Source: Cyanobacteriota bacterium
GTDB lineage: Bacteria; Cyanobacteriota; Cyanobacteriia; CACIAM-69d
Assembly (NCBI GenBank): GCA_022402445.1
Contig: JAKRSF010000008.1
Coordinates: 248,001-312,000 of the forward strand
DNA length: 64,000 bases
Direction: 5' to 3'
Below are positions 1 to 64,000 of this stretch, one piece after another. Every line of letters begins with the position of its first letter. Within the stretch, counting starts at the first letter, position 1. A program made the position numbers and the translations under genes. A model generated the notes under the pieces. It searched no databases, was not told where the DNA came from, and was given only the letters and a program-made list of their open reading frames with translations.

Positions 1-2725
1 CCTCGGGGGGGGTCAGGTCGGTCTGGGGGGACGGTTCGTCGGTCCCTGGCCCCATCTCGAATTCCACCCCCAGAAGGCGTTGGATGGCCTGGAGGATGAC
101 TGCCTCGCGCCCCGGTTTGCGGATGAAGTCGTCGCACCCGGCGGCCAAAATCCGCGATCGCTCCTGGTCGAAGGCGCTGGCGGTGAAGGCGATGATCTTG
201 GGGGCGCGATCGCCCAGCCGTTGCTTGATGGTGATCGTGGCGGTCAGGCCATCGAGGCGCGGCATCCGCATGTCCATAAAGATCAGATCCAAGGGCAGGT
301 CTGGCCCCTGGCGATCGCACTGCTCCACCGCCTCAACCCCGTCCGCCGCCTCAAGGACTTCAAAGCCCAGGGGCCGCAGGAGGCGCACCAGCAGGCGGCG
401 ATTGTCCGCATCGTCGTCCGCCACCAAAATGCGGTAGGTGCGCTGGCCGGACCGCAGGCCCACCGGTCGTGTCTGTGATTCGGAGCGGTTGCTGGGGGGG
501 GCGGCCACCTCTAGGGACACCGCAAAACTAAAGCTGCTGCCCTGGCCGGGGGTGCTCTGGACCGTCAGATCGCCCCCCATCAACTGCACAAAACTCCGGG
601 CGATCGATAGGCCCAAGCCCGTGCCCTGCCGCGATCGCTCCCCGCTGCGGGTCTGTAGGAAAGGTTCAAAGAGGCGATCGCGCTCCACCGGTTCGATGCC
701 AATGCCCGTGTCGCGGACGGTGAACTGGAGAAGGGTGAGGGGGGCTGGGCTGGGCTGGGGCTCGGGCTGGGCGGTTTGGGGGGGGGCGATCGCGCGGACG
801 ATCAGGGCCACTTCCCCGCGATCGGTGAACTTCACCCCATTGCTGAGCAAATTGGTGAGCACCTGTTGCAGGCGCAGATCATCGCCCATCACCCAGACGG
901 GCACCGGTTCATCGCACTCCAGGGCCAACGTTAAGCCCTTTTCGCGGGCCTGGAGCGAGAACAAATCCACCGTTTCCCGCAGCAGTTGCCGCAGATCAAA
1001 GGGGCGACGGCTGAGGGTGAGGCGGCCCGCTTCGATTTTGGACAGATCCAAAACCCGATTAATCGACGCCAACAGCCGTTCACCGCTGCGGTCCACAATG
1101 CGCAGATCCTCCCGGTGGGTTTCGGCCATGGCGGGGCTCGCCTCCAGCAGCCGCACGAAGCCCAAGATGGCATTGAGGGGCGATCGCAGTTCGTGGCTCA
1201 TGTTGGCCAAAAATTCGCTCTTGGCCCGGTTGGCGGCCTCCGCGCGATCGCGCGCCTCCCGCAGGGACTCCTGGGTTTGCTCAAGGACTTGGGTGCGCTC
1301 GGCCACCTTGGCTTCAAGCACGCGGTTCTGTTCGATGATGAGCTGCTCATTGGCGCGGGTCATGGCCAGGGCTTGGCGTTCCGCCTCCAGGCGATCGAGA
1401 TCCATCTGACGAATGCGCTCCGCCAGGGCAAAGGACAGCAGCCAGGTCATCACCACCACCGTCACAAACGGCCCCTGGGTCACCAGCCAGCCAAAGGGGG
1501 TAATGCCAAAGATGCCCGCCACGGCAACGAAGGAAATGGCATTGGGCAGCAGAGACGCCACCAACAGCACCCGCGCCGGTCGATAGCCCCGCCATGCGGC
1601 CAGGGCGCTGCCCACCACAATCCAGGTGTTCATGGGGCTCACCAGGAGGGTCACCATTTGATGGGCACCCTGGAGATTGAAGGGAATCAGGGCCACATTC
1701 AGCAGGAACGATGCCTTCAGCCCCCACCCGATCCAGTGCAGCCAGCGATCGCGCCGGTCAAAGAAGTCTTCGGCAAAGAGCATGTAGCCGCCCGACGAGA
1801 CGATGATGCCCAGGACAATGCCGTAGGTGTCTGTCCCGGCGAACCACAGGAATTGGTGGCCGAGGCCGTCGAAGGAGGAGCGATTGATCAGGTAGCCCAG
1901 GGACGAGAGGGCATAGAACAGGTAGCCGCGATCGCGCAGGGCAATGAACAAAAACAGGTTATAGACCGCGATCGAGAGCAAAATCCCCAGCAGGAGAGCC
2001 CGAAAGGCATAGTCCTGGGCCTTGGCGATCGCAAAGGCATCCATCCGCCACAGTCCAATGGGAAAGGTGAGGGCGGACGGCCCCGACAGGCGGAAAAACA
2101 CATCCTGACGGCCTCCGGGCGGCAGATCGAGCCGAAACAGAAAGGTGCGATGGGCAATTTCGCGGGTCGCAAAGGGGCGCATCCGGCCCGTTTCCACCCG
2201 GCGGTAGGCCCCCGTGGCGGTGGGGAGATAGGCCTCTAAAAATCCAATGCGGGCGTCGTCCAGCAGCAGTTGCCAGGGGGCTGGATCGTCCGCCGTCCGG
2301 GCCAGGGGCAGCCGCACCCACACGGCCCCTGATACAAACCCCAGGTTGGGGACCGTTTGGCAGTTGCGTTCAAAGCGAAATTCCTCCGTCATGCCGGGAG
2401 TGGGGGGGGCCGCCGCCGCGATCGCGATTACATCTTCAAAGGTCAGCCGTTCCTGGGGATCCCGCAGCATCTCCAGATGGCCGCTGGCGTAGACCGATTC
2501 CTGCTCCGTCGCCGTCAGGGTCAGCACCGGGGCGCGATCGCCCACGCCGCAGGGACTCGCCGCGATCGCCGACGGCATCCCCCCACCCCCCAGGGCCAAA
2601 ACCAAAGCCAAAGCCAAAACCACGGCCAAACCCACGGCCACCACCCCAAGGAAGCCCCGCCCCCCGCCCCGGATCAGCGCCCCGAAGCGTCCCCATCCCC
2701 CATGCCGCGATCGCCCCCGTTTCAC
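1..2725 (-). CDS. 7TMR-DISM hybrid sensor histidine kinase (3' end beyond window)
   Basis: Membrane sensor kinase, open from a GTG at 2725 to the window edge (908 codons seen, no stop). The N-terminus is a basic stretch (MKRGRSRH) and a long Leu/Val/Ala-rich signal or anchor ending near AIAASPC. Next come a periplasmic 7TMR-DISMED2-type domain, seven hydrophobic segments (about 2000-1440), a coiled coil, and a HisKA box reading [15 protein letters not shown] with His511. An HATPase domain and a C-terminal receiver follow (phosphoacceptor about Asp818 in FMDMRMPRLDG, conserved Lys in DDFIRKP). The GTG overlaps the TGA of the upstream gene by four bases (GTGA), so the two are probably translationally coupled. 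This start is chosen because it gives both the signal-like leader and the overlap; the ATG at 2703 is out of frame. Ligand unknown. Confidence 0.88.
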   Translation of the reverse strand, partial: MKRGRSRHGGWGRFGALIRGGGRGFLGVVAVGLAVVLALALVLALGGGGMPSAIAASPCGVGDRAPVLTLTATEQESVYASGHLEMLRDPQERLTFEDVIAIAAAAPPTPGMTEEFRFERNCQTVPNLGFVSGAVWVRLPLARTADDPAPWQLLLDDARIGFLEAYLPTATGAYRRVETGRMRPFATREIAHRTFLFRLDLPPGGRQDVFFRLSGPSALTFPIGLWRMDAFAIAKAQDYAFRALLLGILLSIAVYNLFLFIALRDRGYLFYALSSLGYLINRSSFDGLGHQFLWFAGTDTYGIVLGIIVSSGGYMLFAEDFFDRRDRWLHWIGWGLKASFLLNVALIPFNLQGAHQMVTLLVSPMNTWIVVGSALAAWRGYRPARVLLVASLLPNAISFVAVAGIFGITPFGWLVTQGPFVTVVVMTWLLSFALAERIRQMDLDRLEAERQALAMTRANEQLIIEQNRVLEAKVAERTQVLEQTQESLREARDRAEAANRAKSEFLANMSHELRSPLNAILGFVRLLEASPAMAETHREDLRIVDRSGERLLASINRVLDLSKIEAGRLTLSRRPFDLRQLLRETVDLFSLQAREKGLTLALECDEPVPVWVMGDDLRLQQVLTNLLSNGVKFTDRGEVALIVRAIAPPQTAQPEPQPSPAPLTLLQFTVRDTGIGIEPVERDRLFEPFLQTRSGERSRQGTGLGLSIARSFVQLMGGDLTVQSTPGQGSSFSFAVSLEVAAPPSNRSESQTRPVGLRSGQRTYRILVADDDADNRRLLVRLLRPLGFEVLEAADGVEAVEQCDRQGPDLPLDLIFMDMRMPRLDGLTATITIKQRLGDRAPKIIAFTASAFDQERSRILAAGCDDFIRKPGREAVILQAIQRLLGVEFEMGPGTDEPSPQTDLTPPE

Positions 2726-4242
2726 AACCGTGCCCCGCCTACCCCATCAACCTGCGCCGCCACCGTCATCTCAAACACCGACCCCACCCCCGGCACAAAC
2801 TCCAGCCGCAGGACCCCCCCGTGGTTGCCCACCACCACCTGATGGCTCGCCGCCAGGTGCAGATTGAGGGCCGGATCGTCCGTCATTTCCGGGTGCCGCG
2901 AATCGTAATGGTACGGGCGATCGCACGATTCCAAACCGCAGCCATTGTCCCGAATCGTGATGCGCACCCAGCCGTTGCCCTGGTCATCGCGATCGAGGGC
3001 CGTCTCAATGGCAATCATCGGCGCGCCCCCCAGCCGCCGCATCTCAACGGCCCGATCAATCGCCGCGATCGCCTGCCGCAGCCAATCGATCAGCACCCAC
3101 GTCAACTGGCCCCCATAGCAGGAAATCTTCGGCAGATCATCCCCCCCCCGCTCCACCGCGATCGCCGCACGGCGACCATCCCCCCGCAATTTCTGGGCCA
3201 GCAGCAGCACCGCACTCTCGATCGCCCCATCGAGATCCCAAAGCCGCCGCTCCGACTCATCCAACTGGGAAAACACCCCCAGCGCCGTCGTCACCCCCTG
3301 GATGCGATCGGCCCCATGCTGCATCGCCCGCAGCAAACGCGGAAAATCCTCCCGCACAAACTCCAGATCCACCGCCTCCAGGCAGTCCGCCACCGCCAGC
3401 GGCGGATCCGGGAGCGCCCGCTGATACGCCTCCACCAGGGCCAGCAACTGTTCCACATACCGCATCGCCGGCCCCACATTGCAGCGAACGAAGCTCATGG
3501 GATTATTCATCTCCTGGGCCACCCCCGCCGCCAACTGGCCCATCCCCACCAATTGCGCCCGCCGCAACTGCTCAAGCTGGCTGCGCTGGAGCGCCTCAAG
3601 GGCCTCCTGCAAGCGGTGATTTTGCTGCTCGATCACCCGCCGCGATCGCTGCAACTCCAGTTGATTTTCAATGCGCGCCAGCACCTCCTCAAGATGGAAC
3701 GGTTTTGTAATGTAATCCGCCCCGCCCACCTGAAACGCCCGCACCTTATCGAGGGCATCATCCAACGCACTCAAAAAAATCACCGGAATCAATCGCGTTT
3801 CCCCATTTTGCTTGAGCAGTTGACAGGTGTCATAGCCATTGCGCCCCGGCATATTAATATCGAGCAAAATCACATCCGGCTGTTCCCGCTCCACCGCCAG
3901 CAGCGCCATGTCCGAATTGATCGCCTTGCGCACCCGATAGCCATAGTCCACCAGCAGCGACGACAGCAGCCGAATATTGTCGAGGGTGTCATCCACAATC
4001 AAAATATTGCCGCGCCAAGGATGGTCTGGGGTGGGCGAAAAGCTCTGGGGACCAGCAACAGCATTCATGGCAGGATTCACATCACGGTTGGGGCCAGCAT
4101 TGCGATCGGTCGCTGGGGCGTCCGGGGGATCCGCATTGGGCTCCAGCGTTAGGTTCAAGGGGGAATAAACCGCCCTGGGGGAATCCTTGAAAGGGGGAAA
4201 AATCGGGTGATTGGTGGGGAATAGGGCCGCAGGATAATTCAT
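2722..4242 (-). CDS. receiver protein with degenerate histidine-kinase half (pseudokinase)
   Basis: 506 residues. A disordered Pro/Asn-rich leader of about 75 residues precedes an apparently intact receiver (78-195): acidic pair VDD, phosphoacceptor Asp128 in LLDINMPGRNGYD, Lys180. A coiled coil leads into a kinase core of the cyanobacterial GVAHEINNP class, but the phosphoacceptor His is Gln243 (GVAQEMNNP). The N-box reads WLRQAIAAI, so the Mg-binding Asn is also gone, and the G2 region (456-470) lacks its glycines; only the G1 motif DNGCGL remains. Known kinases of this type need all of these, so I infer it cannot autophosphorylate and acts as a phosphorylatable adaptor or decoy. It lies 72 bp after the MHYT kinase gene and overlaps the next kinase by four bases. 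Met59 (4068) is an alternative start that still keeps the receiver. Confidence 0.85.
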   Translation of the reverse strand: MNYPAALFPTNHPIFPPFKDSPRAVYSPLNLTLEPNADPPDAPATDRNAGPNRDVNPAMNAVAGPQSFSPTPDHPWRGNILIVDDTLDNIRLLSSLLVDYGYRVRKAINSDMALLAVEREQPDVILLDINMPGRNGYDTCQLLKQNGETRLIPVIFLSALDDALDKVRAFQVGGADYITKPFHLEEVLARIENQLELQRSRRVIEQQNHRLQEALEALQRSQLEQLRRAQLVGMGQLAAGVAQEMNNPMSFVRCNVGPAMRYVEQLLALVEAYQRALPDPPLAVADCLEAVDLEFVREDFPRLLRAMQHGADRIQGVTTALGVFSQLDESERRLWDLDGAIESAVLLLAQKLRGDGRRAAIAVERGGDDLPKISCYGGQLTWVLIDWLRQAIAAIDRAVEMRRLGGAPMIAIETALDRDDQGNGWVRITIRDNGCGLESCDRPYHYDSRHPEMTDDPALNLHLAASHQVVVGNHGGVLRLEFVPGVGSVFEMTVAAQVDGVGGARL

Positions 4243-4314
4243 GGCTAAAGGGGTAGAAAAGGGATGATCAATGGGGGGAATTGGATTAGAAAAAAGCGTC
4301 CGGTGTCCGTGGCT

Positions 4315-7764
<3,450 letters not shown>

Positions 7765-8051
7765 TGCAAACGATGGGTTGCTCTAGGGCTTGTCGGTCTA
7801 GCTCGCCACAGATCTCTAAGGCCCCGCCATGGGGATGCCCCCACGGCCCCGTGGGCCTCCCATAACCGTCTGTGCCCCCCATGGATCCCCTCATCCGGTG
7901 GCAAGCACGGCCAAAGCAGCTCGTTTGCCGTTCCTGCCCACCCACGATTCCCCAATCAGGGCGGCAGAAGCGACCATTGCCACCATAGATCCCCAACATA
8001 AGGGGAAGATAAGATTTCTGGATCTTTACGAAATATTTTTAACGGCTCCGG

Positions 8052-8462
8052 TCACCTCGATGGGTCGGGCGGCGCGATCGCCCAGCCCAGCAAGGCCGCC
8101 ACCTGTTGCCCCAGCAGCAGCGGATCGAAGGGTTTTGTCAGGGTTCCGCGCAAATTGGCCGGCCGCTGCCGCCCCGCCCAGGTGATCTCATCCGCCGTGG
8201 GCACCTTGGCCGTGAGGAACACCGTTGGGATGATGGCGGTTTGGGGGTCATCCTGAAGCCGTTCTAAAAACGCCATGCCATCGAGATCCGGCATGGACAT
8301 GTCGAGCAAAATGGCATCGGGCTGCACCTGATGGGCCGCTTGCAGGCCGATCGCGCCGCACTCCGCCTCAATGACTTCCCAGCCGCACAGGTGTTCTAGG
8401 GAGAGGCGAATGATGCTACGGATGCGGGCTTCGTCATCAACCAGCAGGATGCGTTTGGTCAT
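8052..8462 (-). CDS. single-domain response regulator (CheY/CheB-type receiver)
   Basis: 136 residues, receiver domain only: acidic pair LLVDDE, phosphoacceptor Asp54 in ILLDMSMPDLDG, the Thr of FLTAK, and Lys110 in LTKPFDP. There is no output domain, so it probably shuttles phosphate or binds a partner. Its first 26 bases overlap the end of the larger regulator gene upstream, so the two are co-transcribed and probably co-translated. The next gene downstream, the MHYT hybrid kinase, starts 287 bp away; the two may form separate transcription units, but all point the same way. Cognate kinase not provable from sequence. Confidence 0.88.
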   Translation of the reverse strand: MTKRILLVDDEARIRSIIRLSLEHLCGWEVIEAECGAIGLQAAHQVQPDAILLDMSMPDLDGMAFLERLQDDPQTAIIPTVFLTAKVPTADEITWAGRQRPANLRGTLTKPFDPLLLGQQVAALLGWAIAPPDPSR

Positions 8463-10482
8463 GGGAAGGGGAGTGCGGCGGCGGCGGCGGCGGCGGCGAT
8501 AGGGGGGCGCGGCTTCCGGGGGGCAGGCGCAGGAGGGTGCGCGATCGCAGGGTTTGGGGGGCGACGGGATAGGGTAATACGTCGTCGAAGCCCGCCTGGA
8601 ATGCCGCTGATTCTATTGTGGGGGTAGTGTCCGGGTCGATGACAAGAATCAACAGGGGGGGGCGGGGGGGAGTTTGGTGGATCAGTTGCCCGAGGGTGAG
8701 GCCGCTGAGGTCTGGCAGTTGCCAATGGATGAGGAGGATGTCGAGGGGGGTGCGATCGCGGTCGGTCCAGAGGGCGATCGCGGTGGGGTAGTGGCGGGCT
8801 GGCTGGGGGAGATAGGGGCGCAGGGCGGTGGCGATCGCCTGGGCGCGGTGGGGGTTGCCATCGACGAGGGCGACGGTGGGGGGGCGTGTGGACCGGTGTT
8901 CCTGGGCGATGGCTAGGGCCGTTTGGATGGGGCCGTGGGGATCCCCCTGGCGATCGAGGAAGCGATCGGCCCCCCGCCGCAGGATCGCCACCCGCTGGGG
9001 GATGTCCATGGCGGCGGCGTCAATGAGGGCGATCGTGGGCAGCCGCAACCCGCGCGATCGCACCTCCGCCAACCGCCACAGGCCGGCGCGATCGCCCACC
9101 CCCGCCCCAAAGTCCACCAGGGCCGCCACGGGGGGGGCAGGGGCCATCTGGGCGGGCACGGGAGCCTGGAGCGATCGCCGCCGCAGCCGACACCCCAGGC
9201 TTTGGGCCGCCGCCGCCAGGGCCTTGAACAGGGCATCGTCCTCCGTGAACAGCACCAGGGGGCGATCGAGGGGGGCGTCCGGCGTCGCCGGGGGGGGCAA
9301 CGGCTCCATCGCACCCACCGGGTCCGGGGCACCGGGCACCGCCGCATCCGCCGCCAGGGTTTGCCCCAGGGCCTTCAACAGCCGCCGCAGTGGAACCGTG
9401 GGCACCGCGATCGCCCGCCCCTGGGCCGCCGCCAGCAGGGTTTCTAGGTTGCCCGCCAGGATGGAGCCCGGTTCATTGCCCAGGGTGCCGAGCCCCCCCC
9501 GCAGTTGATGGGCCGCCGCCAGGGCCGCCGCCAGCAGGGCATCGGTTGCGGCGGTGGGGGGCCGTTCCGACTCTAGGGCCTGGGCGAGCCGCTGCAGGGC
9601 CGCCACCTCCGGGCCGTAGTCCACCCCCAATTCCGCGATCGCCCGTTGCAGGGATGCCTGGGCTGAGCCCTCCCGCCCCGGCCTGGGGAATGGGGGCACC
9701 GCTGGCCCCTCGGAATCACCGGCAACCTCCTCCCCCGCCCCGAACCCTTCCCCCAGGGCCGCCCCCGCCTCGCCGCCAAAGGTCACCGCCACCTCATCGG
9801 CGGCCTCCAGACGCACCCGCAACCGGTAGCCCATGCCCCGCACGGTTTCGATCGGATCCCCCTGGAGCCCCGCCCGCCTGAGGGCCTGCCGCAAATCCTT
9901 GATGCCATTGGTCACCGTGCCGCAACCGGGCGATCGCCCCGTCGGCCAGAGCAAGTCCAAAATCGCGGAGCGGCTAAAAATCCGCTGGGGATGGCTCAAA
10001 AACAATTCCAGCAATCGATACTGCTGGGGCGCAAGCTGCACGGGCACCCCATGGACCGTGACGCGCACCGATAGCCGATCAAGCCGCAGCGGCCCCCATT
10101 CCAACTGGTTGCCCCCCACGACCGCCAGGGGCGATCGCCGCAGCAGCGCCCGAATCCGCGCCAGCAACACTCCCGGATCAAAGGGTTTTCGCACATAGTC
10201 ATCGGCCCCCGCATCCAGCCCCGCCACCACATCCGCCGATCGCGCCGTCAGCAGCAAGATTGGACTGCGGCACCGCTCCTCCCGCAACCGACGACAGAGA
10301 TCAATGCCATCGGCATCCGGCAGCATCACATCCAGCAGGATGGCGTTGTAGTGCTGCTCCAGGGCCAGGGCAAACCCTTCCCCCGCCGTCGCTGCCAAAT
10401 CCACGGCATAGCGACGCTGGCGCAGCAAATGCAGCAGCAAGGCCCCAAGGGCGCGATCGTCATCGATAACTAGCAGTTTCAA
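8437..10482 (-). CDS. multidomain OmpR-type response regulator (REC-wHTH-Hpt-REC-REC)
   Basis: 681 residues. Receiver 1 (1-115) is complete: VIDDD, Asp51 in ILLDVMLPDADG, Lys99. An OmpR/PhoB winged helix (about 125-225, ending TVRGMGYRLRV) should bind DNA. An Ala/Gly-rich linker leads to an Hpt helix bundle whose motif AHQLRGGLGTLGNE places the phosphoacceptor at His325. Two further receiver-like domains follow. The second (about 403-520) has no clear acceptor (ALVDFGAG). In the third (about 550-665) the acceptor position is His in LLIHWQLPDLSG where Asp is expected. It could take phosphate from the neighbouring hybrid kinases through Hpt, while the degenerate receivers probably serve in protein contacts. 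Downstream it overlaps the single-receiver gene. Confidence 0.88.
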   Translation of the reverse strand: MKLLVIDDDRALGALLLHLLRQRRYAVDLAATAGEGFALALEQHYNAILLDVMLPDADGIDLCRRLREERCRSPILLLTARSADVVAGLDAGADDYVRKPFDPGVLLARIRALLRRSPLAVVGGNQLEWGPLRLDRLSVRVTVHGVPVQLAPQQYRLLELFLSHPQRIFSRSAILDLLWPTGRSPGCGTVTNGIKDLRQALRRAGLQGDPIETVRGMGYRLRVRLEAADEVAVTFGGEAGAALGEGFGAGEEVAGDSEGPAVPPFPRPGREGSAQASLQRAIAELGVDYGPEVAALQRLAQALESERPPTAATDALLAAALAAAHQLRGGLGTLGNEPGSILAGNLETLLAAAQGRAIAVPTVPLRRLLKALGQTLAADAAVPGAPDPVGAMEPLPPPATPDAPLDRPLVLFTEDDALFKALAAAAQSLGCRLRRRSLQAPVPAQMAPAPPVAALVDFGAGVGDRAGLWRLAEVRSRGLRLPTIALIDAAAMDIPQRVAILRRGADRFLDRQGDPHGPIQTALAIAQEHRSTRPPTVALVDGNPHRAQAIATALRPYLPQPARHYPTAIALWTDRDRTPLDILLIHWQLPDLSGLTLGQLIHQTPPRPPLLILVIDPDTTPTIESAAFQAGFDDVLPYPVAPQTLRSRTLLRLPPGSRAPLSPPPPPPPHSPSHDQTHPAG

Positions 10483-10815
10483 GGGCGCTGGAAAGGCTTA
10501 AATCGTCGCTTTCATCCCCCCATCCTAGTTTCATCGCGAATCCTCAAGCAATCGCGCTCCGGCGGCGGCGATGGCCCTTGGGGGGGGCTATTCCAGATTT
10601 TGGCAAAAATACGGGATTTTATTGGGTGATTCACCCCAGGGCGCGTTTGGAAGGGCGGGCGGGCGAGCTGCCGTGGCGGGAACTGGCCTGTCCACGGATG
10701 CCAAAAACTGGTCCGTTAGCGATCAAGGGGACGAGGCGGCCCCGAATATTAGGGCCTTCAAAATCACACGAAAGTGACATGAGGGTTCAGTTGATGGCCT
10801 AGGCTGCCCCATGCC
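10483..10815. other. intergenic region, nothing recognised
   Basis: 333 bp between two minus-strand genes. It should hold the terminator of the Hsp70-like gene and the promoter of the large regulator. There is no convincing hairpin with a T-tract, no strong -35/-10 pair and no credible small reading frame. Confidence 0.5.
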
Positions 10816-12726
10816 CTAGCCGATCGCGAGGGGGTCGGGGCAGTCGGCGATTGGCTCGACCATGCCCTGGTGGCCCCTGGCCCAGAGGGAGCTGAGGTAG
10901 CGCTGCCAATGGAAGCTGGCCTCGCGATCGCGCCAGTAGGTATTGGTGTCTGGGTTGTATTGGAAGGGGTAATGGTTGCGCAGTTGGGCATAGTCGGGGC
11001 GATCGCGGGAGGCGGGGATCACGGCGCTACCGTCGGTGGGGGTGGGGATGAGGCCCTGGGGAAGGTCGCCCCGGAGCAGGGCATAGAGGCGATCGCCGCC
11101 CCCTCGGGTATTGATGCCCCGTTCGTCCAACTGTCGCCAGAGGTCCGCGATCGCGATCGGCGTTTCCGGCACCGCCCGCAGCAGTTCTCCGAACAGGAAA
11201 TAGTCATCGTAGGGCTGGGGGGCGGGCACGAGGGCGGGGGGCAACTCGGCCCAGCGGGCGGCACCGGCGGCGGTGCGGACAGCGGCATCCGGCACGAGGG
11301 CGGGCGCTTCGGCGATGAGTTCCGCCCAGGGGAATTTTTGGCGCAGCCACCGCACCACGGGCACCATGGAGCCGACGCCGCCACTGCACAGCACCCGGTC
11401 CACCCGCTCGGGGGCAATGCCGCCGCGACCGAGCAGTTGATTGAGTTCGTGGTTGAACCGCTCTAGCCACGGCCCCATGACCTGTTCCTGCCAGATTTGG
11501 GGGGAAATGCGCCAGGTGCGATCGCCCAGGGCGAGGCCCACTTCTAGGTTTTCGATGGCTTGCAGTTGACCCTTGAGCCGTTCGGCTAGGCCCAGGAGGG
11601 TGCGTCCGTCGGGCGATCGCCTGAGCCGCTGGCGCAACCGTCGCCGTTGGGGGCGATCGTCCTGGGCGGGGGTGGGGAGGGGGTCGTCGTCCTGGTCCGG
11701 TTGGGGCTCGATTAGGCCGAGGGCAGCGCGATCGCCCGCCGTGGGGCACAGCAGTTGATAGAGGGCATCGTCGGTCATGGCGTGGCCGCCACTGGCAAAG
11801 CCGTGCAAAATCACCCGTTCCGGCAGCCGCCCGGACGCCAGGGCAAAGCCGCCACCGCTGGCCCCCACCCGCACCGACAGGATGGCCCCCTGGGCGATCG
11901 CCTCGTCCGATGGATGGTCCCCGAGCCAACCCGCCAGGGCCGCTAGGGGTTCCGCCACAAAGGCCACCTGCGCCGGTTGGGTGACCAGCCCCGCCGCGAT
12001 CGCCGCCTCCCGCAGGTTGAATCGATAGGCCGCCGTGGCCCCCACGGGCTCCGTGAAGGTCACCGTGGCCAGGGTCCGCAGGGCGGCGGCCAGGGTGGTG
12101 GTGTCCAGATCCGTGGCCCCAACGGTCCAGCGCCCCGGACCGGGATCCGCAAAGGGGGTCGCCAGCAGGGCCGCCGCCGCCCGCACCAGCCACTGGAAGG
12201 CGATGGATTCGTTCGGGGGACAGGCTGCCGGGGGCCAGATCCGGGGCTCTAGATCCGCCGTTCCCGGCAGGGTCCAGGGGAGGGCGTCCTGGAGATCCGG
12301 GACGAAATTTTCCAAGAGCAGTCCCGGCTGTTCTGGGCCATGGGCGGTTCTGAGGTCTAGATTTGGGGCGGTGCGCGCGGCGATCGCGGCCCGGTCGAGG
12401 GCTTCAAACCCAACCGGCAACGGTTCCAACAGGCCCCGCCGCACCTGGGGATCGGCGAGCGATCGCGCGGCCCCCTGGTCCCGCCGCAGCCATGCCACCG
12501 CCGGTAGCCGATCCTCGAGTTGCTGTCCGTCGGGCGATCGCCAATGGAGGGGATAGGTGCGGCTGTTCCCGCGATCGCGCAGGACCATCGTCAGGCCCGT
12601 TGTCCCCAGATCAATCCCCAGGTGCCAACGGTCCCCATCGCGATCCTCCCCGTCGGCCCCGGCGATCGCCCCCTCATCCCAGGGGGAAACGGTCAGATCC
12701 ACCGGCTCCGGCAACGGCTCAGCCAC
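10816..12726 (-). CDS. Hsp70/actin-superfamily ATPase (DnaK-related protein)
   Basis: 636 residues. The phosphate-1 loop HLGIDLGTTG (36-44) and a phosphate-2/adenosine-type segment VLCSGGVGSMVPVV (around 445-455) place it in the Hsp70/actin ATPase fold. The canonical DnaK substrate-binding domain is not visible, and the C-terminal part (after about 510) is unfamiliar. It is therefore better described as a DnaK-related ATPase than as a chaperone. The GTG start is 8 bp after the stop of the giant acidic protein, and the AGGA of that stop region can serve as ribosome-binding site, so the pair is an operon. An A9 run at the end of the upstream gene could also allow a frameshift into this frame, which stays open in between. 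Its client is unknown; the upstream partner is the obvious candidate. Confidence 0.8.
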   Translation of the reverse strand: MAEPLPEPVDLTVSPWDEGAIAGADGEDRDGDRWHLGIDLGTTGLTMVLRDRGNSRTYPLHWRSPDGQQLEDRLPAVAWLRRDQGAARSLADPQVRRGLLEPLPVGFEALDRAAIAARTAPNLDLRTAHGPEQPGLLLENFVPDLQDALPWTLPGTADLEPRIWPPAACPPNESIAFQWLVRAAAALLATPFADPGPGRWTVGATDLDTTTLAAALRTLATVTFTEPVGATAAYRFNLREAAIAAGLVTQPAQVAFVAEPLAALAGWLGDHPSDEAIAQGAILSVRVGASGGGFALASGRLPERVILHGFASGGHAMTDDALYQLLCPTAGDRAALGLIEPQPDQDDDPLPTPAQDDRPQRRRLRQRLRRSPDGRTLLGLAERLKGQLQAIENLEVGLALGDRTWRISPQIWQEQVMGPWLERFNHELNQLLGRGGIAPERVDRVLCSGGVGSMVPVVRWLRQKFPWAELIAEAPALVPDAAVRTAAGAARWAELPPALVPAPQPYDDYFLFGELLRAVPETPIAIADLWRQLDERGINTRGGGDRLYALLRGDLPQGLIPTPTDGSAVIPASRDRPDYAQLRNHYPFQYNPDTNTYWRDREASFHWQRYLSSLWARGHQGMVEPIADCPDPLAIG

Positions 12727-12734
12727 CGCAAATC

Positions 12735-15700
12735 CTATTCTTTTTTTTTCTCAACCTCATCCACATCCCCCTCGATCGCATCGCGCAGGAAGGCATCCAG
12801 TTCCGGGTCAATGGCCGTCACTGGCGACGCCTCCGGTTCATCAAAGTCCACCAGCGCCTCCAGGAGGGCCGCATCGAACGGGTCCGCGCCGGAATCTCCA
12901 GCGTCCAAAGCCTCCAGGGCACTGAAGGCCGCCAGTTCCGCATCGGTGAGGTTGCCCCCTTCCTCCGCCGCCGCCGCCCCCAGACCGAGGGCCTCATCGA
13001 GGGAGGTGATGGTTTCAGCGGCCTCGGCCCCCGCTTCCAAATCCCCGCCTAGATCGTCTAGGCCGTCAAATCCCTCCAGGTCCGGGGCCGCCAGGGGGGA
13101 CGGGGCGCTCACTTCCGAAACGGGATCGAAATCCAATTCCGGCAGGCTGTCCTCCTCCTCTCCCCAGAGGGAATCCGGGGCGATCGCGTCTTCCACCATG
13201 GCATCCGGGGTCGGCATCGGCTCCCCGAGGGGGGGCTGCACCTCGGAGGTGTCCCCCAATTCCACATCAAATTCGGGGAAGCGCTCCCCTTCGTCCGTGG
13301 CGATCGCGGCGGATTCAGGGCCACCCAAATCCCCCAAACTCTCTAGGGGCAAGGGTTCTTGGTCCACCGTTTCGGAGATTTCTAACCCTTCAACATCGTG
13401 GCCGAGGGCGCTGGCCAACTCGTCGCCCAGATCCCCCAGGTCATCAAAGTCCGCGATCGCGTCGGGGGCTGCGTCGGCTGTGGTCCCCGTCTCAAAGTCG
13501 AGATCCAGGTCCGCATCATCCCCCCCGAGGGCCGCCAGATCCTCGGTGAGGCCGTCGGTTAAATCCCCCAGATCCCCGGTCTGCTCGTCCGGCAAATCCG
13601 CGATCGCCGCCGCCTCCCAGCCCATATCCAAGGGCTCCGCAGGAGAATCCCCCAAATCCCCCATCGCCTCGGTCAGGGCATCCTCCGGTTCCGACAGGCC
13701 CAATTCCCCATCGGGATCCGCCAAATCATTGAGGGCCGCAATGCTGTCGAGGGCATCCGCCTCCAGCGACCCATCCGGCAAGTCATCGGTGAAGTCGCCG
13801 CCCAGATCGTCCGCCAGATCATCGGCCAAATCTGCCGTTAGGTCAGGAGACAAGTCATCCGTCAGGTCAAGGGACAGGTCATCCGTCAGGTCAGGGGACA
13901 GGCCATCCGCCAAGTCATCTGGCAGATCCGCCGTGAAGTCATCCGTCAGGCCATCGGTCAAGCCCTCCGGCAGGTCCGCCGTGAAATCCTCACTCAGGTT
14001 CTCGGGCTCATCCCCAAGGGTCGGCTCCCCAAAGTCCGGCAAGATCGTGCCCGCATCCAGATCAAAGGCCGTGTCCTGGGCTTCCGCCTCCATCAATTCC
14101 TGCTCAAGCTCCTGGGCCTCTAGACCCAGCCCCCGAACCGCATCGAGCTCTGCGGCCACTAGCTCATTGAGGGCCTCACTTTCCTCAAAGTCCGTGTTGT
14201 CTTCCCCTTTGAAAATGAAGGATTCACCGCCCCCTAGGCTGCGGGTTTCGAGGTTGTCATTCCACTCGTCGAGGGCGTCGGAATCCTGATTGATGGGCAG
14301 TTCCCGCAGGTCCGCTTCGCCGATCGCGCTGAGGTCATCCCCATCCCAGGAGAGCTCATCCGCGATCGCGTCCTCCCCAGGGGTTTCAGGATCCAGATCG
14401 CTCGCCGTGTCCAGATCCAGATCTATGTCCAGATCAAGAGGACCGGCGGGGATGTCGCTGGCCCCATCGATCGCCTCGTCCCCATCGCCCGTGCTGAAAT
14501 CTGCGATCGCGGCCCCCTCCTCCAGATTGGACAGGTCCAAACCTTCGGCTAAGTCTGCGGTCAGATCTTCGGCCATGGCTTCGGGGGCGGCGATCGCCTC
14601 CTCTGGGCCAGGGTCAAGGTTCAGGTCCAGATCATCCTCCAGGGGAGCCCCGTCACCCTCGGGGGACGCCCCATCCCCCAAGTCCCACTCGTCCACGGGT
14701 TCCGCCGAATCGTCCGCGCCCCCCATCAGATCGAGGTCCAGATCCCCCATCTCCAGGTCATCCGCGCCCAGGTCATCCAGGTCATTAGTACCCAGGTCAC
14801 CCAGGTCATCGGTGCCCAAGTCGCCGAATTCGTCAGTGTCCAGGTCATCGGTGCCCAAGTCACCCAGGTCATCGCCGTACGGGCCACCCGCGATCAAGTC
14901 ATCATCGGCCACCGCCGCGATCGCGTCCCCGCCGCCTAGATCCTGAAACTCCAGCCCTGCCGATCCCTGATCATCTAGGGACATTTCCAGGGCCTCCGCC
15001 TCCCGCAGCGGTTGGCCCTCTAGGGTCACCAGGGTTGGTTCAGGGGCGATCGCCGGGACGACGGGATCCAGATCAATTTCCTTGAGCTCCTCATCGTCCA
15101 GGGTCAGGGCCTCTTGATCGAGGGGCGCGATCGCGCTGAAATCCATCGCCAGGGCCGGTTCCTCGGGGATGAGGCTCTCGTCCGTGAGATCCGTCAAGCC
15201 CTCGCTGGGGGGCGGGACCACCATCCCCTCATCAAGACCGCCTAGATCCTCCGTACCGAAATCATCCGCCGCGACCTCCTCAGATCCGCCAGCATCGATG
15301 CCGAAGAATTCCTCTTCGTCCATCATTCCGGTGGCGATTTCGTCCATTTCTAGCCTTTCCGGACCTGGGGCCTCCGCCGCCAATTCATCTAGATCGAGAT
15401 CCTCCGTTGCGAACCCGTCTGAATCCAGATCCGCCATGGCCGACTCATCAGTCGCAAATTCATCCGAATCCAGGTCATTAATGGCCAGGTCATCAATGGC
15501 TAGGTCATCCGCTTCAATCCCACCGGAATCCAGGTCATCCAGGCCCAGATCACCCGTTTCAAGCTCCTCCGAACCAGGGGCGTTGATATCAAAATCATCC
15601 GTCACCAATGCATCCGAATCCAGGTCATTGATGGCTAGATCATCCGTTTCAATCTCACCGGAATCCAGGTCATCCAGGCCCAAATCATCCGCTTCAAGCC

Positions 15701-18149
15701 CCTCCGAACCGGGAGCGTTGATGTCAAAATCATCCGCCACCGGCTCATTCGAATCCAGGTCGCCAATGGTCAGATCATCCGTCATCAACTCATCCGAATC
15801 CAGATCATCCGAATCCAGGTCATCTAGGCCCAGATCATCGGCTCCAAATTCACCGGAATCCAGATCATCAATCCCCAGATCATCGGTTTCTAAACCGTCC
15901 GAATCCAGGTCGTTAAGGGCCGGATCATCGGTCATCAACTCATCGGAATCTAGATCCCCTGAGCCCAGATCATTCAGATCAAGATCGTCAGCGCCAAACC
16001 CATCTGAGGCCAGATCATGGATTCCCAGATCATCGGTTTCCAGCCCATCCGGGTCCAAACCATCGGCGGTGAGATCATCCGTATCTGAGCCCCCATCCAG
16101 AGCCCCCAGCCCCCAGTCGTCCGCCCCGTCATCCGCCGCCCCTGGGGTCGCAGGGCCACCGTAGTCCGCCTCAACCGCTTCAAACTCGGCGGTTTCCGCT
16201 GCGGGGGCCGCGTCGAGGTCTTCCCCAAACGTTTCCCCAAATTCCGCGTCCGCCGCCGTGGCCCCATCGGGCTCCAGGGTCAATCCTTCACTGCCGATCA
16301 GCCCCGCTAGGGACGCCGCGATCGCGGCCTCATCCGCCGCCCGATCATCCCGGGAGAACGTCACCCCATCGGCGAGGGTTCCCACGGTGGGCTCATCATC
16401 ACTGCCCATGCCCAGGGGCAAACCAAAGGCCGGAGCCGACGCACTCCATTCCGATTCCGCCATGCTTTCGGCCTGGGCGATCGCCCTCGGATCGAGGTCC
16501 AGATCCCCTTCAAATTCCGGCATCCCATCAAGGGCCTCGTCCTCCGCTGAAGCATCCTCCTCCAGCGCCCCGAGCCCAAGATCGTCAGCCCCTTGGCCCC
16601 CCAGCGGTGCCGAGTCGTCCGCCGCCATCAGCGGATCCGCGATCGCCCCCGCCGTCGGATCATCCCAGGTCGCCGCCTCTGGGACCGGCACTTCGCCAAT
16701 TTCAAAGTCCGGTACGGCAATGTCGAGATCATCATCCTGCAACACCGTCAATGGCCCCATCTCGCCCCCCTGCAACAGGGTCGGCGGGCCGCTGATCGGC
16801 TCCGGAATCTCGATCTCACGCCCCTGGGCCACCGCATCGAATATGTCGCTGGGGGGATCCGCCGCGATCGCGTCCAAATCCGGCGGCTCGAATCCGCTCA
16901 GGTCCGTATCGGCAAATTCCGCATCCAGGTTCGCCTCGAAGCTCGCCATGTCCGGCAGGGCTGGGGCCTCGTCCGGCAATTCCGCCGCGATCGCCGCCCC
17001 AGGACCATCCAGGGCATCCCAATCGCGCACCTCCTCCTGGGACAGGGGATCCGCCGCCGGGGCCGTGGGGGGGAACAGTTCCGCCGGATCCGGCAGGGCC
17101 GCAGGCTCCCAGTTGGGATCGATATGCTGAATAACCGTCGCGTCCTCCTCGGACCCCACGGTCTCCGGATCCGCCGCCGGGGCCGCCGCCGACAGCCGAC
17201 TGAAGTCGAGATCATCCGCCGCCGCCGGGGGGGCCGCCACGGGGCCGGTCGTTGCCCCTGGGCCAGCGGTGGCCGCCGGAGCGCCGTAGGACAGGTCGCT
17301 CAGGTCCAGATCCCCCAGTTGGAAGGGGTTGTCGTCGTCGCTCACCGTGGCCGGATCCGGGGGCACCTCCACGCCGGGATAGGGCAGGGGCGTTGCGCTG
17401 GTGGTGTTCCCCGCGATCGCGTAGCGGTCCCCATACTCCTCGGGGAATGCCTCATCATCGAGGGTGGCGGCGAGGCGGTTGAGCCAATGCTCTAGGATGG
17501 CTTCGCTCTCTTGCCCCAGCACATGGATCCGCTCAAGGGAGGCATTGAGGGCCGCCTCATAGCGCTGGGCATTCGCTTGCAGGGCCTTGAAGATCGTGTC
17601 GAGGGTGCCCTGCAACTGGGTCAAGACCGTATCGGATCGGCTCTGCAATGCCTCTAGCTGCTGGGCATCGAGGGTGTTGCCGCGATCGCGGGGTTCCACC
17701 GCCGCCAGCATTTGCAGCACCTGTTCCGTCACGCTGGCCTCGAGCCGTTCGCGCAACTGCCCCAAAAAGTCGCCGATCAGTTGCTCCTGGTTAGCCTGCT
17801 GCTGGGCGAGGGATTGGTAATATTGCCGCTGCTGCTCTAGGGTCGAAATTTCCCGGGCCAGGGCCTGCTGCTGCTGGCGCAGTTCCCCCAGTTCCGACTC
17901 CATCGGCGTCAAGGTGCGATCGCGCAGATCCTGCACCTCCTGCTCCACCGCCCCCAACAGGGCCTGACAGAACTCGGGCCGGTCCGCCGCGATCGCCGTG
18001 AGATCCGATTGCACCCAACCCTCTAGGGTCGAGCGCACCTGTTCGAGCAATGGGCGCGCCGCACCACCGCGATCGCCATCCTCCGCGAGGAGAACCGCAT
18101 CAATCTCCGCAAGCAGTGCCTGAAGCTGAGTGTTTCGGTCGAGCGTCAC
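12735..18149 (-). CDS. giant acidic repeat protein with N-terminal coiled coil
   Basis: 1804 residues from a GTG start; no family recognised. Residues 1-230 are helical and coiled-coil-like with Gln-rich heptads (ELRQQQQALAREIST). The rest is very acidic, low in aromatics and Lys, and dominated by Asp-Leu motifs. About residues 689-940 are 51 uninterrupted pentads such as DDLGL-DDLDS. About residues 1388-1458 are tetrads such as PDLT-DDLS. A third DLG-rich block lies near 14745-14880. It ends EVEKKKE. No signal peptide or membrane segment, so probably cytoplasmic; a disordered scaffold fits best. Followed 8 bp later by the Hsp70-like ATPase, its likely partner. The reverse strand carries long Ser/Arg-rich open frames that are artefacts of the repeat composition. 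Confidence 0.75.
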   Translation of the reverse strand: MTLDRNTQLQALLAEIDAVLLAEDGDRGGAARPLLEQVRSTLEGWVQSDLTAIAADRPEFCQALLGAVEQEVQDLRDRTLTPMESELGELRQQQQALAREISTLEQQRQYYQSLAQQQANQEQLIGDFLGQLRERLEASVTEQVLQMLAAVEPRDRGNTLDAQQLEALQSRSDTVLTQLQGTLDTIFKALQANAQRYEAALNASLERIHVLGQESEAILEHWLNRLAATLDDEAFPEEYGDRYAIAGNTTSATPLPYPGVEVPPDPATVSDDDNPFQLGDLDLSDLSYGAPAATAGPGATTGPVAAPPAAADDLDFSRLSAAAPAADPETVGSEEDATVIQHIDPNWEPAALPDPAELFPPTAPAADPLSQEEVRDWDALDGPGAAIAAELPDEAPALPDMASFEANLDAEFADTDLSGFEPPDLDAIAADPPSDIFDAVAQGREIEIPEPISGPPTLLQGGEMGPLTVLQDDDLDIAVPDFEIGEVPVPEAATWDDPTAGAIADPLMAADDSAPLGGQGADDLGLGALEEDASAEDEALDGMPEFEGDLDLDPRAIAQAESMAESEWSASAPAFGLPLGMGSDDEPTVGTLADGVTFSRDDRAADEAAIAASLAGLIGSEGLTLEPDGATAADAEFGETFGEDLDAAPAAETAEFEAVEADYGGPATPGAADDGADDWGLGALDGGSDTDDLTADGLDPDGLETDDLGIHDLASDGFGADDLDLNDLGSGDLDSDELMTDDPALNDLDSDGLETDDLGIDDLDSGEFGADDLGLDDLDSDDLDSDELMTDDLTIGDLDSNEPVADDFDINAPGSEGLEADDLGLDDLDSGEIETDDLAINDLDSDALVTDDFDINAPGSEELETGDLGLDDLDSGGIEADDLAIDDLAINDLDSDEFATDESAMADLDSDGFATEDLDLDELAAEAPGPERLEMDEIATGMMDEEEFFGIDAGGSEEVAADDFGTEDLGGLDEGMVVPPPSEGLTDLTDESLIPEEPALAMDFSAIAPLDQEALTLDDEELKEIDLDPVVPAIAPEPTLVTLEGQPLREAEALEMSLDDQGSAGLEFQDLGGGDAIAAVADDDLIAGGPYGDDLGDLGTDDLDTDEFGDLGTDDLGDLGTNDLDDLGADDLEMGDLDLDLMGGADDSAEPVDEWDLGDGASPEGDGAPLEDDLDLNLDPGPEEAIAAPEAMAEDLTADLAEGLDLSNLEEGAAIADFSTGDGDEAIDGASDIPAGPLDLDIDLDLDTASDLDPETPGEDAIADELSWDGDDLSAIGEADLRELPINQDSDALDEWNDNLETRSLGGGESFIFKGEDNTDFEESEALNELVAAELDAVRGLGLEAQELEQELMEAEAQDTAFDLDAGTILPDFGEPTLGDEPENLSEDFTADLPEGLTDGLTDDFTADLPDDLADGLSPDLTDDLSLDLTDDLSPDLTADLADDLADDLGGDFTDDLPDGSLEADALDSIAALNDLADPDGELGLSEPEDALTEAMGDLGDSPAEPLDMGWEAAAIADLPDEQTGDLGDLTDGLTEDLAALGGDDADLDLDFETGTTADAAPDAIADFDDLGDLGDELASALGHDVEGLEISETVDQEPLPLESLGDLGGPESAAIATDEGERFPEFDVELGDTSEVQPPLGEPMPTPDAMVEDAIAPDSLWGEEEDSLPELDFDPVSEVSAPSPLAAPDLEGFDGLDDLGGDLEAGAEAAETITSLDEALGLGAAAAEEGGNLTDAELAAFSALEALDAGDSGADPFDAALLEALVDFDEPEASPVTAIDPELDAFLRDAIEGDVDEVEKKKE
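12741..12749 (-). other. A9 homopolymer, candidate slippage/frameshift site
   Basis: On the coding strand the giant protein ends GAG AAA AAA AAA GAA TAG. The nine A include the in-frame heptamer A AAA AAA. A -1 shift, or one extra A added by transcriptional slippage, gives AGA ATA GGA TTT GCG GTG, which joins the frame of the downstream Hsp70-like gene with no stop. Whether it is used cannot be seen. Confidence 0.35.
13776..13985 (-). repeat. tetrapeptide repeat block inside the giant acidic protein
   Basis: About 17 tandem tetrads of the form x-D-L-x (for example ADLA DDLA DDLG), encoded by 12-bp DNA units resembling ATCCGTCAGGTC on the plus strand. Direct reading of the translation. Confidence 0.85.
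15330..16085 (-). repeat. pentapeptide-period block (51 pentads) inside the giant acidic protein
   Basis: Fifty-one consecutive five-residue units with Leu/Phe/Ile at position 2 and Asp, Glu, Asn or Gly usually at positions 1 and 5 (DLDSD, DLGLD, ELMTD). DNA units of 15 bp centre on GAATCCAGGTCATC on the plus strand. The period matches pentapeptide-repeat proteins, but the small inward residue of that family (Ala at i-2) is Asp here, so a true right-handed beta-helix is doubtful. Confidence 0.85.
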
Positions 18150-18777
18150 GGTCAGGAACCCCGGCTAATTAATCGTCTGAGGAACTGGTCCTGGGAACTG
18201 GTCCTGGGCGCTAACCCTAGGCACTGGTCCTGCGAACCGGTGTGGAAACAAGGCATCAATCAAAAATTCGGTCCAATCCTATATACCCCACGGCGACAGG
18301 CCCGGTCGGCGGGGCTGATCCTGGGCAGACCGGCTGACGGCGCGGGGGGACCGAAAATTTAAGGAGGGATGATCCGGGCCGGCGATCGCCGCCAAGATTG
18401 AACCGGTGGGCGTTTCAGCCCATGAGTTTTGTCCAATCATACAACTTCATTTCTGGGCGGGCGCTCGCGATCGCGCGCCCTCAGCAACATTTATCAATAA
18501 ACCTTTGGCCCGCCCCATCCTGCGTATTTTCCCGCACTCAGCCCCCGCAGCCATCCCTTGGCCCCCCTTTGGTCCGATGGCCCCCTAAAACATCGCGCGG
18601 CGGTGTAAGGTCAATAGGCGTAGAGTGCAGCGGTCCACGGCGCGCCTGAACCCCAGGATGATTCCTCGGGCTCAAGCTCCCCAGGGCTCAACCCAGTCCT
18701 CGGGCCATGGGCCACGGGCTGCCGCGTTGGCACCTGCGCGATCGAGTATTCTGTGAAGTGGGTGATACGACCATTGA
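18150..18777. other. divergent intergenic region upstream of the giant protein and crp genes
   Basis: 628 bp between divergent genes, so it must hold both promoters. Visible items: a 13-bp tandem repeat at 18182-18207, an AT patch TATATA near 18281, and a CRP-like half-site TGTGA at 18752 whose second half (TGATA) is poor. No convincing -35/-10 pair and no credible small gene. Confidence 0.5.
18182..18207. repeat. 13-bp tandem direct repeat
   Basis: GAACTGGTCCTGG occurs twice head to tail, with a degenerate third version (GCACTGGTCCTG) near 18221. It lies 33 bp upstream of the giant protein's GTG, so it is probably in its leader or promoter. Confidence 0.7.
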
Positions 18778-19485
18778 ATGGAAGATCGTTCTAGCTCCCG
18801 CGACTCCCAATCGGATGCTGACTTGCTGGCAAGTGCGGCACCGTTTTTCCATGATTTGCCCCCTGCGGCGATCGAGATGGCCACAGCCCATGTGGTCACC
18901 CGTACCCATCCGGCGAATCAGGTCATCCTGTTGGAAAACGACTGGGGTGGCTCGGTCTATTTCATCCTGGATGGCTGGGCCAAGATTCGCACCTACAACC
19001 TGGATGGCAAAGAGGTGACCCTCAATATCCTCGGGAAGGGGGAGATTTTTGGCGAGATGGCGGCCCTCGATGAGGTGCCCCGCTCGACGGATGTGATCAC
19101 CCTGGCCCCGACGACCATTGGCAGTATTCCGGCCCAGGATTTTTTGAATTTGATCGAGACGGAGCCCCAGGCGGGGATCCATTTGGCCCAGTTGATGGGG
19201 CGGCGGCTGCGGCAGGTGAACCGGCGGCTGCGCCTGCGGGAGTCGGACAGTGTGTCGCGGGTGGCGGATATTTTGCTGTTTTTGGCGGAGGGCCAGGGCC
19301 GCAGTAGCGATCGCGGCATTGAAATCCCCAACTTGCCCCATCGGGAGTTGAGTAGCTTGAGTGGCTTGGCCCGGGAGACGGTGACGCGGGTGCTGACGAA
19401 GCTGGAGAAGAAGGGGCTCATTTCCCGCGAAAACGAGGTGCTGCGCATCCCCGATGCCAATGCCCTAGAGCGCATGATTTGCTAG
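18778..19485 (+). CDS. Crp/Fnr-family transcriptional regulator (cAMP-receptor-like)
   Basis: 235 residues. An N-terminal cyclic-nucleotide-binding beta-roll (about 25-145) contains the phosphate-binding-cassette pattern GEMAALDEVPRST, i.e. G-E followed by R-S/T as in cAMP-binding Crp proteins. A dimerisation helix follows, then a Crp-type winged HTH (about 160-230) with recognition helix region LSGLARETVTRVLTKLEKKG. It lacks NtcA's effector-domain sequence, so it is not NtcA; SyCRP1-like is the best guess. It stands alone, divergent from the giant protein. A half CRP site 22-26 bp before the start could hint at autoregulation, but is weak. The ATG at 18778 is chosen because the beta-roll starts soon after. 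Confidence 0.88.
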   Translation: MEDRSSSRDSQSDADLLASAAPFFHDLPPAAIEMATAHVVTRTHPANQVILLENDWGGSVYFILDGWAKIRTYNLDGKEVTLNILGKGEIFGEMAALDEVPRSTDVITLAPTTIGSIPAQDFLNLIETEPQAGIHLAQLMGRRLRQVNRRLRLRESDSVSRVADILLFLAEGQGRSSDRGIEIPNLPHRELSSLSGLARETVTRVLTKLEKKGLISRENEVLRIPDANALERMIC

Positions 19486-19596
19486 GGTCCGAGGTCACCG
19501 CTGGGTATTGTTTGTTAGAGTGCCTTGGCTGTTGCGTTGCGTTTTGGCCTAGGCCGCTGCCGTTGCCCATGGGTGTTCCCCCCTCCCTTTGCCCCT

Positions 19597-20352
19597 ATGT
19601 CCGCTGATCGATCCCCCCACCCGTCGGCGCGATCGCCGCGATCGCTCCAGCCGCCCCCGACGGCAACGACGGCCCCTTTGGCGCTGGTGGAGACGGCCTT
19701 TTTGGCGAGCGCCGCCAGTTTGATGTGGCTGGTGAACTATTACTTTCCCCTAGGGCCGGTGCTGCGGGTCTTTTTCCCGGTGCCGATCGCCCTGGTGTAT
19801 TTGCGCTGGAATCAGCGGGCGGCCTGGTTGGCGGCGGTGGTGTCGGGGCTGCTGCTGTCGGTGCTGATGGGGCCAACCCGCAGTGTGCTGTATGTGATGC
19901 CCTATGGGCTGATGGGGGTGCTGCTGGGGTGGCTGTGGCGGCGGGGGGCACCGTGGCGCTGGTCGATCGCCCTGGGGACGATTTTGGGGGCCTTTGGCAT
20001 TTTCTTTCGCCTGTGGCTGGTGTCGCTGCTGTTGGGGGATGACCTGTGGGTCTATGTGACGACGCAGATTGCGGGGCTGCTGGATTGGGTTTTCGTGAAG
20101 TTGGGGCTGCTGCTGCGCCCGAATTTGACGGCGGTGCAGGCGGTGGCGGCGGTGATGATTGTTGTGAATAATTTGGTGTATTTGACGGCGGTGCATCTGG
20201 TGTCGTGGGTGCTGCTGGATCGCTTGGGGACGGCGATTCCGATGCCGCCGCGCTGGATGCGGGTGATTTTGGATCTGGAGGATGGGCTCGATGGGGGCGA
20301 TCGCCGGGGTTCGGCGGCGGGCCAAGGGGATGATGATCTGGATGGGCCATGA
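19597..20352 (+). CDS. DUF2232 polytopic membrane protein
   Basis: 251 residues from the ATG at 19597. Multiple hydrophobic helices start after a Pro/Ser-rich cytoplasmic head (LVETAFLASAASLMWLVNYY, LRVFFPVPIALVYLRW, MPYGLMGVLLGWLWRRG, LVYLTAVHLVSWVLLDRLG). This is the DUF2232 pattern, distantly related to S-component-like membrane proteins. Its stop overlaps the start of the CobT-like gene by four bases (ATGA), so the two are translationally coupled. This suggests, but does not prove, a link to cobamide or nicotinate metabolism. Exact function unknown. Confidence 0.8.
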   Translation: MSADRSPHPSARSPRSLQPPPTATTAPLALVETAFLASAASLMWLVNYYFPLGPVLRVFFPVPIALVYLRWNQRAAWLAAVVSGLLLSVLMGPTRSVLYVMPYGLMGVLLGWLWRRGAPWRWSIALGTILGAFGIFFRLWLVSLLLGDDLWVYVTTQIAGLLDWVFVKLGLLLRPNLTAVQAVAAVMIVVNNLVYLTAVHLVSWVLLDRLGTAIPMPPRWMRVILDLEDGLDGGDRRGSAAGQGDDDLDGP

Positions 20353-21521
20353 GGCGGGGTGAGGCGGCGATGGGGCCGATGGGGCCTGGGTTTCCCCTAG
20401 AACGGTTGATTCGGGTGGTCCATGGGGGCGATCGCGGCGATCGGTGGCTGGCGCGCCATCGGGGGCAGCGGCCCTATTTTGCCTGCGTGCTGGGGTTTAC
20501 GGAAACGGCCCTGCTGCCCGGTATTTCTGCCGCTGGGGCGTCGCCGGACGATCGCCGCCACACGGCCCTGGCGGATGGGGAGTTTTTGATTGCTGGCCCC
20601 CAGGTGCGACCGCGCTACCCCCTGCCGCCCCTTGATGCGGGGGTGTCTCCGGCGGCCATCAGTCGGGCGATCGTGACGGCGTTGGATATTCCCACCTGTT
20701 TGATGGATGCGGGGTTGCCGGAGCCGCTGCCGGTGCCCGCGATCGCCCTGGCGGGTGCCCAGACCGCCCGATGCCTGAGTACGGGGCAGGCCCTCGATCG
20801 CGCGGCGGTGGATCAGTTGGTGGCCGCCGGGTTGGAATGGGGCGATCGCCTGGGGCGGCAGGCGGGGCCGAGGGGCTATGTGATTGTGGGGGAATGTGTG
20901 GTGGGGGGCACCACGACGGCCCTCGGGGTGCTGCGGGCTTTGGGCTATGCCGCCGATGGGTTAGTCAATAGCAGCCATCCCCAGTGCAACCACGGCCAAA
21001 AGGCTGCCCTCGTGGCCCAGGGGCTCGCCCGATCTGCCCTAAAAATTCCGGCCCCGCCCCGCGACGCGATCGCCGCCCTCGGGGATCCCATGCAGGCCGC
21101 CGCCGCCGCGATCGCCCTGGCCGCCAGTCGCCATGGGGGGGTGCTGTTGGCGGGGGGGACCCAAATGCTGGCGGTCTATGCCCTGGCCCGGGCGATCGCC
21201 CAGCGGGAACAGCGCCCCTGGCACCCGGAGGCGATCGCGATCGGCACCACCCGGTGGGTCATCGATGATCCCAGCGCCAGTGCCCAACGGCTTGCGGCCC
21301 TGCTCACCGAGGAAGACGACGCCCCCTGCCTCCTGGCCAGTGAACTGAATTTTAGCGGCGCGTCCCTGCCAGCCCTGCGGGCCTACGAGGCGGGTTTTGT
21401 GAAAGAGGGGGTTGGGGCCGGGGGCTGCGCGATCGCCGCGAGCCTCTATGGCGGGTGGGACAGTGACGGCATCCTCGCCGCGATCGAAACCCTGCTCCAC
21501 ACGCCGCCCGCCAAATCCTAG
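20349..21521 (+). CDS. UPF0284 / CobT-like nicotinate-nucleotide phosphoribosyltransferase homologue
   Basis: 390 residues. The Gly/Ala-rich body with GYVIVGECVVGGTTTALG and the conserved segment NSSHPQCNHGQKAAL match the UPF0284 family, distant relatives of CobT (NaMN:5,6-dimethylbenzimidazole phosphoribosyltransferase) found in cyanobacteria and archaea. CobT makes the alpha-ribazole phosphate used for the lower cobamide ligand; cyanobacteria mostly make pseudocobalamin, so the substrate of this variant is uncertain. The ATG overlaps the DUF2232 stop (ATGA). Length is usual for the family. No other cobalamin gene is nearby. Confidence 0.82.
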   Translation: MRRGEAAMGPMGPGFPLERLIRVVHGGDRGDRWLARHRGQRPYFACVLGFTETALLPGISAAGASPDDRRHTALADGEFLIAGPQVRPRYPLPPLDAGVSPAAISRAIVTALDIPTCLMDAGLPEPLPVPAIALAGAQTARCLSTGQALDRAAVDQLVAAGLEWGDRLGRQAGPRGYVIVGECVVGGTTTALGVLRALGYAADGLVNSSHPQCNHGQKAALVAQGLARSALKIPAPPRDAIAALGDPMQAAAAAIALAASRHGGVLLAGGTQMLAVYALARAIAQREQRPWHPEAIAIGTTRWVIDDPSASAQRLAALLTEEDDAPCLLASELNFSGASLPALRAYEAGFVKEGVGAGGCAIAASLYGGWDSDGILAAIETLLHTPPAKS

Positions 21522-21813
21522 GGCAACGCTCCGCGCCCACCACCGCCTCCCCTTCCCCAAGGGTTCCGGTCAAATTCTGGCCCCCATTTCCCTGGGCCTT
21601 GGTCCGCGATCGGCCCCGTGTCCCCCCACCGCCGCCGCCGCCGCCCAACTGATCCTGGCCCCGGCCCCGCTAAACCTTGCCCAACCGGCCCATGTCCAAG
21701 CGATCGCCCCTTCTAGCCCCCGCAAATGCCCTAAATTGCGGCTAGATTCCAGCCCTTTGGCCCCCGCGATCGCCCCCGTTCCAGACCCCCTACAGCCCCC
21801 GCGATCGTCCCCG

Positions 21814-22194
21814 TCACTGGATGCGCCGCGAGAGCAACTGCTCCTCTAGATCTGCGATGCGGTTATAGGCCGCCGTGAGTTGGGCCATCAACCGCTGAAT
21901 TTGAATTTCTGGGGTTAGCTCCTTCTCGAAGTTCTGGTGACTAGACTCTGAATAGTTATCGTCAATCAGAATGTCTTTGTAGTCACCGGAGGAGTCTCCA
22001 ATAATGCGCTCATCTAGGCTACGGGAACGGTGCTGGACTTGCGCCATGGCCTTGCTGAGGCGACCGTTGACGCTGCCATCTAGGCCGCTGTCGGCTGAGT
22101 TTCCTGATAGGTGCTCCTTTAGGGTTTCGATCGCTTGATGTAGGGTATCTAGCTTGCGATTGAGAATAAAGACTTGTTCCTGTAGCGGTTCCAT
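21814..22194 (-). CDS. small coiled-coil protein, hypothetical
   Basis: 126 residues, no recognised family. Helical at both ends: an N-terminal heptad stretch (VFILNRKLDTLHQAIETLKE) and a C-terminal one (IQRLMAQLTAAYNRIADLEE). The polar, Ser/Asp-rich middle (SLDERIIGDSSGDYKD) is probably flexible. No signal peptide or membrane helix. Codon use is less GC-biased than its neighbours. It is divergent from the binding-protein gene at 22518, across an AT-rich spacer that must serve both. The upstream 292 bp (21522-21813), between its stop and the CobT-like stop, is C/P-rich and holds no gene. Confidence 0.75.
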   Translation of the reverse strand: MEPLQEQVFILNRKLDTLHQAIETLKEHLSGNSADSGLDGSVNGRLSKAMAQVQHRSRSLDERIIGDSSGDYKDILIDDNYSESSHQNFEKELTPEIQIQRLMAQLTAAYNRIADLEEQLLSRRIQ

Positions 22195-22517
22195 TTAGGG
22201 TTGCTCCATTTGCATCTAGGCGCTGACGCGAGTACGAGGGTTTCACCTGTCTTCATCCTAGTGAAGGGGCTGGGAAGTTCCATGCAAATGCCAAATCATT
22301 TAACTATTTACCAAGCTGCAATCTTTTCTTATCCTGTGTTTCAGGGGATGGGAATGATGTTTCTAAAAACAACCTGTATTTTTTGACTTGAATTCACAAA
22401 GCTAAATTTATCTTTACGTAATGAAGCTAATATTGTGTTGATCTGTTGCGATCGCTGGCCTTGGGGGCTGGGTGATCGCGGGATATTTGGCTGGGTTTGT
22501 TGATTTTTGAGTGGGAT
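22195..22517. promoter_or_regulatory. AT-rich divergent promoter region
   Basis: 323 bp of AT-rich DNA between divergent genes. For the plus-strand gene, TTGACT at 22383-22388 is followed 17 bp later by ATTTAT, and TAATAT lies at 22429. These are plausible but weak sigma-70-type elements. No operator recognised. Confidence 0.35.
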
Positions 22518-23747
22518 ATGGATTTTTATTCACCTGAGCCCGATGCAAGATCTGCAATGGCGGGGTCGCGGGGGCGATCGCGGGGGCTGTCGCGGCGGCG
22601 GGTGTTGCGGGGGCTTGGGGGGGTGATGTTGGGGGCTGGGGTTGGGGTTGGTTTGGGGGGCTGTGGCGGTGGGTCGGCGGGGCTGGCCCTGGAGATTTCG
22701 GCGCTGGCGGGGACGGTGCCGCCGCAGTTGCCGGGGCAGTTTCAGCGGCGGGGGGGCGGTGCGGTGCGGGTGCGGCCGGTGATGCAGTTGGAGGGGTTGT
22801 TTCGGGAGTTGGAGCGGTGGGGGCCGGGGCCGGGGCAGGCGGCGCGGGCGGATGGGGCCGCTGCGGGGGCGGTGCGTTCGTCGGTGGCGTTGACGATGGT
22901 GGGGGATGGGTGGCTGGAGGCGGCGATCGCGCGGGGGCTGGTGGGGCCGTTGGGGCTGGCGGACCGGTCGGGGTGGCGATCGCTCGGGGAGCGGTGGCGG
23001 CGGCTGGTGTGGCGCGATCGCTCTGGGCGGCCGGTGCCGTTGGATGATGCGGCGGGGCGGGTGTGGGGGGCTCCCTACCGCTGGGGGACGACGGTGCTGG
23101 TGTATCGGCGCGATCGCGTGGACCGGATGGGGGGGCCGCTGACGGATTGGGGGGATTTGTGGCGGCCGCAGTTGGCGGGGCGGGTGATGCTGCTGAATCA
23201 ACCTCGGGAGGTGCTCGGGGCGATCGCGAAGGGGTTGGGGGGGAGCTATAACGCGGCGGATCCGATGATGATCGCGGGGTTTGGCGATCGGTTGCGAAAG
23301 CTGCGATCGCAGGGGTTGCTCTATGGCGATCGCGATTATCTGCAACCGCTGCTGTTGGGGGATGCGTGGGCGGCGATGGGCTGGTCCCATGAGGTGCTGC
23401 CGGCCCTGGAGCGCCATCGATCGCTGGCGGCGGTGGTGCCGGTGGGGGGCACGGCCCTGTGGGCGGATCTGTGGGTGCGTCCGGCGGGGGCGGCGGAGTC
23501 GGCGGCGGCTCTGGATTGGATTGAGTTTGGCTGGGATGCGCCGGTGTCGCGCCAGTTGGCGGAGGTGGGGCTGGGGTTGGCGCTTCAGGATCTCGATGGG
23601 GCGATCGCAACGGCTCCGGATACGACGGCGACCCGGCGATCGCTGCGGCCGACGGCGGAAACGTTGGCCCGCTCTGAGTTCATTGAACCGCTGGATCCGG
23701 TGGCCCGCGATCGCTACGGCAACCTGTGGGCAGATCTGCGGGCCTAG
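22518..23747 (+). CDS. extracellular solute-binding protein, PotD-like, Tat-lipoprotein signal
   Basis: 409 residues from the ATG at 22518. The N-terminus has a twin-arginine motif (LSRRRVLRGL), a Gly/Val-rich hydrophobic core and a lipobox ending GLGGC, so it is exported probably by Tat and lipidated. The body has the two-lobed periplasmic-binding-protein features of the spermidine/putrescine (PotD) type: GAPYRWGTTVLVYRRDRV, DWGDLWRP, LAGRVMLLNQPREVLG. No permease or ATPase gene is adjacent, so it may be an orphan receptor. The alternative start at 22557 keeps the Tat motif. Substrate is unproven. The opposite strand shows long Pro-rich open frames that are composition artefacts. Confidence 0.85.
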   Translation: MDFYSPEPDARSAMAGSRGRSRGLSRRRVLRGLGGVMLGAGVGVGLGGCGGGSAGLALEISALAGTVPPQLPGQFQRRGGGAVRVRPVMQLEGLFRELERWGPGPGQAARADGAAAGAVRSSVALTMVGDGWLEAAIARGLVGPLGLADRSGWRSLGERWRRLVWRDRSGRPVPLDDAAGRVWGAPYRWGTTVLVYRRDRVDRMGGPLTDWGDLWRPQLAGRVMLLNQPREVLGAIAKGLGGSYNAADPMMIAGFGDRLRKLRSQGLLYGDRDYLQPLLLGDAWAAMGWSHEVLPALERHRSLAAVVPVGGTALWADLWVRPAGAAESAAALDWIEFGWDAPVSRQLAEVGLGLALQDLDGAIATAPDTTATRRSLRPTAETLARSEFIEPLDPVARDRYGNLWADLRA

Positions 23748-23788
23748 GCCATGGCGTCAAATTTCCCCGCCGTCCCCGTAGGGGTTGG

Positions 23789-23925
23789 GTCTCCCAACCC
23801 TGCCCCAACCGATCGCCACGAACAACAAACACCCCTGTCCCAGCCGATCGCCACAAATCACCGGTCTCCCAACCCTGCCCCAACCGATCACCACAAATAA
23901 CCCTGCCCCAACTGATCCACGACAA
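23789..23925. repeat. imperfect direct repeats downstream of the binding-protein gene
   Basis: A core close to TCTCCCAACCCTGCCCCAAC followed by CGATCGCCAC occurs at 23789 and again at 23864, 75 bp apart, with shorter degenerate copies at 23834 and 23901. Not coding. Confidence 0.75.
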
Positions 23926-24000
23926 AAACCGTTCAACCTCGGCAGGGGGATCGCGGGGGCGGGATGGGTTGGAACAGGGCGGTAGGGGATCGGTGGGGCT

Positions 24001-24019
24001 GGGCGGGGAAACCCCGCCC
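24001..24019. terminator. perfect 8-bp inverted repeat between convergent genes
   Basis: GGGCGGGG-AAA-CCCCGCCC forms a GC-rich hairpin between the convergent binding-protein and EamA transporter genes. It has no T-tract, so factor-independent termination is uncertain. Confidence 0.4.
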
Positions 24020-24049
24020 CTACGGGGGTTGGGGGTTTGGGGATGGCTT

Positions 24050-25927
24050 TTAGAAGGTGATGGGGCGATCGTCTTCGCCGCTGCCGTCCTCCGGCTCGAA
24101 ACTGCGCTCTAGGCTCAGGAAAATGGCCCCCAAACTTACGAGGGCGACTCCCACCAGTTGCACCAGGCCGTAGGTTTCCTGGATCACGAGGGTGCCGACG
24201 GCGGCGGTGACGATCGGGGCGGCGGCGCTGGCCAGGGCGGCGAGGGCTCCGCTGCCATACCGGACGGCGCGATCGCTCAGGGCAATATTACCGATCGCGG
24301 CGAAACCCAGGCCCACGCAGGCGATCAGCAGCCAATTCCACTGGCTTGGATCCACCTCTAGGGTGGCGATGTCCACCGGGCGGACAATCAAACTCAAACT
24401 GGCGAATCCAAAGGCGGCGGCAAAGGAGATCAGGGTGCTGGCCGCCGGGGAACCGCGATCGCTCCCGATGCGCGACAGGAGAGCATAGCCCGCGAAGGTG
24501 AGCCCCGCGACGATCGCCCAGACGGTCCCTGCCAGGATCGGACCGCCACTGGTGAGGGTTTGCAACGGCGCAACGCAGGCCAACCCCGCCGCGATCGCCG
24601 CCATGGCCAGCAGCTTCACCGGCGAGAGGCGATCGCCAAACAGCGGCCCCGATGCCGCCAACGTAATCACCGGATAGATGAAAAAGAGGGCGATCGCCAC
24701 CCCCGTCGGCAGCCAGCCCAGGGCCATATACAGGGCCGTTTGGGACAGGAATAGGCAAAAACCCGCCACAATCGGCGGCAGCCACTGCTCGCGATCGCCC
24801 CGCTGCCAAAAATCACGCAACTGCGCCCAAATGCTCGGCTGTAGCCAGGTCATCACCACCGGGAAGAACGCCGTCACCACCGCCAGCCGCAGGGTCAGCA
24901 CCAGCAGCACATTGCCCAACGTGGGCGTCAACACACCGGGGACCGTCACCGAGCCGAGGAAAAGATCCGGCTCCGGCCCCTTCAGCAGCAGTTTCAGGGC
25001 CGCATTAATGGCCCCCGTGGCGATCGCGGCCAAGACCGCCAGCAGCCCCGCCAGCAGCCAAGAGGGTTTTTCCGGAGCCGCCGTGGGCACTAGATCGCCG
25101 CCATAGCCCGGAGCCCCCGCCGCGATCGCATCCCCAGAACCGTCAACCGTTGCCGAATCCGCACCGGAATCCGACCAGCCCCCCACCGGGATTGGAGTCG
25201 GAGGATCTGACACCGGCCCCGCCGCCGCCATTCCCACCCCCCCGGACGCGGGCAACGGGGGACGATCGCGCCCCATCCCCTCCGCCAACTCCGGCACCGA
25301 TCCGCCGCGATCGCCCGCCAACTGCCGATCAAAGCGCTGGGCAATCACATCCAAAAGCGCATCCCCCTGCTGCTGGAGCGATCGCATCCGCATCACCCGG
25401 CGGGCCAGATCACTCTCATAGCTCCCCAAATCCCGTTGCAGCCCCGAAAAAAGCCGTTGCAGCGTCCCATCCAGCGACGCCACCAGCCGATCCGTATTCT
25501 CACTCAGGGCCAGGGCCTCCGACGACGGCAGCGGTGGCCCCACCGGATTTTGGCCCGCCTCAAACAGCCGCTGCTCCAGCTCATCAAACCGCCGATCCAG
25601 CGTCCCCTGGAGATAGGACCCCATGTGGCTAGCCAACTGCTTCGCCCACTGCTGCGCCCACTGCTGCACCGCCGGATCCATCGATCGCGGCGCAACCTGA
25701 CCCTGGCGCGCCTGGAGTCGCTGGCGATGCACCCGCAGGCGATCAATATCAATGGCGAGACGAGCCTTCTCGACCCCCAGCCGCTCCACATCCCGCGTCA
25801 GTTGCACCAATAATTCGTGCTGGAGCTGGCGCAAGTCCTGGGTGAACGATTGCAACACCTCCTCCGACGACCGGCCCTCCTGGTAGCCAGCCCCCGCCCC
25901 ATCGGCTAGGCGATCCTGTTGACCCAT
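24050..25927 (-). CDS. EamA/DMT-family transporter with N-terminal coiled-coil domain
   Basis: 625 residues. Residues 1-210 are hydrophilic and helical, with heptad stretches (VERLGVEKARLAIDIDRLRV) predicting a long coiled coil. A Gly/Pro-rich linker (about 210-285) follows. From about 290 on there are some ten hydrophobic helices as two EamA repeats (LLAGLLAVLAAIATGAINAA, MALGWLPTGVAIALFFIYPV, GSGALAALASAAAPIVTAAV, LVQLVGVALVSLGAIFLSLE), typical of drug/metabolite exporters. Plain EamA carriers have about 300 residues, so the N-terminal half is an addition, probably for oligomerisation or tethering. Substrate unknown. Convergent with the binding-protein gene. Confidence 0.85.
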   Translation of the reverse strand: MGQQDRLADGAGAGYQEGRSSEEVLQSFTQDLRQLQHELLVQLTRDVERLGVEKARLAIDIDRLRVHRQRLQARQGQVAPRSMDPAVQQWAQQWAKQLASHMGSYLQGTLDRRFDELEQRLFEAGQNPVGPPLPSSEALALSENTDRLVASLDGTLQRLFSGLQRDLGSYESDLARRVMRMRSLQQQGDALLDVIAQRFDRQLAGDRGGSVPELAEGMGRDRPPLPASGGVGMAAAGPVSDPPTPIPVGGWSDSGADSATVDGSGDAIAAGAPGYGGDLVPTAAPEKPSWLLAGLLAVLAAIATGAINAALKLLLKGPEPDLFLGSVTVPGVLTPTLGNVLLVLTLRLAVVTAFFPVVMTWLQPSIWAQLRDFWQRGDREQWLPPIVAGFCLFLSQTALYMALGWLPTGVAIALFFIYPVITLAASGPLFGDRLSPVKLLAMAAIAAGLACVAPLQTLTSGGPILAGTVWAIVAGLTFAGYALLSRIGSDRGSPAASTLISFAAAFGFASLSLIVRPVDIATLEVDPSQWNWLLIACVGLGFAAIGNIALSDRAVRYGSGALAALASAAAPIVTAAVGTLVIQETYGLVQLVGVALVSLGAIFLSLERSFEPEDGSGEDDRPITF

Positions 25928-26471
25928 GCGATCGTCGTCCTCATCTGAAAAAGTGTGCGCAGATGGCTTCCTACTCTTAACTGGGCCATTTGGGGATTGT
26001 CTAGCGGCCCCATGGCCTAGTCCTGATGGGATTATCGCAAAACAAAGCCCCCCTAGGGCTGCCTCGGCGGAATAGGGCGCTGCAATCCCTAAGGGGTGGT
26101 GGACCCCCGGATCTGGGTGTTCACCCCCGATTCTTTCCCGGTTCCTGCTCCGGTGCCCTAGGAATGCCCCCCGCGATCGCCCTGCCCTGCCCCCAGGGTT
26201 GTCCCCAAGTTAATTAATGCTAAAGATTCTCATTAGGTATTCCTGGGATATGGAGAATTGGGAGACGAATGAGAGAAAAAGCGGCAGTCCCCTATTGAGA
26301 AACTTTGGAGTTGTTTTGCAAGGCCGTCTAATCTTCAATCCCTTTAAACTCTCGCGGGTTATGGCTTAGGGCGTCCTCGGGGACGATCCAGGTGAAAGCC
26401 TTGCGATTTTGATGATGGTGAGCGTTCCCAATTGCTTGCCGTTCAGTGAGTTCCTTTCCCCTGGAATTGCT
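25928..26471. other. intergenic region upstream of feoA
   Basis: 544 bp. The left half is GC-rich with no feature. The right half (26210-26350) turns AT-rich and carries the Fur-box candidate at 26219-26237. The feo promoter should lie here; the -35/-10 elements could not be fixed. Confidence 0.5.
26219..26237. promoter_or_regulatory. candidate Fur box upstream of the feo genes
   Basis: GCTAAAGATTCTCATTAGG matches the 19-bp Fur consensus GATAATGATTATCATTATC at 14 of 19 positions, with a 12-of-14 match in its centre. It lies about 235 bp before the chosen feoA start in an otherwise AT-rich promoter stretch. Iron-Fur repression of feo genes is well established in other bacteria. Confidence 0.6.
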
Positions 26472-27185
26472 ATGGACTTTCATGACAGTCATCCTGCTCT
26501 CCCCAATGCCTCTAGAACCCTAGAGGGGCCAGCCATGACGTTTGTTGGTGGGTCCGTGGAGGGGGGCCATGCCCCTGCGGTGGATCCGGCGATCGCGCCG
26601 CGATCGCTCCGGTCTGGTCCCCGTTTGCCCCTTGCCATGGCCCAGGTGGGCGATCGCCTGTGGATTGTGCAGATCCAAGGGGGGGCCACCCTGACCCGTC
26701 GCCTGAGGGATATGGGCCTTAATCCGGGCTGCGAAATCGCGATCGTCAGCCGTACCGAGAGCGGTTCCGTGGTCGTCGGCTTTCAGGGCTGCCGGTTGGG
26801 CCTGGGGGCTGGCATGGCCCACCGTGTCCTGGTGAGCCCCACACCGCCGCCGCCGCCGCACTCATCTACCCCTTCGAGCCCCCCTGGAGTACAGGCCATG
26901 GAATCTATGGAGCCGACCGTTCCTTCCCTGCCGAGCCCCGACGACGGGCCGTCCCTGCAACTGAGCACCCTGGCGGTGGGGCAATCGGGCCGCATTGTGG
27001 GGTACGAAAAGGGCCAGCGGGCCTATCGAGAAAAGCTGCTGTCCATGGGCCTCACCCCCGGCACGCCCTTCACCCTGACCCGCAAAGCCCCCTTGGGGGA
27101 TCCCCTGGAACTGCTGGTGCGGGGCTACAAGCTCAGTCTGCGCAAGGGGGAGGCGGCGCTACTCCGGATTGTGGCGACGGAATAG
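26472..27185 (+). CDS. feoA: tandem FeoA-domain protein
   Basis: 237 residues from the ATG at 26472; an upstream start at 26409 adds a hydrophobic tail of doubtful use. Two FeoA (SH3-like) domains are fused. The first is about 55-120 (VGDRLWIVQIQGG, RLRDMGLNPGCEIAI). The second is about 165-237 (VGQSGRIVGYEKGQRAYREK, LLSMGLTPGTPFTLTRKAP). A Pro/Ser linker joins them. FeoA is a small cytosolic partner of the ferrous-iron permease FeoB and usually has a single domain of about 75 residues; fused FeoA copies also occur in cyanobacteria. feoB follows after a long gap (482 bp), so it may have its own promoter. Confidence 0.88.
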   Translation: MDFHDSHPALPNASRTLEGPAMTFVGGSVEGGHAPAVDPAIAPRSLRSGPRLPLAMAQVGDRLWIVQIQGGATLTRRLRDMGLNPGCEIAIVSRTESGSVVVGFQGCRLGLGAGMAHRVLVSPTPPPPPHSSTPSSPPGVQAMESMEPTVPSLPSPDDGPSLQLSTLAVGQSGRIVGYEKGQRAYREKLLSMGLTPGTPFTLTRKAPLGDPLELLVRGYKLSLRKGEAALLRIVATE

Positions 27186-27667
27186 GTCGGGGCCGTGGGC
27201 GGGCGGGGGCTACGGGGCGATCCATCCCTGGTCACCGTTTAATTCATCCCCGATGGGTGAGTTTAAAAAGCGCCTTGGAATCTCCCGCTTTAGCCCCAAA
27301 CCATGGGCTTGAGCCTAGGAAAACTTAAAACCTTGAACCTTGAGGGACGTCTAAATCGTCCCCTTCTGGCTGTGCCCTGGGCTGAAATTTCACTGGGGTG
27401 GGGGAGGATATTTAACTCTTTTCCCTCTGAATCATCTTTCTCTTGGGATTGCCTTCATTGTCAGATTATCGGTGTCTTCAAATCGCCTTCTTCTTAAGAG
27501 ATTTCCAGAGCTGAAGGCGAAATAACACGAGTCAAAACAGAATAATTTTGACCGCTCAGACATCTTCTGACAGAGAATTCTAATGGCTTTTTTCGATTTT
27601 CTTACCTTGATTTTCTGACCTTGATGTCCTGACCTTGCTTTCATTTGTTGAGCGATTGTCTACTGCC
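27186..27667. other. AT-rich spacer between feoA and feoB
   Basis: 482 bp, increasingly AT-rich toward feoB, ending in a three-unit 14-bp repeat. No credible gene; a 64-codon open frame at 27303 lacks coding character. Its length suggests a separate feoB promoter or leader. Confidence 0.5.
27597..27638. repeat. three tandem 14-bp repeats just upstream of feoB
   Basis: TTTTCTTACCTTGA, TTTTCTGACCTTGA and TGTCCTGACCTTGC lie head to tail, ending 29 bp before the feoB ATG. Possibly a regulator-binding array or replication slippage. Confidence 0.75.
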
Positions 27668-30022
27668 ATGACTTCAACCACAACTGCTTCAGCAACCATT
27701 ACCCTCATTGGTAACCCTAACTGCGGCAAAACCACCCTGTTCAATGCCCTCACGGGGGCGAATCAACAGGTTGGCAACTGGCCGGGGGTGACGGTTGACT
27801 ATAAGGAAGGTCGATATCGCCAGGAGGGCCAGACCATTACGGTGGTGGATTTGCCCGGTATTTATAGTTTGGAAATGGAGGATGAGGGGAGTTTAGATGA
27901 AAGCATTGCTCGGGATTATTTACTGACGGGATCGGCCCAGGTGGTGGTGGATATTATTGATGCGTCCAATTTGGAGCGCAATTTGTATCTGACGACCCAG
28001 CTCCTTGAAATGGGCCTGCCGTTGGTGGTGGTGCTCAACATGATGGATGTGGCGGAAAAACAGGGGGCGGTGCTTCATCCGGAGCGGTTGGCGGAACGGT
28101 TGGGCTGTCCGGTGGTGCCGTTGGTGGCGTCGCGGGGGCAGGGGATTGAGGGGCTCAAGGGGGTGATTCAGGGGGCGTTGGCGGATCTGGTGTTGCCCCA
28201 GGGACAGGTGGGCTATCCGCCGGTGGTGGAGGGGGCGATCGCGGCGTTGATTCCGGCGATCGCCCTGGACCAGCCCCCCACGCCGCGCCACCGGTGGACG
28301 GCCCTGAAGCTATTGCAGTATGACGATGCCCACGGCCCCGCGATCGCGCCGGAACTGATGCGTCAGGTGGTGGAGCATCGCCGCCGCATCCATCAGGTGC
28401 TGGGGGAGGATTTGGATATTTTGGTGGCGGACAGTCGCTATAGCTATGCCCACCGCCTCGCCAGCGCCATGGCCACCCGCCCCCGGGAGGTGACCGTCAC
28501 CCAATCCGATCGCATCGACCAGGTGGTGATGAACCGGTGGCTGGGCATTCCGATCTTTTTGGGGGTGATGTATCTCCTGTTCATGTTTTCAATTAATATG
28601 GGCAGCGCCTTTATCGACTTTTTCGATATTCTGGCGGGGGCGATTTTTGTGGAGGGATTGGGTCAGTTTCTCGATGGCATCGGGACGCCCAGTCTGCTCC
28701 GGGTAATCCTTGCCAATGGCATGGGCGGCGGCATTCAAACCGTGGCCACGTTCATTCCTGTCATTGCCTGTCTATTCCTATTTATGGCCCTGTTGGAAGA
28801 CAGCGGCTATATGGCTCGGGCGGCCTTTGTGATGGATCGCTTTATGCGGTTTGTGGGCCTGCCCGGTAAGTCCTTTGTGCCGATGTTGGTGGGGTTTGGC
28901 TGCAATGTGCCGGCGATCATGGCGACGCGCACCCTGGACAATCGGCGCGATCGCATTTTGACCATTTTGATGAACCCGTTCATGTCCTGCGGGGCGCGTT
29001 TGCCGGTCTATGCCCTCTTTGCGGCGGCGTTCTTCCCGGAGGCGGGCCAAAATCTGGTCTTTTTGCTCTACCTCATTGGCATGGGCATGGCGATCGTGAC
29101 GGGGCTGATTATGAAATACACCCTCCTGCGCGGGGAGGCGTCCCCCTTTGTGATGGAGCTGCCGACCTACCACCTGCCGACCCTGAAGGGGATTGTGCTG
29201 CGCACCTGGGAACGGCTCAAGGGGTTCCTGTGGCGCGCCGGGAAGGTGATTGTGGTGATGGTGATGGTGCTCAGTGTGCTCAATAGCACGGGGCTGGATG
29301 GTTCGATCGGCCATGAAAATAGCGAAAATTCTATCCTCAGTGCCATGGGTCGCCGGGTGGTGCCGGTTTTTGCGCCGATGGGGATTGCTGAGGAGAATTG
29401 GCCCGCGACGGTGGGGATTTTTACGGGGGTGTTTGCGAAGGAGGCGGTGGTGGGAACCCTCGATGCCCTCTACGGTCAGTTGGCGCGGGATGAGGCGATC
29501 GCGGCGGGGGTGGACAGCGGCGACGGGGCGTTTAATTTCGGTGAGCGGGTGAAGGCGGCCTTTGGGACGATTCCGACCAATTTGGCGGCCCTGTCGGGGA
29601 CGCTGCTGGATCCGCTGGGGCTGTCCGTTGGGGATGTGGACGATGTGGCGACGGCGGCCCAGGAGCAGGAGGTGACCCATACGACCTTTGGGCAGATGGC
29701 CCTGCGGTTTGATGGGCGGGCGGGGGCGTTTGCCTATCTCTTGTTCATTTTGATGTATTTCCCCTGTGCGGCGGCGATGGGGGCGGTTTACCGGGAGACG
29801 AACCGTGGCTGGACGGCGTTTGTGGGGCTCTGGACGACGGGCTTGGGCTACTGGAGTGCGGTGCTGTACTACCAGGCGATGACCTTTGGGGAACATCCGG
29901 TGGCGTCCCTCACTTGGATGGGGATTTTGGCGGCGATCGCGGTGGGTACGGTGGCGGCGCTGCGATATCTGCGGCCCCAACGGCGATCGCGGCGGCAGGC
30001 GTTGTTACCGGAAGAGGGGTAG
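27668..30022 (+). CDS. feoB: ferrous iron transport protein B
   Basis: 784 residues from the ATG at 27668; the upstream TTG at 27635 adds only 11 residues. The N-terminal GTPase domain has G1 GNPNCGKT (15-22), G3 DLPG in VVDLPGIYSLEM, and a G4-like NMMD. Then comes the FeoB spacer and a polytopic core with gate motifs (GFGCNVPAIMATRTL, NPFMSCGARLPVYALF) and KEAVVGTLDALYG near the end. It is the inner-membrane Fe2+ permease. The FeoC-like gene follows 7 bp downstream, and feoA lies upstream behind a Fur-box candidate, so iron control is likely. Length is normal for the family. Confidence 0.97.
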   Translation: MTSTTTASATITLIGNPNCGKTTLFNALTGANQQVGNWPGVTVDYKEGRYRQEGQTITVVDLPGIYSLEMEDEGSLDESIARDYLLTGSAQVVVDIIDASNLERNLYLTTQLLEMGLPLVVVLNMMDVAEKQGAVLHPERLAERLGCPVVPLVASRGQGIEGLKGVIQGALADLVLPQGQVGYPPVVEGAIAALIPAIALDQPPTPRHRWTALKLLQYDDAHGPAIAPELMRQVVEHRRRIHQVLGEDLDILVADSRYSYAHRLASAMATRPREVTVTQSDRIDQVVMNRWLGIPIFLGVMYLLFMFSINMGSAFIDFFDILAGAIFVEGLGQFLDGIGTPSLLRVILANGMGGGIQTVATFIPVIACLFLFMALLEDSGYMARAAFVMDRFMRFVGLPGKSFVPMLVGFGCNVPAIMATRTLDNRRDRILTILMNPFMSCGARLPVYALFAAAFFPEAGQNLVFLLYLIGMGMAIVTGLIMKYTLLRGEASPFVMELPTYHLPTLKGIVLRTWERLKGFLWRAGKVIVVMVMVLSVLNSTGLDGSIGHENSENSILSAMGRRVVPVFAPMGIAEENWPATVGIFTGVFAKEAVVGTLDALYGQLARDEAIAAGVDSGDGAFNFGERVKAAFGTIPTNLAALSGTLLDPLGLSVGDVDDVATAAQEQEVTHTTFGQMALRFDGRAGAFAYLLFILMYFPCAAAMGAVYRETNRGWTAFVGLWTTGLGYWSAVLYYQAMTFGEHPVASLTWMGILAAIAVGTVAALRYLRPQRRSRRQALLPEEG

Positions 30023-30029
30023 GGATCCG

Positions 30030-30257
30030 ATGCTAGGCGTTCTCCAAAGCTATATCGCGGTGCGCGGCACGGTGTCGCTGGCGGATTTGGCCCAACATTT
30101 CCGGATGGATCCCTTGGCCCTCAGGCCGATGCTGGATCGGCTCACCCGGAAGGGGCGAATCCGTCGGCTCCCTTGTCCCGACAGGTGTTCGGGCTGCCAG
30201 TGCTGTGCGGAAAGTCAACTGGAGTATTACGAGTGGGTGGCGGTGCCGGTGCCCTAG
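30030..30257 (+). CDS. FeoC-like winged-helix protein with Cys cluster
   Basis: 75 residues. A small winged-helix fold (LQSYIAVRGTVSLADLAQHF, PLALRPMLDRLTRKGRIRRL) is followed by a Cys-rich segment CPDRCSGCQCC. In enterobacterial FeoC the wing carries an [Fe-S]-binding Cys set, and FeoC protects or senses with FeoB. The gene begins 7 bp after feoB and is surely co-transcribed. The cysteine spacing differs from the E. coli protein, so the metal site may differ. Confidence 0.82.
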   Translation: MLGVLQSYIAVRGTVSLADLAQHFRMDPLALRPMLDRLTRKGRIRRLPCPDRCSGCQCCAESQLEYYEWVAVPVP

Positions 30258-30317
30258 GGGGCGATCGCGTGGGGGACAATGGGGGCCGATGGGATGCGGA
30301 TGAGGAGGAGGTGACCG

Positions 30318-30764
30318 ATGGCCTATTGGCTATTCCAGGGCAATCCGAAGTACTACCGCTTGGATGATGCGATCGCGGATTTCACGGAAATGTATTGGCC
30401 CATGCGGCGCTATGGCCAGTTCGTGGCTCCGGGGGATGGGGTGCTGATCTGGCGGGCGGGGGCGGCGGCGGGGGTGGTGGCGATCGCGGAAATTCTCACG
30501 GCAGCGGCGACGCGATCGGAGGAGTTGGACCGGGCCTACTGGCTAGATCGCACGAAGGTCAAGGCAGAGACCCCCAAGGTGCGGATCCGTTTCACCCGCA
30601 AGCTGGGCGATCGCCCCCTCCTAAAAACCATCTGCAAGGGGGATCCGCTCCTAAAAGATTTGCCGGTGATCCGTCAGCCGAACAATACCAATTACAAACT
30701 GTCGCCCGAGCAGTGGCAGCGGGTGTTCGAGCTGCTGCAAAGGAATCCGTCGGAAAGCAACTAA
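30318..30764 (+). CDS. EVE-domain protein (intact copy)
   Basis: 148 residues. It has the PUA-like EVE fold: N-terminal YWLFQGNPKYYRL, central GDGVLIWRAG and VVAIAEILTA, and C-terminal QPNNTNYKLSPEQWQRVFEL. EVE domains bind modified nucleobases and are frequent in restriction and other defence contexts. It sits 60 bp after the FeoC-like gene, but codon use and neighbourhood make co-function with feo unlikely. A second, broken copy lies at 35541-36056 in the same orientation; the last 150 bp of the two are very similar. Its stop overlaps that of the decayed dynamin-like remnant on the other strand. Confidence 0.85.
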   Translation: MAYWLFQGNPKYYRLDDAIADFTEMYWPMRRYGQFVAPGDGVLIWRAGAAAGVVAIAEILTAAATRSEELDRAYWLDRTKVKAETPKVRIRFTRKLGDRPLLKTICKGDPLLKDLPVIRQPNNTNYKLSPEQWQRVFELLQRNPSESN

Positions 30765-30915
30765 AAAGGCCAGCGTTCTGGCATATGGAAAAAGTCATCC
30801 AAGGCAGATGCCAGTTCAAACAACCTAATTTTACGATCTCCTAAAAACCACGTAAACTCTGCTTGGCATTCTGTCGCCTTTGCAGCAACCTTTCCTTTGA
30901 AGAAATTCAATGGCT
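30761..30915 (-). pseudogene. remnant C-terminal end of a dynamin-like gene
   Basis: On the minus strand this encodes about 40 residues including KATECQAEFTWFLGDRKIR and LFELASALDDF before a TAG at 30761-30763. They align with the C-terminus of the intact GTPase at 36062 (ASVAERQADLAWLESQ, QLIELRVALAGL). Upstream the frame is lost in stops, and no GTPase motif survives. It is therefore the tail of a second, deleted copy, still convergent with the EVE gene just as in the intact pair. Confidence 0.72.
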
Positions 30916-31353
30916 AATTCCTGAACTGCTGGGATCGCGATCGCCAACGCCCCGTTTCCTTGAACAACCGGCGAATTGCCGCGCGATCGCCCCAACTGCT
31001 TCACCCAGAAAAGGTCGAAGAAGGAAAGACCTTCCCGCTTTTATTACGTCCCAGTCCAGAAAACAAGGAGCCGAAGCCCCGCCCCCATCGACATCCAAGC
31101 CCAGGGCAGGGACTGAAACATATGGCTTAGATATCTCATCAGAATCAGATAAAATACAAGCCTATCAACAGACTTTTTCAATAACCCTTTCTCAAAGGAT
31201 CTTGCCAAGAATCAGACCATGAAAAAGGGAGTAAAATAAACACAGATCATCTCTATTCAATCTATCAGCGATTAGTACCTCCCTTCAGGAGCCGTACTGG
31301 CCAATCTCCCCACGGAGCGCCGCAATAGAGACCCTAAGGAAGGAGAACCCCCC
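30916..31353. other. intergenic region before the DUF5132 gene
   Basis: 438 bp with no gene. It may include further decayed sequence of the lost dynamin-like copy, but I cannot align it. An AT-rich stretch at 31130-31290 is the likely promoter area, and GGAAGGAGAA just before the next ATG is a good ribosome-binding site. Confidence 0.45.
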
Positions 31354-31722
31354 ATGCTTCTACAACATGCCCACACCCCTGTTAGCCTGAGGAGCCGGGT
31401 CGCAACCCTGGCCGCCCACCCCAATGCCAAAGTATTAGTGATTGGGGCAGCGGCGATCGCCCTCACGCCCGTCGTTTTGCCCCTGCTGAAGCCCGCCCTG
31501 AAGGCCACGGTCAAAACCAGCGTTGCGCTCTATGAACGGGCGAAGATTGCAGTGGCGGAAACCACCGAAGTCCTCGCTGACATTGCCGCCGAAGCGCGGG
31601 CCGAGGTCCACAATAACGCCGCCGCCAGCGCCGCCAGCGGCACCCCCAACGGCGTCGCCAGCAGCGCCATCAGCACCGTCCCAGCGGCCCCAGCCCCCTC
31701 CGAAGGGGAACCCACCGCCTAG
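31354..31722 (+). CDS. DUF5132-like small membrane-associated protein
   Basis: 122 residues. One hydrophobic segment (VLVIGAAAIALTPVVLPLLK, about 28-48) is followed by an amphipathic helix (VALYERAKIAVAETTEVLAD) and an Ala/Pro-rich tail. The pattern fits DUF5132, small proteins found beside HMA2-domain proteins and metal P-type ATPases, which is exactly the setting here (genes at 32674 and 34871). Strong Shine-Dalgarno upstream (GGAAGGAG). Function unknown; a metal-transport accessory role is inferred from context only. Confidence 0.7.
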   Translation: MLLQHAHTPVSLRSRVATLAAHPNAKVLVIGAAAIALTPVVLPLLKPALKATVKTSVALYERAKIAVAETTEVLADIAAEARAEVHNNAAASAASGTPNGVASSAISTVPAAPAPSEGEPTA

Positions 31723-31768
31723 GTAGGTCCGCCGCCCCAACCGCCCTCACCCCCATCCCCACGCCATC

Positions 31769-31813
31769 GGGGGGCTACCGCCAGGGCAAGGGGCAAACAT
31801 CCGGTAGCCCCCC
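31769..31813. terminator. 12-bp perfect inverted repeat between convergent genes
   Basis: GGGGGGCTACCG at 31769-31780 and CGGTAGCCCCCC at 31802-31813 with a 21-nt loop. It is placed between convergent genes, so a bidirectional terminator or transcript-protecting stem is likely. No T-run follows. Confidence 0.55.
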
Positions 31814-31836
31814 AAACTTGCGGCCCAAACTTGCGG
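31811..31836. repeat. 13-bp tandem repeat
   Basis: CCCAAACTTGCGG occurs twice in direct succession, overlapping the end of the preceding inverted repeat. Confidence 0.8.
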
Positions 31837-32014
31837 TCCGTCGTCGGGCTGATGCGGCAAAAAAATTCGACAAAAATCCCTGGCATGGCGCGATCGCAGC
31901 GAGGGCGATCGGCATCCCAGGGAAACACGAACAGGTTTTCTTAGCAAAACGGCAGGGGCAAGGGAAGCAAATCCCTCGTCGGCAAAGCCATGGGGCCAAC
32001 TAGCCAGGGCACCC

Positions 32015-32296
32015 CTAGGCCACCAGCCGCCCCGCCTCCTGGGGAGCATTCGCCAAAGCCCGCGCCGGTGCCGCCCCAGACCGCTGGGCAAAGGTTTGGC
32101 GCTGCTTCACCCACTCCGTCAAGCCAATGCCGGGACGATAGGGCGACTGCACCGGGGCCGACGGTTCCAGAAGCTTAGGGCCGAGGAGCAACGCCCCAAA
32201 CCCCAACAGCGTCAGGGGATTGCTGAGGGAACCGTCCTCGAGGATTTCCTTGAAATGGAACGTGACGACGGTTTTGTCTAGGTGAACGAGGGCCAT
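32015..32296 (-). CDS. small hypothetical protein with hydrophobic segment
   Basis: 93 residues from the ATG at 32296 (a GTG at 32305 is also possible). It starts with a beta-like stretch (MALVHLDKTVVTFHFKEIL), then a short hydrophobic segment (LTLLGFGALLLGPKLL) and a polar Ala-rich tail. No family recognised. It is convergent with the DUF5132 gene and lies downstream of the metal ATPase on the same strand, separated by 377 bp, so it may belong to the metal cassette. Real coding is supported by consistent codon use and its placement; function not assigned. Confidence 0.6.
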   Translation of the reverse strand: MALVHLDKTVVTFHFKEILEDGSLSNPLTLLGFGALLLGPKLLEPSAPVQSPYRPGIGLTEWVKQRQTFAQRSGAAPARALANAPQEAGRLVA

Positions 32297-32673
32297 GGCA
32301 ATCACTCGGAGGGACTAGATGGGACTTAAATCGGTTAAGGGGAGGTTATTGATTGCAGAAACTTGCGATTAGACGAAGGGCAGCGGTGCCCCCGCGCGAT
32401 CGCCCTAGCGAGTGATTGGCCCGAAAATCCAAGGGTTTCGCCGAAAAAATGAACCCCGGTCAAGGCCGCTGCGCGATCGCTTTGGGTCCGATTGTAGCAA
32501 GCTCTTCTGGATTTGATGCAACCTTCTCGCAATAAGTTTCGGCCGATCGCCGCGATCGCCGCCCCCGCGCGCCTTTCATCCCAGTCCACGGGCTTAATGA
32601 AAACTTATTCGCAATAGGCTCCACCCAAACCGCGATCGCCCCCTGGTCGTCCTAGGGCGTTTGATGACAGACC
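32297..32673. other. intergenic region with separated inverted repeat
   Basis: 377 bp between two minus-strand genes; it must contain the promoter of the small gene at 32015. CGCAATAAGTTTC (32528-32540) and GAAAACTTATTCGC (32599-32612) are near-perfect inverted copies about 60 bp apart in AT-rich surroundings. An 84-codon open frame here lacks coding character. Confidence 0.5.
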
Positions 32674-34878
32674 CTAATCCCCATCAATCACCGAATTGGG
32701 GGCAAATCCGTGGGTCACCAGGGGCCGCAGACTGTTGAGGCCCGCCGCGATCGCGGAGCCATTGTGGATCAACGTCGCCAGCAGCGGACTCAGGCCCGTC
32801 GTACTGGCAAACCCCAGGGCAATCAGATTCGGCAACACCACCAGGGCAATATTCTGCTCAATCAAATCGCGGGTTTCCCGGGCGATCGCGATCGCCTCCA
32901 GCAGCTCCAGCAGATCATTGTCCATCAGCACCACCTCCGCCGTTTCCCGCGCCACCTCCGCCCCCCGCTCAAAGGAAATCGACACATCCGCATAGGCCAG
33001 CGCCACGGAATCATTGAGCCCATCCCCCACAAAGGCCACCGTCCGCCCCGATCGCCGCAAATTTTGGACAATCTTGGCCTTCTGGTCCGGGAATGCCTCC
33101 GCATAGACCCGTTCCGGCGCAATCCCCAGGGCATCCGCCACCCGCGCCGCCCGCTCCGGCGTATCCCCCGTCAGCAGGTACACATCCAACTGGAACGTGT
33201 CCTGGAGCAATTGCAGCAGCCGCCCACTGTCGGGCCGCAGGGGATCCGCATAGCTCAAGGTGCCCACCAACTCCCCATCAAAGGCCACATAAAGGTGGGC
33301 CAAATCCGCCGCCAGATCCAGCGGAGTCTCCGGCCACTGGACCTGGGCCTGCCGCAGGAAGCGCTCGCTGCCCACCTGGACCCGATGGCCCGCCACCTGG
33401 GCCGTCACCCCATAGCCCACCGCATAGTCCCAATCCCCCCGCTCCAGGGGCACCAACCCCCGCGCCTGGGCCGCCTGGGCGATCGCATCCGCCACCGGAT
33501 GGGTGAGACGCTGTTCCGCCGTGGCCGCCCACAGCAGCAGTTGATCCGCGCTCAGATCCGCCCGCACCGGCGTAATCGCCACCAGTTCAATGTGCCCCTC
33601 CGTGAGGGTGCCGGTCTTATCAAACAAAATCGTGTCAATTTCCGCCAACTGCTCCAGGGTGCGGCCACTGCGCACGAGCAAACCGTGGCGGGTGGTGTGG
33701 TTGAGGGCACCGAGGAAGGCGGTGGGAATCGAGACCCGCACCCCGGTCACCAGATCTAAGGTGAGGATCGCGGCGGCCCGGGCGGGATCGCGGGTCACCA
33801 GCAGCACCGCCCCCGCCAGCAGCAGCAGGGGCAGAATGACGCGATCGGCCACCTTTTCCGTGTAATTCGCCATGCGGGTGTCGTAAACCGGCGCGTCCTG
33901 GAGCAGTTGCAGCCCCGCCCCCGCCCGGGTTTGATCCCCCACCCGCTCCGCCCGCAGGGTCAGTTGGCCCGATCGCACCAGGGTTGCCGCAAATACGTAA
34001 TCCCGCGATCGCGCCACGATGGGCATCGCCTCCCCCGTGAGCCCCTGCTGATCCACCGTCGCTTCGCCATCGAGGACCGTGCCATCCACCGGAATTTGTT
34101 CACCGGGGTGGACCACCACGATCGCCCCGACGGGCACCTGATCGCTCGGCACCTGGGTGAGGACATCCCCCGTTTCCCCGGTCTTAATCCAGGCAAAATG
34201 GCCCAGGGCATCCGTCAGGCTAGCCGATCGCACCGCCGTTGAGCGCGCCGTTTGGTTGCGGATCGTATCCCCCAGTTCGTGGAGGGTAATCACCAGGGCC
34301 GGCGTCAGCAAATTGCCCTGGCTCGCGCTCAGGCTAATGGCCAGAAAGTCGAGGCTATCGATCGACAGGCGATGGTCATACCACAGGCTCCGCACCGCTC
34401 GCTGGGCAATGGGCAGCACCAAGCTCACTACGGTGAGCCCCGCCAGGGGCCGCAGCCAGCGCAGCGGGGACCATTGGCTGGTGGCGGCTAGGGCTACGGC
34501 CAGGAGGGGGCGCTGGAGGCTGACCCAGGGGTTGTCGTGATCCTGATCGTGATCATGATCGTCGTGGCCGTGGTGGTCGCGATCGCCCGATTCCTTCACC
34601 AGCGCTGGGGCCGCGATCGCCAACCCTCCGGCCCGAAGCGACTCGGGAGATCCGTCCAACCCCGCCCACAGGTCCGCCAACCGGGCCAGAACCGCCGCCC
34701 CCTGGGAGGGCCGATAGCGCAGGGTCAAGGATTCCGCCGCGCCATTGACCCGCACCGCCAGAATTTCCGGCATGGCCCCCAGGGCCGCCTCCAGTCGCAG
34801 ACCGAGCTGGGCATTGCCCCGCAGATGCGGCACCCGCACCCGTACCCGTCCGGGGATTTGGTGCAAAATTTCAACCAT
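32674..34878 (-). CDS. heavy-metal-type P-type ATPase
   Basis: 734 residues from the ATG at 34878, which overlaps the upstream stop by 8 bases and has GGAAGGGG before it; earlier codons are read-through of the other frame. Domains: HMA2-like N-terminus (EILHQIPGRVRVRVPHLRG), an Asp/His-rich stretch (HHGHDDHDHDQDHD) likely to bind metal, P-type core with actuator LTGEAMPI, phosphorylation motif DKTGTLTEG (Asp420) and hinge GDGLNDSVALAYAD. The helix before Asp420, where P1B pumps carry CPC/SPC, reads DLVTGVRVSIPTA, without Cys, so specificity cannot be assigned. It exports or imports a divalent metal across the membrane. Coupled with the HMA2 gene upstream. Confidence 0.9.
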   Translation of the reverse strand: MVEILHQIPGRVRVRVPHLRGNAQLGLRLEAALGAMPEILAVRVNGAAESLTLRYRPSQGAAVLARLADLWAGLDGSPESLRAGGLAIAAPALVKESGDRDHHGHDDHDHDQDHDNPWVSLQRPLLAVALAATSQWSPLRWLRPLAGLTVVSLVLPIAQRAVRSLWYDHRLSIDSLDFLAISLSASQGNLLTPALVITLHELGDTIRNQTARSTAVRSASLTDALGHFAWIKTGETGDVLTQVPSDQVPVGAIVVVHPGEQIPVDGTVLDGEATVDQQGLTGEAMPIVARSRDYVFAATLVRSGQLTLRAERVGDQTRAGAGLQLLQDAPVYDTRMANYTEKVADRVILPLLLLAGAVLLVTRDPARAAAILTLDLVTGVRVSIPTAFLGALNHTTRHGLLVRSGRTLEQLAEIDTILFDKTGTLTEGHIELVAITPVRADLSADQLLLWAATAEQRLTHPVADAIAQAAQARGLVPLERGDWDYAVGYGVTAQVAGHRVQVGSERFLRQAQVQWPETPLDLAADLAHLYVAFDGELVGTLSYADPLRPDSGRLLQLLQDTFQLDVYLLTGDTPERAARVADALGIAPERVYAEAFPDQKAKIVQNLRRSGRTVAFVGDGLNDSVALAYADVSISFERGAEVARETAEVVLMDNDLLELLEAIAIARETRDLIEQNIALVVLPNLIALGFASTTGLSPLLATLIHNGSAIAAGLNSLRPLVTHGFAPNSVIDGD

Positions 34879-35410
34879 GGGCCGCCGCCCCTTCCGCCTG
34901 GGCCAGCAGATCCAGCAGGCGCATCCCCAATTCCAGCTCACTGAGGTGGCCTTCGTCGTAGCGGATGGCGATTGATCGCGCCGCCCGGTTCACCCGCACC
35001 CCCAGAACGATGTCCTGCTCCTGGAGCAATTTTTCGAGGCGCTTTGCGAAGGGGGGATCCTCCTGGAGGCGAGGGATCCGCAGGCGGATTCGCCCCGGTA
35101 CGGAATGGACGATCATGTAGTCCTCCTCGGGCGGCGCGGGGGCGGGGGCCACCTCCACCAGGCGGGGCGGGCTCGGGGGGGCTCCGTGTTTTTTGAGTTG
35201 AATGATGGTTTGGCGGGTGATGGCCGCGATCGTGAGGTTCACCAGGAGGGCCGTGCCCCCCCGCAGGCGCAGTTGGGTGGTCACCAGGAGCCCCGCTAGC
35301 ACCGGCAGGATGGTGGCAATTTCCCCATATTCCTCCAGCCAACGGCCCACTTGCGAAAGTTGCTCAGGAGTGGGGCTGGGTTTTGGGTCACTGACGGACG
35401 AGAGAGTCAT
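34871..35410 (-). CDS. HMA2-domain membrane protein
   Basis: 179 residues. Residues 25-75 contain a hydrophobic pair (EIATILPVLAGLLVTTQLRL, ALLVNLTIAAITRQTII), followed by a Pro-rich linker and a C-terminal ferredoxin-like HMA2 domain (IVHSVPGRIRLRIPRL, VLGVRVNRAARSIAIRYDE). Like other HMA2 domains it has no CxxC metal motif. It overlaps the P-type ATPase start by 8 bases, so it is a translationally coupled partner, probably a regulatory or assembly subunit of that pump. Its own domain resembles the ATPase N-terminus, suggesting duplication. Confidence 0.82.
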   Translation of the reverse strand: MTLSSVSDPKPSPTPEQLSQVGRWLEEYGEIATILPVLAGLLVTTQLRLRGGTALLVNLTIAAITRQTIIQLKKHGAPPSPPRLVEVAPAPAPPEEDYMIVHSVPGRIRLRIPRLQEDPPFAKRLEKLLQEQDIVLGVRVNRAARSIAIRYDEGHLSELELGMRLLDLLAQAEGAAAHG

Positions 35411-35540
35411 GTTGAATACACCTTGGGCGAGTCCCTGGATGCGATGGTCGCCGGGGGATAGACGGTTTGAGATGGGGCTAATTCTAGCGCCCCCATCCTC
35501 TGGCCCAAGGGATGGATTGCAAATTTTTCTTAATAAACTG

Positions 35541-36056
35541 TTGCGATCGCGGCGATCGCAACCCCAGCGACAGCCCGAACGGAGAAGCTAGACCAGGCCC
35601 CTTGGCTAGATCGCACGAAGGTTATAGACAATTCAATAATCAATCAACTACCGGTAGGGTGCGTTCGGTATCGCCCAGCCCAACGCGATCGCGCATTTTT
35701 CCCGAACGCACCGATCCCATTTGAATTGATGCGATCAAGATTTTGCTTCAGATTAGATTCGGACAGGGGACGGTGCGTTCGGAAGGGCAAAGTTACGGCG
35801 AGAATTCAACAGGACCGAACGCACCCTACCATTAATTATTGATTTGGTTATAAGACGGATGTCCCCAAGGGGTGAATCTGTTTCGTTTGGCGGTTGGGCG
35901 ATCGTCCTCTCCTAAAAACCACCTGTAAGGAGGAGCCAATCCTATAAAGACCTGCCGGTGATCCGTCAGCCGAACAATACCAGCTACAAACTGTCGCCCG
36001 AGCAGTGGCAGCAGGTGTTTGAGGTGCCGCAAGGGGAACTGCCCAGCAGGGACTAA
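35541..36056 (+). pseudogene. broken EVE-domain gene carrying a MITE-like insertion
   Basis: Sequence aligns with the intact EVE gene. The left part (35541-35629) matches its middle (GGCTAGATCGCACGAAGG identical), and the right part (35846-36056) matches its 3' end, including a long identical block around GATCCGTCAGCCGAACAATA. The 5' third is missing, a 216-bp insert interrupts it, and TAA at 35945-35947 plus a one-base insertion destroy the frame. It therefore cannot make an EVE protein. Confidence 0.88.
35653..35830. mobile_element. MITE-like element, copy 1 (inside EVE pseudogene)
   Basis: 178-bp core with terminal inverted repeats GGTAGGGTGCGTTCGG and CCGAACGCACCCTACC, plus an internal pair CCGAACGCACCG (35702) and CGGTGCGTTCGG (35771). 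AT-rich tails flank the core. GGTTATAGAC (35620) and GGTTATAAGAC (35846) look like an imperfect target-site duplication. No coding capacity. Confidence 0.85.
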
Positions 36057-36061
36057 AGCGA

Positions 36062-38701
36062 CTAACTTGCAAGCTTATGGGATAAGCCAGCCAAGGCGAC
36101 TCGCAGTTCAATCAACTGATCTTTTTGCGACTCTAGCCATGCCAAGTCTGCCTGCCGTTCAGCGACACTTGCATCCGCAATTTTTTGATTGCGCTTTAGC
36201 TCCAGATTGAGCTTGAGAATGTAGTACTCACTTCTCTTACTAATTGCGGTAATTTTATCCTCAAATCGTCCACGAATAGCATTCTCAAGTTGTTGAATCA
36301 AGTTTGGGACTTCCCTCGAAATACTAATCAATCCCTCCTTAAAAACCGCTTCTCGAATCCCTTCATCAAGCTTACTCAAAACACCGAAACCACTGCCGAG
36401 TAGCCCGCCACCGCCAACCAAACCAACGACAGCCGCCACAATTGGCGCGATCGCGATACCCGGAATCAAAACCGCTGCGCCAACAGCCCCCGCAATCAAG
36501 ACTCCAGCACCCATACCAACGGCTCCCCCTACGCCCCAAGCTCCCATCTCACGGTCAATATCTGAGATGCCTAGGTCGTTCAAACAAAACACCTGTCTCG
36601 CTTTTGGGGATAGAACCTCCTCTCCTAGTCGAGCTAAACCCTTATCCATTTCTTGCATGATTTTTTGAGAAGCCTGCTCAATTTCACCAAGGGCTGGATC
36701 CATAATCTCTGGAATCAATGTTTCCTCGCACCACCGTTCCAGATCCTTAGAAAAATCAGATTCTAACTGGCTGATATAGTCCTTAATTTTCTGATCCCTC
36801 TCCCACAGTGAACTATGTCGATCAGTCCAATGGGATGAAGCGATCTTAAGTCGTTCCGCAAGACCTGTCTCCCATCTCTCGACACTAATACGATATTGAT
36901 CAACTGTTGCCTTGCATTGTTGCTTTACCTGCTCTTTAAACAGCGCTAAGCGACCGCCAATATCTCCAACCTCCTCTAAAAATTGTTGCTTGACCTCATC
37001 TTGAATTGAGAAGATTTCACCGGATAGAGAATTATGAAGACTGTCAATCTCGCTCAAGATCATGTCATAAAATCTCTCTGCCCTAGCCTGCGCAGCATTG
37101 AGTCGGATAGATCCGCTTTCCCGTGTCAAAAAATTCTCTAGGGTCGTGACAAAATTCTCTAGACTCTGCAAATATTCATCGTTGCTATTGCGTTGAATGG
37201 CCTTGAGCGCCTTGCCGGCAGATAAATAGTGGAGCCGATCAGGAGATGCCAAAATCGGACCCTTACCATCAAAGGGTTTCAGTAGCTTCTTCTCCGCTCG
37301 TTCTTTTGCATCCTCTCGATCTGCCTCATCCTCCAATAGATCCATAAAGTTGACAATAAAGAATAAAGATTCTGCAGGACGACTTTCATCGCCAAGATTA
37401 AGTTGCTTTCGCAGATCCTCTAAAATCTGAAATTCAGATTGAGACAAAAGATTTTGTGCATGGCTTAGCACAATAGCTGCGTCAATTTTTTCGAGAATTT
37501 TTTGTGTAATCTCCGTTCGTTTCGGATGTTCATTTAATCCTGGCGAGTCAATAATGACGACGCCTTGCTGACAAAGGTTGAGATGCGGACTACCAAAGAC
37601 CACCTTCTCAATTTGCGAAGCCTCTAGCAATGCATTACCGAGGTTATCTCCCCTGGCTTCACTCCGAGGAATCGATACACGCTCTTGGTACTCGTCAGGC
37701 AAAAGTAGTTCCTCACGTCCATCCGTGTAGTAGCAAGTGATCTCTGCTGGATCAGCATGACGAATCATGGAAATTGCGCCACTACAAGGAATTGCGCGTA
37801 CGGGCTGAATCGGCTCTCCCAATAAAGCATTGAGCAGCGTTGATTTTCCTTTGCTAAATTCTCCGACGATGGCGATCCGAAATTCAGAGCCTTTTAGATC
37901 GTCGTGAATTCTTGTCAAGTCTTCAAGAAGTTGAGTGTTCAGAAAAGATTTATCAATGAATTCCACAACAATTTCCTGAATTTGCTCCAGAATATTGAGC
38001 AATTCAGTACGGGCAGATTGAAAGGCAATAAATCCTTGATATTGGATGTTATTTTGAGGGTCGTGACGCCCAGCTACAGTTTTCGTCTCTAGTGACACAT
38101 TGGTATAAATTCGATCATGAATATAGGTTGCAGCATCAATCAAGGATAGCTCAAGACCTTGAAAACGCGATGGATCAAGCAATTGAGAAACTTGTTCTTT
38201 AGTCTGAGGATCGAGATCAGGATCGGATATATTACAAAAAGCTGCCTTCAAAACATTGATCCACTCAGGCTTTAAGCCAATTTCTTGCCCCACCCGTTCT
38301 AGATATCTTGCCTCGCGATCATCCATCGATCCGTCTGCGGCCGCCATCTCATAGCCAAACGCAATCAGCAATAGTCTTTCCGCGATCGCGAGGGGCTGAA
38401 CCAAGCAAACGAGATGCTGTAGTTTTTTGTAGCTCTGCTGATTCTTGATTCCCTGAAAAATCGCCTTAGCAAATTCCTGTGTGCTAGAACAGTCTCCAGT
38501 GAGGCGCTGAATCGTGTCACGGAGCCGCTGTTTTTCTTCCAGGGCTACAGCGGAGTCCGCCAGAATTGTCCCCAACAGGATAGCTGTGAGTGCGCTGGTA
38601 AAGACAATGGATCGTGGGACCGACTGATCAGGCTCTGGCTGTCCGGTAAGGCTAGCAATCAAACCTAGCGTATCGCGATCAACAACTGATTGCTTACTCA
38701 T
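36062..38701 (-). CDS. dynamin-like GTPase with N-terminal TerB-like domain
   Basis: 879 residues from the ATG at 38701 with AAAGAG upstream (TTG at 38716 is an alternative). Residues about 70-170 resemble TerB (LIAFGYEMAAADGSMDDREA). The GTPase has P-loop GEFSKGKSTLLNALLGE (from 280), G3 VIIDSPGLNEH (near 382) and NFMD (near 450). Long helices follow. A hydrophobic paddle/TM region lies at about 720-760 (VGGAVGMGAGVLIAGAVGAA), then a C-terminal helical stalk. Bacterial dynamin-like proteins remodel membranes. Divergent from the unknown gene at 38875, convergent with the EVE pseudogene. Base composition is less GC-rich and HIP1-poor compared with neighbours, suggesting transfer. Role in defence or stress is inference. 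Confidence 0.88.
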   Translation of the reverse strand: MSKQSVVDRDTLGLIASLTGQPEPDQSVPRSIVFTSALTAILLGTILADSAVALEEKQRLRDTIQRLTGDCSSTQEFAKAIFQGIKNQQSYKKLQHLVCLVQPLAIAERLLLIAFGYEMAAADGSMDDREARYLERVGQEIGLKPEWINVLKAAFCNISDPDLDPQTKEQVSQLLDPSRFQGLELSLIDAATYIHDRIYTNVSLETKTVAGRHDPQNNIQYQGFIAFQSARTELLNILEQIQEIVVEFIDKSFLNTQLLEDLTRIHDDLKGSEFRIAIVGEFSKGKSTLLNALLGEPIQPVRAIPCSGAISMIRHADPAEITCYYTDGREELLLPDEYQERVSIPRSEARGDNLGNALLEASQIEKVVFGSPHLNLCQQGVVIIDSPGLNEHPKRTEITQKILEKIDAAIVLSHAQNLLSQSEFQILEDLRKQLNLGDESRPAESLFFIVNFMDLLEDEADREDAKERAEKKLLKPFDGKGPILASPDRLHYLSAGKALKAIQRNSNDEYLQSLENFVTTLENFLTRESGSIRLNAAQARAERFYDMILSEIDSLHNSLSGEIFSIQDEVKQQFLEEVGDIGGRLALFKEQVKQQCKATVDQYRISVERWETGLAERLKIASSHWTDRHSSLWERDQKIKDYISQLESDFSKDLERWCEETLIPEIMDPALGEIEQASQKIMQEMDKGLARLGEEVLSPKARQVFCLNDLGISDIDREMGAWGVGGAVGMGAGVLIAGAVGAAVLIPGIAIAPIVAAVVGLVGGGGLLGSGFGVLSKLDEGIREAVFKEGLISISREVPNLIQQLENAIRGRFEDKITAISKRSEYYILKLNLELKRNQKIADASVAERQADLAWLESQKDQLIELRVALAGLSHKLAS

Positions 38702-38874
38702 ATTGCGCTCTTTCAATCGAACACTGGATTGACTAGCCCTTCAGGACTAACCTTTGCTACAGTATATCGAAAGCTCTCAAAAAAATCACTTTGCCAAGAT
38801 CGACAAAGCCATAAAGTCCTTGACAAAGCGAAAGAAAACTTAACCACTCATTCTGGATAAGGCTGGTTGCTGCA
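38702..38874. promoter_or_regulatory. divergent promoter region of the dynamin module
   Basis: 173 bp, AT-rich, between the dynamin-like GTPase and the membrane-associated partner gene; it must carry both promoters, so the two are probably co-regulated. No operator identified. Confidence 0.4.
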
Positions 38875-40281
38875 ATGGTGATGTCGTTTGTTTTTCCGGC
38901 GTTGATACAGGCAGGGCTCGCATCAGGGGCTTATGAGGTGGTCAAGAGTCAGGCGACCGGTCGTCTTATTGGGCTAGCTCGTGATGCAGTAACTAAACGG
39001 TTTGTTGGTCATGCGATTGGTATGGCTACCTCTGCTGGTGCTTCTCCCCTGCTGGCTCCGATGCAAGTCGTAACGAGCTTGGTTGTTGGTGCTGTCCAAT
39101 CGGCTCAGGTGCATCAAGGCTTTCAAAATACTTATTTTGAACTGGGTGTTCTCAAAGTAGGCCAAGCTTTGACAGGGGGTGCTTTGGCCGCCCAGTCAGC
39201 TCAAATACATCAGGGTTTTCAAAAAACCTATTCTGAAATCAATGTTGTCAAATCAGCAGTTTTTGGCTTGCAAAATAGTGTTGGAATTTTGCAAGCTAGT
39301 CAAGCCATCTTAGGTGTGGGTGTTGTTACTGGAGTTGCCCTTTCGGCTGCGAACCTGTGGCAAACTATGCAGCTACGAAAGGAGGTGCAGCAACTCGGTA
39401 TGGAGATGAAAGAAGGCTTTCTTGATCTGGAAAGATTGATTGGTAATCAGGGACGAGAAATCAGGGATCAGATTCAGAATGTAGCTCAAGATGTGAAATT
39501 TGAGCAGCACCGCGTGATTTTAGTTCGGGCCTATGGAAAATTTCTCGAAGCCAATCAATTAATTCAAACGGCGCTGGCTTGTGATGATTTGACGATCCGG
39601 AATCAGACACTTGCTAATGCAGAGTCAATGCTCTCGAATGCCTTGGCAGACTATCGAAATCCGCAGCTACTTTCAGATTTATCCGCCGCCGCCCGTTTGC
39701 GCCGCCTAGAATGCTGCTGGGCTATTGAACAAGCCTTGGTGCTGACCTTTCAACTTCGCGGCCAGTATAAGGCGGTGGTTGACCGTCTGTCTCAGTTGCG
39801 ATCGCGCATTGCTCAGTCCGCCAATGACTTGCTCAACTTGGCAACCGTTGAAGAAACTGAGTTTCTAGTTCCTGAGCTGATGCGAATCCACAATGCAGAT
39901 CTGGAGATAATTGACTCATGGATTGATCACGCCGACTGGATCTCAAGACTTTCAGAAGATGAACTTTTGGAAATTGGGGAGGGTATGACGACATCCCAAT
40001 CGGTCGAAGAGATTGAGGAAGATGATGCTCAGGTAATGCCAGCGGAAATGATCTTATATCAGTCATGGACTCAAAAAATGCCGACAGCATCGATTCGAGA
40101 TGCCGTGATGTTTATGTTTGATCCTAAGCTTCGACAACCAATCATTGAAGAGATTCAAGCTGCTGCAACAGCTCGCCGCTACTATGGCATAGATACTGAG
40201 AACTTGCAGCTAGCATCTAATCTTACACTGGCTAATTTGAAGCAATATTTTCTTCATGTGTCTATGGCTTCTGGCATCTAG
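38875..40281 (+). CDS. hypothetical membrane-associated protein, partner of dynamin-like GTPase
   Basis: 468 residues; no family recognised. Residues 1-165 are hydrophobic and Ala/Gly/Val-rich, with a likely membrane helix near 145-163 (AILGVGVVTGVALSAANLW) and an internal duplication: QSAQVHQGFQNTY near 77 and QSAQIHQGFQKTY near 108. Residues 165-220 form a polar coiled coil (LRKEVQQLGMEMKEGFLDLE). The remainder is a helical domain. The short acidic patch SVEEIEEDD is near 382. Codon use and GC match the divergent dynamin gene. The nucleotidyltransferase gene begins 4 bp downstream, so they form an operon. Likely acts with the GTPase at a membrane; this is inferred from position. Confidence 0.75.
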   Translation: MVMSFVFPALIQAGLASGAYEVVKSQATGRLIGLARDAVTKRFVGHAIGMATSAGASPLLAPMQVVTSLVVGAVQSAQVHQGFQNTYFELGVLKVGQALTGGALAAQSAQIHQGFQKTYSEINVVKSAVFGLQNSVGILQASQAILGVGVVTGVALSAANLWQTMQLRKEVQQLGMEMKEGFLDLERLIGNQGREIRDQIQNVAQDVKFEQHRVILVRAYGKFLEANQLIQTALACDDLTIRNQTLANAESMLSNALADYRNPQLLSDLSAAARLRRLECCWAIEQALVLTFQLRGQYKAVVDRLSQLRSRIAQSANDLLNLATVEETEFLVPELMRIHNADLEIIDSWIDHADWISRLSEDELLEIGEGMTTSQSVEEIEEDDAQVMPAEMILYQSWTQKMPTASIRDAVMFMFDPKLRQPIIEEIQAAATARRYYGIDTENLQLASNLTLANLKQYFLHVSMASGI

Positions 40282-40285
40282 AGCA

Positions 40286-40609
40286 ATGAACGGCTTCCTA
40301 AATCAACCATCGCCGCCTGACCGCGATCGCACCCTTGCCACCCTGCGACAGCTAGCCCCCGATCTGCACCAGAAATATGGCGTAACCCGCATCGGCATTT
40401 TTGGATCCGTTGCCCGTAACGAAGCCACACCCGAAAGCGATATTGATATCGTTCTAGAATTGACCGTGCCCGATTTGTTCACGATGGTAGACATCAAAGC
40501 CGATCTTGAACAGATTTTCCAGCGATCAATTGACCTAATTCGCTACCGTCCTCGAATGAATCCCTATCTAAAACGCCGAATTGATCGCGACGCCATTTAT
40601 ATTCAATAA
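40286..40609 (+). CDS. MNT-type minimal nucleotidyltransferase
   Basis: 107 residues from the ATG at 40286; an upstream ATG at 40256 overlaps the previous gene. The nucleotidyltransferase motif GIFGSVARNEATPESDIDIV holds the GS, the Arg and the two Asp (D-x-D), and a further Asp lies in the strand SIDLIRY. Such proteins are the MNT antitoxins of HEPN/MNT pairs, which adenylylate or restrain the HEPN RNase. No HEPN gene follows; a MITE-like element lies 60 bp downstream. It is therefore either an orphan antitoxin or works with the 468-residue protein, 4 bp upstream. Confidence 0.85.
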   Translation: MNGFLNQPSPPDRDRTLATLRQLAPDLHQKYGVTRIGIFGSVARNEATPESDIDIVLELTVPDLFTMVDIKADLEQIFQRSIDLIRYRPRMNPYLKRRIDRDAIYIQ

Positions 40610-40668
40610 TTCAACAGTAAGGTGAAAAATAGTGACGCAAGGGGCTGATTCTCAAATCAAAAATTAAT

Positions 40669-40877
40669 GGTAGGGTGCGTTCGCCACGCATAATGTTCAC
40701 CGGGATGTCGTTAATGCGAACGCACCGCTCCCTTTGGATATAACCGATCAATATTGCCGATGGATATCACCAAAATTCTGGACTAGCATGGGCGATCGCG
40801 CTGATTTGGGTTGGGTCGGTGCGTTCGGAATAGATACAGGGTCCCGTTGAGTTGAACGGTATCGAACGCACCCTACC
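40669..40877. mobile_element. MITE-like element, copy 2
   Basis: 209-bp core with ends GGTAGGGTGCGTTCG and CGAACGCACCCTACC, and internal GCGAACGCACCG (40716) and CGGTGCGTTCGG (40817). Closest to copy 3: both share GGGCGATCGCG then TGATTTGG and a common left interior. No coding capacity. Fills most of the 324-bp gap after the MNT gene. Confidence 0.85.
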
Positions 40878-40933
40878 GCTGGTTGATGGATTTCAGCCCA
40901 TTAGATCATCATCAGATCAATCGATGATCGCCC

Positions 40934-42031
40934 CTAACCGTTGTCCGAATTGGCCGCCAGATAGAGCGATCGCAACTCCCCATAGCGAGCCTCCCGGTGA
41001 TCGTAGAGGCGCTTGAGGGGGCGCGGTTCACAGCGTTCCAGGGCATAGGCCCCCAGGACCGGCAGGGCGATCGTACTGTCCGTGTAGCAAACGATCGTAT
41101 CGGCTAGGGCATCCGGGTCCACCTTGCCCCAACTCACCGCCTCGCTGGGCACCGCCCCGGAAAGACCCCCCGTATCGGGCCGCGCATCGGTCACCTGAAC
41201 AAAATAATCGTGGCCCCGTTCTTCCAGCTTCAAAACCTCATGGATTTGCGGCTGGGTTTGCAATAGAAAATTCTTGGGACTGCCGCCGCCGATCATAATG
41301 GCTGCACTCTTCCCGTTGTCCTCCTCTCGCGCAAAATACGCGATCGCGGCGGTATCATTCACATCAATGGACGGATCAATTACCAGCTTCGATCCTTCCA
41401 GGGCCACGGCGGCCACATTCATGCCAATGGAACTGTCCCCCGGCGAGGACGTAAACACCGGCACGCCGCACTCGTAGGCCGTCGCCAATAGGCAATGGTG
41501 TTCTGCGCCGCGCTGCTTTTCTACCTCATAAATGCACTGGCCCAGCAGGTGATGAAATTCCGCCGTGCCCATGGTTTTTTGGAACGGTTCCGTTTGGATG
41601 ACGCGGCGGATAAACGAATCCGTATCGAGCAAAACGTCGTAGTCAAAAATGATGTCGTAGATGCGGATGGTGTCATTTTTCCGCAGTTCCACATCGTCGA
41701 GAAAGGGGCTGCTGGAAAACAGATCCATCCCTAGGCCGTAGTGCAAATCGTGGTAGAGATTGGCCCCCGTGGCGATGAGATAGTCAATAAATCCTGCGCG
41801 CATGAGCGGCCCCAGGACCGAGACGCCAAACCCGGCGGGCGTCATGGCCCCCGACAGGCTCATGCCGACGGTGACTCCGGGCTGGAAGACCCGCTGGCTC
41901 AGGAGCTGGCAGATTTCCCGCAGGCGGGCGGAGTTGTAGGCCGTGAAGTAGCGATCGACGAGATCGGTCACCTTGAGGTGGCCGGAGATGGGCGTGGGGT
42001 CGATTTTGCGACCGGCGAGCGGCTTAGGCAT
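40934..42031 (-). CDS. deoxyhypusine synthase family protein
   Basis: 365 residues from the ATG at 42031 (MPKPLAGRK). Rossmann-like core with [43 protein letters not shown] and the active-site Lys in [13 protein letters not shown]. Eukaryotic DHS transfers the butylamine group of spermidine to eIF5A; bacteria lack eIF5A, and several bacterial homologues act on free polyamines as homospermidine synthases. In cyanobacteria a polyamine role is therefore most likely. Length and catalytic Lys are normal. Divergent from ispH. Confidence 0.9.
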
Positions 42032-42212
42032 TCCCAGAAACGTTCCCCATCGGCGGGCGATCGCCGATGCTGCAACAACGGACAAATTTTACGATGGTTC
42101 CACGGCGTCAGTGCCAGGGGGCCGGGGTCGATGGGGGGCGCGGGATGCCCTGTTAAAATACGGACTTGCTGCGCCGCCCTCACGCTGTCATTACTACGGG
42201 AGCTTGGATTCG

Positions 42213-43553
42213 ATGGAAACCTCCGCCACGGGTACGGAATTTGTGGATGCTGCGGCTGATCTCGCGGGCGCTGCCGATGGGGTGGCCCAGGGGGCTCCGT
42301 CGGATTCACCGCTAGATACGAAGGCATTCCGGCGATCGCTCAACAGTTCAGATCAATACTTCCGCCGGGGCTTTGGCCGTACGAAGGAAGTGGCGGAAGA
42401 AATGGGGCAGTTTTATAACAGCAACCTTATCCAAACCCTGCGCCAAAATAATTACACCTTGACCGCTGGCGAGGTGACGATCCATCTGGCGGAGGCGTTT
42501 GGCTTTTGCTGGGGCGTTGAGCGGGCGGTGGCGATGGCCTATGAGGCGCGGGAGCATTTTCCTGATCGCCGCATTTGGATCACCAATGAAATTATCCATA
42601 ATCCGTCGGTGAACCAAAATCTGCGGGATATGGAGGTGCAGTTTGTACCGGTGACGGATGGGGTGAAGGATTTTTCCGCGATCGCGCCGGGGGAGGTTGT
42701 GATCCTACCGGCCTTTGGGGCGAGTGTTCAGGAGATGCAGCTCCTGCGCGATCGCGGCTGCACCATTGTGGACACCACCTGTCCGTGGGTGTCAAAGGTA
42801 TGGAATAGCGTCGAAAAGCACAAGAAAAGTGAATTCACGTCCATTGTCCACGGTAAATATAAGCACGAAGAAACCGTGGCGACCATTTCCTTTGCGGGCA
42901 CCTATTTGGTGGTGCTGGATTTGGCGGAGGCGCGCTATGTCTGTGACTACATTCTGAAGGGGGGCGATCGCGAGGAATTCCTCACCAAATTCCGCCGCGC
43001 CTGCTCACCGGGCTTTGATCCTGATCGCGATTTGATCCGGGTCGGTGTCGCCAATCAAACCACCATGCTGAAGGGGGAAACGGAGGAAATTGGCCGGCTA
43101 TTTGAGCGGACCCTGATGCAAAAATATGGCCCCGATTGCATCAACGATCACTTCATGAGTTTTAATACCATCTGTGACGCCACCCAGGAGCGGCAGGATG
43201 CCATGTTTGACCTGGTGGAACGGGATTTAGATTTGATGGTGGTCATCGGTGGCTACAACTCTTCCAACACTACCCATCTCCAGGAAATTGCCGTCGAGCG
43301 GAGCATTCCCTCCTACCACATCGACAGCGCCGATCGCATCCTCGATGGCCTGGTGATTGAACACAAACCCCTCCACGGCGACCTAACCCAAACGGAAAAT
43401 TGGCTCCCGGCGGGGCCGATCACCGTGGGCATCACGTCCGGTGCATCGACGCCCGATCGCGCGGTGGAGGAAACGATCCAAAAAATCCTGATCCTCAAGG
43501 GGGCAGAGCCCCAAGGGGCAGCACCCCAAGGGGCAGCACCCCAAGGGGAATAG
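42213..43553 (+). CDS. ispH: 4-hydroxy-3-methylbut-2-enyl diphosphate reductase
   Basis: 446 residues from the ATG at 42213 (GGGAG upstream). Last enzyme of the MEP isoprenoid pathway, reducing HMBPP to IPP/DMAPP with an iron-sulfur cluster held by three Cys: [20 protein letters not shown] and [10 protein letters not shown]. The extended N-terminus with [19 protein letters not shown] is typical of the cyanobacterial/plant type. Catalytic strand ending [13 protein letters not shown] is present. Odd: about 35 additional N-terminal residues and a short C-terminal repeat ([15 protein letters not shown]) encoded by a 15-bp tandem DNA repeat. A much longer open frame begins at 41973 but would overlap the divergent gene. 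Confidence 0.97.
43499..43550 (+). repeat. 15-bp tandem repeat in the 3' end of ispH
   Basis: GGGGCAGCACCCCAA-type units, about three in a row, encode the AAPQG repeats at the end of IspH. Probably replication slippage; adds a short flexible tail outside the conserved enzyme. Confidence 0.85.
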
Positions 43554-43590
43554 GAAAAAATAAATCCAATTCAACCATTAATAAATCACC

Positions 43591-43773
43591 GGTAGGGTGC
43601 GTTCGCCACGGTTCATGTTCATCGGGATGCGGCTAATGCGAACGCACCGCCCCCTTGGCGCGTCACCGGACACCTGGGCCAGCGTGGGCGATCGCGTTGA
43701 TTTGGTGTGGGTCGGTGCGTTCGGTATGGAGACGAGATCGCGTTGAGTTGGACGGTGTCGAACGCACCCTACC
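43591..43773. mobile_element. MITE-like element, copy 3
   Basis: 183-bp core, ends GGTAGGGTGCGTTCG and CGAACGCACCCTACC, internal GCGAACGCACCG (43638) and CGGTGCGTTCGG (43713). AT-rich flanks (ATTGATTGATTTGGG to the right) as in copy 1. Sits between the ispH and anti-sigma genes, which are convergent; its hairpins could act as terminator. Confidence 0.85.
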
Positions 43774-43823
43774 ATTGATTGATTTGGGTTGTTAATTATT
43801 GATTTGGGCGTAGGCCATCTTCC

Positions 43824-44606
43824 CTAAAGCTGTTGGATGAGGATGGGGGCGGCGTCGTGGCGTTGGGGGGCGTCCGCGTCTTCGATCGTGATGGCGATCG
43901 CCTCCACCAGCTCGGGATTTTCAAAGACGGGGGGCAGGCGGAAGGTGCGCCGCTGCGATCGCTCCTGGCCTGTCGGATCTTCTAGGATTTGTGTGAGGAT
44001 TGCCCCCTTGGCATCCGTCGTAACCGGGGCATCGGGGGCCACCACGGTCCAGAGCACATAGACCTTGCCGCGATCGAGGGGGGGCAATTGGCTCACCGTG
44101 AGGGTGGCTTCGAGGGTGGCGGGATTGGCGTTAAACACCACGGTGGCGGGGGCGGTCAGGGCGGCGGTGGGTTCGAGGGTGATCACCAGGGGCATTCCGT
44201 TCGGGCGGTTCTGGGCCTGCTGCATTTGGAGCGATCGCCACAGGAACCAGTTCCCCGTCCCCAGGGCCGCAATGAGCACCGCCGCGATCGCCCCGACCGC
44301 CCGCACCCAGTTCGGTAGGGATGGCGCAGTCGGCATTGGGGCCGCGATCGCCTCCACCCGATTTTCGCGACCTTCCACCCCCCCCAGGATCGCCGATCGC
44401 AGCCGGGGCGACGGTTCCACCAGGGGCGGATCATAGGCCAGCCCTAGGCCCTGCTCCATCTCCCGCACCAGGGTTTCCAGTTGCGTCGGCGTGGCCAGGG
44501 CCGCGAGGCGATCGGCCTCCTCCGGGCTGAGGTCATTGAGCACATAGCCCGCCACGAGCAGTTCCAATTCATCCGTCAATGACTTTGAAGGAATAGGCTG
44601 ACTCAT
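43824..44606 (-). CDS. anti-sigma factor, RskA/anti-sigma-K family
   Basis: 260 residues from the ATG at 44606 (MSQPIPSKS). The cytoplasmic N-terminus (ELELLVAGYVLNDLSPEEAD) is the sigma-binding part. One membrane helix follows (VGAIAAVLIAALGTGNWFLW), then a periplasmic RskA-type beta domain (LPPLDRGKVYVLWTVVAPD, ending AITIEDADAP). The start is 1 base after the sigma-factor stop (TGAGATG), so the two are a translationally coupled pair. It should hold the sigma factor at the membrane until a signal releases it, probably by regulated proteolysis. No HxxxCxxC zinc motif is visible. Confidence 0.88.
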   Translation of the reverse strand: MSQPIPSKSLTDELELLVAGYVLNDLSPEEADRLAALATPTQLETLVREMEQGLGLAYDPPLVEPSPRLRSAILGGVEGRENRVEAIAAPMPTAPSLPNWVRAVGAIAAVLIAALGTGNWFLWRSLQMQQAQNRPNGMPLVITLEPTAALTAPATVVFNANPATLEATLTVSQLPPLDRGKVYVLWTVVAPDAPVTTDAKGAILTQILEDPTGQERSQRRTFRLPPVFENPELVEAIAITIEDADAPQRHDAAPILIQQL

Positions 44607-44607
44607 C

Positions 44608-45201
44608 TCACGATTCCTCCCCGATCCGAGCCCCAAGATTGCGCCGTAGCTGCACCAAGCCCCGCCTTGCCCATGCCTTCACCGTCCCGAGGGGCACCTC
44701 CAGCCGCTGGGCGATCGCGCTTTGGCTGAGCCCTTCCCGGTAGGCCAGGTGCAACACCCGCTGCTGATTTTCCGACAGTTGCCCCAGGGCGTCCCGCACC
44801 GCCCGCGCCCGCTGGTCCTGGTCGATCGCCTCCATGGGCGGGTCCGTTGTGGCGGTGGGCCAGTGGACCGCTTGCCAGTGGCGCTCCCGCCGTTGCCGCG
44901 ATCGCACCCAATCCATACTGCGCGATCGCGTCAGGATCGCCAGAAAGGTTTTGAGGGAACCCCGTCGGGGATCGTAGCCGCTGCCGGTGAGCCGCAGGAA
45001 GATGGTCTGGGTCAGATCCTCCGCGTCCTGGGTATTTTGGGTGGCCTTGAGGGCAATGCTGTAGACCAGGCTGGCGTAGCGATCGTAGATGGCGGCCAAG
45101 GCACCCATTTCACCGGCCTCCAGCGCTGCCCACAGGTCCGCATCGGCGCGATCGGCCCGGGGGACGTTGGGGTTTAGGTTGGGGCGCGGTCCAGCATTCA
45201 T
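44608..45201 (-). CDS. ECF-type RNA polymerase sigma factor
   Basis: 197 residues. Sigma-70 region 2 (about 30-105: LAAIYDRYASLVYSIALKA, DAEDLTQTIFLRL, FLAILTRSRSMDWVRSRQRR) and region 4 (about 135-190: LSENQQRVLHLAYREGLSQS, VPLGTVKAWARRGLVQLR). No region 1.1 or 3, so a group 4/ECF factor (the SigG/SigK type of cyanobacteria). The anti-sigma gene follows with 1 bp between. Likely drives a stress regulon that includes its own operon, but no autogenous promoter was recognised. Confidence 0.93.
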   Translation of the reverse strand: MNAGPRPNLNPNVPRADRADADLWAALEAGEMGALAAIYDRYASLVYSIALKATQNTQDAEDLTQTIFLRLTGSGYDPRRGSLKTFLAILTRSRSMDWVRSRQRRERHWQAVHWPTATTDPPMEAIDQDQRARAVRDALGQLSENQQRVLHLAYREGLSQSAIAQRLEVPLGTVKAWARRGLVQLRRNLGARIGEES

Positions 45202-45514
45202 GGGGGCAGGGGCGATCGGCGAGCCACGGGGACGGGGCTAACCTCAGGGCGGTTGGGGGGCGCGGAGTGGATTTAAGTGAAGAGCCTTGGCGTGAAGGGC
45301 AGCGATTCTGGGGTCGGGGTCATTATAGCGGGCGGTTTCTTCATGATGACGGAACGCACGGGGCGGGGTTGGCCTAATCGAGCCCTGCCATGGATCCGCC
45401 GGAGTCCCCCATCCCCAGTCGGGGTAACTAGGAAAAGAAGTCCCTCGCCTGTCCTGGGAGAGGGATTTAGGGTGAGGGCTGCGACCAGTGCAAGCCGCGA
45501 TCGATGCAACAGGT
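45202..45514. other. intergenic region upstream of the sigma factor
   Basis: 313 bp between two minus-strand genes; should hold the sigma-factor promoter. Contains the dispersed repeat at 45438-45480. No gene. Confidence 0.5.
45438..45480. repeat. hairpin-forming dispersed repeat
   Basis: TCCCTC (45441) and GAGGGA (45460) form a stem, followed by TTTAGGGTGAGGGCT. This AGAGGGATTTAGGGTGAGGG type of sequence is a common intergenic repeat in cyanobacterial genomes as I recall them; only one copy is present here. Confidence 0.5.
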
Positions 45515-46495
45515 CTAATCGCTCCAGCGATCGCCGGGGACGATGGTCTCCGTATCCAGGGTGGCGGCTGGGGTGGGCGCATTGTCCGCAGAACGATCCG
45601 ACAGATCGGCCCCCCGGACGCGGTTCCAGGCGAGGCGGGCGGCCCCCACGCATCCGGCCTGGTTGCCCAGTTCCGCCACCAAAATCTCTAGCCCTTCGCG
45701 GCTCGACGGCAGCACCCGCCGTTCCAGTTCCGCCATCAGGGCCGGGAAAAAGAGGTCCGCACTGGCGCTGATGCCGCCGCCGATCGCGATCGCCTCGGGC
45801 GTCAGGACATAGATCAAACTCGCCAGCCCCGCCCCCAACTCCTGGCCGTAGGTGGTCCAAAAGGCGATCGCCTCCGGATCACCTGATCGCGCGTTGGCCG
45901 CCAGTTCGTGGGGTTCGAGGCCCGTGCGGCGGCGGATCGCCTGGACCGACACATGCTGCTCCAGGGAACCGTCATTGCCGCTATTGCAGGGGTGCCCCTT
46001 CGGATCGAGGGTAATTAACCCCAGTTCGCCCCCCGTGCCGCGCGGCCCCACAAATAGGTTGCCATCGAGGATCACCGCGCCGCCGACGCCGGTGCCCAGG
46101 GTGACCAGCAAAAAATTGCGGAAGCGCCGCCCCGCCCCCATCCACGCTTCCCCAAGGCCCGCGCAGTTGGCATCGTTCGCCAGGACCACGGGGCGCTTCA
46201 GGCGTCCTTCCAACTCGTCGGCCAGGGGTACGTTTTCCCAGCCCGCTAGATTGATCGCCACCCGCGCAATCCGTCCGCTGGCGTCCACGGGGCCGGGGGT
46301 GCCGATGCCGATCGCGATCGCGCGGCCCTGGGGATCTAGCTGACGGACGGCCTCCGCGATCGCCTTGATGACCGCCTTGGGGGTGGCGGGCTGGGGCGTG
46401 GGTACCTCCAGGGAATTTAATAAACTGCCATCCTGGGCGAACTGGGCCAATTTGATGGCGGTGCCGCCGAGATCGATTCCGATGACGCATTCCAT
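45515..46495 (-). CDS. ROK-family sugar kinase (glucokinase-like)
   Basis: 326 residues from the ATG at 46495 with AGGAG 12 bp upstream; longer upstream reading is not plausible. Phosphate-binding loop GIDLGGTAIKLAQF, catalytic region VVLANDANCAGLGEA with the Asp base, VTLGTGVGGAVILDG and adenosine-site AIGGGISASADLF. Phosphorylates glucose or a related sugar with ATP. Odd: the ROK zinc signature (CxCGxxGC) reads PCNSGNDGSLEQ with only the first Cys, so zinc binding is probably lost; related cyanobacterial kinases may share this. Divergent from the polytopic membrane protein. Confidence 0.9.
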   Translation of the reverse strand: MECVIGIDLGGTAIKLAQFAQDGSLLNSLEVPTPQPATPKAVIKAIAEAVRQLDPQGRAIAIGIGTPGPVDASGRIARVAINLAGWENVPLADELEGRLKRPVVLANDANCAGLGEAWMGAGRRFRNFLLVTLGTGVGGAVILDGNLFVGPRGTGGELGLITLDPKGHPCNSGNDGSLEQHVSVQAIRRRTGLEPHELAANARSGDPEAIAFWTTYGQELGAGLASLIYVLTPEAIAIGGGISASADLFFPALMAELERRVLPSSREGLEILVAELGNQAGCVGAARLAWNRVRGADLSDRSADNAPTPAATLDTETIVPGDRWSD

Positions 46496-46613
46496 GGCGA
46501 TCGCGCTCCTGGGGGTGAGGTAGATAGGGGGGGTGGGGCCATAACCCGGTTGATTATCACCGATTATTGAAGGGCTATTTCCCACGGTTTCGGAAACCCG
46601 GCCCAATTCCCCT

Positions 46614-48359
46614 ATGGCGCAACCCTGGATCCTGGCGGCTGAACGGCTGAGGCGGCTGTGCTTCGATGCGCGCTACAAAAAACTGTCCGCTGCAATGGCG
46701 ATCGCCTACGGGGCCGTCTGTGGCGGTTTGGCCCTGGGGGAAGCGTTTTCGGGGGCCTATGTGATCCAGGACGATGCGCGGCAGTATGGCTTTTGGATGC
46801 GCCGCTTTCTGGATCCGGAGCTGTTTCAAAATGACTGGACGGCGGAATATCTGGCCAATGTGACGCCGGATGTTTATGCCCTGCCCTTTTGGCTCGCGGC
46901 CCAGGTGGGGATTGATCCGCTGGTGCTCCAGAAAATTGTGCCCCTGTTTTTGGGGATTCTGGTGGCGGGGTTGTCGTGGCGGCTGGCGTGGCGGTGGTGG
47001 CCGGTGCCGATCGCGGCGTTGGCGGCGTCGGTGCTGCTGTCCCAGAGCCTGTGGATGAAGGATGATCTGTCGTCGTCGGCTCCCCGGGCCTGGGTGTATC
47101 CGCTGCTGCTGGGTTTTCTGGAAGCCTATGGGGTGCGATCGCTCCCCGTTGCCCTGGGGATGGTGGCGCTGCTGGCTTGGATGTCGCCCCCCTATGCGGC
47201 GATCGCGATCGCGGTTTTGGCCCTCGATTGTTTGCGCGTTGATTTGCGATGGGGGCGGTGGCGTTTGGGGTTCAACGGCGATCGGCGGGCATGGCTATGG
47301 TTTGGCCTGGGGCTGGGGGGCGCGATCGCGATTTTGGTCCCCTACCTGGCCGGGACCTGGAAATTTGGCCCCACCATCAGTGCCGATGTGGCTCGCACCA
47401 TGGCGGAATTTCGCGGTGGCGGGCGGGCCAGCGTGTTCGATCAAGACTTTTTGGACTATTGGTTCTTCGGCAAACGTACCAATCTATTCCCGCGATCGCT
47501 CCTGACCCCCGTGACCCTGATTTTCGGTTTAGGTCTGCCATTTCTAATACTTTGGCGGCGCAAGGGTGACCCCTTAAACCATCCCCTCAATCCCGCCATT
47601 AGCCGCACCGTTGTTCAATTAATCGTCGGATCCATTGGCCTCTATGGCCTCGCCCACGCCACCCTATTTTCCCTACATTTACCCAGCCGCTACACGGGCC
47701 ACAGTTTCCGCATTGCGATCGCCCTGGCCGCCGGAGTTGGCCTGACCCTGGTGCTAGAAAAGCTGTGGGGCGATCGCGACCTCAATAGTCATCATCCCCT
47801 GCGGCAGGCCAGCGCCGTTCTCCTGCTGGTGGTGCTCTTGGCTTATCCCCTCACGGTTTCTGGTTTTCCCCTCACGGGCTACGGCATTGGCAAAGACGCC
47901 AATCTCTACGAATTTTTGCAACAGCAACCGAAGGATACCCTAACGGTTTCCCTATCAAAAGTGGCCGACAATATTCCCCCCTTCGCCGCGCGATCGGTCT
48001 ACTTCGCGCCGGAATATGCCATCCCCTACCACCAGGGCTACTATCAGGAAATCCAGCGCCGCGCTAGGGCAACGATCGCCGCCCAGTACGCCAGCGATCG
48101 CGCGATCGTCCTCAACTTTTTGCAAACCAGCGGCGCAGACTATTGGCTTCTGGATCTCAACGCCTTTGAGCCAACCTACCTTGACGATGGTTTCCGCCGC
48201 CAATTCCAGCCCGCCGCCGCCGAAGCCCAAGCTTTTCTAGAACAGGGCGGCATTCCCTGGCTGATGACCCAACGGGACCGCTGCACCGCGATCGCCGCCC
48301 CCACCTGGCAACTGCTCAGCGCCGCCTGTCTGGCCGCCCCGCCCTCCCCTGCCCCATGA
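46614..48359 (+). CDS. polytopic membrane protein, possible GT-C-type
   Basis: 581 residues. About ten to twelve hydrophobic helices follow a cytoplasmic N-terminus. A conserved-looking acidic first loop (YVIQDDARQYGFWMRRFLDP) resembles the catalytic Asp loop of GT-C glycosyltransferases and related lipid-linked sugar enzymes. The last 130 residues are hydrophilic and probably periplasmic (YFAPEYAIPYHQGYYQEIQ). No family firmly recognised. Starts 118 bp from the divergent ROK kinase. Codon use is typical for the genome. Confidence 0.75.
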   Translation: MAQPWILAAERLRRLCFDARYKKLSAAMAIAYGAVCGGLALGEAFSGAYVIQDDARQYGFWMRRFLDPELFQNDWTAEYLANVTPDVYALPFWLAAQVGIDPLVLQKIVPLFLGILVAGLSWRLAWRWWPVPIAALAASVLLSQSLWMKDDLSSSAPRAWVYPLLLGFLEAYGVRSLPVALGMVALLAWMSPPYAAIAIAVLALDCLRVDLRWGRWRLGFNGDRRAWLWFGLGLGGAIAILVPYLAGTWKFGPTISADVARTMAEFRGGGRASVFDQDFLDYWFFGKRTNLFPRSLLTPVTLIFGLGLPFLILWRRKGDPLNHPLNPAISRTVVQLIVGSIGLYGLAHATLFSLHLPSRYTGHSFRIAIALAAGVGLTLVLEKLWGDRDLNSHHPLRQASAVLLLVVLLAYPLTVSGFPLTGYGIGKDANLYEFLQQQPKDTLTVSLSKVADNIPPFAARSVYFAPEYAIPYHQGYYQEIQRRARATIAAQYASDRAIVLNFLQTSGADYWLLDLNAFEPTYLDDGFRRQFQPAAAEAQAFLEQGGIPWLMTQRDRCTAIAAPTWQLLSAACLAAPPSPAP

Positions 48360-48449
48360 GCGGTGCCGGTCACTGCCCCCTGGCCGGTCGGGCGGGAAAC
48401 TCCCTCGCTATGCTAGGGATGGTCTGGATTTTGATGGAGAGAAGAGCCT

Positions 48450-48878
48450 GTGCGGTTACTGCATACGATGTTGCGGGTGGGCGATCTAGAGCGATCGCTG
48501 GCGTTCTACTGCGACGTATTGGGCATGAAGCTCCTGCGCCGCAAGGACTACCCCAGCGGTGAATTTACCCTGGCGTTTGTGGGCTACGGCGACGAGGCGG
48601 ACACGGCGGTGATCGAACTGACCCATAACTGGGGCACCGAATCCTACGACCTGGGCAACGGCTACGGCCACATCGCCCTGGGGGTGGACGATATCTATGG
48701 CACCTGCGAGGCGATCGCGGCGCGGGGGGGCAAGGTGACGCGGGAACCGGGGCCGATGAAGCATGGCTCGACGGTGATTGCCTTCGTCGAAGATCCCGAT
48801 GGCTACAAGATTGAATTGATCCAACTGGGCACCCAGGGATCGGCCCAGCAAAGGGCGGCGGCGGCGGCGGGCGCTTGA
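48450..48878 (+). CDS. gloA: lactoylglutathione lyase (glyoxalase I)
   Basis: 142 residues from a GTG with GGAGAGAAG upstream. Glyoxalase/VOC fold: [20 protein letters not shown] (His ligand near residue 5), [17 protein letters not shown] with Glu, [10 protein letters not shown] with His and [16 protein letters not shown] with Glu, i.e. the metal set of Ni/Co-type bacterial GloA. Isomerises the methylglyoxal-glutathione hemithioacetal. A -10-like TATGCT lies at 48409. A Gln/Ala-rich tail of about 12 residues follows. Another VOC gene is next. Confidence 0.95.
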
Positions 48879-48921
48879 GGAGACAAAAATCTCACTTGAT
48901 TGAGTTAGGGGTAGGGAAACG

Positions 48922-49299
48922 ATGACGGGGCTGCGATCGCGCCATGGGGCATTGAATGTGACGGACTTGGCGCGATCGCGCCGGTTCTATGGCGAGGTGC
49001 TGGGGCTGCCGGAGGTGGCGGAGCGGCCCTTTTCGTTTCCGGGGGCGTGGTATGGGGCAGGGGATGGGTTTCAGATCCATCTGATCGTTCAGCCCCAGGT
49101 GACGGTGCCGCGTCCGGATGGCGATCGCTGGGGCCGCAACCCTCACCTGGCCTTTGAAACGGAAGACTTGGCGGCCCTGGAGGCGCGGCTGATCCGGGCG
49201 GGCTGTGCCGTGCAGCGCAGTGCCTCGGGGCGGGCGGCGATTTTTGTGGCGGATCCGGACGGTAACCTTTTGGAATTTAGTCAGGCGGCTGCGGACTAG
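48922..49299 (+). CDS. VOC-superfamily protein (glyoxalase/dioxygenase-like)
   Basis: 125 residues. Paired beta-alpha-beta-beta-beta modules: HGALNVTDLARSRRFYGEVL (His, module 1), GDGFQIHLIVQP, NPHLAFETED (His) and IFVADPDGNLLEFSQ (Glu). The metal triad suggests an active metalloenzyme, but substrate is not predictable. It lies 43 bp after gloA and 3 bp before the recombinase-like gene, so the three may be one operon. Confidence 0.85.
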   Translation: MTGLRSRHGALNVTDLARSRRFYGEVLGLPEVAERPFSFPGAWYGAGDGFQIHLIVQPQVTVPRPDGDRWGRNPHLAFETEDLAALEARLIRAGCAVQRSASGRAAIFVADPDGNLLEFSQAAAD

Positions 49300-49302
49300 G
49301 GA

Positions 49303-50640
49303 ATGGGGCGATCGCGATCGGGGCGGGTGGTGGCCTATGGCTATGGCGATCCGGTGCTGGATGGGTCGTCCGATGCGCCCGCCTCCGTCGATTGGGGCAC
49401 CGAGGTGGCGGCGGTCTATTGGGATTGGGGCGATCGCGCGGCCTTCGAGGAACTCATCACCCAGGCCCAGCAATGGCCGACGGCGCGGGTGCTGGTGCGG
49501 CGCTGGAGCGATTTGGGGGAAACGGCGATCGCCCTATCCCAACGGTTGAATCAATTGACGGCCCTGGGGATTGAGGTGGTGGCGATCGCCTCGGCGGCCA
49601 CGGATCCCCTCGGGCAATGGGAGGAGGTGCAGCGGGAGGGGCGATCGCGGCAGATCGGGCGGGGCCACGCGATCGCGCGGCTGGAGGGGCGACCCCCACC
49701 GGGGCGGGCACCCTTTGGCTATCGGCGTGGGCGCGGGCGCTATGTCCTTGATCGCGCGGCGGCGGTGATTGTGCGGGACTTGGTGGAACATTTTTTGCTG
49801 TATGGATCCCTGCGCGGGGCCGTGCGCCACATCCGCGATCGCCATGGGCAAACCGTTGCCGTCGCCACGGGCCGTCGCTGGCTCACCAGTCCGGTCTATC
49901 GGGGCGAATTGGTCTACAAAACCGGCGATCGCGTCCCCAATGCCCACCCGGCCATCATCAGCCCCGGCGATGCCGCCCAGATCGATCGCCTCCTGCGGCG
50001 CAACCAACCCCTTGGCCCCCGCGCCGCCAGTGCCCCGCGATCGCTGGCCGGTCTGGTGCGGTGCGATCGCTGCGGCTGCCCCATGACCATCAGCGCCACC
50101 AACACCCGCCAGGGGAAAGGCCATTACCTCTACCTGCGGCCCACCGCCTGCGGCGATCGCGATCGCGGGGAACGGCCCTGCCCAGCGGCCCCCTATGACC
50201 GGATTTTGACCCTGGCGATCGCGCGGATCTGCGGGGACTTGCCCGTGGCCATTGGCCCCCCCGGCGCGGCACCGGACCCCAGGGCGATCGCGGCTCATCT
50301 GGCCGATGCGATCGCCGCCAAGGAAAATTTATTAGCGCAACTGCCCGACCTCGAAGCCCAGGGCATCTTCGATCGCGACAGTGCCCGCCTCCGCTCAGCC
50401 CACCTGCGCACCGAAATTGCCGCCCTCCAGGCCGAGCGATCGCGCCTGCCCCCCGGTTCCCTCACGGATTTGGCGGGGGCGATCGTCCTGCCGCGCTTTT
50501 GGCACGATCTATCGGAAACGGAACGGCGGTTTTATTTCCGCGAATTCATCCGCACCATTCGCATCCTCCACCGCGATCGCCAGTGGCAGGTCAGCGCGAT
50601 CAACTTCGCCTTTCACCCGGCCCCCCCTTCCCCGCCGTGA
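49303..50640 (+). CDS. serine-recombinase-like protein lacking catalytic residues
   Basis: 445 residues. It has the layout of a large serine recombinase: N-terminal resolvase-like domain (1-about 125), recombinase domain (about 130-250: GRAPFGYRRGRGRYVLD, SPVYRGELVYKTGDRVPNAH), zinc ribbon (LVRCDRCGCPM) and a C-terminal coiled coil (about 330-390). In the resolvase domain the usual YxRVS segment is VVAYGYGDPVL, so both the Arg and the nucleophilic Ser are absent. It starts 3 bp after the VOC gene and no attachment site or phage gene is near. It is probably a domesticated DNA-binding protein, not an active integrase. Confidence 0.8.
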   Translation: MGRSRSGRVVAYGYGDPVLDGSSDAPASVDWGTEVAAVYWDWGDRAAFEELITQAQQWPTARVLVRRWSDLGETAIALSQRLNQLTALGIEVVAIASAATDPLGQWEEVQREGRSRQIGRGHAIARLEGRPPPGRAPFGYRRGRGRYVLDRAAAVIVRDLVEHFLLYGSLRGAVRHIRDRHGQTVAVATGRRWLTSPVYRGELVYKTGDRVPNAHPAIISPGDAAQIDRLLRRNQPLGPRAASAPRSLAGLVRCDRCGCPMTISATNTRQGKGHYLYLRPTACGDRDRGERPCPAAPYDRILTLAIARICGDLPVAIGPPGAAPDPRAIAAHLADAIAAKENLLAQLPDLEAQGIFDRDSARLRSAHLRTEIAALQAERSRLPPGSLTDLAGAIVLPRFWHDLSETERRFYFREFIRTIRILHRDRQWQVSAINFAFHPAPPSPP

Positions 50641-50658
50641 CCGCACCAAAAATCCGCG

Positions 50659-51342
50659 CTACACATCCGCGCAGGGGGCTGGCAACACCCCCTGGAACAC
50701 CTGTTGAATAAACATCCGCAGGGCATCAATCTCGCGGATACAGATCTCGTGGCCCATATCAAACTCTTCGTAGTGCAGCCGCCCGCCGCGATCGCAAATC
50801 GCCTGCCGCGCCTGGGATGCCAAATGGGGCGGCACCACCAAATCCCGACGACCGTGGGCCATAAAAATTGGGGCAGCAGCTTCGAGCGATCGCGTCAGGG
50901 GCCGATGGAGATAGCCACTGAGGGACGCAACCCCCGCCACCGGCAGCTCCGTCCCCACATCCAGCGCCATCGCCCCCCCCTGGGAAAACCCGCAGAGGAA
51001 CACGCGATCGAGCCCCACCGGCCCCCTGTTTTCCAGCTTCTTCAGCCACCGCTGCACCTGGTCGCGGCTCTCATCTAGGCCCCAATAATCCTCCCGCTCC
51101 AGGTCGTACCACATGCGGCCCCCTGGAACGTGGGGATGGGCATGGGGCGCATCGAGGGCATAGAACTGAAGCTCCGTCAACCCCAGCACCGCCGCCAGGA
51201 AAGACAGATCATTGGCATTAGCGCCCCAACCGTGGAGCGCCACAATGGCCCCTTGGGGTGGTTTACCGGACGCCGGGGGGACCGAAATTGCCTCTAAAGC
51301 CACGGGGCAGATCCTGGGTAGAATACACGCGTTACTCCTCAT
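50659..51342 (-). CDS. carboxylesterase/phospholipase-family alpha/beta hydrolase
   Basis: 227 residues from the ATG at 51342; a GTG at 51303 is equally plausible. Alpha/beta-hydrolase core: oxyanion region LHGWGANANDL, nucleophile elbow LCGFSQGGAMALD (Ser), Asp in MAHGRRDLVVP and His in FDMGHEICI. This is the phospholipase/carboxylesterase family (YpfH-like), acting on short acyl esters in the cytosol. Divergent from purH with 21-60 bp between, depending on start. The -10-like TAGAAT at 51319-51324 would fit purH if the shorter start is real. Confidence 0.85.
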   Translation of the reverse strand: MRSNACILPRICPVALEAISVPPASGKPPQGAIVALHGWGANANDLSFLAAVLGLTELQFYALDAPHAHPHVPGGRMWYDLEREDYWGLDESRDQVQRWLKKLENRGPVGLDRVFLCGFSQGGAMALDVGTELPVAGVASLSGYLHRPLTRSLEAAAPIFMAHGRRDLVVPPHLASQARQAICDRGGRLHYEEFDMGHEICIREIDALRMFIQQVFQGVLPAPCADV

Positions 51343-51363
51343 CCTAGATCCATCCAAACCTAC

Positions 51364-52935
<1,572 letters not shown>

Positions 52936-52944
52936 GGCCAGACC

Positions 52945-54306
52945 CTACGGTTTGAGGGAGGCGATCGCCTGGTACTGCTGCCGCGCGATCGCCCCTTGGC
53001 AACTGCTCAGGAAGGCCAGAAAGCCGGTGCCGCCGCGATTGGGGGCCGTCGCCATTTCACAGTGGGCATCCCGAAACGCCTGCCATGCCCGATCCGCGTC
53101 ATCGAGGGCCGCTTGGAGCTGGGGCCGCTGCGATCGCACCTCCTGGACCAGGGCGGCGGTGCGATCGGCGTCGCGATCGGCGGCATAGGCGGCGCAACCG
53201 TTGATTTCGGGCGTACTTTGGGGATCGTCGCAGTTGATGGGCTGACCGGACAGGACCACGGTGCCGAGGCGCGGGGTGGGGGTCACCTCATCACTTGGAT
53301 CGCCTTTCAAAAAACCTTCCAGTTCCGCCGTCCGTTGGCGCGTCAACGCCGTCAGGCAGCCGTCGCGATCGCCCGCCGCCGCCGCCGTCAGGTCACATTG
53401 GCGATCGCGCAGCACAATCCAAGCCCGCTGGGCCGTCCGCAGTTCCTCCGGGCGATCGCCCCCCAAGGCCCCCATCACCCGCTGATAGGTTTCGTTCAAG
53501 GCGCGATCGGCGGTGCGATAGGCTTCACTCGATCCGCTGGCCCCATCGGTTTGGGGCGCTGTCGGCGTGCCGCTGCCTAGGGTGCGACGGTAGGCATCCA
53601 CCCAAATGAACTGGATCATGGCATCGGGGCGATAGCGGTCCGTGCTGCCTTCGCTGGCGGTTTCGGAGCCATAGAGACCCGCATAATTCCCCGGCGAGCC
53701 GTCGGTGCGGAAGGTCAGATCCGCCGGGGCGTTTTCAAATTGCACATATTCGTAGCCCTCGTTGTCGAGGTTGTAATTCAAGGTGGCGCGGCCGTAGCGC
53801 TGGGCGGCGTCGGCGATGGTCATGCCCGCGTGGACCCCGGCGGCGGTGCGGTGGTGGGGCTGGTCGGTCATCAGGAAGGGCACGCGATCGCGATCGCGGA
53901 TCGGCTCAGCGGAAAAGTACACCAAATACAGTTCCGGCTCCCCGCCCTGGGTCACCGCGATCGCGCCGAAGTCCGACATGAAATTGGGAATATCTTGAAA
54001 CTGATAGCCATCCCCCAGGGTTTGCTTCACCTGGCCCAGGGTCATGCCCGCCCGGACGGGGCCGACGCCATCGGTGGAAATTTCCCAGCCGTCGGCGGGG
54101 TTAGTCACGGGCAGCATTGCGGCCTGGGGGCGACCGGTGGCGACGCTGCTCGGGTCCGCCGTGGGGCCATTGGCGGCGTCGGTGCCTGGGCCATTGTCCG
54201 GAGTGGGGCCACCGCAGGCCATCAGCAATGCACAAACTCCGGCGGCGAAGATTGCCCGCGATCGCGGCTGACGGAACGGTTGAAAACGGTGAGCCCTGAT
54301 AGCCAT
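52945..54306 (-). CDS. lipoprotein with two LprI-like domains
   Basis: 453 residues. Basic N-terminus, hydrophobic core and lipobox ALLMAC make it an exported lipoprotein. An Asn/Gly/Pro-rich linker leads to a domain of about 150 residues (WEISTDGVGPVRAGMTLGQV, GVHAGMTIADAAQRYG) with two repeated GxxxGMT modules. Then come two LprI/DUF1311-type helical Cys-containing domains (LRTAQRAWIVLRDRQCDL; DADRAWQAFRDAHCEMA). LprI domains inhibit lysozyme in mycobacteria. Here a role in protecting peptidoglycan or sensing the periplasm is conceivable, not shown. The 258 bp upstream, to 54564, show no gene. Confidence 0.8.
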   Translation of the reverse strand: MAIRAHRFQPFRQPRSRAIFAAGVCALLMACGGPTPDNGPGTDAANGPTADPSSVATGRPQAAMLPVTNPADGWEISTDGVGPVRAGMTLGQVKQTLGDGYQFQDIPNFMSDFGAIAVTQGGEPELYLVYFSAEPIRDRDRVPFLMTDQPHHRTAAGVHAGMTIADAAQRYGRATLNYNLDNEGYEYVQFENAPADLTFRTDGSPGNYAGLYGSETASEGSTDRYRPDAMIQFIWVDAYRRTLGSGTPTAPQTDGASGSSEAYRTADRALNETYQRVMGALGGDRPEELRTAQRAWIVLRDRQCDLTAAAAGDRDGCLTALTRQRTAELEGFLKGDPSDEVTPTPRLGTVVLSGQPINCDDPQSTPEINGCAAYAADRDADRTAALVQEVRSQRPQLQAALDDADRAWQAFRDAHCEMATAPNRGGTGFLAFLSSCQGAIARQQYQAIASLKP

Positions 54307-54564
54307 GGGAGATGCTCCAATTCAGTTTCGGTTGGGTGGTTTGCTGCTGCGGGTGTTGATCTAGGGATAATCCCTGACGCGATCGCGATCGCCGCCCCCG
54401 CGCCAGTTTGATCGGGTGGCTGCCCCCCTAGCCCCTGGACCCCCAAGGATAAAAATCCCCAATGGCCCGCCACCGATGGCCCCAGGGGGCAAACCCTCAC
54501 GGGGCGCACCGGGCAGGGGGATGGCCAATCGCGCGATCGGCACCGGCCCGCCCCCCGTGGCACC

Positions 54565-56013
54565 CTAGGGGCGATCGCCCGGAGACGGCATCGTCGTGGG
54601 GAATGGCCCCGCCCCCGGTTCCTCCATCGTCGTTCCCTGCTCCAGATCCGCCGCTGGGGCCAAGGCCGATACCACCGTTGTCCGCAGGCGCACCCGCGTC
54701 TCTAGGCCCATGGCCCCCTGAATCCTCTGTTCGAGCCCCGTCGCCAGCGATCGCGCCGCCGCCTCGGGCAATGGCCCCGCCGAGGTCAGCATCAACTCCA
54801 CCGCCACGGGCGATCGCTGCCAGTCCACCGCCATCTCCTCCAGTTGCAGCGTTGCGATCGCGGGGCGATTGGCCACCTCAAACGTCCGGCGGATCAACTG
54901 CCCCAGGGCCATCCGCTTTGCCACCAGCCCCAACTGTTCCCCCGCCCCCGTCACCGGTGGGGCCACCACCTTCCGGTATTGGTTCACCTGAAACTCCAGG
55001 GCAAACTTCCGGGCCGCCCAGCCCAAGCGCCGCTGCACAAACGTTTCAACCGCCGCCACCTGCTCCGGCGTCACCGCCTCCCGGGCATCCACATCCAAAA
55101 TCACCCGATGGGGCAGCACATTCCAATTCACCCGCATTTGCCGAAGCTGCACCTGCTGGCCCACGGTGACGGTTTCTCGCTCTAGCACCTGCCGCAGATT
55201 CTCCCGCAGCCGCGCCTGGACGATCAGCCCCGCAAAACTCCGGAACAGGGGCACCGCCACCAGCACGGTCAGGACGCTGCCCACCAGGAGGGTGCGGCCC
55301 GTGCGGCGGAAACTGACGTGGAATCCATTGGCGGCGAACACCAGGGTGCAGGCGAGGGTGATGCCCAGCAGGTTGGTGGTGTAGAGCAAAAAGGCCCCCC
55401 GACTCGCGCCGAAATTCCCCACCGCTAGATAGATGCCGGTGACGCACAGGGGGGGCATCAGGGCCACGGCGATCGCGGTGCCCGCCAGCACGTCTGATAA
55501 CCGGGGCCGCACCTTGGCAAAGGCACTGACGAATCCCGCCGCGATCGCGATGCCCAGATCAATCAACGTCGGCTGGGTGCGGTTGAGGATTTCCACCCCA
55601 AAGGCGGACTCGGGCAAACTGACCACCATTTGTAGCCCCATCGCCAGGGCCACCGACGCCCCCGTCCCCACCGCCAGGGCCAGCAAACTGTGGCGCAGGA
55701 GCGGAAAATCCCCTTGAATTGCCCCGAAGGCCGCCCCCCGCAGGGGCAACATCAGCGGGGCCACCACCATCGCCCCAATGATCACGGCGGCGCTATTGGT
55801 CAGTAGGCCAAAGGTGGCGATCGCGCAGGCGCACACCGCCAGGACCACATAGTTCAAACTCAGGCAGGATTCCGCAAATAGGTCCGCCCGCAGGTGATCG
55901 CGCTCCTCCTGGGGAGCCTGCCAAATAATCCAGTCAATGACCCGTTGCAGGCCGGGGATCCACCGGATCCAACCGAGCCGTTTGATGGGTTCCTGCTGTC
56001 GGACTCGTGCCAT
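54565..56013 (-). CDS. DUF389 / TIGR00341-type membrane protein
   Basis: 482 residues from the ATG at 56013. A soluble head precedes some six to eight helices with the DUF389 signature region (NSAAVIIGAMVVAPLMLPLR, DVLAGTAIAVALMPPLCVTG, GFVSAFAKVRP). The C-terminal 190 residues are soluble and end in a Pro-rich tail. Function of the family is unknown. Codon use is typical. The next gene upstream is the MASE-type kinase 64 bp away, same strand. Confidence 0.88.
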   Translation of the reverse strand: MARVRQQEPIKRLGWIRWIPGLQRVIDWIIWQAPQEERDHLRADLFAESCLSLNYVVLAVCACAIATFGLLTNSAAVIIGAMVVAPLMLPLRGAAFGAIQGDFPLLRHSLLALAVGTGASVALAMGLQMVVSLPESAFGVEILNRTQPTLIDLGIAIAAGFVSAFAKVRPRLSDVLAGTAIAVALMPPLCVTGIYLAVGNFGASRGAFLLYTTNLLGITLACTLVFAANGFHVSFRRTGRTLLVGSVLTVLVAVPLFRSFAGLIVQARLRENLRQVLERETVTVGQQVQLRQMRVNWNVLPHRVILDVDAREAVTPEQVAAVETFVQRRLGWAARKFALEFQVNQYRKVVAPPVTGAGEQLGLVAKRMALGQLIRRTFEVANRPAIATLQLEEMAVDWQRSPVAVELMLTSAGPLPEAAARSLATGLEQRIQGAMGLETRVRLRTTVVSALAPAADLEQGTTMEEPGAGPFPTTMPSPGDRP

Positions 56014-56077
56014 GGCCCACTGCACCCCCTGGAGCGCCGCGCTTTGTTCCAGGGTAGTCCAGGGGCGGCGGTGACCA

Positions 56078-58144
56078 CTAACGGGTGGCGCTGGCTGAGG
56101 GCGGCTGGGGCCGCAGGGGCAGCTCCAGGTGGAAATGGGTGCCTTCGCCCACGGTGGAGGTGTAGGTCAATTTGCCGCCGTGCTGGGCCACGACGCGATC
56201 GGCCACCGACAGGCCCAGCCCCGCCCCCGAGCCAATGGGTTTGGTGGTGAAGAAGGGGTCAAATAGGCGATCGCCCACGGATGCTTCAATGCCCGTTCCC
56301 GTGTCGTGGATGCTGATGCGGACGCGATCGCCCCCATCGGCTCCCTGGCAGTGGGCCGTGGCGATCGTAATGGACGGAATCGGGCAGGCGGATCCCTCCA
56401 GGGCCGCAATCCGGGCGGGCATGGCCGCCTCGATCGCATCGAGGCCATTGATCAGCAGATCCATCAACACCTGATTAATTTGGCTCGCCCAGCATTCCAC
56501 CGGCGGCAGTGGGCCATAGCACCGATAGATCGCCACGGGGGGCAGGGCGCTATTGTGCTGGCGGTAGAGGGGGGTGCGGATGCGGTGATCGAGGAGGGTG
56601 AGGATGCTGTCGAGACCCTCGTGCAGATCGATGACCTTGAGATCCGCCTCATCAAGCCGCGAAAAGGTGCGCAGGGCCAGGACCAATTGGCGGATGCGGC
56701 GGCTGCCTTCGCCCATGGAGTCGAGCAGTTTTAGAAAATCCTGTTCAATGAAGGCCAGGTCCAGCTCTTCCTCTAGGGCGAGGAGTTCGGGGTCGGGGTC
56801 GGGGATGCGCGATCGGTAGGCCGCGATCGCGGTGAGCAGATCCTGGGCATGGGACTGGGCATGGACCAGATTGCCGTGGATGAAGTTCACCGGATTATTG
56901 ATCTCATGGGCGAGGCCCCCCACCAGCCGCCCCAGGCTCGACATTTTTTCCGTGTGGATGAGCTGGCTTTGGGTGTCCCGCAGGCGGTTGAGGGTTTGTT
57001 CGAGTTCCGTGGTTTTTTGGTGCAGCCGCCGCTCCGACTCGTGCAGCGCCCGGTGCCGCTCCTCTAGGGCCGCCTGGGCCGCCTCCCGCTGCACCGCTTC
57101 CTGGGCGAGGGTTTCGTTGAGTTCACTCAGGTGAATGGCCTGCTCTTCCGTTTCCCGGCGGGCCGCTTCTAAATGGTCGAAGGCGCGGTTGCGATCGTCA
57201 TTAATTTGCAGATAGCTGGCGCAGATGCCCGCCAACGGCACCCCATAGGCCACCACCTTGAGGAAATGGGCCACGTTGAAATCGCTGTCAAATAGGGCCG
57301 ATGACCCAAAAACCATATGCAGTTGGGTGGCCATCTGGGGAATGGTGCCAATCCACAAGGCCCAGGAAAAGTAGGTGGGGCGATCGCGGTGCAGGCGCGG
57401 AAACACCAGCAAGCCGCCCACCGCAAACAGGATCAGCGGCAGCACATCCCACGGGCGCACAATCAGGGCACCGGGGTACATGGTCTGGGGCAGGTGGGGG
57501 CTTTGGGTGCAGTAGAGGATGGTGCCATAGGCGATCGCGCCGCAGCCGAGGACCATCAACAGCAGCAATTCCGTACTGCTGCGCCAGCGTTTGCCCCGTC
57601 GCCCCAGCAGCAGACCACAGCCCATCAACAGCAGCGCGGCGGTGAACAGGCGGGCAATGCTCCAGGAGAAGGGAATCAGATCAATCGCGTCCCCCACATT
57701 GGCGATGATGCGATCGGCGGCGAGGGTGTGGAACGCATCCATGCACCCGGCGTAGAACAGGGCAATGCCCAGGATAGGGGTGACCACATCGCGGTTGAGT
57801 TGGAAATACAGCACCGCCAGCAGGGCCGTAAACATGGCGGTGCCGCAGGCGGACCATTCCAGCAGGCTATGGACAAAGCTGCCCCGCAACAGTTGGTGGA
57901 GATGGTTGGCGAGATCGTCGCCGGTGAAGTGGGGGAAGTCGGCGACGGAGAAGTCCGTTTGGCGGGTGCTGAAATTGACGCCGATCGCCTGGAGGAGGGC
58001 GGGCAGGGTCGAGAGGGCAATGACGATCGCGAGCCAGCGGTACTTGGCCCGACGGCTCAGGTCAAAGGCGGCGCGATCGCGGTCCTTGAAGCGCCGCCAA
58101 AATTGCTGATCACCGGGGAACAGGGCACGGATGAGATGGGCCAT
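56078..58144 (-). CDS. MASE-type membrane sensor histidine kinase
   Basis: 688 residues. Seven to eight hydrophobic helices in residues 35-320, with the region TPILGIALFYAGCMDAFHTL typical of a MASE3-like integral sensor. A long coiled coil (about 335-400) follows. Then the HisKA box GGLAHEINNPVNFI (His413), an HATPase with INQVLMDLLINGLDAIEAA (N-box), DTGTGI and GSGAGLGLSVADRVV. All catalytic motifs are intact. There is no receiver, so the partner regulator must lie elsewhere. Unlike the 1-10 kb kinases it stands alone. Ligand unknown. Confidence 0.9.
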   Translation of the reverse strand: MAHLIRALFPGDQQFWRRFKDRDRAAFDLSRRAKYRWLAIVIALSTLPALLQAIGVNFSTRQTDFSVADFPHFTGDDLANHLHQLLRGSFVHSLLEWSACGTAMFTALLAVLYFQLNRDVVTPILGIALFYAGCMDAFHTLAADRIIANVGDAIDLIPFSWSIARLFTAALLLMGCGLLLGRRGKRWRSSTELLLLMVLGCGAIAYGTILYCTQSPHLPQTMYPGALIVRPWDVLPLILFAVGGLLVFPRLHRDRPTYFSWALWIGTIPQMATQLHMVFGSSALFDSDFNVAHFLKVVAYGVPLAGICASYLQINDDRNRAFDHLEAARRETEEQAIHLSELNETLAQEAVQREAAQAALEERHRALHESERRLHQKTTELEQTLNRLRDTQSQLIHTEKMSSLGRLVGGLAHEINNPVNFIHGNLVHAQSHAQDLLTAIAAYRSRIPDPDPELLALEEELDLAFIEQDFLKLLDSMGEGSRRIRQLVLALRTFSRLDEADLKVIDLHEGLDSILTLLDHRIRTPLYRQHNSALPPVAIYRCYGPLPPVECWASQINQVLMDLLINGLDAIEAAMPARIAALEGSACPIPSITIATAHCQGADGGDRVRISIHDTGTGIEASVGDRLFDPFFTTKPIGSGAGLGLSVADRVVAQHGGKLTYTSTVGEGTHFHLELPLRPQPPSASATR

Positions 58145-58243
58145 GGACAGGAGGGGACTCTAAAGACCACACGGGCGGGGGATTAACGGTCGGAGCGCGA
58201 GGTACGGAAAAATCCCCCTTGGGGTTGGTCCATGGGTGCTGGA

Positions 58244-61200
58244 CTAATCGGGCATTTTGAAGGAGGAGGTGTAGATCGGATCCGACATGCGGCGGGTGGG
58301 TAAGGGATTGCCGTCGCTATCTTCATCGTCGTCTAGATCGCCCCAGTCGTCATCACCCCAGTCGTCATCGTCCGTGGTGTCCGTGGCGGCTGGGGGTTCG
58401 GTGGTGTCCGGGGCGATCGCGGGGCTACCGCTAGGGTTCCCGGTTGGGCCATCAAAACCCCCATCGTGGTCAAAGTCGTCCTCGTCTTCGTCAAAATCGT
58501 CCCCCAAATCCACCAGGGGCAGGCGATCGGCGACGAAGGTGTTGGGGATTTGCTCGTCGTCGTCGTCGTCCTGGGGGTTGGGGGTGAGGGTCGGGATCCC
58601 GTCCATCTCCATGGGGACCACTTCCACTTCGACGGCGACGGCGATCGCCTCTGTACCCTGGCTCACTTCTTCCGGCTCGGGCGCGATCGCGGTGTCTAGC
58701 GCAGGCTCGGGCTCCGGCTCAGGATCTGGGGTCGGTTCGGGAGTCGGGTCGGGGATGGATTCCGCGATCGCGCTGGCCGGTGTCCCAGGGCGTTTCACAA
58801 AGGTCAGGCCGCTGCGATCGCCCGCCGCCTCCACATCCACGCCGATGCGATCGCCGGGGCCAAATTCGTTTTCCAGAATTTTCGTAGCGAGGGGATTTTC
58901 GATTTCCCGCTGGATCGCCCGCTTCAGGGGCCGCGCCCCATAGACCGGATCGTAGCCCACCTCGGCGATGTAGTTTTTCGCCCCCATCGACAGTTCAATC
59001 TCGATGGACTGATCCGCCAACAGCCGCTCCAGCCGCGCCATCTGAATCGACACAATCTCCCGCAGCTCCAGCTTCGTCAGCGGATGGAAGACGATCGTGT
59101 CATCCAAACGGTTCAAAAACTCGGGCCGGAAATGCTGCCTCAGCGCGCCCATGACGCGATCGTTCATTTCCCCGTAGCGGGCGTCATCCCCGGCATATTC
59201 CAGGATGTACTGGCTGCCGATGTTGCTCGTCATCACGACGATCGTGTTACTAAAGTCCACCACATGGCCCTGGCCGTCCGTCAGCCGCCCGTCATCGAGC
59301 ACCTGCAACAGCACATTGAACACGTCCGGGTGGGCCTTTTCCACCTCGTCAAACAGCACGACGGAATAGGGATGGCGACGCACCGCATCCGTCAGTTGGC
59401 CGCCGGACTCGTAGCCCACATAGCCCGGAGGCGCGCCGATCAGCCGCAGGATATTTTGCTTTTCCATATACTCCGACATGTCTAGGCGCACCATGGCGTC
59501 CTCACTGTCGAAGAGCAATTCCGCGATCGCGCGGGCCAGTTCCGTTTTTCCGACCCCCGTTGGCCCCAGGAATAGGAACGACCCAATGGGACGGCTCGGA
59601 TCCTTCATGCCCGCCCGCGCCCGCCGGATCGCCGCCGCCACCGTCGCCACCGCCTCACTTTGGCCGATCACCCGCTCATGGAGATAGGACTCCAGTTTTA
59701 ATAGCTTTTGCCGCTCCGACTCCATCAGCCGATTCACGGGCACGCCGGTCCATTTCGCCACCACTTCGGCAATGTCCGCCTCGGTGACCTGTTCCCGCAG
59801 TAGGGGCGCGGCCAGTTGCGCCTGGATTGCCCGCAGTTGCGCCTCCTTGGCCTCCCGCTCCTGGGCGATTTCCTCCAATTTGCCGTACTTCAACTGGGCC
59901 GCCAGGTTCAGGTCATAGTCCCGCTCCGCCTGGTCGATTTGCTTTTGCAGTTGGCTTTCCTGTTCCTTGAGGCCGTTGATCGCATCAAGAATGTCCTTTT
60001 CGCCGCGCCATTGGCCGTCGAGGGCGTCGTGGCGCACCTGCAAATCCCGGATTTCTGCCTCGATGCGCCCCAGGCGATCGCGCGACACCGCCGACTCATC
60101 CTCCTGCAACGACAGGCGCTCCATTTCCAACTGGCGCAGGCGGCGATCGATCGTCTCCAACTCCGCCGGTTTGGACGTAATCTCCATCTTCAGTTGGGCC
60201 GCCGCCTCGTCCACCACGTCGATCGCCTTGTCCGGCAGGCAGCGATCGGTAATGTAGCGCTGGGCGAGCTTCGCGGCGGACACCAGGGCCGCATCCAGGA
60301 TCTTGACGCCGTGGTGAACCTCATAGCGTTCCTTGAGGCCCCGCAGGATCGACACCGTATCCTCCACGGACGGCTCGCGGATCAGCACCTGCTGGAAACG
60401 CCGCTCCAGGGCCGGATCCTTTTCTAAATGCAGGCGATATTCATCAAAGGTCGTCGCCCCAATGCAGCGCAATTCCCCCCGCGCCAGCATTGGTTTTAAT
60501 AGATTGCCCGCATCCATGGCGCTGCCCTGGCCGGAGCCGGTGCCGATGATCGTATGCAGCTCGTCAATGAACAGGACCACGGACCCTTCCGAGTGGGTGA
60601 CCTCCCGCAGGACGGCCCGGAGGCGCTCTTCAAATTCCCCCCGGAACTTGGCCCCAGCGATCAGACTGCCCATGTCCAGGGAAATGAGCCGCCGCCCCTT
60701 GAGGGATTCGGGCACGTCGCCGTTGATGATGCGCTGGGCGAGCCCTTCAACGACGGCGGTTTTGCCCACGCCCGGTTCGCCGATGAGGACGGGGTTATTT
60801 TTGCTGCGGCGCGACAGCACTTGGATGGTGCGGCGGATTTCTTCATCGCGACCGATGACGGGATCGAGTTTGCCGTCGGCGGCCCGCTCCGTTAGGTCAA
60901 TGCCGTATTTTTCGAGGGCTTCGTAGCGGGATTCGGGGGTTTGGTCCGTGACCTTTTGGCTGCCCCGGACGGCTTTGATGGCGGTTTCGAGGTCTTGGGG
61001 GTCGAGGTTGTATTGCTTGAGGGCGCGGCGACCGATGCGATCATCCTCGGCGAAGCCCACCAGGAGGTGTTCGACGGAGATGTAGTCGTCGTCCCAGGAT
61101 TGGCGGGCGGCGTCGGCGCGATCGAGCAGCAGGTCGAGGCTGCGGCCCAGGTACAGTTGCTCGATTTGGTTGACTTTGGTTTGGCGATCGCCGAAGGCTT

Positions 61201-61399
61201 CCAGTTGTTGAGCCAGGTCTTCGGCGGCGATGCCGGAGCGTTTGAGGATGTCGGCGGCGATGTCGCTGAGATCCAGTAGGGCGAGGATGACGTGTTCGAC
61301 CTCCAGGTTCTGTTGCCTCATGCGGCGGGCGACGTCCTGGGAGTTGACGATGGCTTCCCAGGCTTTGTCGGTGAATTTGTTGGGGTCGGTGGGCTGCAT
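58244..61399 (-). CDS. clpB: ClpB disaggregase with 180-residue acidic C-terminal tail
   Basis: 1051 residues; the usual length is about 870. N-domain 1-150. NBD1 has Walker A GEPGVGKT and [16 protein letters not shown]. Coiled-coil M domain (about 410-530). NBD2 has [19 protein letters not shown]. The normal C-terminus reaches VKRP near 871. It is an ATP-driven hexamer that extracts aggregated proteins with DnaK/DnaJ. The tail (872-1051) is Pro/Glu then Asp-rich ([23 protein letters not shown]) and looks disordered. It is in the same frame with no stop, so it is real coding sequence. Cyanobacteria often have two ClpB; the tail may tune substrate or partner binding. No heat-shock promoter recognised. 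Confidence 0.95.
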
Positions 61400-61526
61400 G
61401 GGGCGATCGCGGGTCGAGGTCCGAGGTGGTTGGGGAAAGGGGCGTGGCCGTTGGGGGGCCGGTTAGGGACCATTGGACTATAACAGCAGACAACTGTCAC
61501 GGTGCTTTGGTCGGGCGGCGGGATTT

Positions 61527-62750
61527 TCAAGGATCCGTGGGCAGCCGTTCGAGGAGTCGCAGGGCGTGGCGTTCGGCGACCTGGAGAATGATTTGATCGT
61601 ACTCAACAAAGGCGCGATCGAGGGGGGGCGAGTGGGGCGGCTGGGTGTGGTGGAGATGGGTTTCGCTGAAGGCTTGGGTGAGGCTGTCCCAGGTGCTGGG
61701 GTCGAGGAAGGAGTCGCGCAGGATCAGGGTGCGGCCAGCTAGGAGGGGGGGGCCGCTGCTGCGGTGGCGGACGATCGCGGGGACATATTGACTGTCGAGG
61801 ATGCCGCGATCGCGGGCGACCTGGCCGTTGGGGTAGCGATCGCCGTTGATCCAAATGCCTTGGGAATGGATGCCGGTGCGGGTGAGCTGAAAGACGCGAT
61901 CGCGGGTGTCGGGCAGGACCTGCCAGGGGGTGAAGCGTTTACGGATGCCCAGCATAAATCGCAGATCGCCGCCACTGTCACTGATGTTGGGGATGGGGGT
62001 GATCTGAGTGTCCGCCGCGATCGCGGGATCCAAACTCTGGAAAAGGGTATGGATGAGCAGATGCGCCCCCCGGCTCGAATGGTGGGTATCGAGGGGCAAA
62101 AAGAGGCGATCGGGGCTGGTGAGCTTACCGGCGCGGTACACGGACCACAAATCCAATACCCGTGGATCGGAGGCGGCGCGATCGCCCACGGCCCGGTAGA
62201 GGCGATCGCGGGCTGCCCCAGTGCGGGCCAAATCCCGACGGGCCAACGGCGACAGATATTCGGGATAGATGGCGTGCTTACTGGGCACGATCGCCAGCCG
62301 CACCGTCACCCCTGGATGATGTCGCCTTTGCCAAGTGAGAAAGCGATCCAGCCGCGCGATCGCCCGATCCACCCGCGCGATGGTGTAGCGATCGCTATCC
62401 GCCGTTTCCACCAGCCCATAGCTCAGGCGGTAATACAGCCAGCGATCGCGCCCCACATCCACCTGCTCGAAGCGATCGCGCCCCAGCAGCTCCAACTGCG
62501 CCTTCAACTGAATCGCCGCCCCGCGAAAGGGTAACCGATCACTTAAAGCCCGTTCCACCGTTTGATAGGTCGCGCGATCGAGCCAATTGCTACCCGTCAA
62601 ACTCGGCCACGGCCCCGGCGATCGCCGCTCCACCCGCCGCAAATAATCCCCATCAAACCCAGCGCTCCAGGGCCGCAGCAACGGCCACCCCAGCCCCAGC
62701 AGCAGCGCCCCCCCCGCAACCGTCCGGCTCCAGCGCGATCGTCCCCCCAT
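61527..62750 (-). CDS. AlgX/AlgJ-like SGNH-fold protein
   Basis: 407 residues from the ATG at 62750 (TTG/GTG codons to 62792 are alternatives). Signal anchor TVAGGALLLGLGWPLL followed by an exported domain with ALGX-family landmarks: RDRWLYYRLSYG, VRLAIVPSKHAIYPEYLSPL, the Asp/His region PLDTHHSSRGAHLLIHTL, and the Ser of ILRDSFLDPS. AlgX/AlgJ proteins O-acetylate secreted polysaccharides; here it probably modifies an exopolysaccharide. No other polysaccharide gene adjoins. 127 bp separate it from clpB downstream. Confidence 0.82.
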   Translation of the reverse strand: MGGRSRWSRTVAGGALLLGLGWPLLRPWSAGFDGDYLRRVERRSPGPWPSLTGSNWLDRATYQTVERALSDRLPFRGAAIQLKAQLELLGRDRFEQVDVGRDRWLYYRLSYGLVETADSDRYTIARVDRAIARLDRFLTWQRRHHPGVTVRLAIVPSKHAIYPEYLSPLARRDLARTGAARDRLYRAVGDRAASDPRVLDLWSVYRAGKLTSPDRLFLPLDTHHSSRGAHLLIHTLFQSLDPAIAADTQITPIPNISDSGGDLRFMLGIRKRFTPWQVLPDTRDRVFQLTRTGIHSQGIWINGDRYPNGQVARDRGILDSQYVPAIVRHRSSGPPLLAGRTLILRDSFLDPSTWDSLTQAFSETHLHHTQPPHSPPLDRAFVEYDQIILQVAERHALRLLERLPTDP

Positions 62751-63351
62751 CGCCCGCCCGCCCCGCCACAACGCCCACCGCCGCCCCACCAAGCCCTAAC
62801 CTCCAAAACCCCAAGCCCATCATCCCCCAAGGGGGTTCCGTCCCGGCCAAACCCCAGAAACCAAGGCATCTCTCAAAACGCAGAAGCCGTAGACATAGCC
62901 TCCTCTCTTGATCCCCTCTCAGCCCCAATCCTTCAGGGGAACCCCCTCAAAATCCCCCCAATTTCAACCCCAGATCCCACCAAACCCCCTCCCATTTCCT
63001 CCCGCAGCCCAGGGATTGCCCCCCTCCGCAGCCCTCAATTTCCCTCCAAAAACCATAGGCACAACCACACAAAAACCCACGGCCCAACGGCGGCATTTCA
63101 TCCCAAATCGCTCCCCCAATCCCCCAAAAGCCCCCATGAAACCATTCCCAGGACCGGTGGCAATTAGCAGCAACCCAACTCAACCATCGCCACCCGCCGC
63201 TGAACTTTTGACCACGGGCAACAAAATATACAACAAAATATACCTATGTAACCAATCTTCTCATTAGGATATATCTTGAGATTTCCTTCGGCAATTTCCG
63301 CCGCGCCGCCGAAGCTGAAATGCTAGGACCACGATCGCCGTGCCTTTCCCC
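62751..63351. other. intergenic region before the right-edge kinase
   Basis: 601 bp. The left part is C/P-rich and featureless. At 63216-63245 AACAAAATATAC is repeated in tandem in an AT-rich stretch, followed by TTCTCATTAGG at 63258-63268. Probably the promoter region of the Ser/Thr kinase, divergent from the AlgX-like gene. Confidence 0.5.
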
Positions 63352-64000
63352 ATGATCTCTCCAGCCCAATCCCCGTCCCTTGCTACCCCCCCCATCGCTG
63401 GATACGCGATCGTCGAGCAACTGTATCTAGGCTCACGAACCGCAGTCTATCGAGCCCTTAATCTCGCAAGCCAGCGGCCGGTTGTCATCAAAATTCTGCG
63501 GCGGGAGTGCCCTAGCTTTAGCGAATTGGTCCAATTTCGCAACCAATACACCATCACCAAGAACCTAACCCTCACCGGCGTCGTCAAACCCATCGGCCTA
63601 GAATCCGTCGGCAACGGCTACGCGTTGGTCATGGAAGATTGGGGCGGCATTTCCCTCGGGAAATATCATCAACAACAGCCCCTCTCCCTAACGGAAATTT
63701 TAGAAATTTCCCTACAACTGGCGGATATTCTCCACGAACTCAGCCAGCACCGAATTATTCATAAGGATCTCAAGCCCGCCAATATTCTAATTCATCCTGA
63801 GACCAAACAAGTTAAGCTCATCGACCTCAGTATCGCCTCCCTATTACCCAAGGAAACCCAAGAACTCCAAAACCCAAACATCCTAGAGGGAACCCTAGCC
63901 TATCTCGCCCCCGAACAAACCGGGCGGATGAATCGCGGCATTGACTATCGCACGGACTTTTATGCCCTTGGCGTGAGCCTCTATCAACTGTTGACGGGGC
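63352..64000 (+). CDS. Ser/Thr protein kinase, N-terminus of a probable giant multidomain kinase (partial)
   Basis: 216 codons seen from the ATG at 63352 (a GTG at 63340 is in frame); runs off the window. Eukaryote-like kinase: weak Gly loop (IVEQLYLGSRTAVYRAL), Lys in VVIKILRRE, catalytic loop RIIHKDLKPANILI, the DFG position as DLS (IDLSIASLL), and the activation end LAYLAPEQTGRMNRGIDYRT. The TGRMNRGIDYRTDFYALG segment is typical of the large cyanobacterial kinases that continue with an AAA-ATPase, GAF and histidine-kinase part; that continuation is not in the window. Confidence 0.9.
   Translation, partial: MISPAQSPSLATPPIAGYAIVEQLYLGSRTAVYRALNLASQRPVVIKILRRECPSFSELVQFRNQYTITKNLTLTGVVKPIGLESVGNGYALVMEDWGGISLGKYHQQQPLSLTEILEISLQLADILHELSQHRIIHKDLKPANILIHPETKQVKLIDLSIASLLPKETQELQNPNILEGTLAYLAPEQTGRMNRGIDYRTDFYALGVSLYQLLTG

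Follow-up and report, generated by a model that had tools for sequence, protein, structure and literature searches.

A duplicated EVE/dynamin gene junction flanks a metal-transport cassette, and the intact TerB-dynamin probably works with a divergent neighbour other than EVE

An EVE domain gene and a dynamin-like gene, or parts of them, lie tail to tail at two places on one cyanobacterial contig. Does this repeated arrangement reflect two proteins that work together, or does it have another origin? We addressed this in the window, a stretch of 64,000 nucleotides containing both loci. The initial annotation had proposed a duplicated EVE/dynamin locus, and this is borne out: in a pairwise DNA alignment the two 3' regions match at 30561-30900 versus 35852-36188, with a further, separate block at 30477-30559 versus 35540-35622, so that parts of both genes recur. 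The dynamin-tail portion of the alignment (30781-30900 versus 36073-36188) scores 63.5, which none of 500 shuffles reached (shuffle maximum 38-44). A common origin of the loci follows from the match, which runs across the EVE end into the dynamin 3' end, and a different gene is intact in each. As annotated, EVE copy 1 and the GTPase are intact and EVE copy 2 is broken, according to PF01878, Dynamin_N and TerB matches and the alignment blocks.

EVE copy 1 (30318..30764, plus strand, 148 aa) lies downstream of feoA-feoB-feoC and belongs to the EVE domain family, with PF01878 well above the gathering score across the whole domain (62.1 bits versus a cut-off of 23, E 7.7e-17, profile positions 1-144 of 145). 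Its full-length relatives in other cyanobacteria are 42-56% identical; a phmmer search of the PDB (E 0.01) returned no relative. EVE copy 2 (35540..36057, plus strand) is a pseudogene in which the alignment blocks cover only codons ~54-148. This copy lacks codons 1 to about 53, is interrupted at 35623..35851 by a TA-flanked repeat of ~229 bp with inverted ends (junction 35622/35852 versus 30559/30561 in copy 1), and carries a 1-nt indel near 35945. The inserted element is MITE-like, with 55 partial matches in the source genome and a second copy in the window at 40653..40892, inverted relative to the first (inverted repeats I1/I2). The window has no Rfam match. The EVE 3' ends had been described as nearly identical, which holds solely for a 76-nt patch at 30654-30729 (92% identity), whereas mean identity across the remaining EVE blocks is 72% (Fisher p=2e-4). 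The patch suggests later gene conversion, which would blur any dating of the duplication.

Between the loci lies a metal-transport cassette (31354..35410) that encodes a DUF5132 protein (31354-31722, plus strand), a heavy-metal P-type ATPase (32674-34941, minus strand; Pfam and NCBIfam TIGR01525, 3.5e-138) and an HMA_2 protein (34871-35410, minus strand). The EVE-3'/dynamin-3' junction, about 420-500 bp long, is directly repeated on the two sides of the cassette, and the copies have diverged by 23-28%. On the EVE copy 1 side, the dynamin part survives as a decayed C-terminus with one internal stop (30782..30979, minus strand) that reads against dynamin residues 812-880 with a protein score of 46, reached in 1 of 300 shuffles. 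The dynamin remnant annotated here spans about 66 codons, not 40.

The geometry of the repeat bears on its history. The outer genes (EVE copy 1 and the GTPase) are whole and the inner pieces are truncated on their cassette-facing sides; because the truncated pieces are inner and the metal cassette lies between them, one rearrangement, which either brought in the cassette (31.0-35.5 kb) or had it as its boundary, explains both of the "opposite decays" that had been annotated. Each copy does retain a different gene, but two independent losses overstate what the arrangement demands. We infer a single old local rearrangement that left the junction repeat around the metal cassette, after which the inner fragments would have decayed and one was further struck by the MITE-like element; a stepwise loss would fit the sequence equally well. 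One route, to which we give an even chance, is insertion-duplication. A single crossover would integrate a circle that bore the metal cassette together with a piece of EVE-3'/dynamin-3' sequence, and this one step would leave the outer genes intact and the inner ones truncated. Alternatively, a full tandem duplication may have come first, its middle later being deleted or replaced in one step. The whole outer and truncated inner genes are what such an integration predicts, and in two same-family genomes the ATPase and HMA_2 genes adjoin a FeoB-like gene, with neither EVE nor TerB-dynamin. Against it, those genomes, which lack EVE and TerB-dynamin and have a different layout, offer no precise empty site; the nearest genomes belong to other genera, and at 23-28% divergence the traces of the event itself are gone. 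That the two EVE loci were acquired independently, with no local duplication, is highly improbable. EVE is an accessory gene (20 of 386 genomes), frequently occurs in fragments and, in Nostoc, is carried on plasmids, all of which would suit repeated acquisition, but the similarity extends beyond the EVE stop codon into the dynamin tail, and copy 2 is 78% identical to copy 1 over 32 aa, compared with at most 56% for full-length EVE proteins elsewhere.

If the repeat arose by one rearrangement, is EVE nevertheless the dynamin's partner? The initial annotation had taken the conserved pairing to mean that the two proteins belong together. A search of related genomes found no such conserved pair, in essence the outcome the annotation had named as contradicting it: EVE lies within ~6 kb of the dynamin in 0 of 20 dynamin relatives, and a dynamin lies near EVE in 0 of 29 related EVE loci. 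Both genes occur in only 2 of 386 cyanobacterial genomes, which is at chance (0.9 expected, P=0.22), and in the sole other genome with both they are on different contigs. No neighbour of EVE recurs across its relatives beyond close ones. EVE and the dynamin are thus almost certainly not a functional unit, as judged from gene order and distribution. These observations also weigh on the fuller reading, which starts from duplication of a whole EVE-dynamin pair, has one gene lost from one copy and the other gene lost separately from the second, and sees the proteins as acting jointly. In its favour, pieces of both genes are found in each copy and their convergent order is preserved, but adjacency is not conserved, co-occurrence is at chance and the geometry makes independent losses unnecessary; we regard this reading as very unlikely. 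The corrected pairing takes away a false lead tying EVE proteins to dynamins.

The GTPase itself (36062..38716, minus strand, 884 aa) combines an N-terminal TerB domain (Pfam, 2e-8) with a BDLP-type dynamin (Dynamin_N, PF00350, E 1.7e-22, 80.7 bits versus a cut-off of 27) and has an intact P-loop, GEFSKGKST, at 285-293. Its profile matches Nostoc BDLP in the PDB (2j68/2w6d) over positions 214-861 with E 6.4e-51, and mitofusins at about 1e-13 to 1e-16. A hydrophobic stretch predicted from hydropathy at 727-780 is present in 17 of 17 full-length proteins. The protein thus has the features of a BDLP, namely Dynamin_N with a P-loop, a helical neck and trunk, and a hydrophobic tip predicted to bind membrane. 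A point against the overall reading given below is that the dynamin encoded in the window has diverged strongly, with an end branch of 2.13 and 25% identity over the stalk to the nearest sequence compared. Its neighbours are the EVE remnant, a nucleotidyltransferase gene and, across a 158-bp intergenic region (38717..38874), a divergently transcribed gene for a 468-aa protein that we call x468 (38875..40281, plus strand).

Of 20 dynamin loci, 19 have x468 next to the dynamin, and a contig end interrupts the remaining one. x468 is present in all 17 dynamin genomes among the 386 (P=3e-21); the divergent layout is the commonest one among relatives. The GTPase and x468 very probably constitute a paired module. 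x468 is mostly helical and has no family match in Pfam, NCBIfam or PADLOC and no convincing match in the PDB; a single-sequence structure model reached a pLDDT of 49 and was kept out of fold searches. In two genomes x468 is fused to an acyl-carrier domain (PF00550, 1.3e-11 and 9e-6), a hint that may point towards lipids. No viral homologue of x468 was confirmed, and none was found on plasmids. Repeat D19 (30894-30934 versus 39845-39885) raised the possibility that the first dynamin remnant also adjoins a piece of x468; this was rejected, as its protein score was matched by 6 of 300 shuffles and it had no profile match.

Where x468 occurs without a full dynamin, a "headless" protein of ~340 aa consisting of the dynamin stalk only takes the dynamin's place. 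These proteins align with dynamin residues 495-859 in profile-profile comparison (probability 99.9%, E 5.9e-34), lack the P-loop and, in 11 of 12 cases, the hydrophobic stretch, and they are under purifying selection (dN/dS 0.18-0.45). Away from full dynamins, all 13 intact x468 genes have an adjoining stalk gene, compared with 1 of 7 truncated x468 genes that retains a stalk piece. Partner and stalk distances are correlated (Mantel r=0.80, 0 of 2000 permutations; 0.72 for full-length and 0.93 for headless pairs), a correlation that may stem partly from inheritance of the locus as a whole. Pairing is constant, partner and stalk diverge and decay together, and both survive without the head, TerB or hydrophobic stretch. 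On balance, this pattern favours a partner that acts on the stalk. A bolder and more tentative proposal is that the module is built on the stalk and not the GTPase, with the partner binding the stalk and a separate selected lineage having discarded head, TerB and membrane tip. If so, the stalk-partner complex would have a GTP-independent job or act in trans on full-length dynamins.

We propose that the intact GTPase works with its divergent neighbour x468 instead of EVE as a two-protein membrane-remodelling module. The TerB-BDLP protein would attach to membrane by means of the stalk's hydrophobic stretch, GTP would drive assembly and membrane remodelling or repair, and the partner would bind the stalk, not the head, to anchor or control assembly. 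Physical binding, action at membranes and a stress or phage trigger are here predicted from sequence; remodelling or repair may equally well prove to be the role or not. Taken whole, an old junction rearrangement plus a GTPase working with x468 is, we think, the likely explanation of the locus. We found no published description of a TerB-dynamin plus x468 module. Little is known about what cyanobacterial dynamins partner with or are triggered by, and reviews call their functions "enigmatic"; a constant, previously unnamed partner, its acyl-carrier fusion and headless relatives provide handles on a GTPase-free role of the stalk.

How does the module compare with known systems? It could instead be an anti-phage system akin to Eleos (LeoA/LeoBC), a possibility that we consider rather unlikely. 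Like LeoABC/Eleos, it has paired genes and PADLOC similarity over the stalk (LeoA 1.2e-17, LeoBC 5.1e-16); its distribution is patchy (17-32 of 386 genomes), the adjacent nucleotidyltransferase matches PDC-S09 (PADLOC), and BsDynA is cited in PMC9950537 and PMC10104851 as delaying phage lysis. However, the curated NCBIfam LeoA model NF041922 gives 32.8 bits versus a cut-off of 325, the locus has a single dynamin whose neighbour has no GTPase domain, unlike Eleos, and TerB is present. Moreover, the nine large neighbours of the pair that we sampled are ordinary genes such as those for Tex, LeuRS, ArgRS and a glycosyltransferase, none of the nine is a defence gene, and the full protein occurs in no phage or plasmid record. 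EVE copy 1 shares PF01878 above the gathering score with the EVE domain proteins of the census by Bell et al. 2020 (PMC7641849), whose text names neither dynamin nor cyanobacteria, but it stands alone as an accessory gene whose neighbours are not conserved. Among the cyanobacterial BDLP clades of Jilly et al. 2018 (PMC5827413), which include Tandem A/B, KGK, HSR1 and chaperone, the main text describes neither a TerB clade nor an x468-like partner. The KGK, HSR1 and chaperone clades likewise pair a dynamin with a conserved non-dynamin neighbour, but x468 matches none of their neighbour families and has no Pfam match, and the GTPase locus has no KGK, HSR1 or DnaK neighbour. Nostoc punctiforme BDLP1 (PDB 2j68/2j69/2w6d) and Tandem A/B share its GTPase and stalk architecture with a hydrophobic stretch at the tip position, whereas the protein described here carries an N-terminal TerB domain and is paired with a non-dynamin partner where theirs is a second dynamin.

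The window's host genome (G000, 4.08 Mb; contig C11) carries two copies of an EVE/dynamin junction, which we compared with loci of cyanobacterial relatives. An intact EVE gene (copy 1, 30318-30764; PF01878, 7.7e-17) lies downstream of feoA-feoB-feoC, and a second EVE-like stretch (copy 2, 35540-36057) is convergent with, and abuts, an intact minus-strand gene for an 884-aa dynamin-like GTPase, here termed TerB-dynamin (36062-38716; Dynamin_N 1.7e-22, TerB 2e-8). The copies align in three blocks (30477-30559/35540-35622, 30561-30653/35852-35944 and 30654-30824/35946-36116) and then, with small gaps, on to 30900/36188; the sequence past the EVE stop reaches a score of 63.5 by itself, versus a maximum of 38-44 in shuffles. 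The duplication proposed in the initial annotation is thus real, as are the integrity of the outer EVE and GTPase genes and the breakage of copy 2, which lacks codons 1 to ~53, carries a 1-nt indel and is interrupted by a ~229-bp insert (35623-35851). The description of the EVE 3' ends as nearly identical holds for 30654-30729 (92% identity) but not for the remaining EVE sequence (72%; Fisher p=2e-4), and the 92% patch looks like a conversion tract or an effect of unequal constraint. The three codon positions have fairly similar numbers of differences between the copies (24/15/26), which fits free drift of one of them. The dynamin remnant beside copy 1 does align with the C-terminus of the intact GTPase, but spans ~66 codons with one stop (30782-30979) rather than 40.

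The insert in copy 2 has inverted ends starting TATA. Its family, probably MITE-like, occurs genome-wide, flanked by TA and with ends TATA...GGTAGGGTGCGTTCGG; it gives 55 partial hits in G000, many spanning one end only, and has a second copy at 40653-40892.

The gene order runs whole EVE, dynamin tail, a metal cassette (DUF5132, P-type ATPase, HMA_2), EVE piece and whole dynamin. At either end the gene is complete, and each inner piece is cut short on the side towards the cassette, a pattern that one rearrangement yields. The cassette could have inserted at the EVE/dynamin junction by insertion-duplication, or a tandem duplication could have been followed by a single event that deleted or replaced the middle. 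In G002 and G004, genomes of the same family that have neither a window-type EVE nor a full-length TerB-dynamin, the ATPase and HMA_2 genes adjoin a FeoB-like gene. Each copy did keep a different gene, EVE on the left and dynamin on the right, but since a single rearrangement is enough, this "opposite decay" need not mean two independent losses. Iron and heavy-metal transport genes enclose EVE copy 1 (26409-35410: feoA, with two FeoA stretches, feoB, feoC, DUF5132, P-type ATPase and HMA_2).

EVE relatives occur in 20 and TerB-dynamin relatives in 17 of the 386 genomes of the phylum. Both are found in only two genomes, versus 0.9 expected (P=0.22), and in the other of these (G140) they lie on separate contigs. 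No EVE was found near dynamin in 20 loci (L117-L136, up to 6 kb per side) and no dynamin near EVE in 29 (L088-L116, up to 10 kb per side); the loci of EVE relatives share no recurrent neighbour, and dynamins go unmentioned in an EVE census (PMC7641849). EVE and dynamin form no unit: the duplicated junction is real but ordinary, and the suggestion that the two proteins belong together is wrong. EVE is carried on plasmids in Nostoc and often truncated. In Phormidium sp. FACHB-1136 three contigs each hold an EVE relative (L090, L092, L093), and truncated copies occur in many other cyanobacteria, some on Nostoc plasmids, which suggests a mobile accessory gene.

Following the junction led to something more interesting, a two-gene dynamin module. 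Divergent from TerB-dynamin is a gene for a 468-aa protein, x468 (38875-40281), with no match in Pfam, NCBIfam or PADLOC and nothing convincing in the PDB (best E 0.012, confined to a short stretch). It adjoins dynamin in 19 of 20 loci, mostly divergent and collinear in a few; at the 20th (L123) the contig stops inside dynamin. All 17 dynamin genomes have x468, compared with 32/386 overall (P=3e-21), and x468 is the dynamin's real partner. Two relatives (L126:8646-10259, L136:7877-9454) bear a C-terminal acyl-carrier-like domain (PF00550), which retains a DSL-type serine motif in L136 and appears to have lost it in L126. The end of x468 is overlapped by an MntA/PDC-S09-like minimal nucleotidyltransferase gene (40256-40609; PF01909), a relative of which adjoins dynamin in L117. 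Directly beside the variable region lies a deoxyhypusine-synthase-family gene (40934-42085; PF01916, 2e-65), with 82-84% identity in three same-family genomes.

A profile of the 17 dynamin relatives matches Nostoc BDLP1 (2j68/2w6d; 6.4e-51, profile positions 214-861), followed in the PDB by mitofusins. All 17 full-length proteins have a P-loop and a hydrophobic stretch near 720-780, which would sit where the BDLP membrane tip does.

Fourteen further x468 genes lack an adjoining full-length dynamin and have another, divergent neighbour, ~340 aa where intact, that matches dynamin columns 495-859 (profile-profile 99.9%, E 5.9e-34). The headless stalk proteins of ~340 aa (L201-L204, L209-L211, L213, L214, L216 and L217, from genomes G289, G198, G146, G090, G383, G239 and G176) are always divergent from x468 and have no GTPase, P-loop or TerB. 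The hydrophobic stretch is missing from 11 of the 12 aligned, the exception being L211, which also falls on a long branch outside the single clade (100/100) that holds the other 11 in the stalk tree. Their dN/dS of 0.18-0.45 in the close pairs tested indicates maintained genes, not debris. L205 (252 aa), L208 (129 aa) and L206, interrupted by stop codons, appear to have decayed. All 13 intact x468 genes of this non-dynamin set adjoin a stalk gene, and truncated x468 genes keep a stalk fragment in one case of seven. Distances of x468 and stalk are correlated (Mantel r=0.80, 0/2000), to which whole-locus co-inheritance contributes.

The two genes are paired, decay jointly, diverge in correlation and survive as stalk plus x468 without the head. 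We suggest that x468 binds the stalk and may anchor or regulate a membrane-remodelling assembly, in which the dynamin's hydrophobic stretch would contact the membrane and TerB may sense stress. Phage defence is a possible role, to which LeoA-like similarity in PADLOC lends weak support, and the scanned chromosomal neighbours are ordinary, contrary to a defence island. Eleos is the current name for the LeoA/LeoBC defence system. Judging from BsDynA and other BDLPs (PMC9950537, PMC10104851), the best candidate for the module's role would be membrane repair or stress protection.

We found no paper on TerB with bacterial dynamins and no published account of the dynamin-x468 pair, although this argues only weakly for novelty, most subscription literature having been outside the search; the two-gene module with its stalk-only variants is apparently new to the literature. 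The classification of 121 cyanobacterial dynamins by Jilly et al. 2018 (PMC5827413), whose main text does not mention TerB, has KGK, HSR1, chaperone, Tandem A, Tandem B and unclassified groups. Bacterial dynamin genes are as a rule paired (PMC6104087), with a second dynamin as the partner, unlike the pairing of TerB-dynamin with x468.
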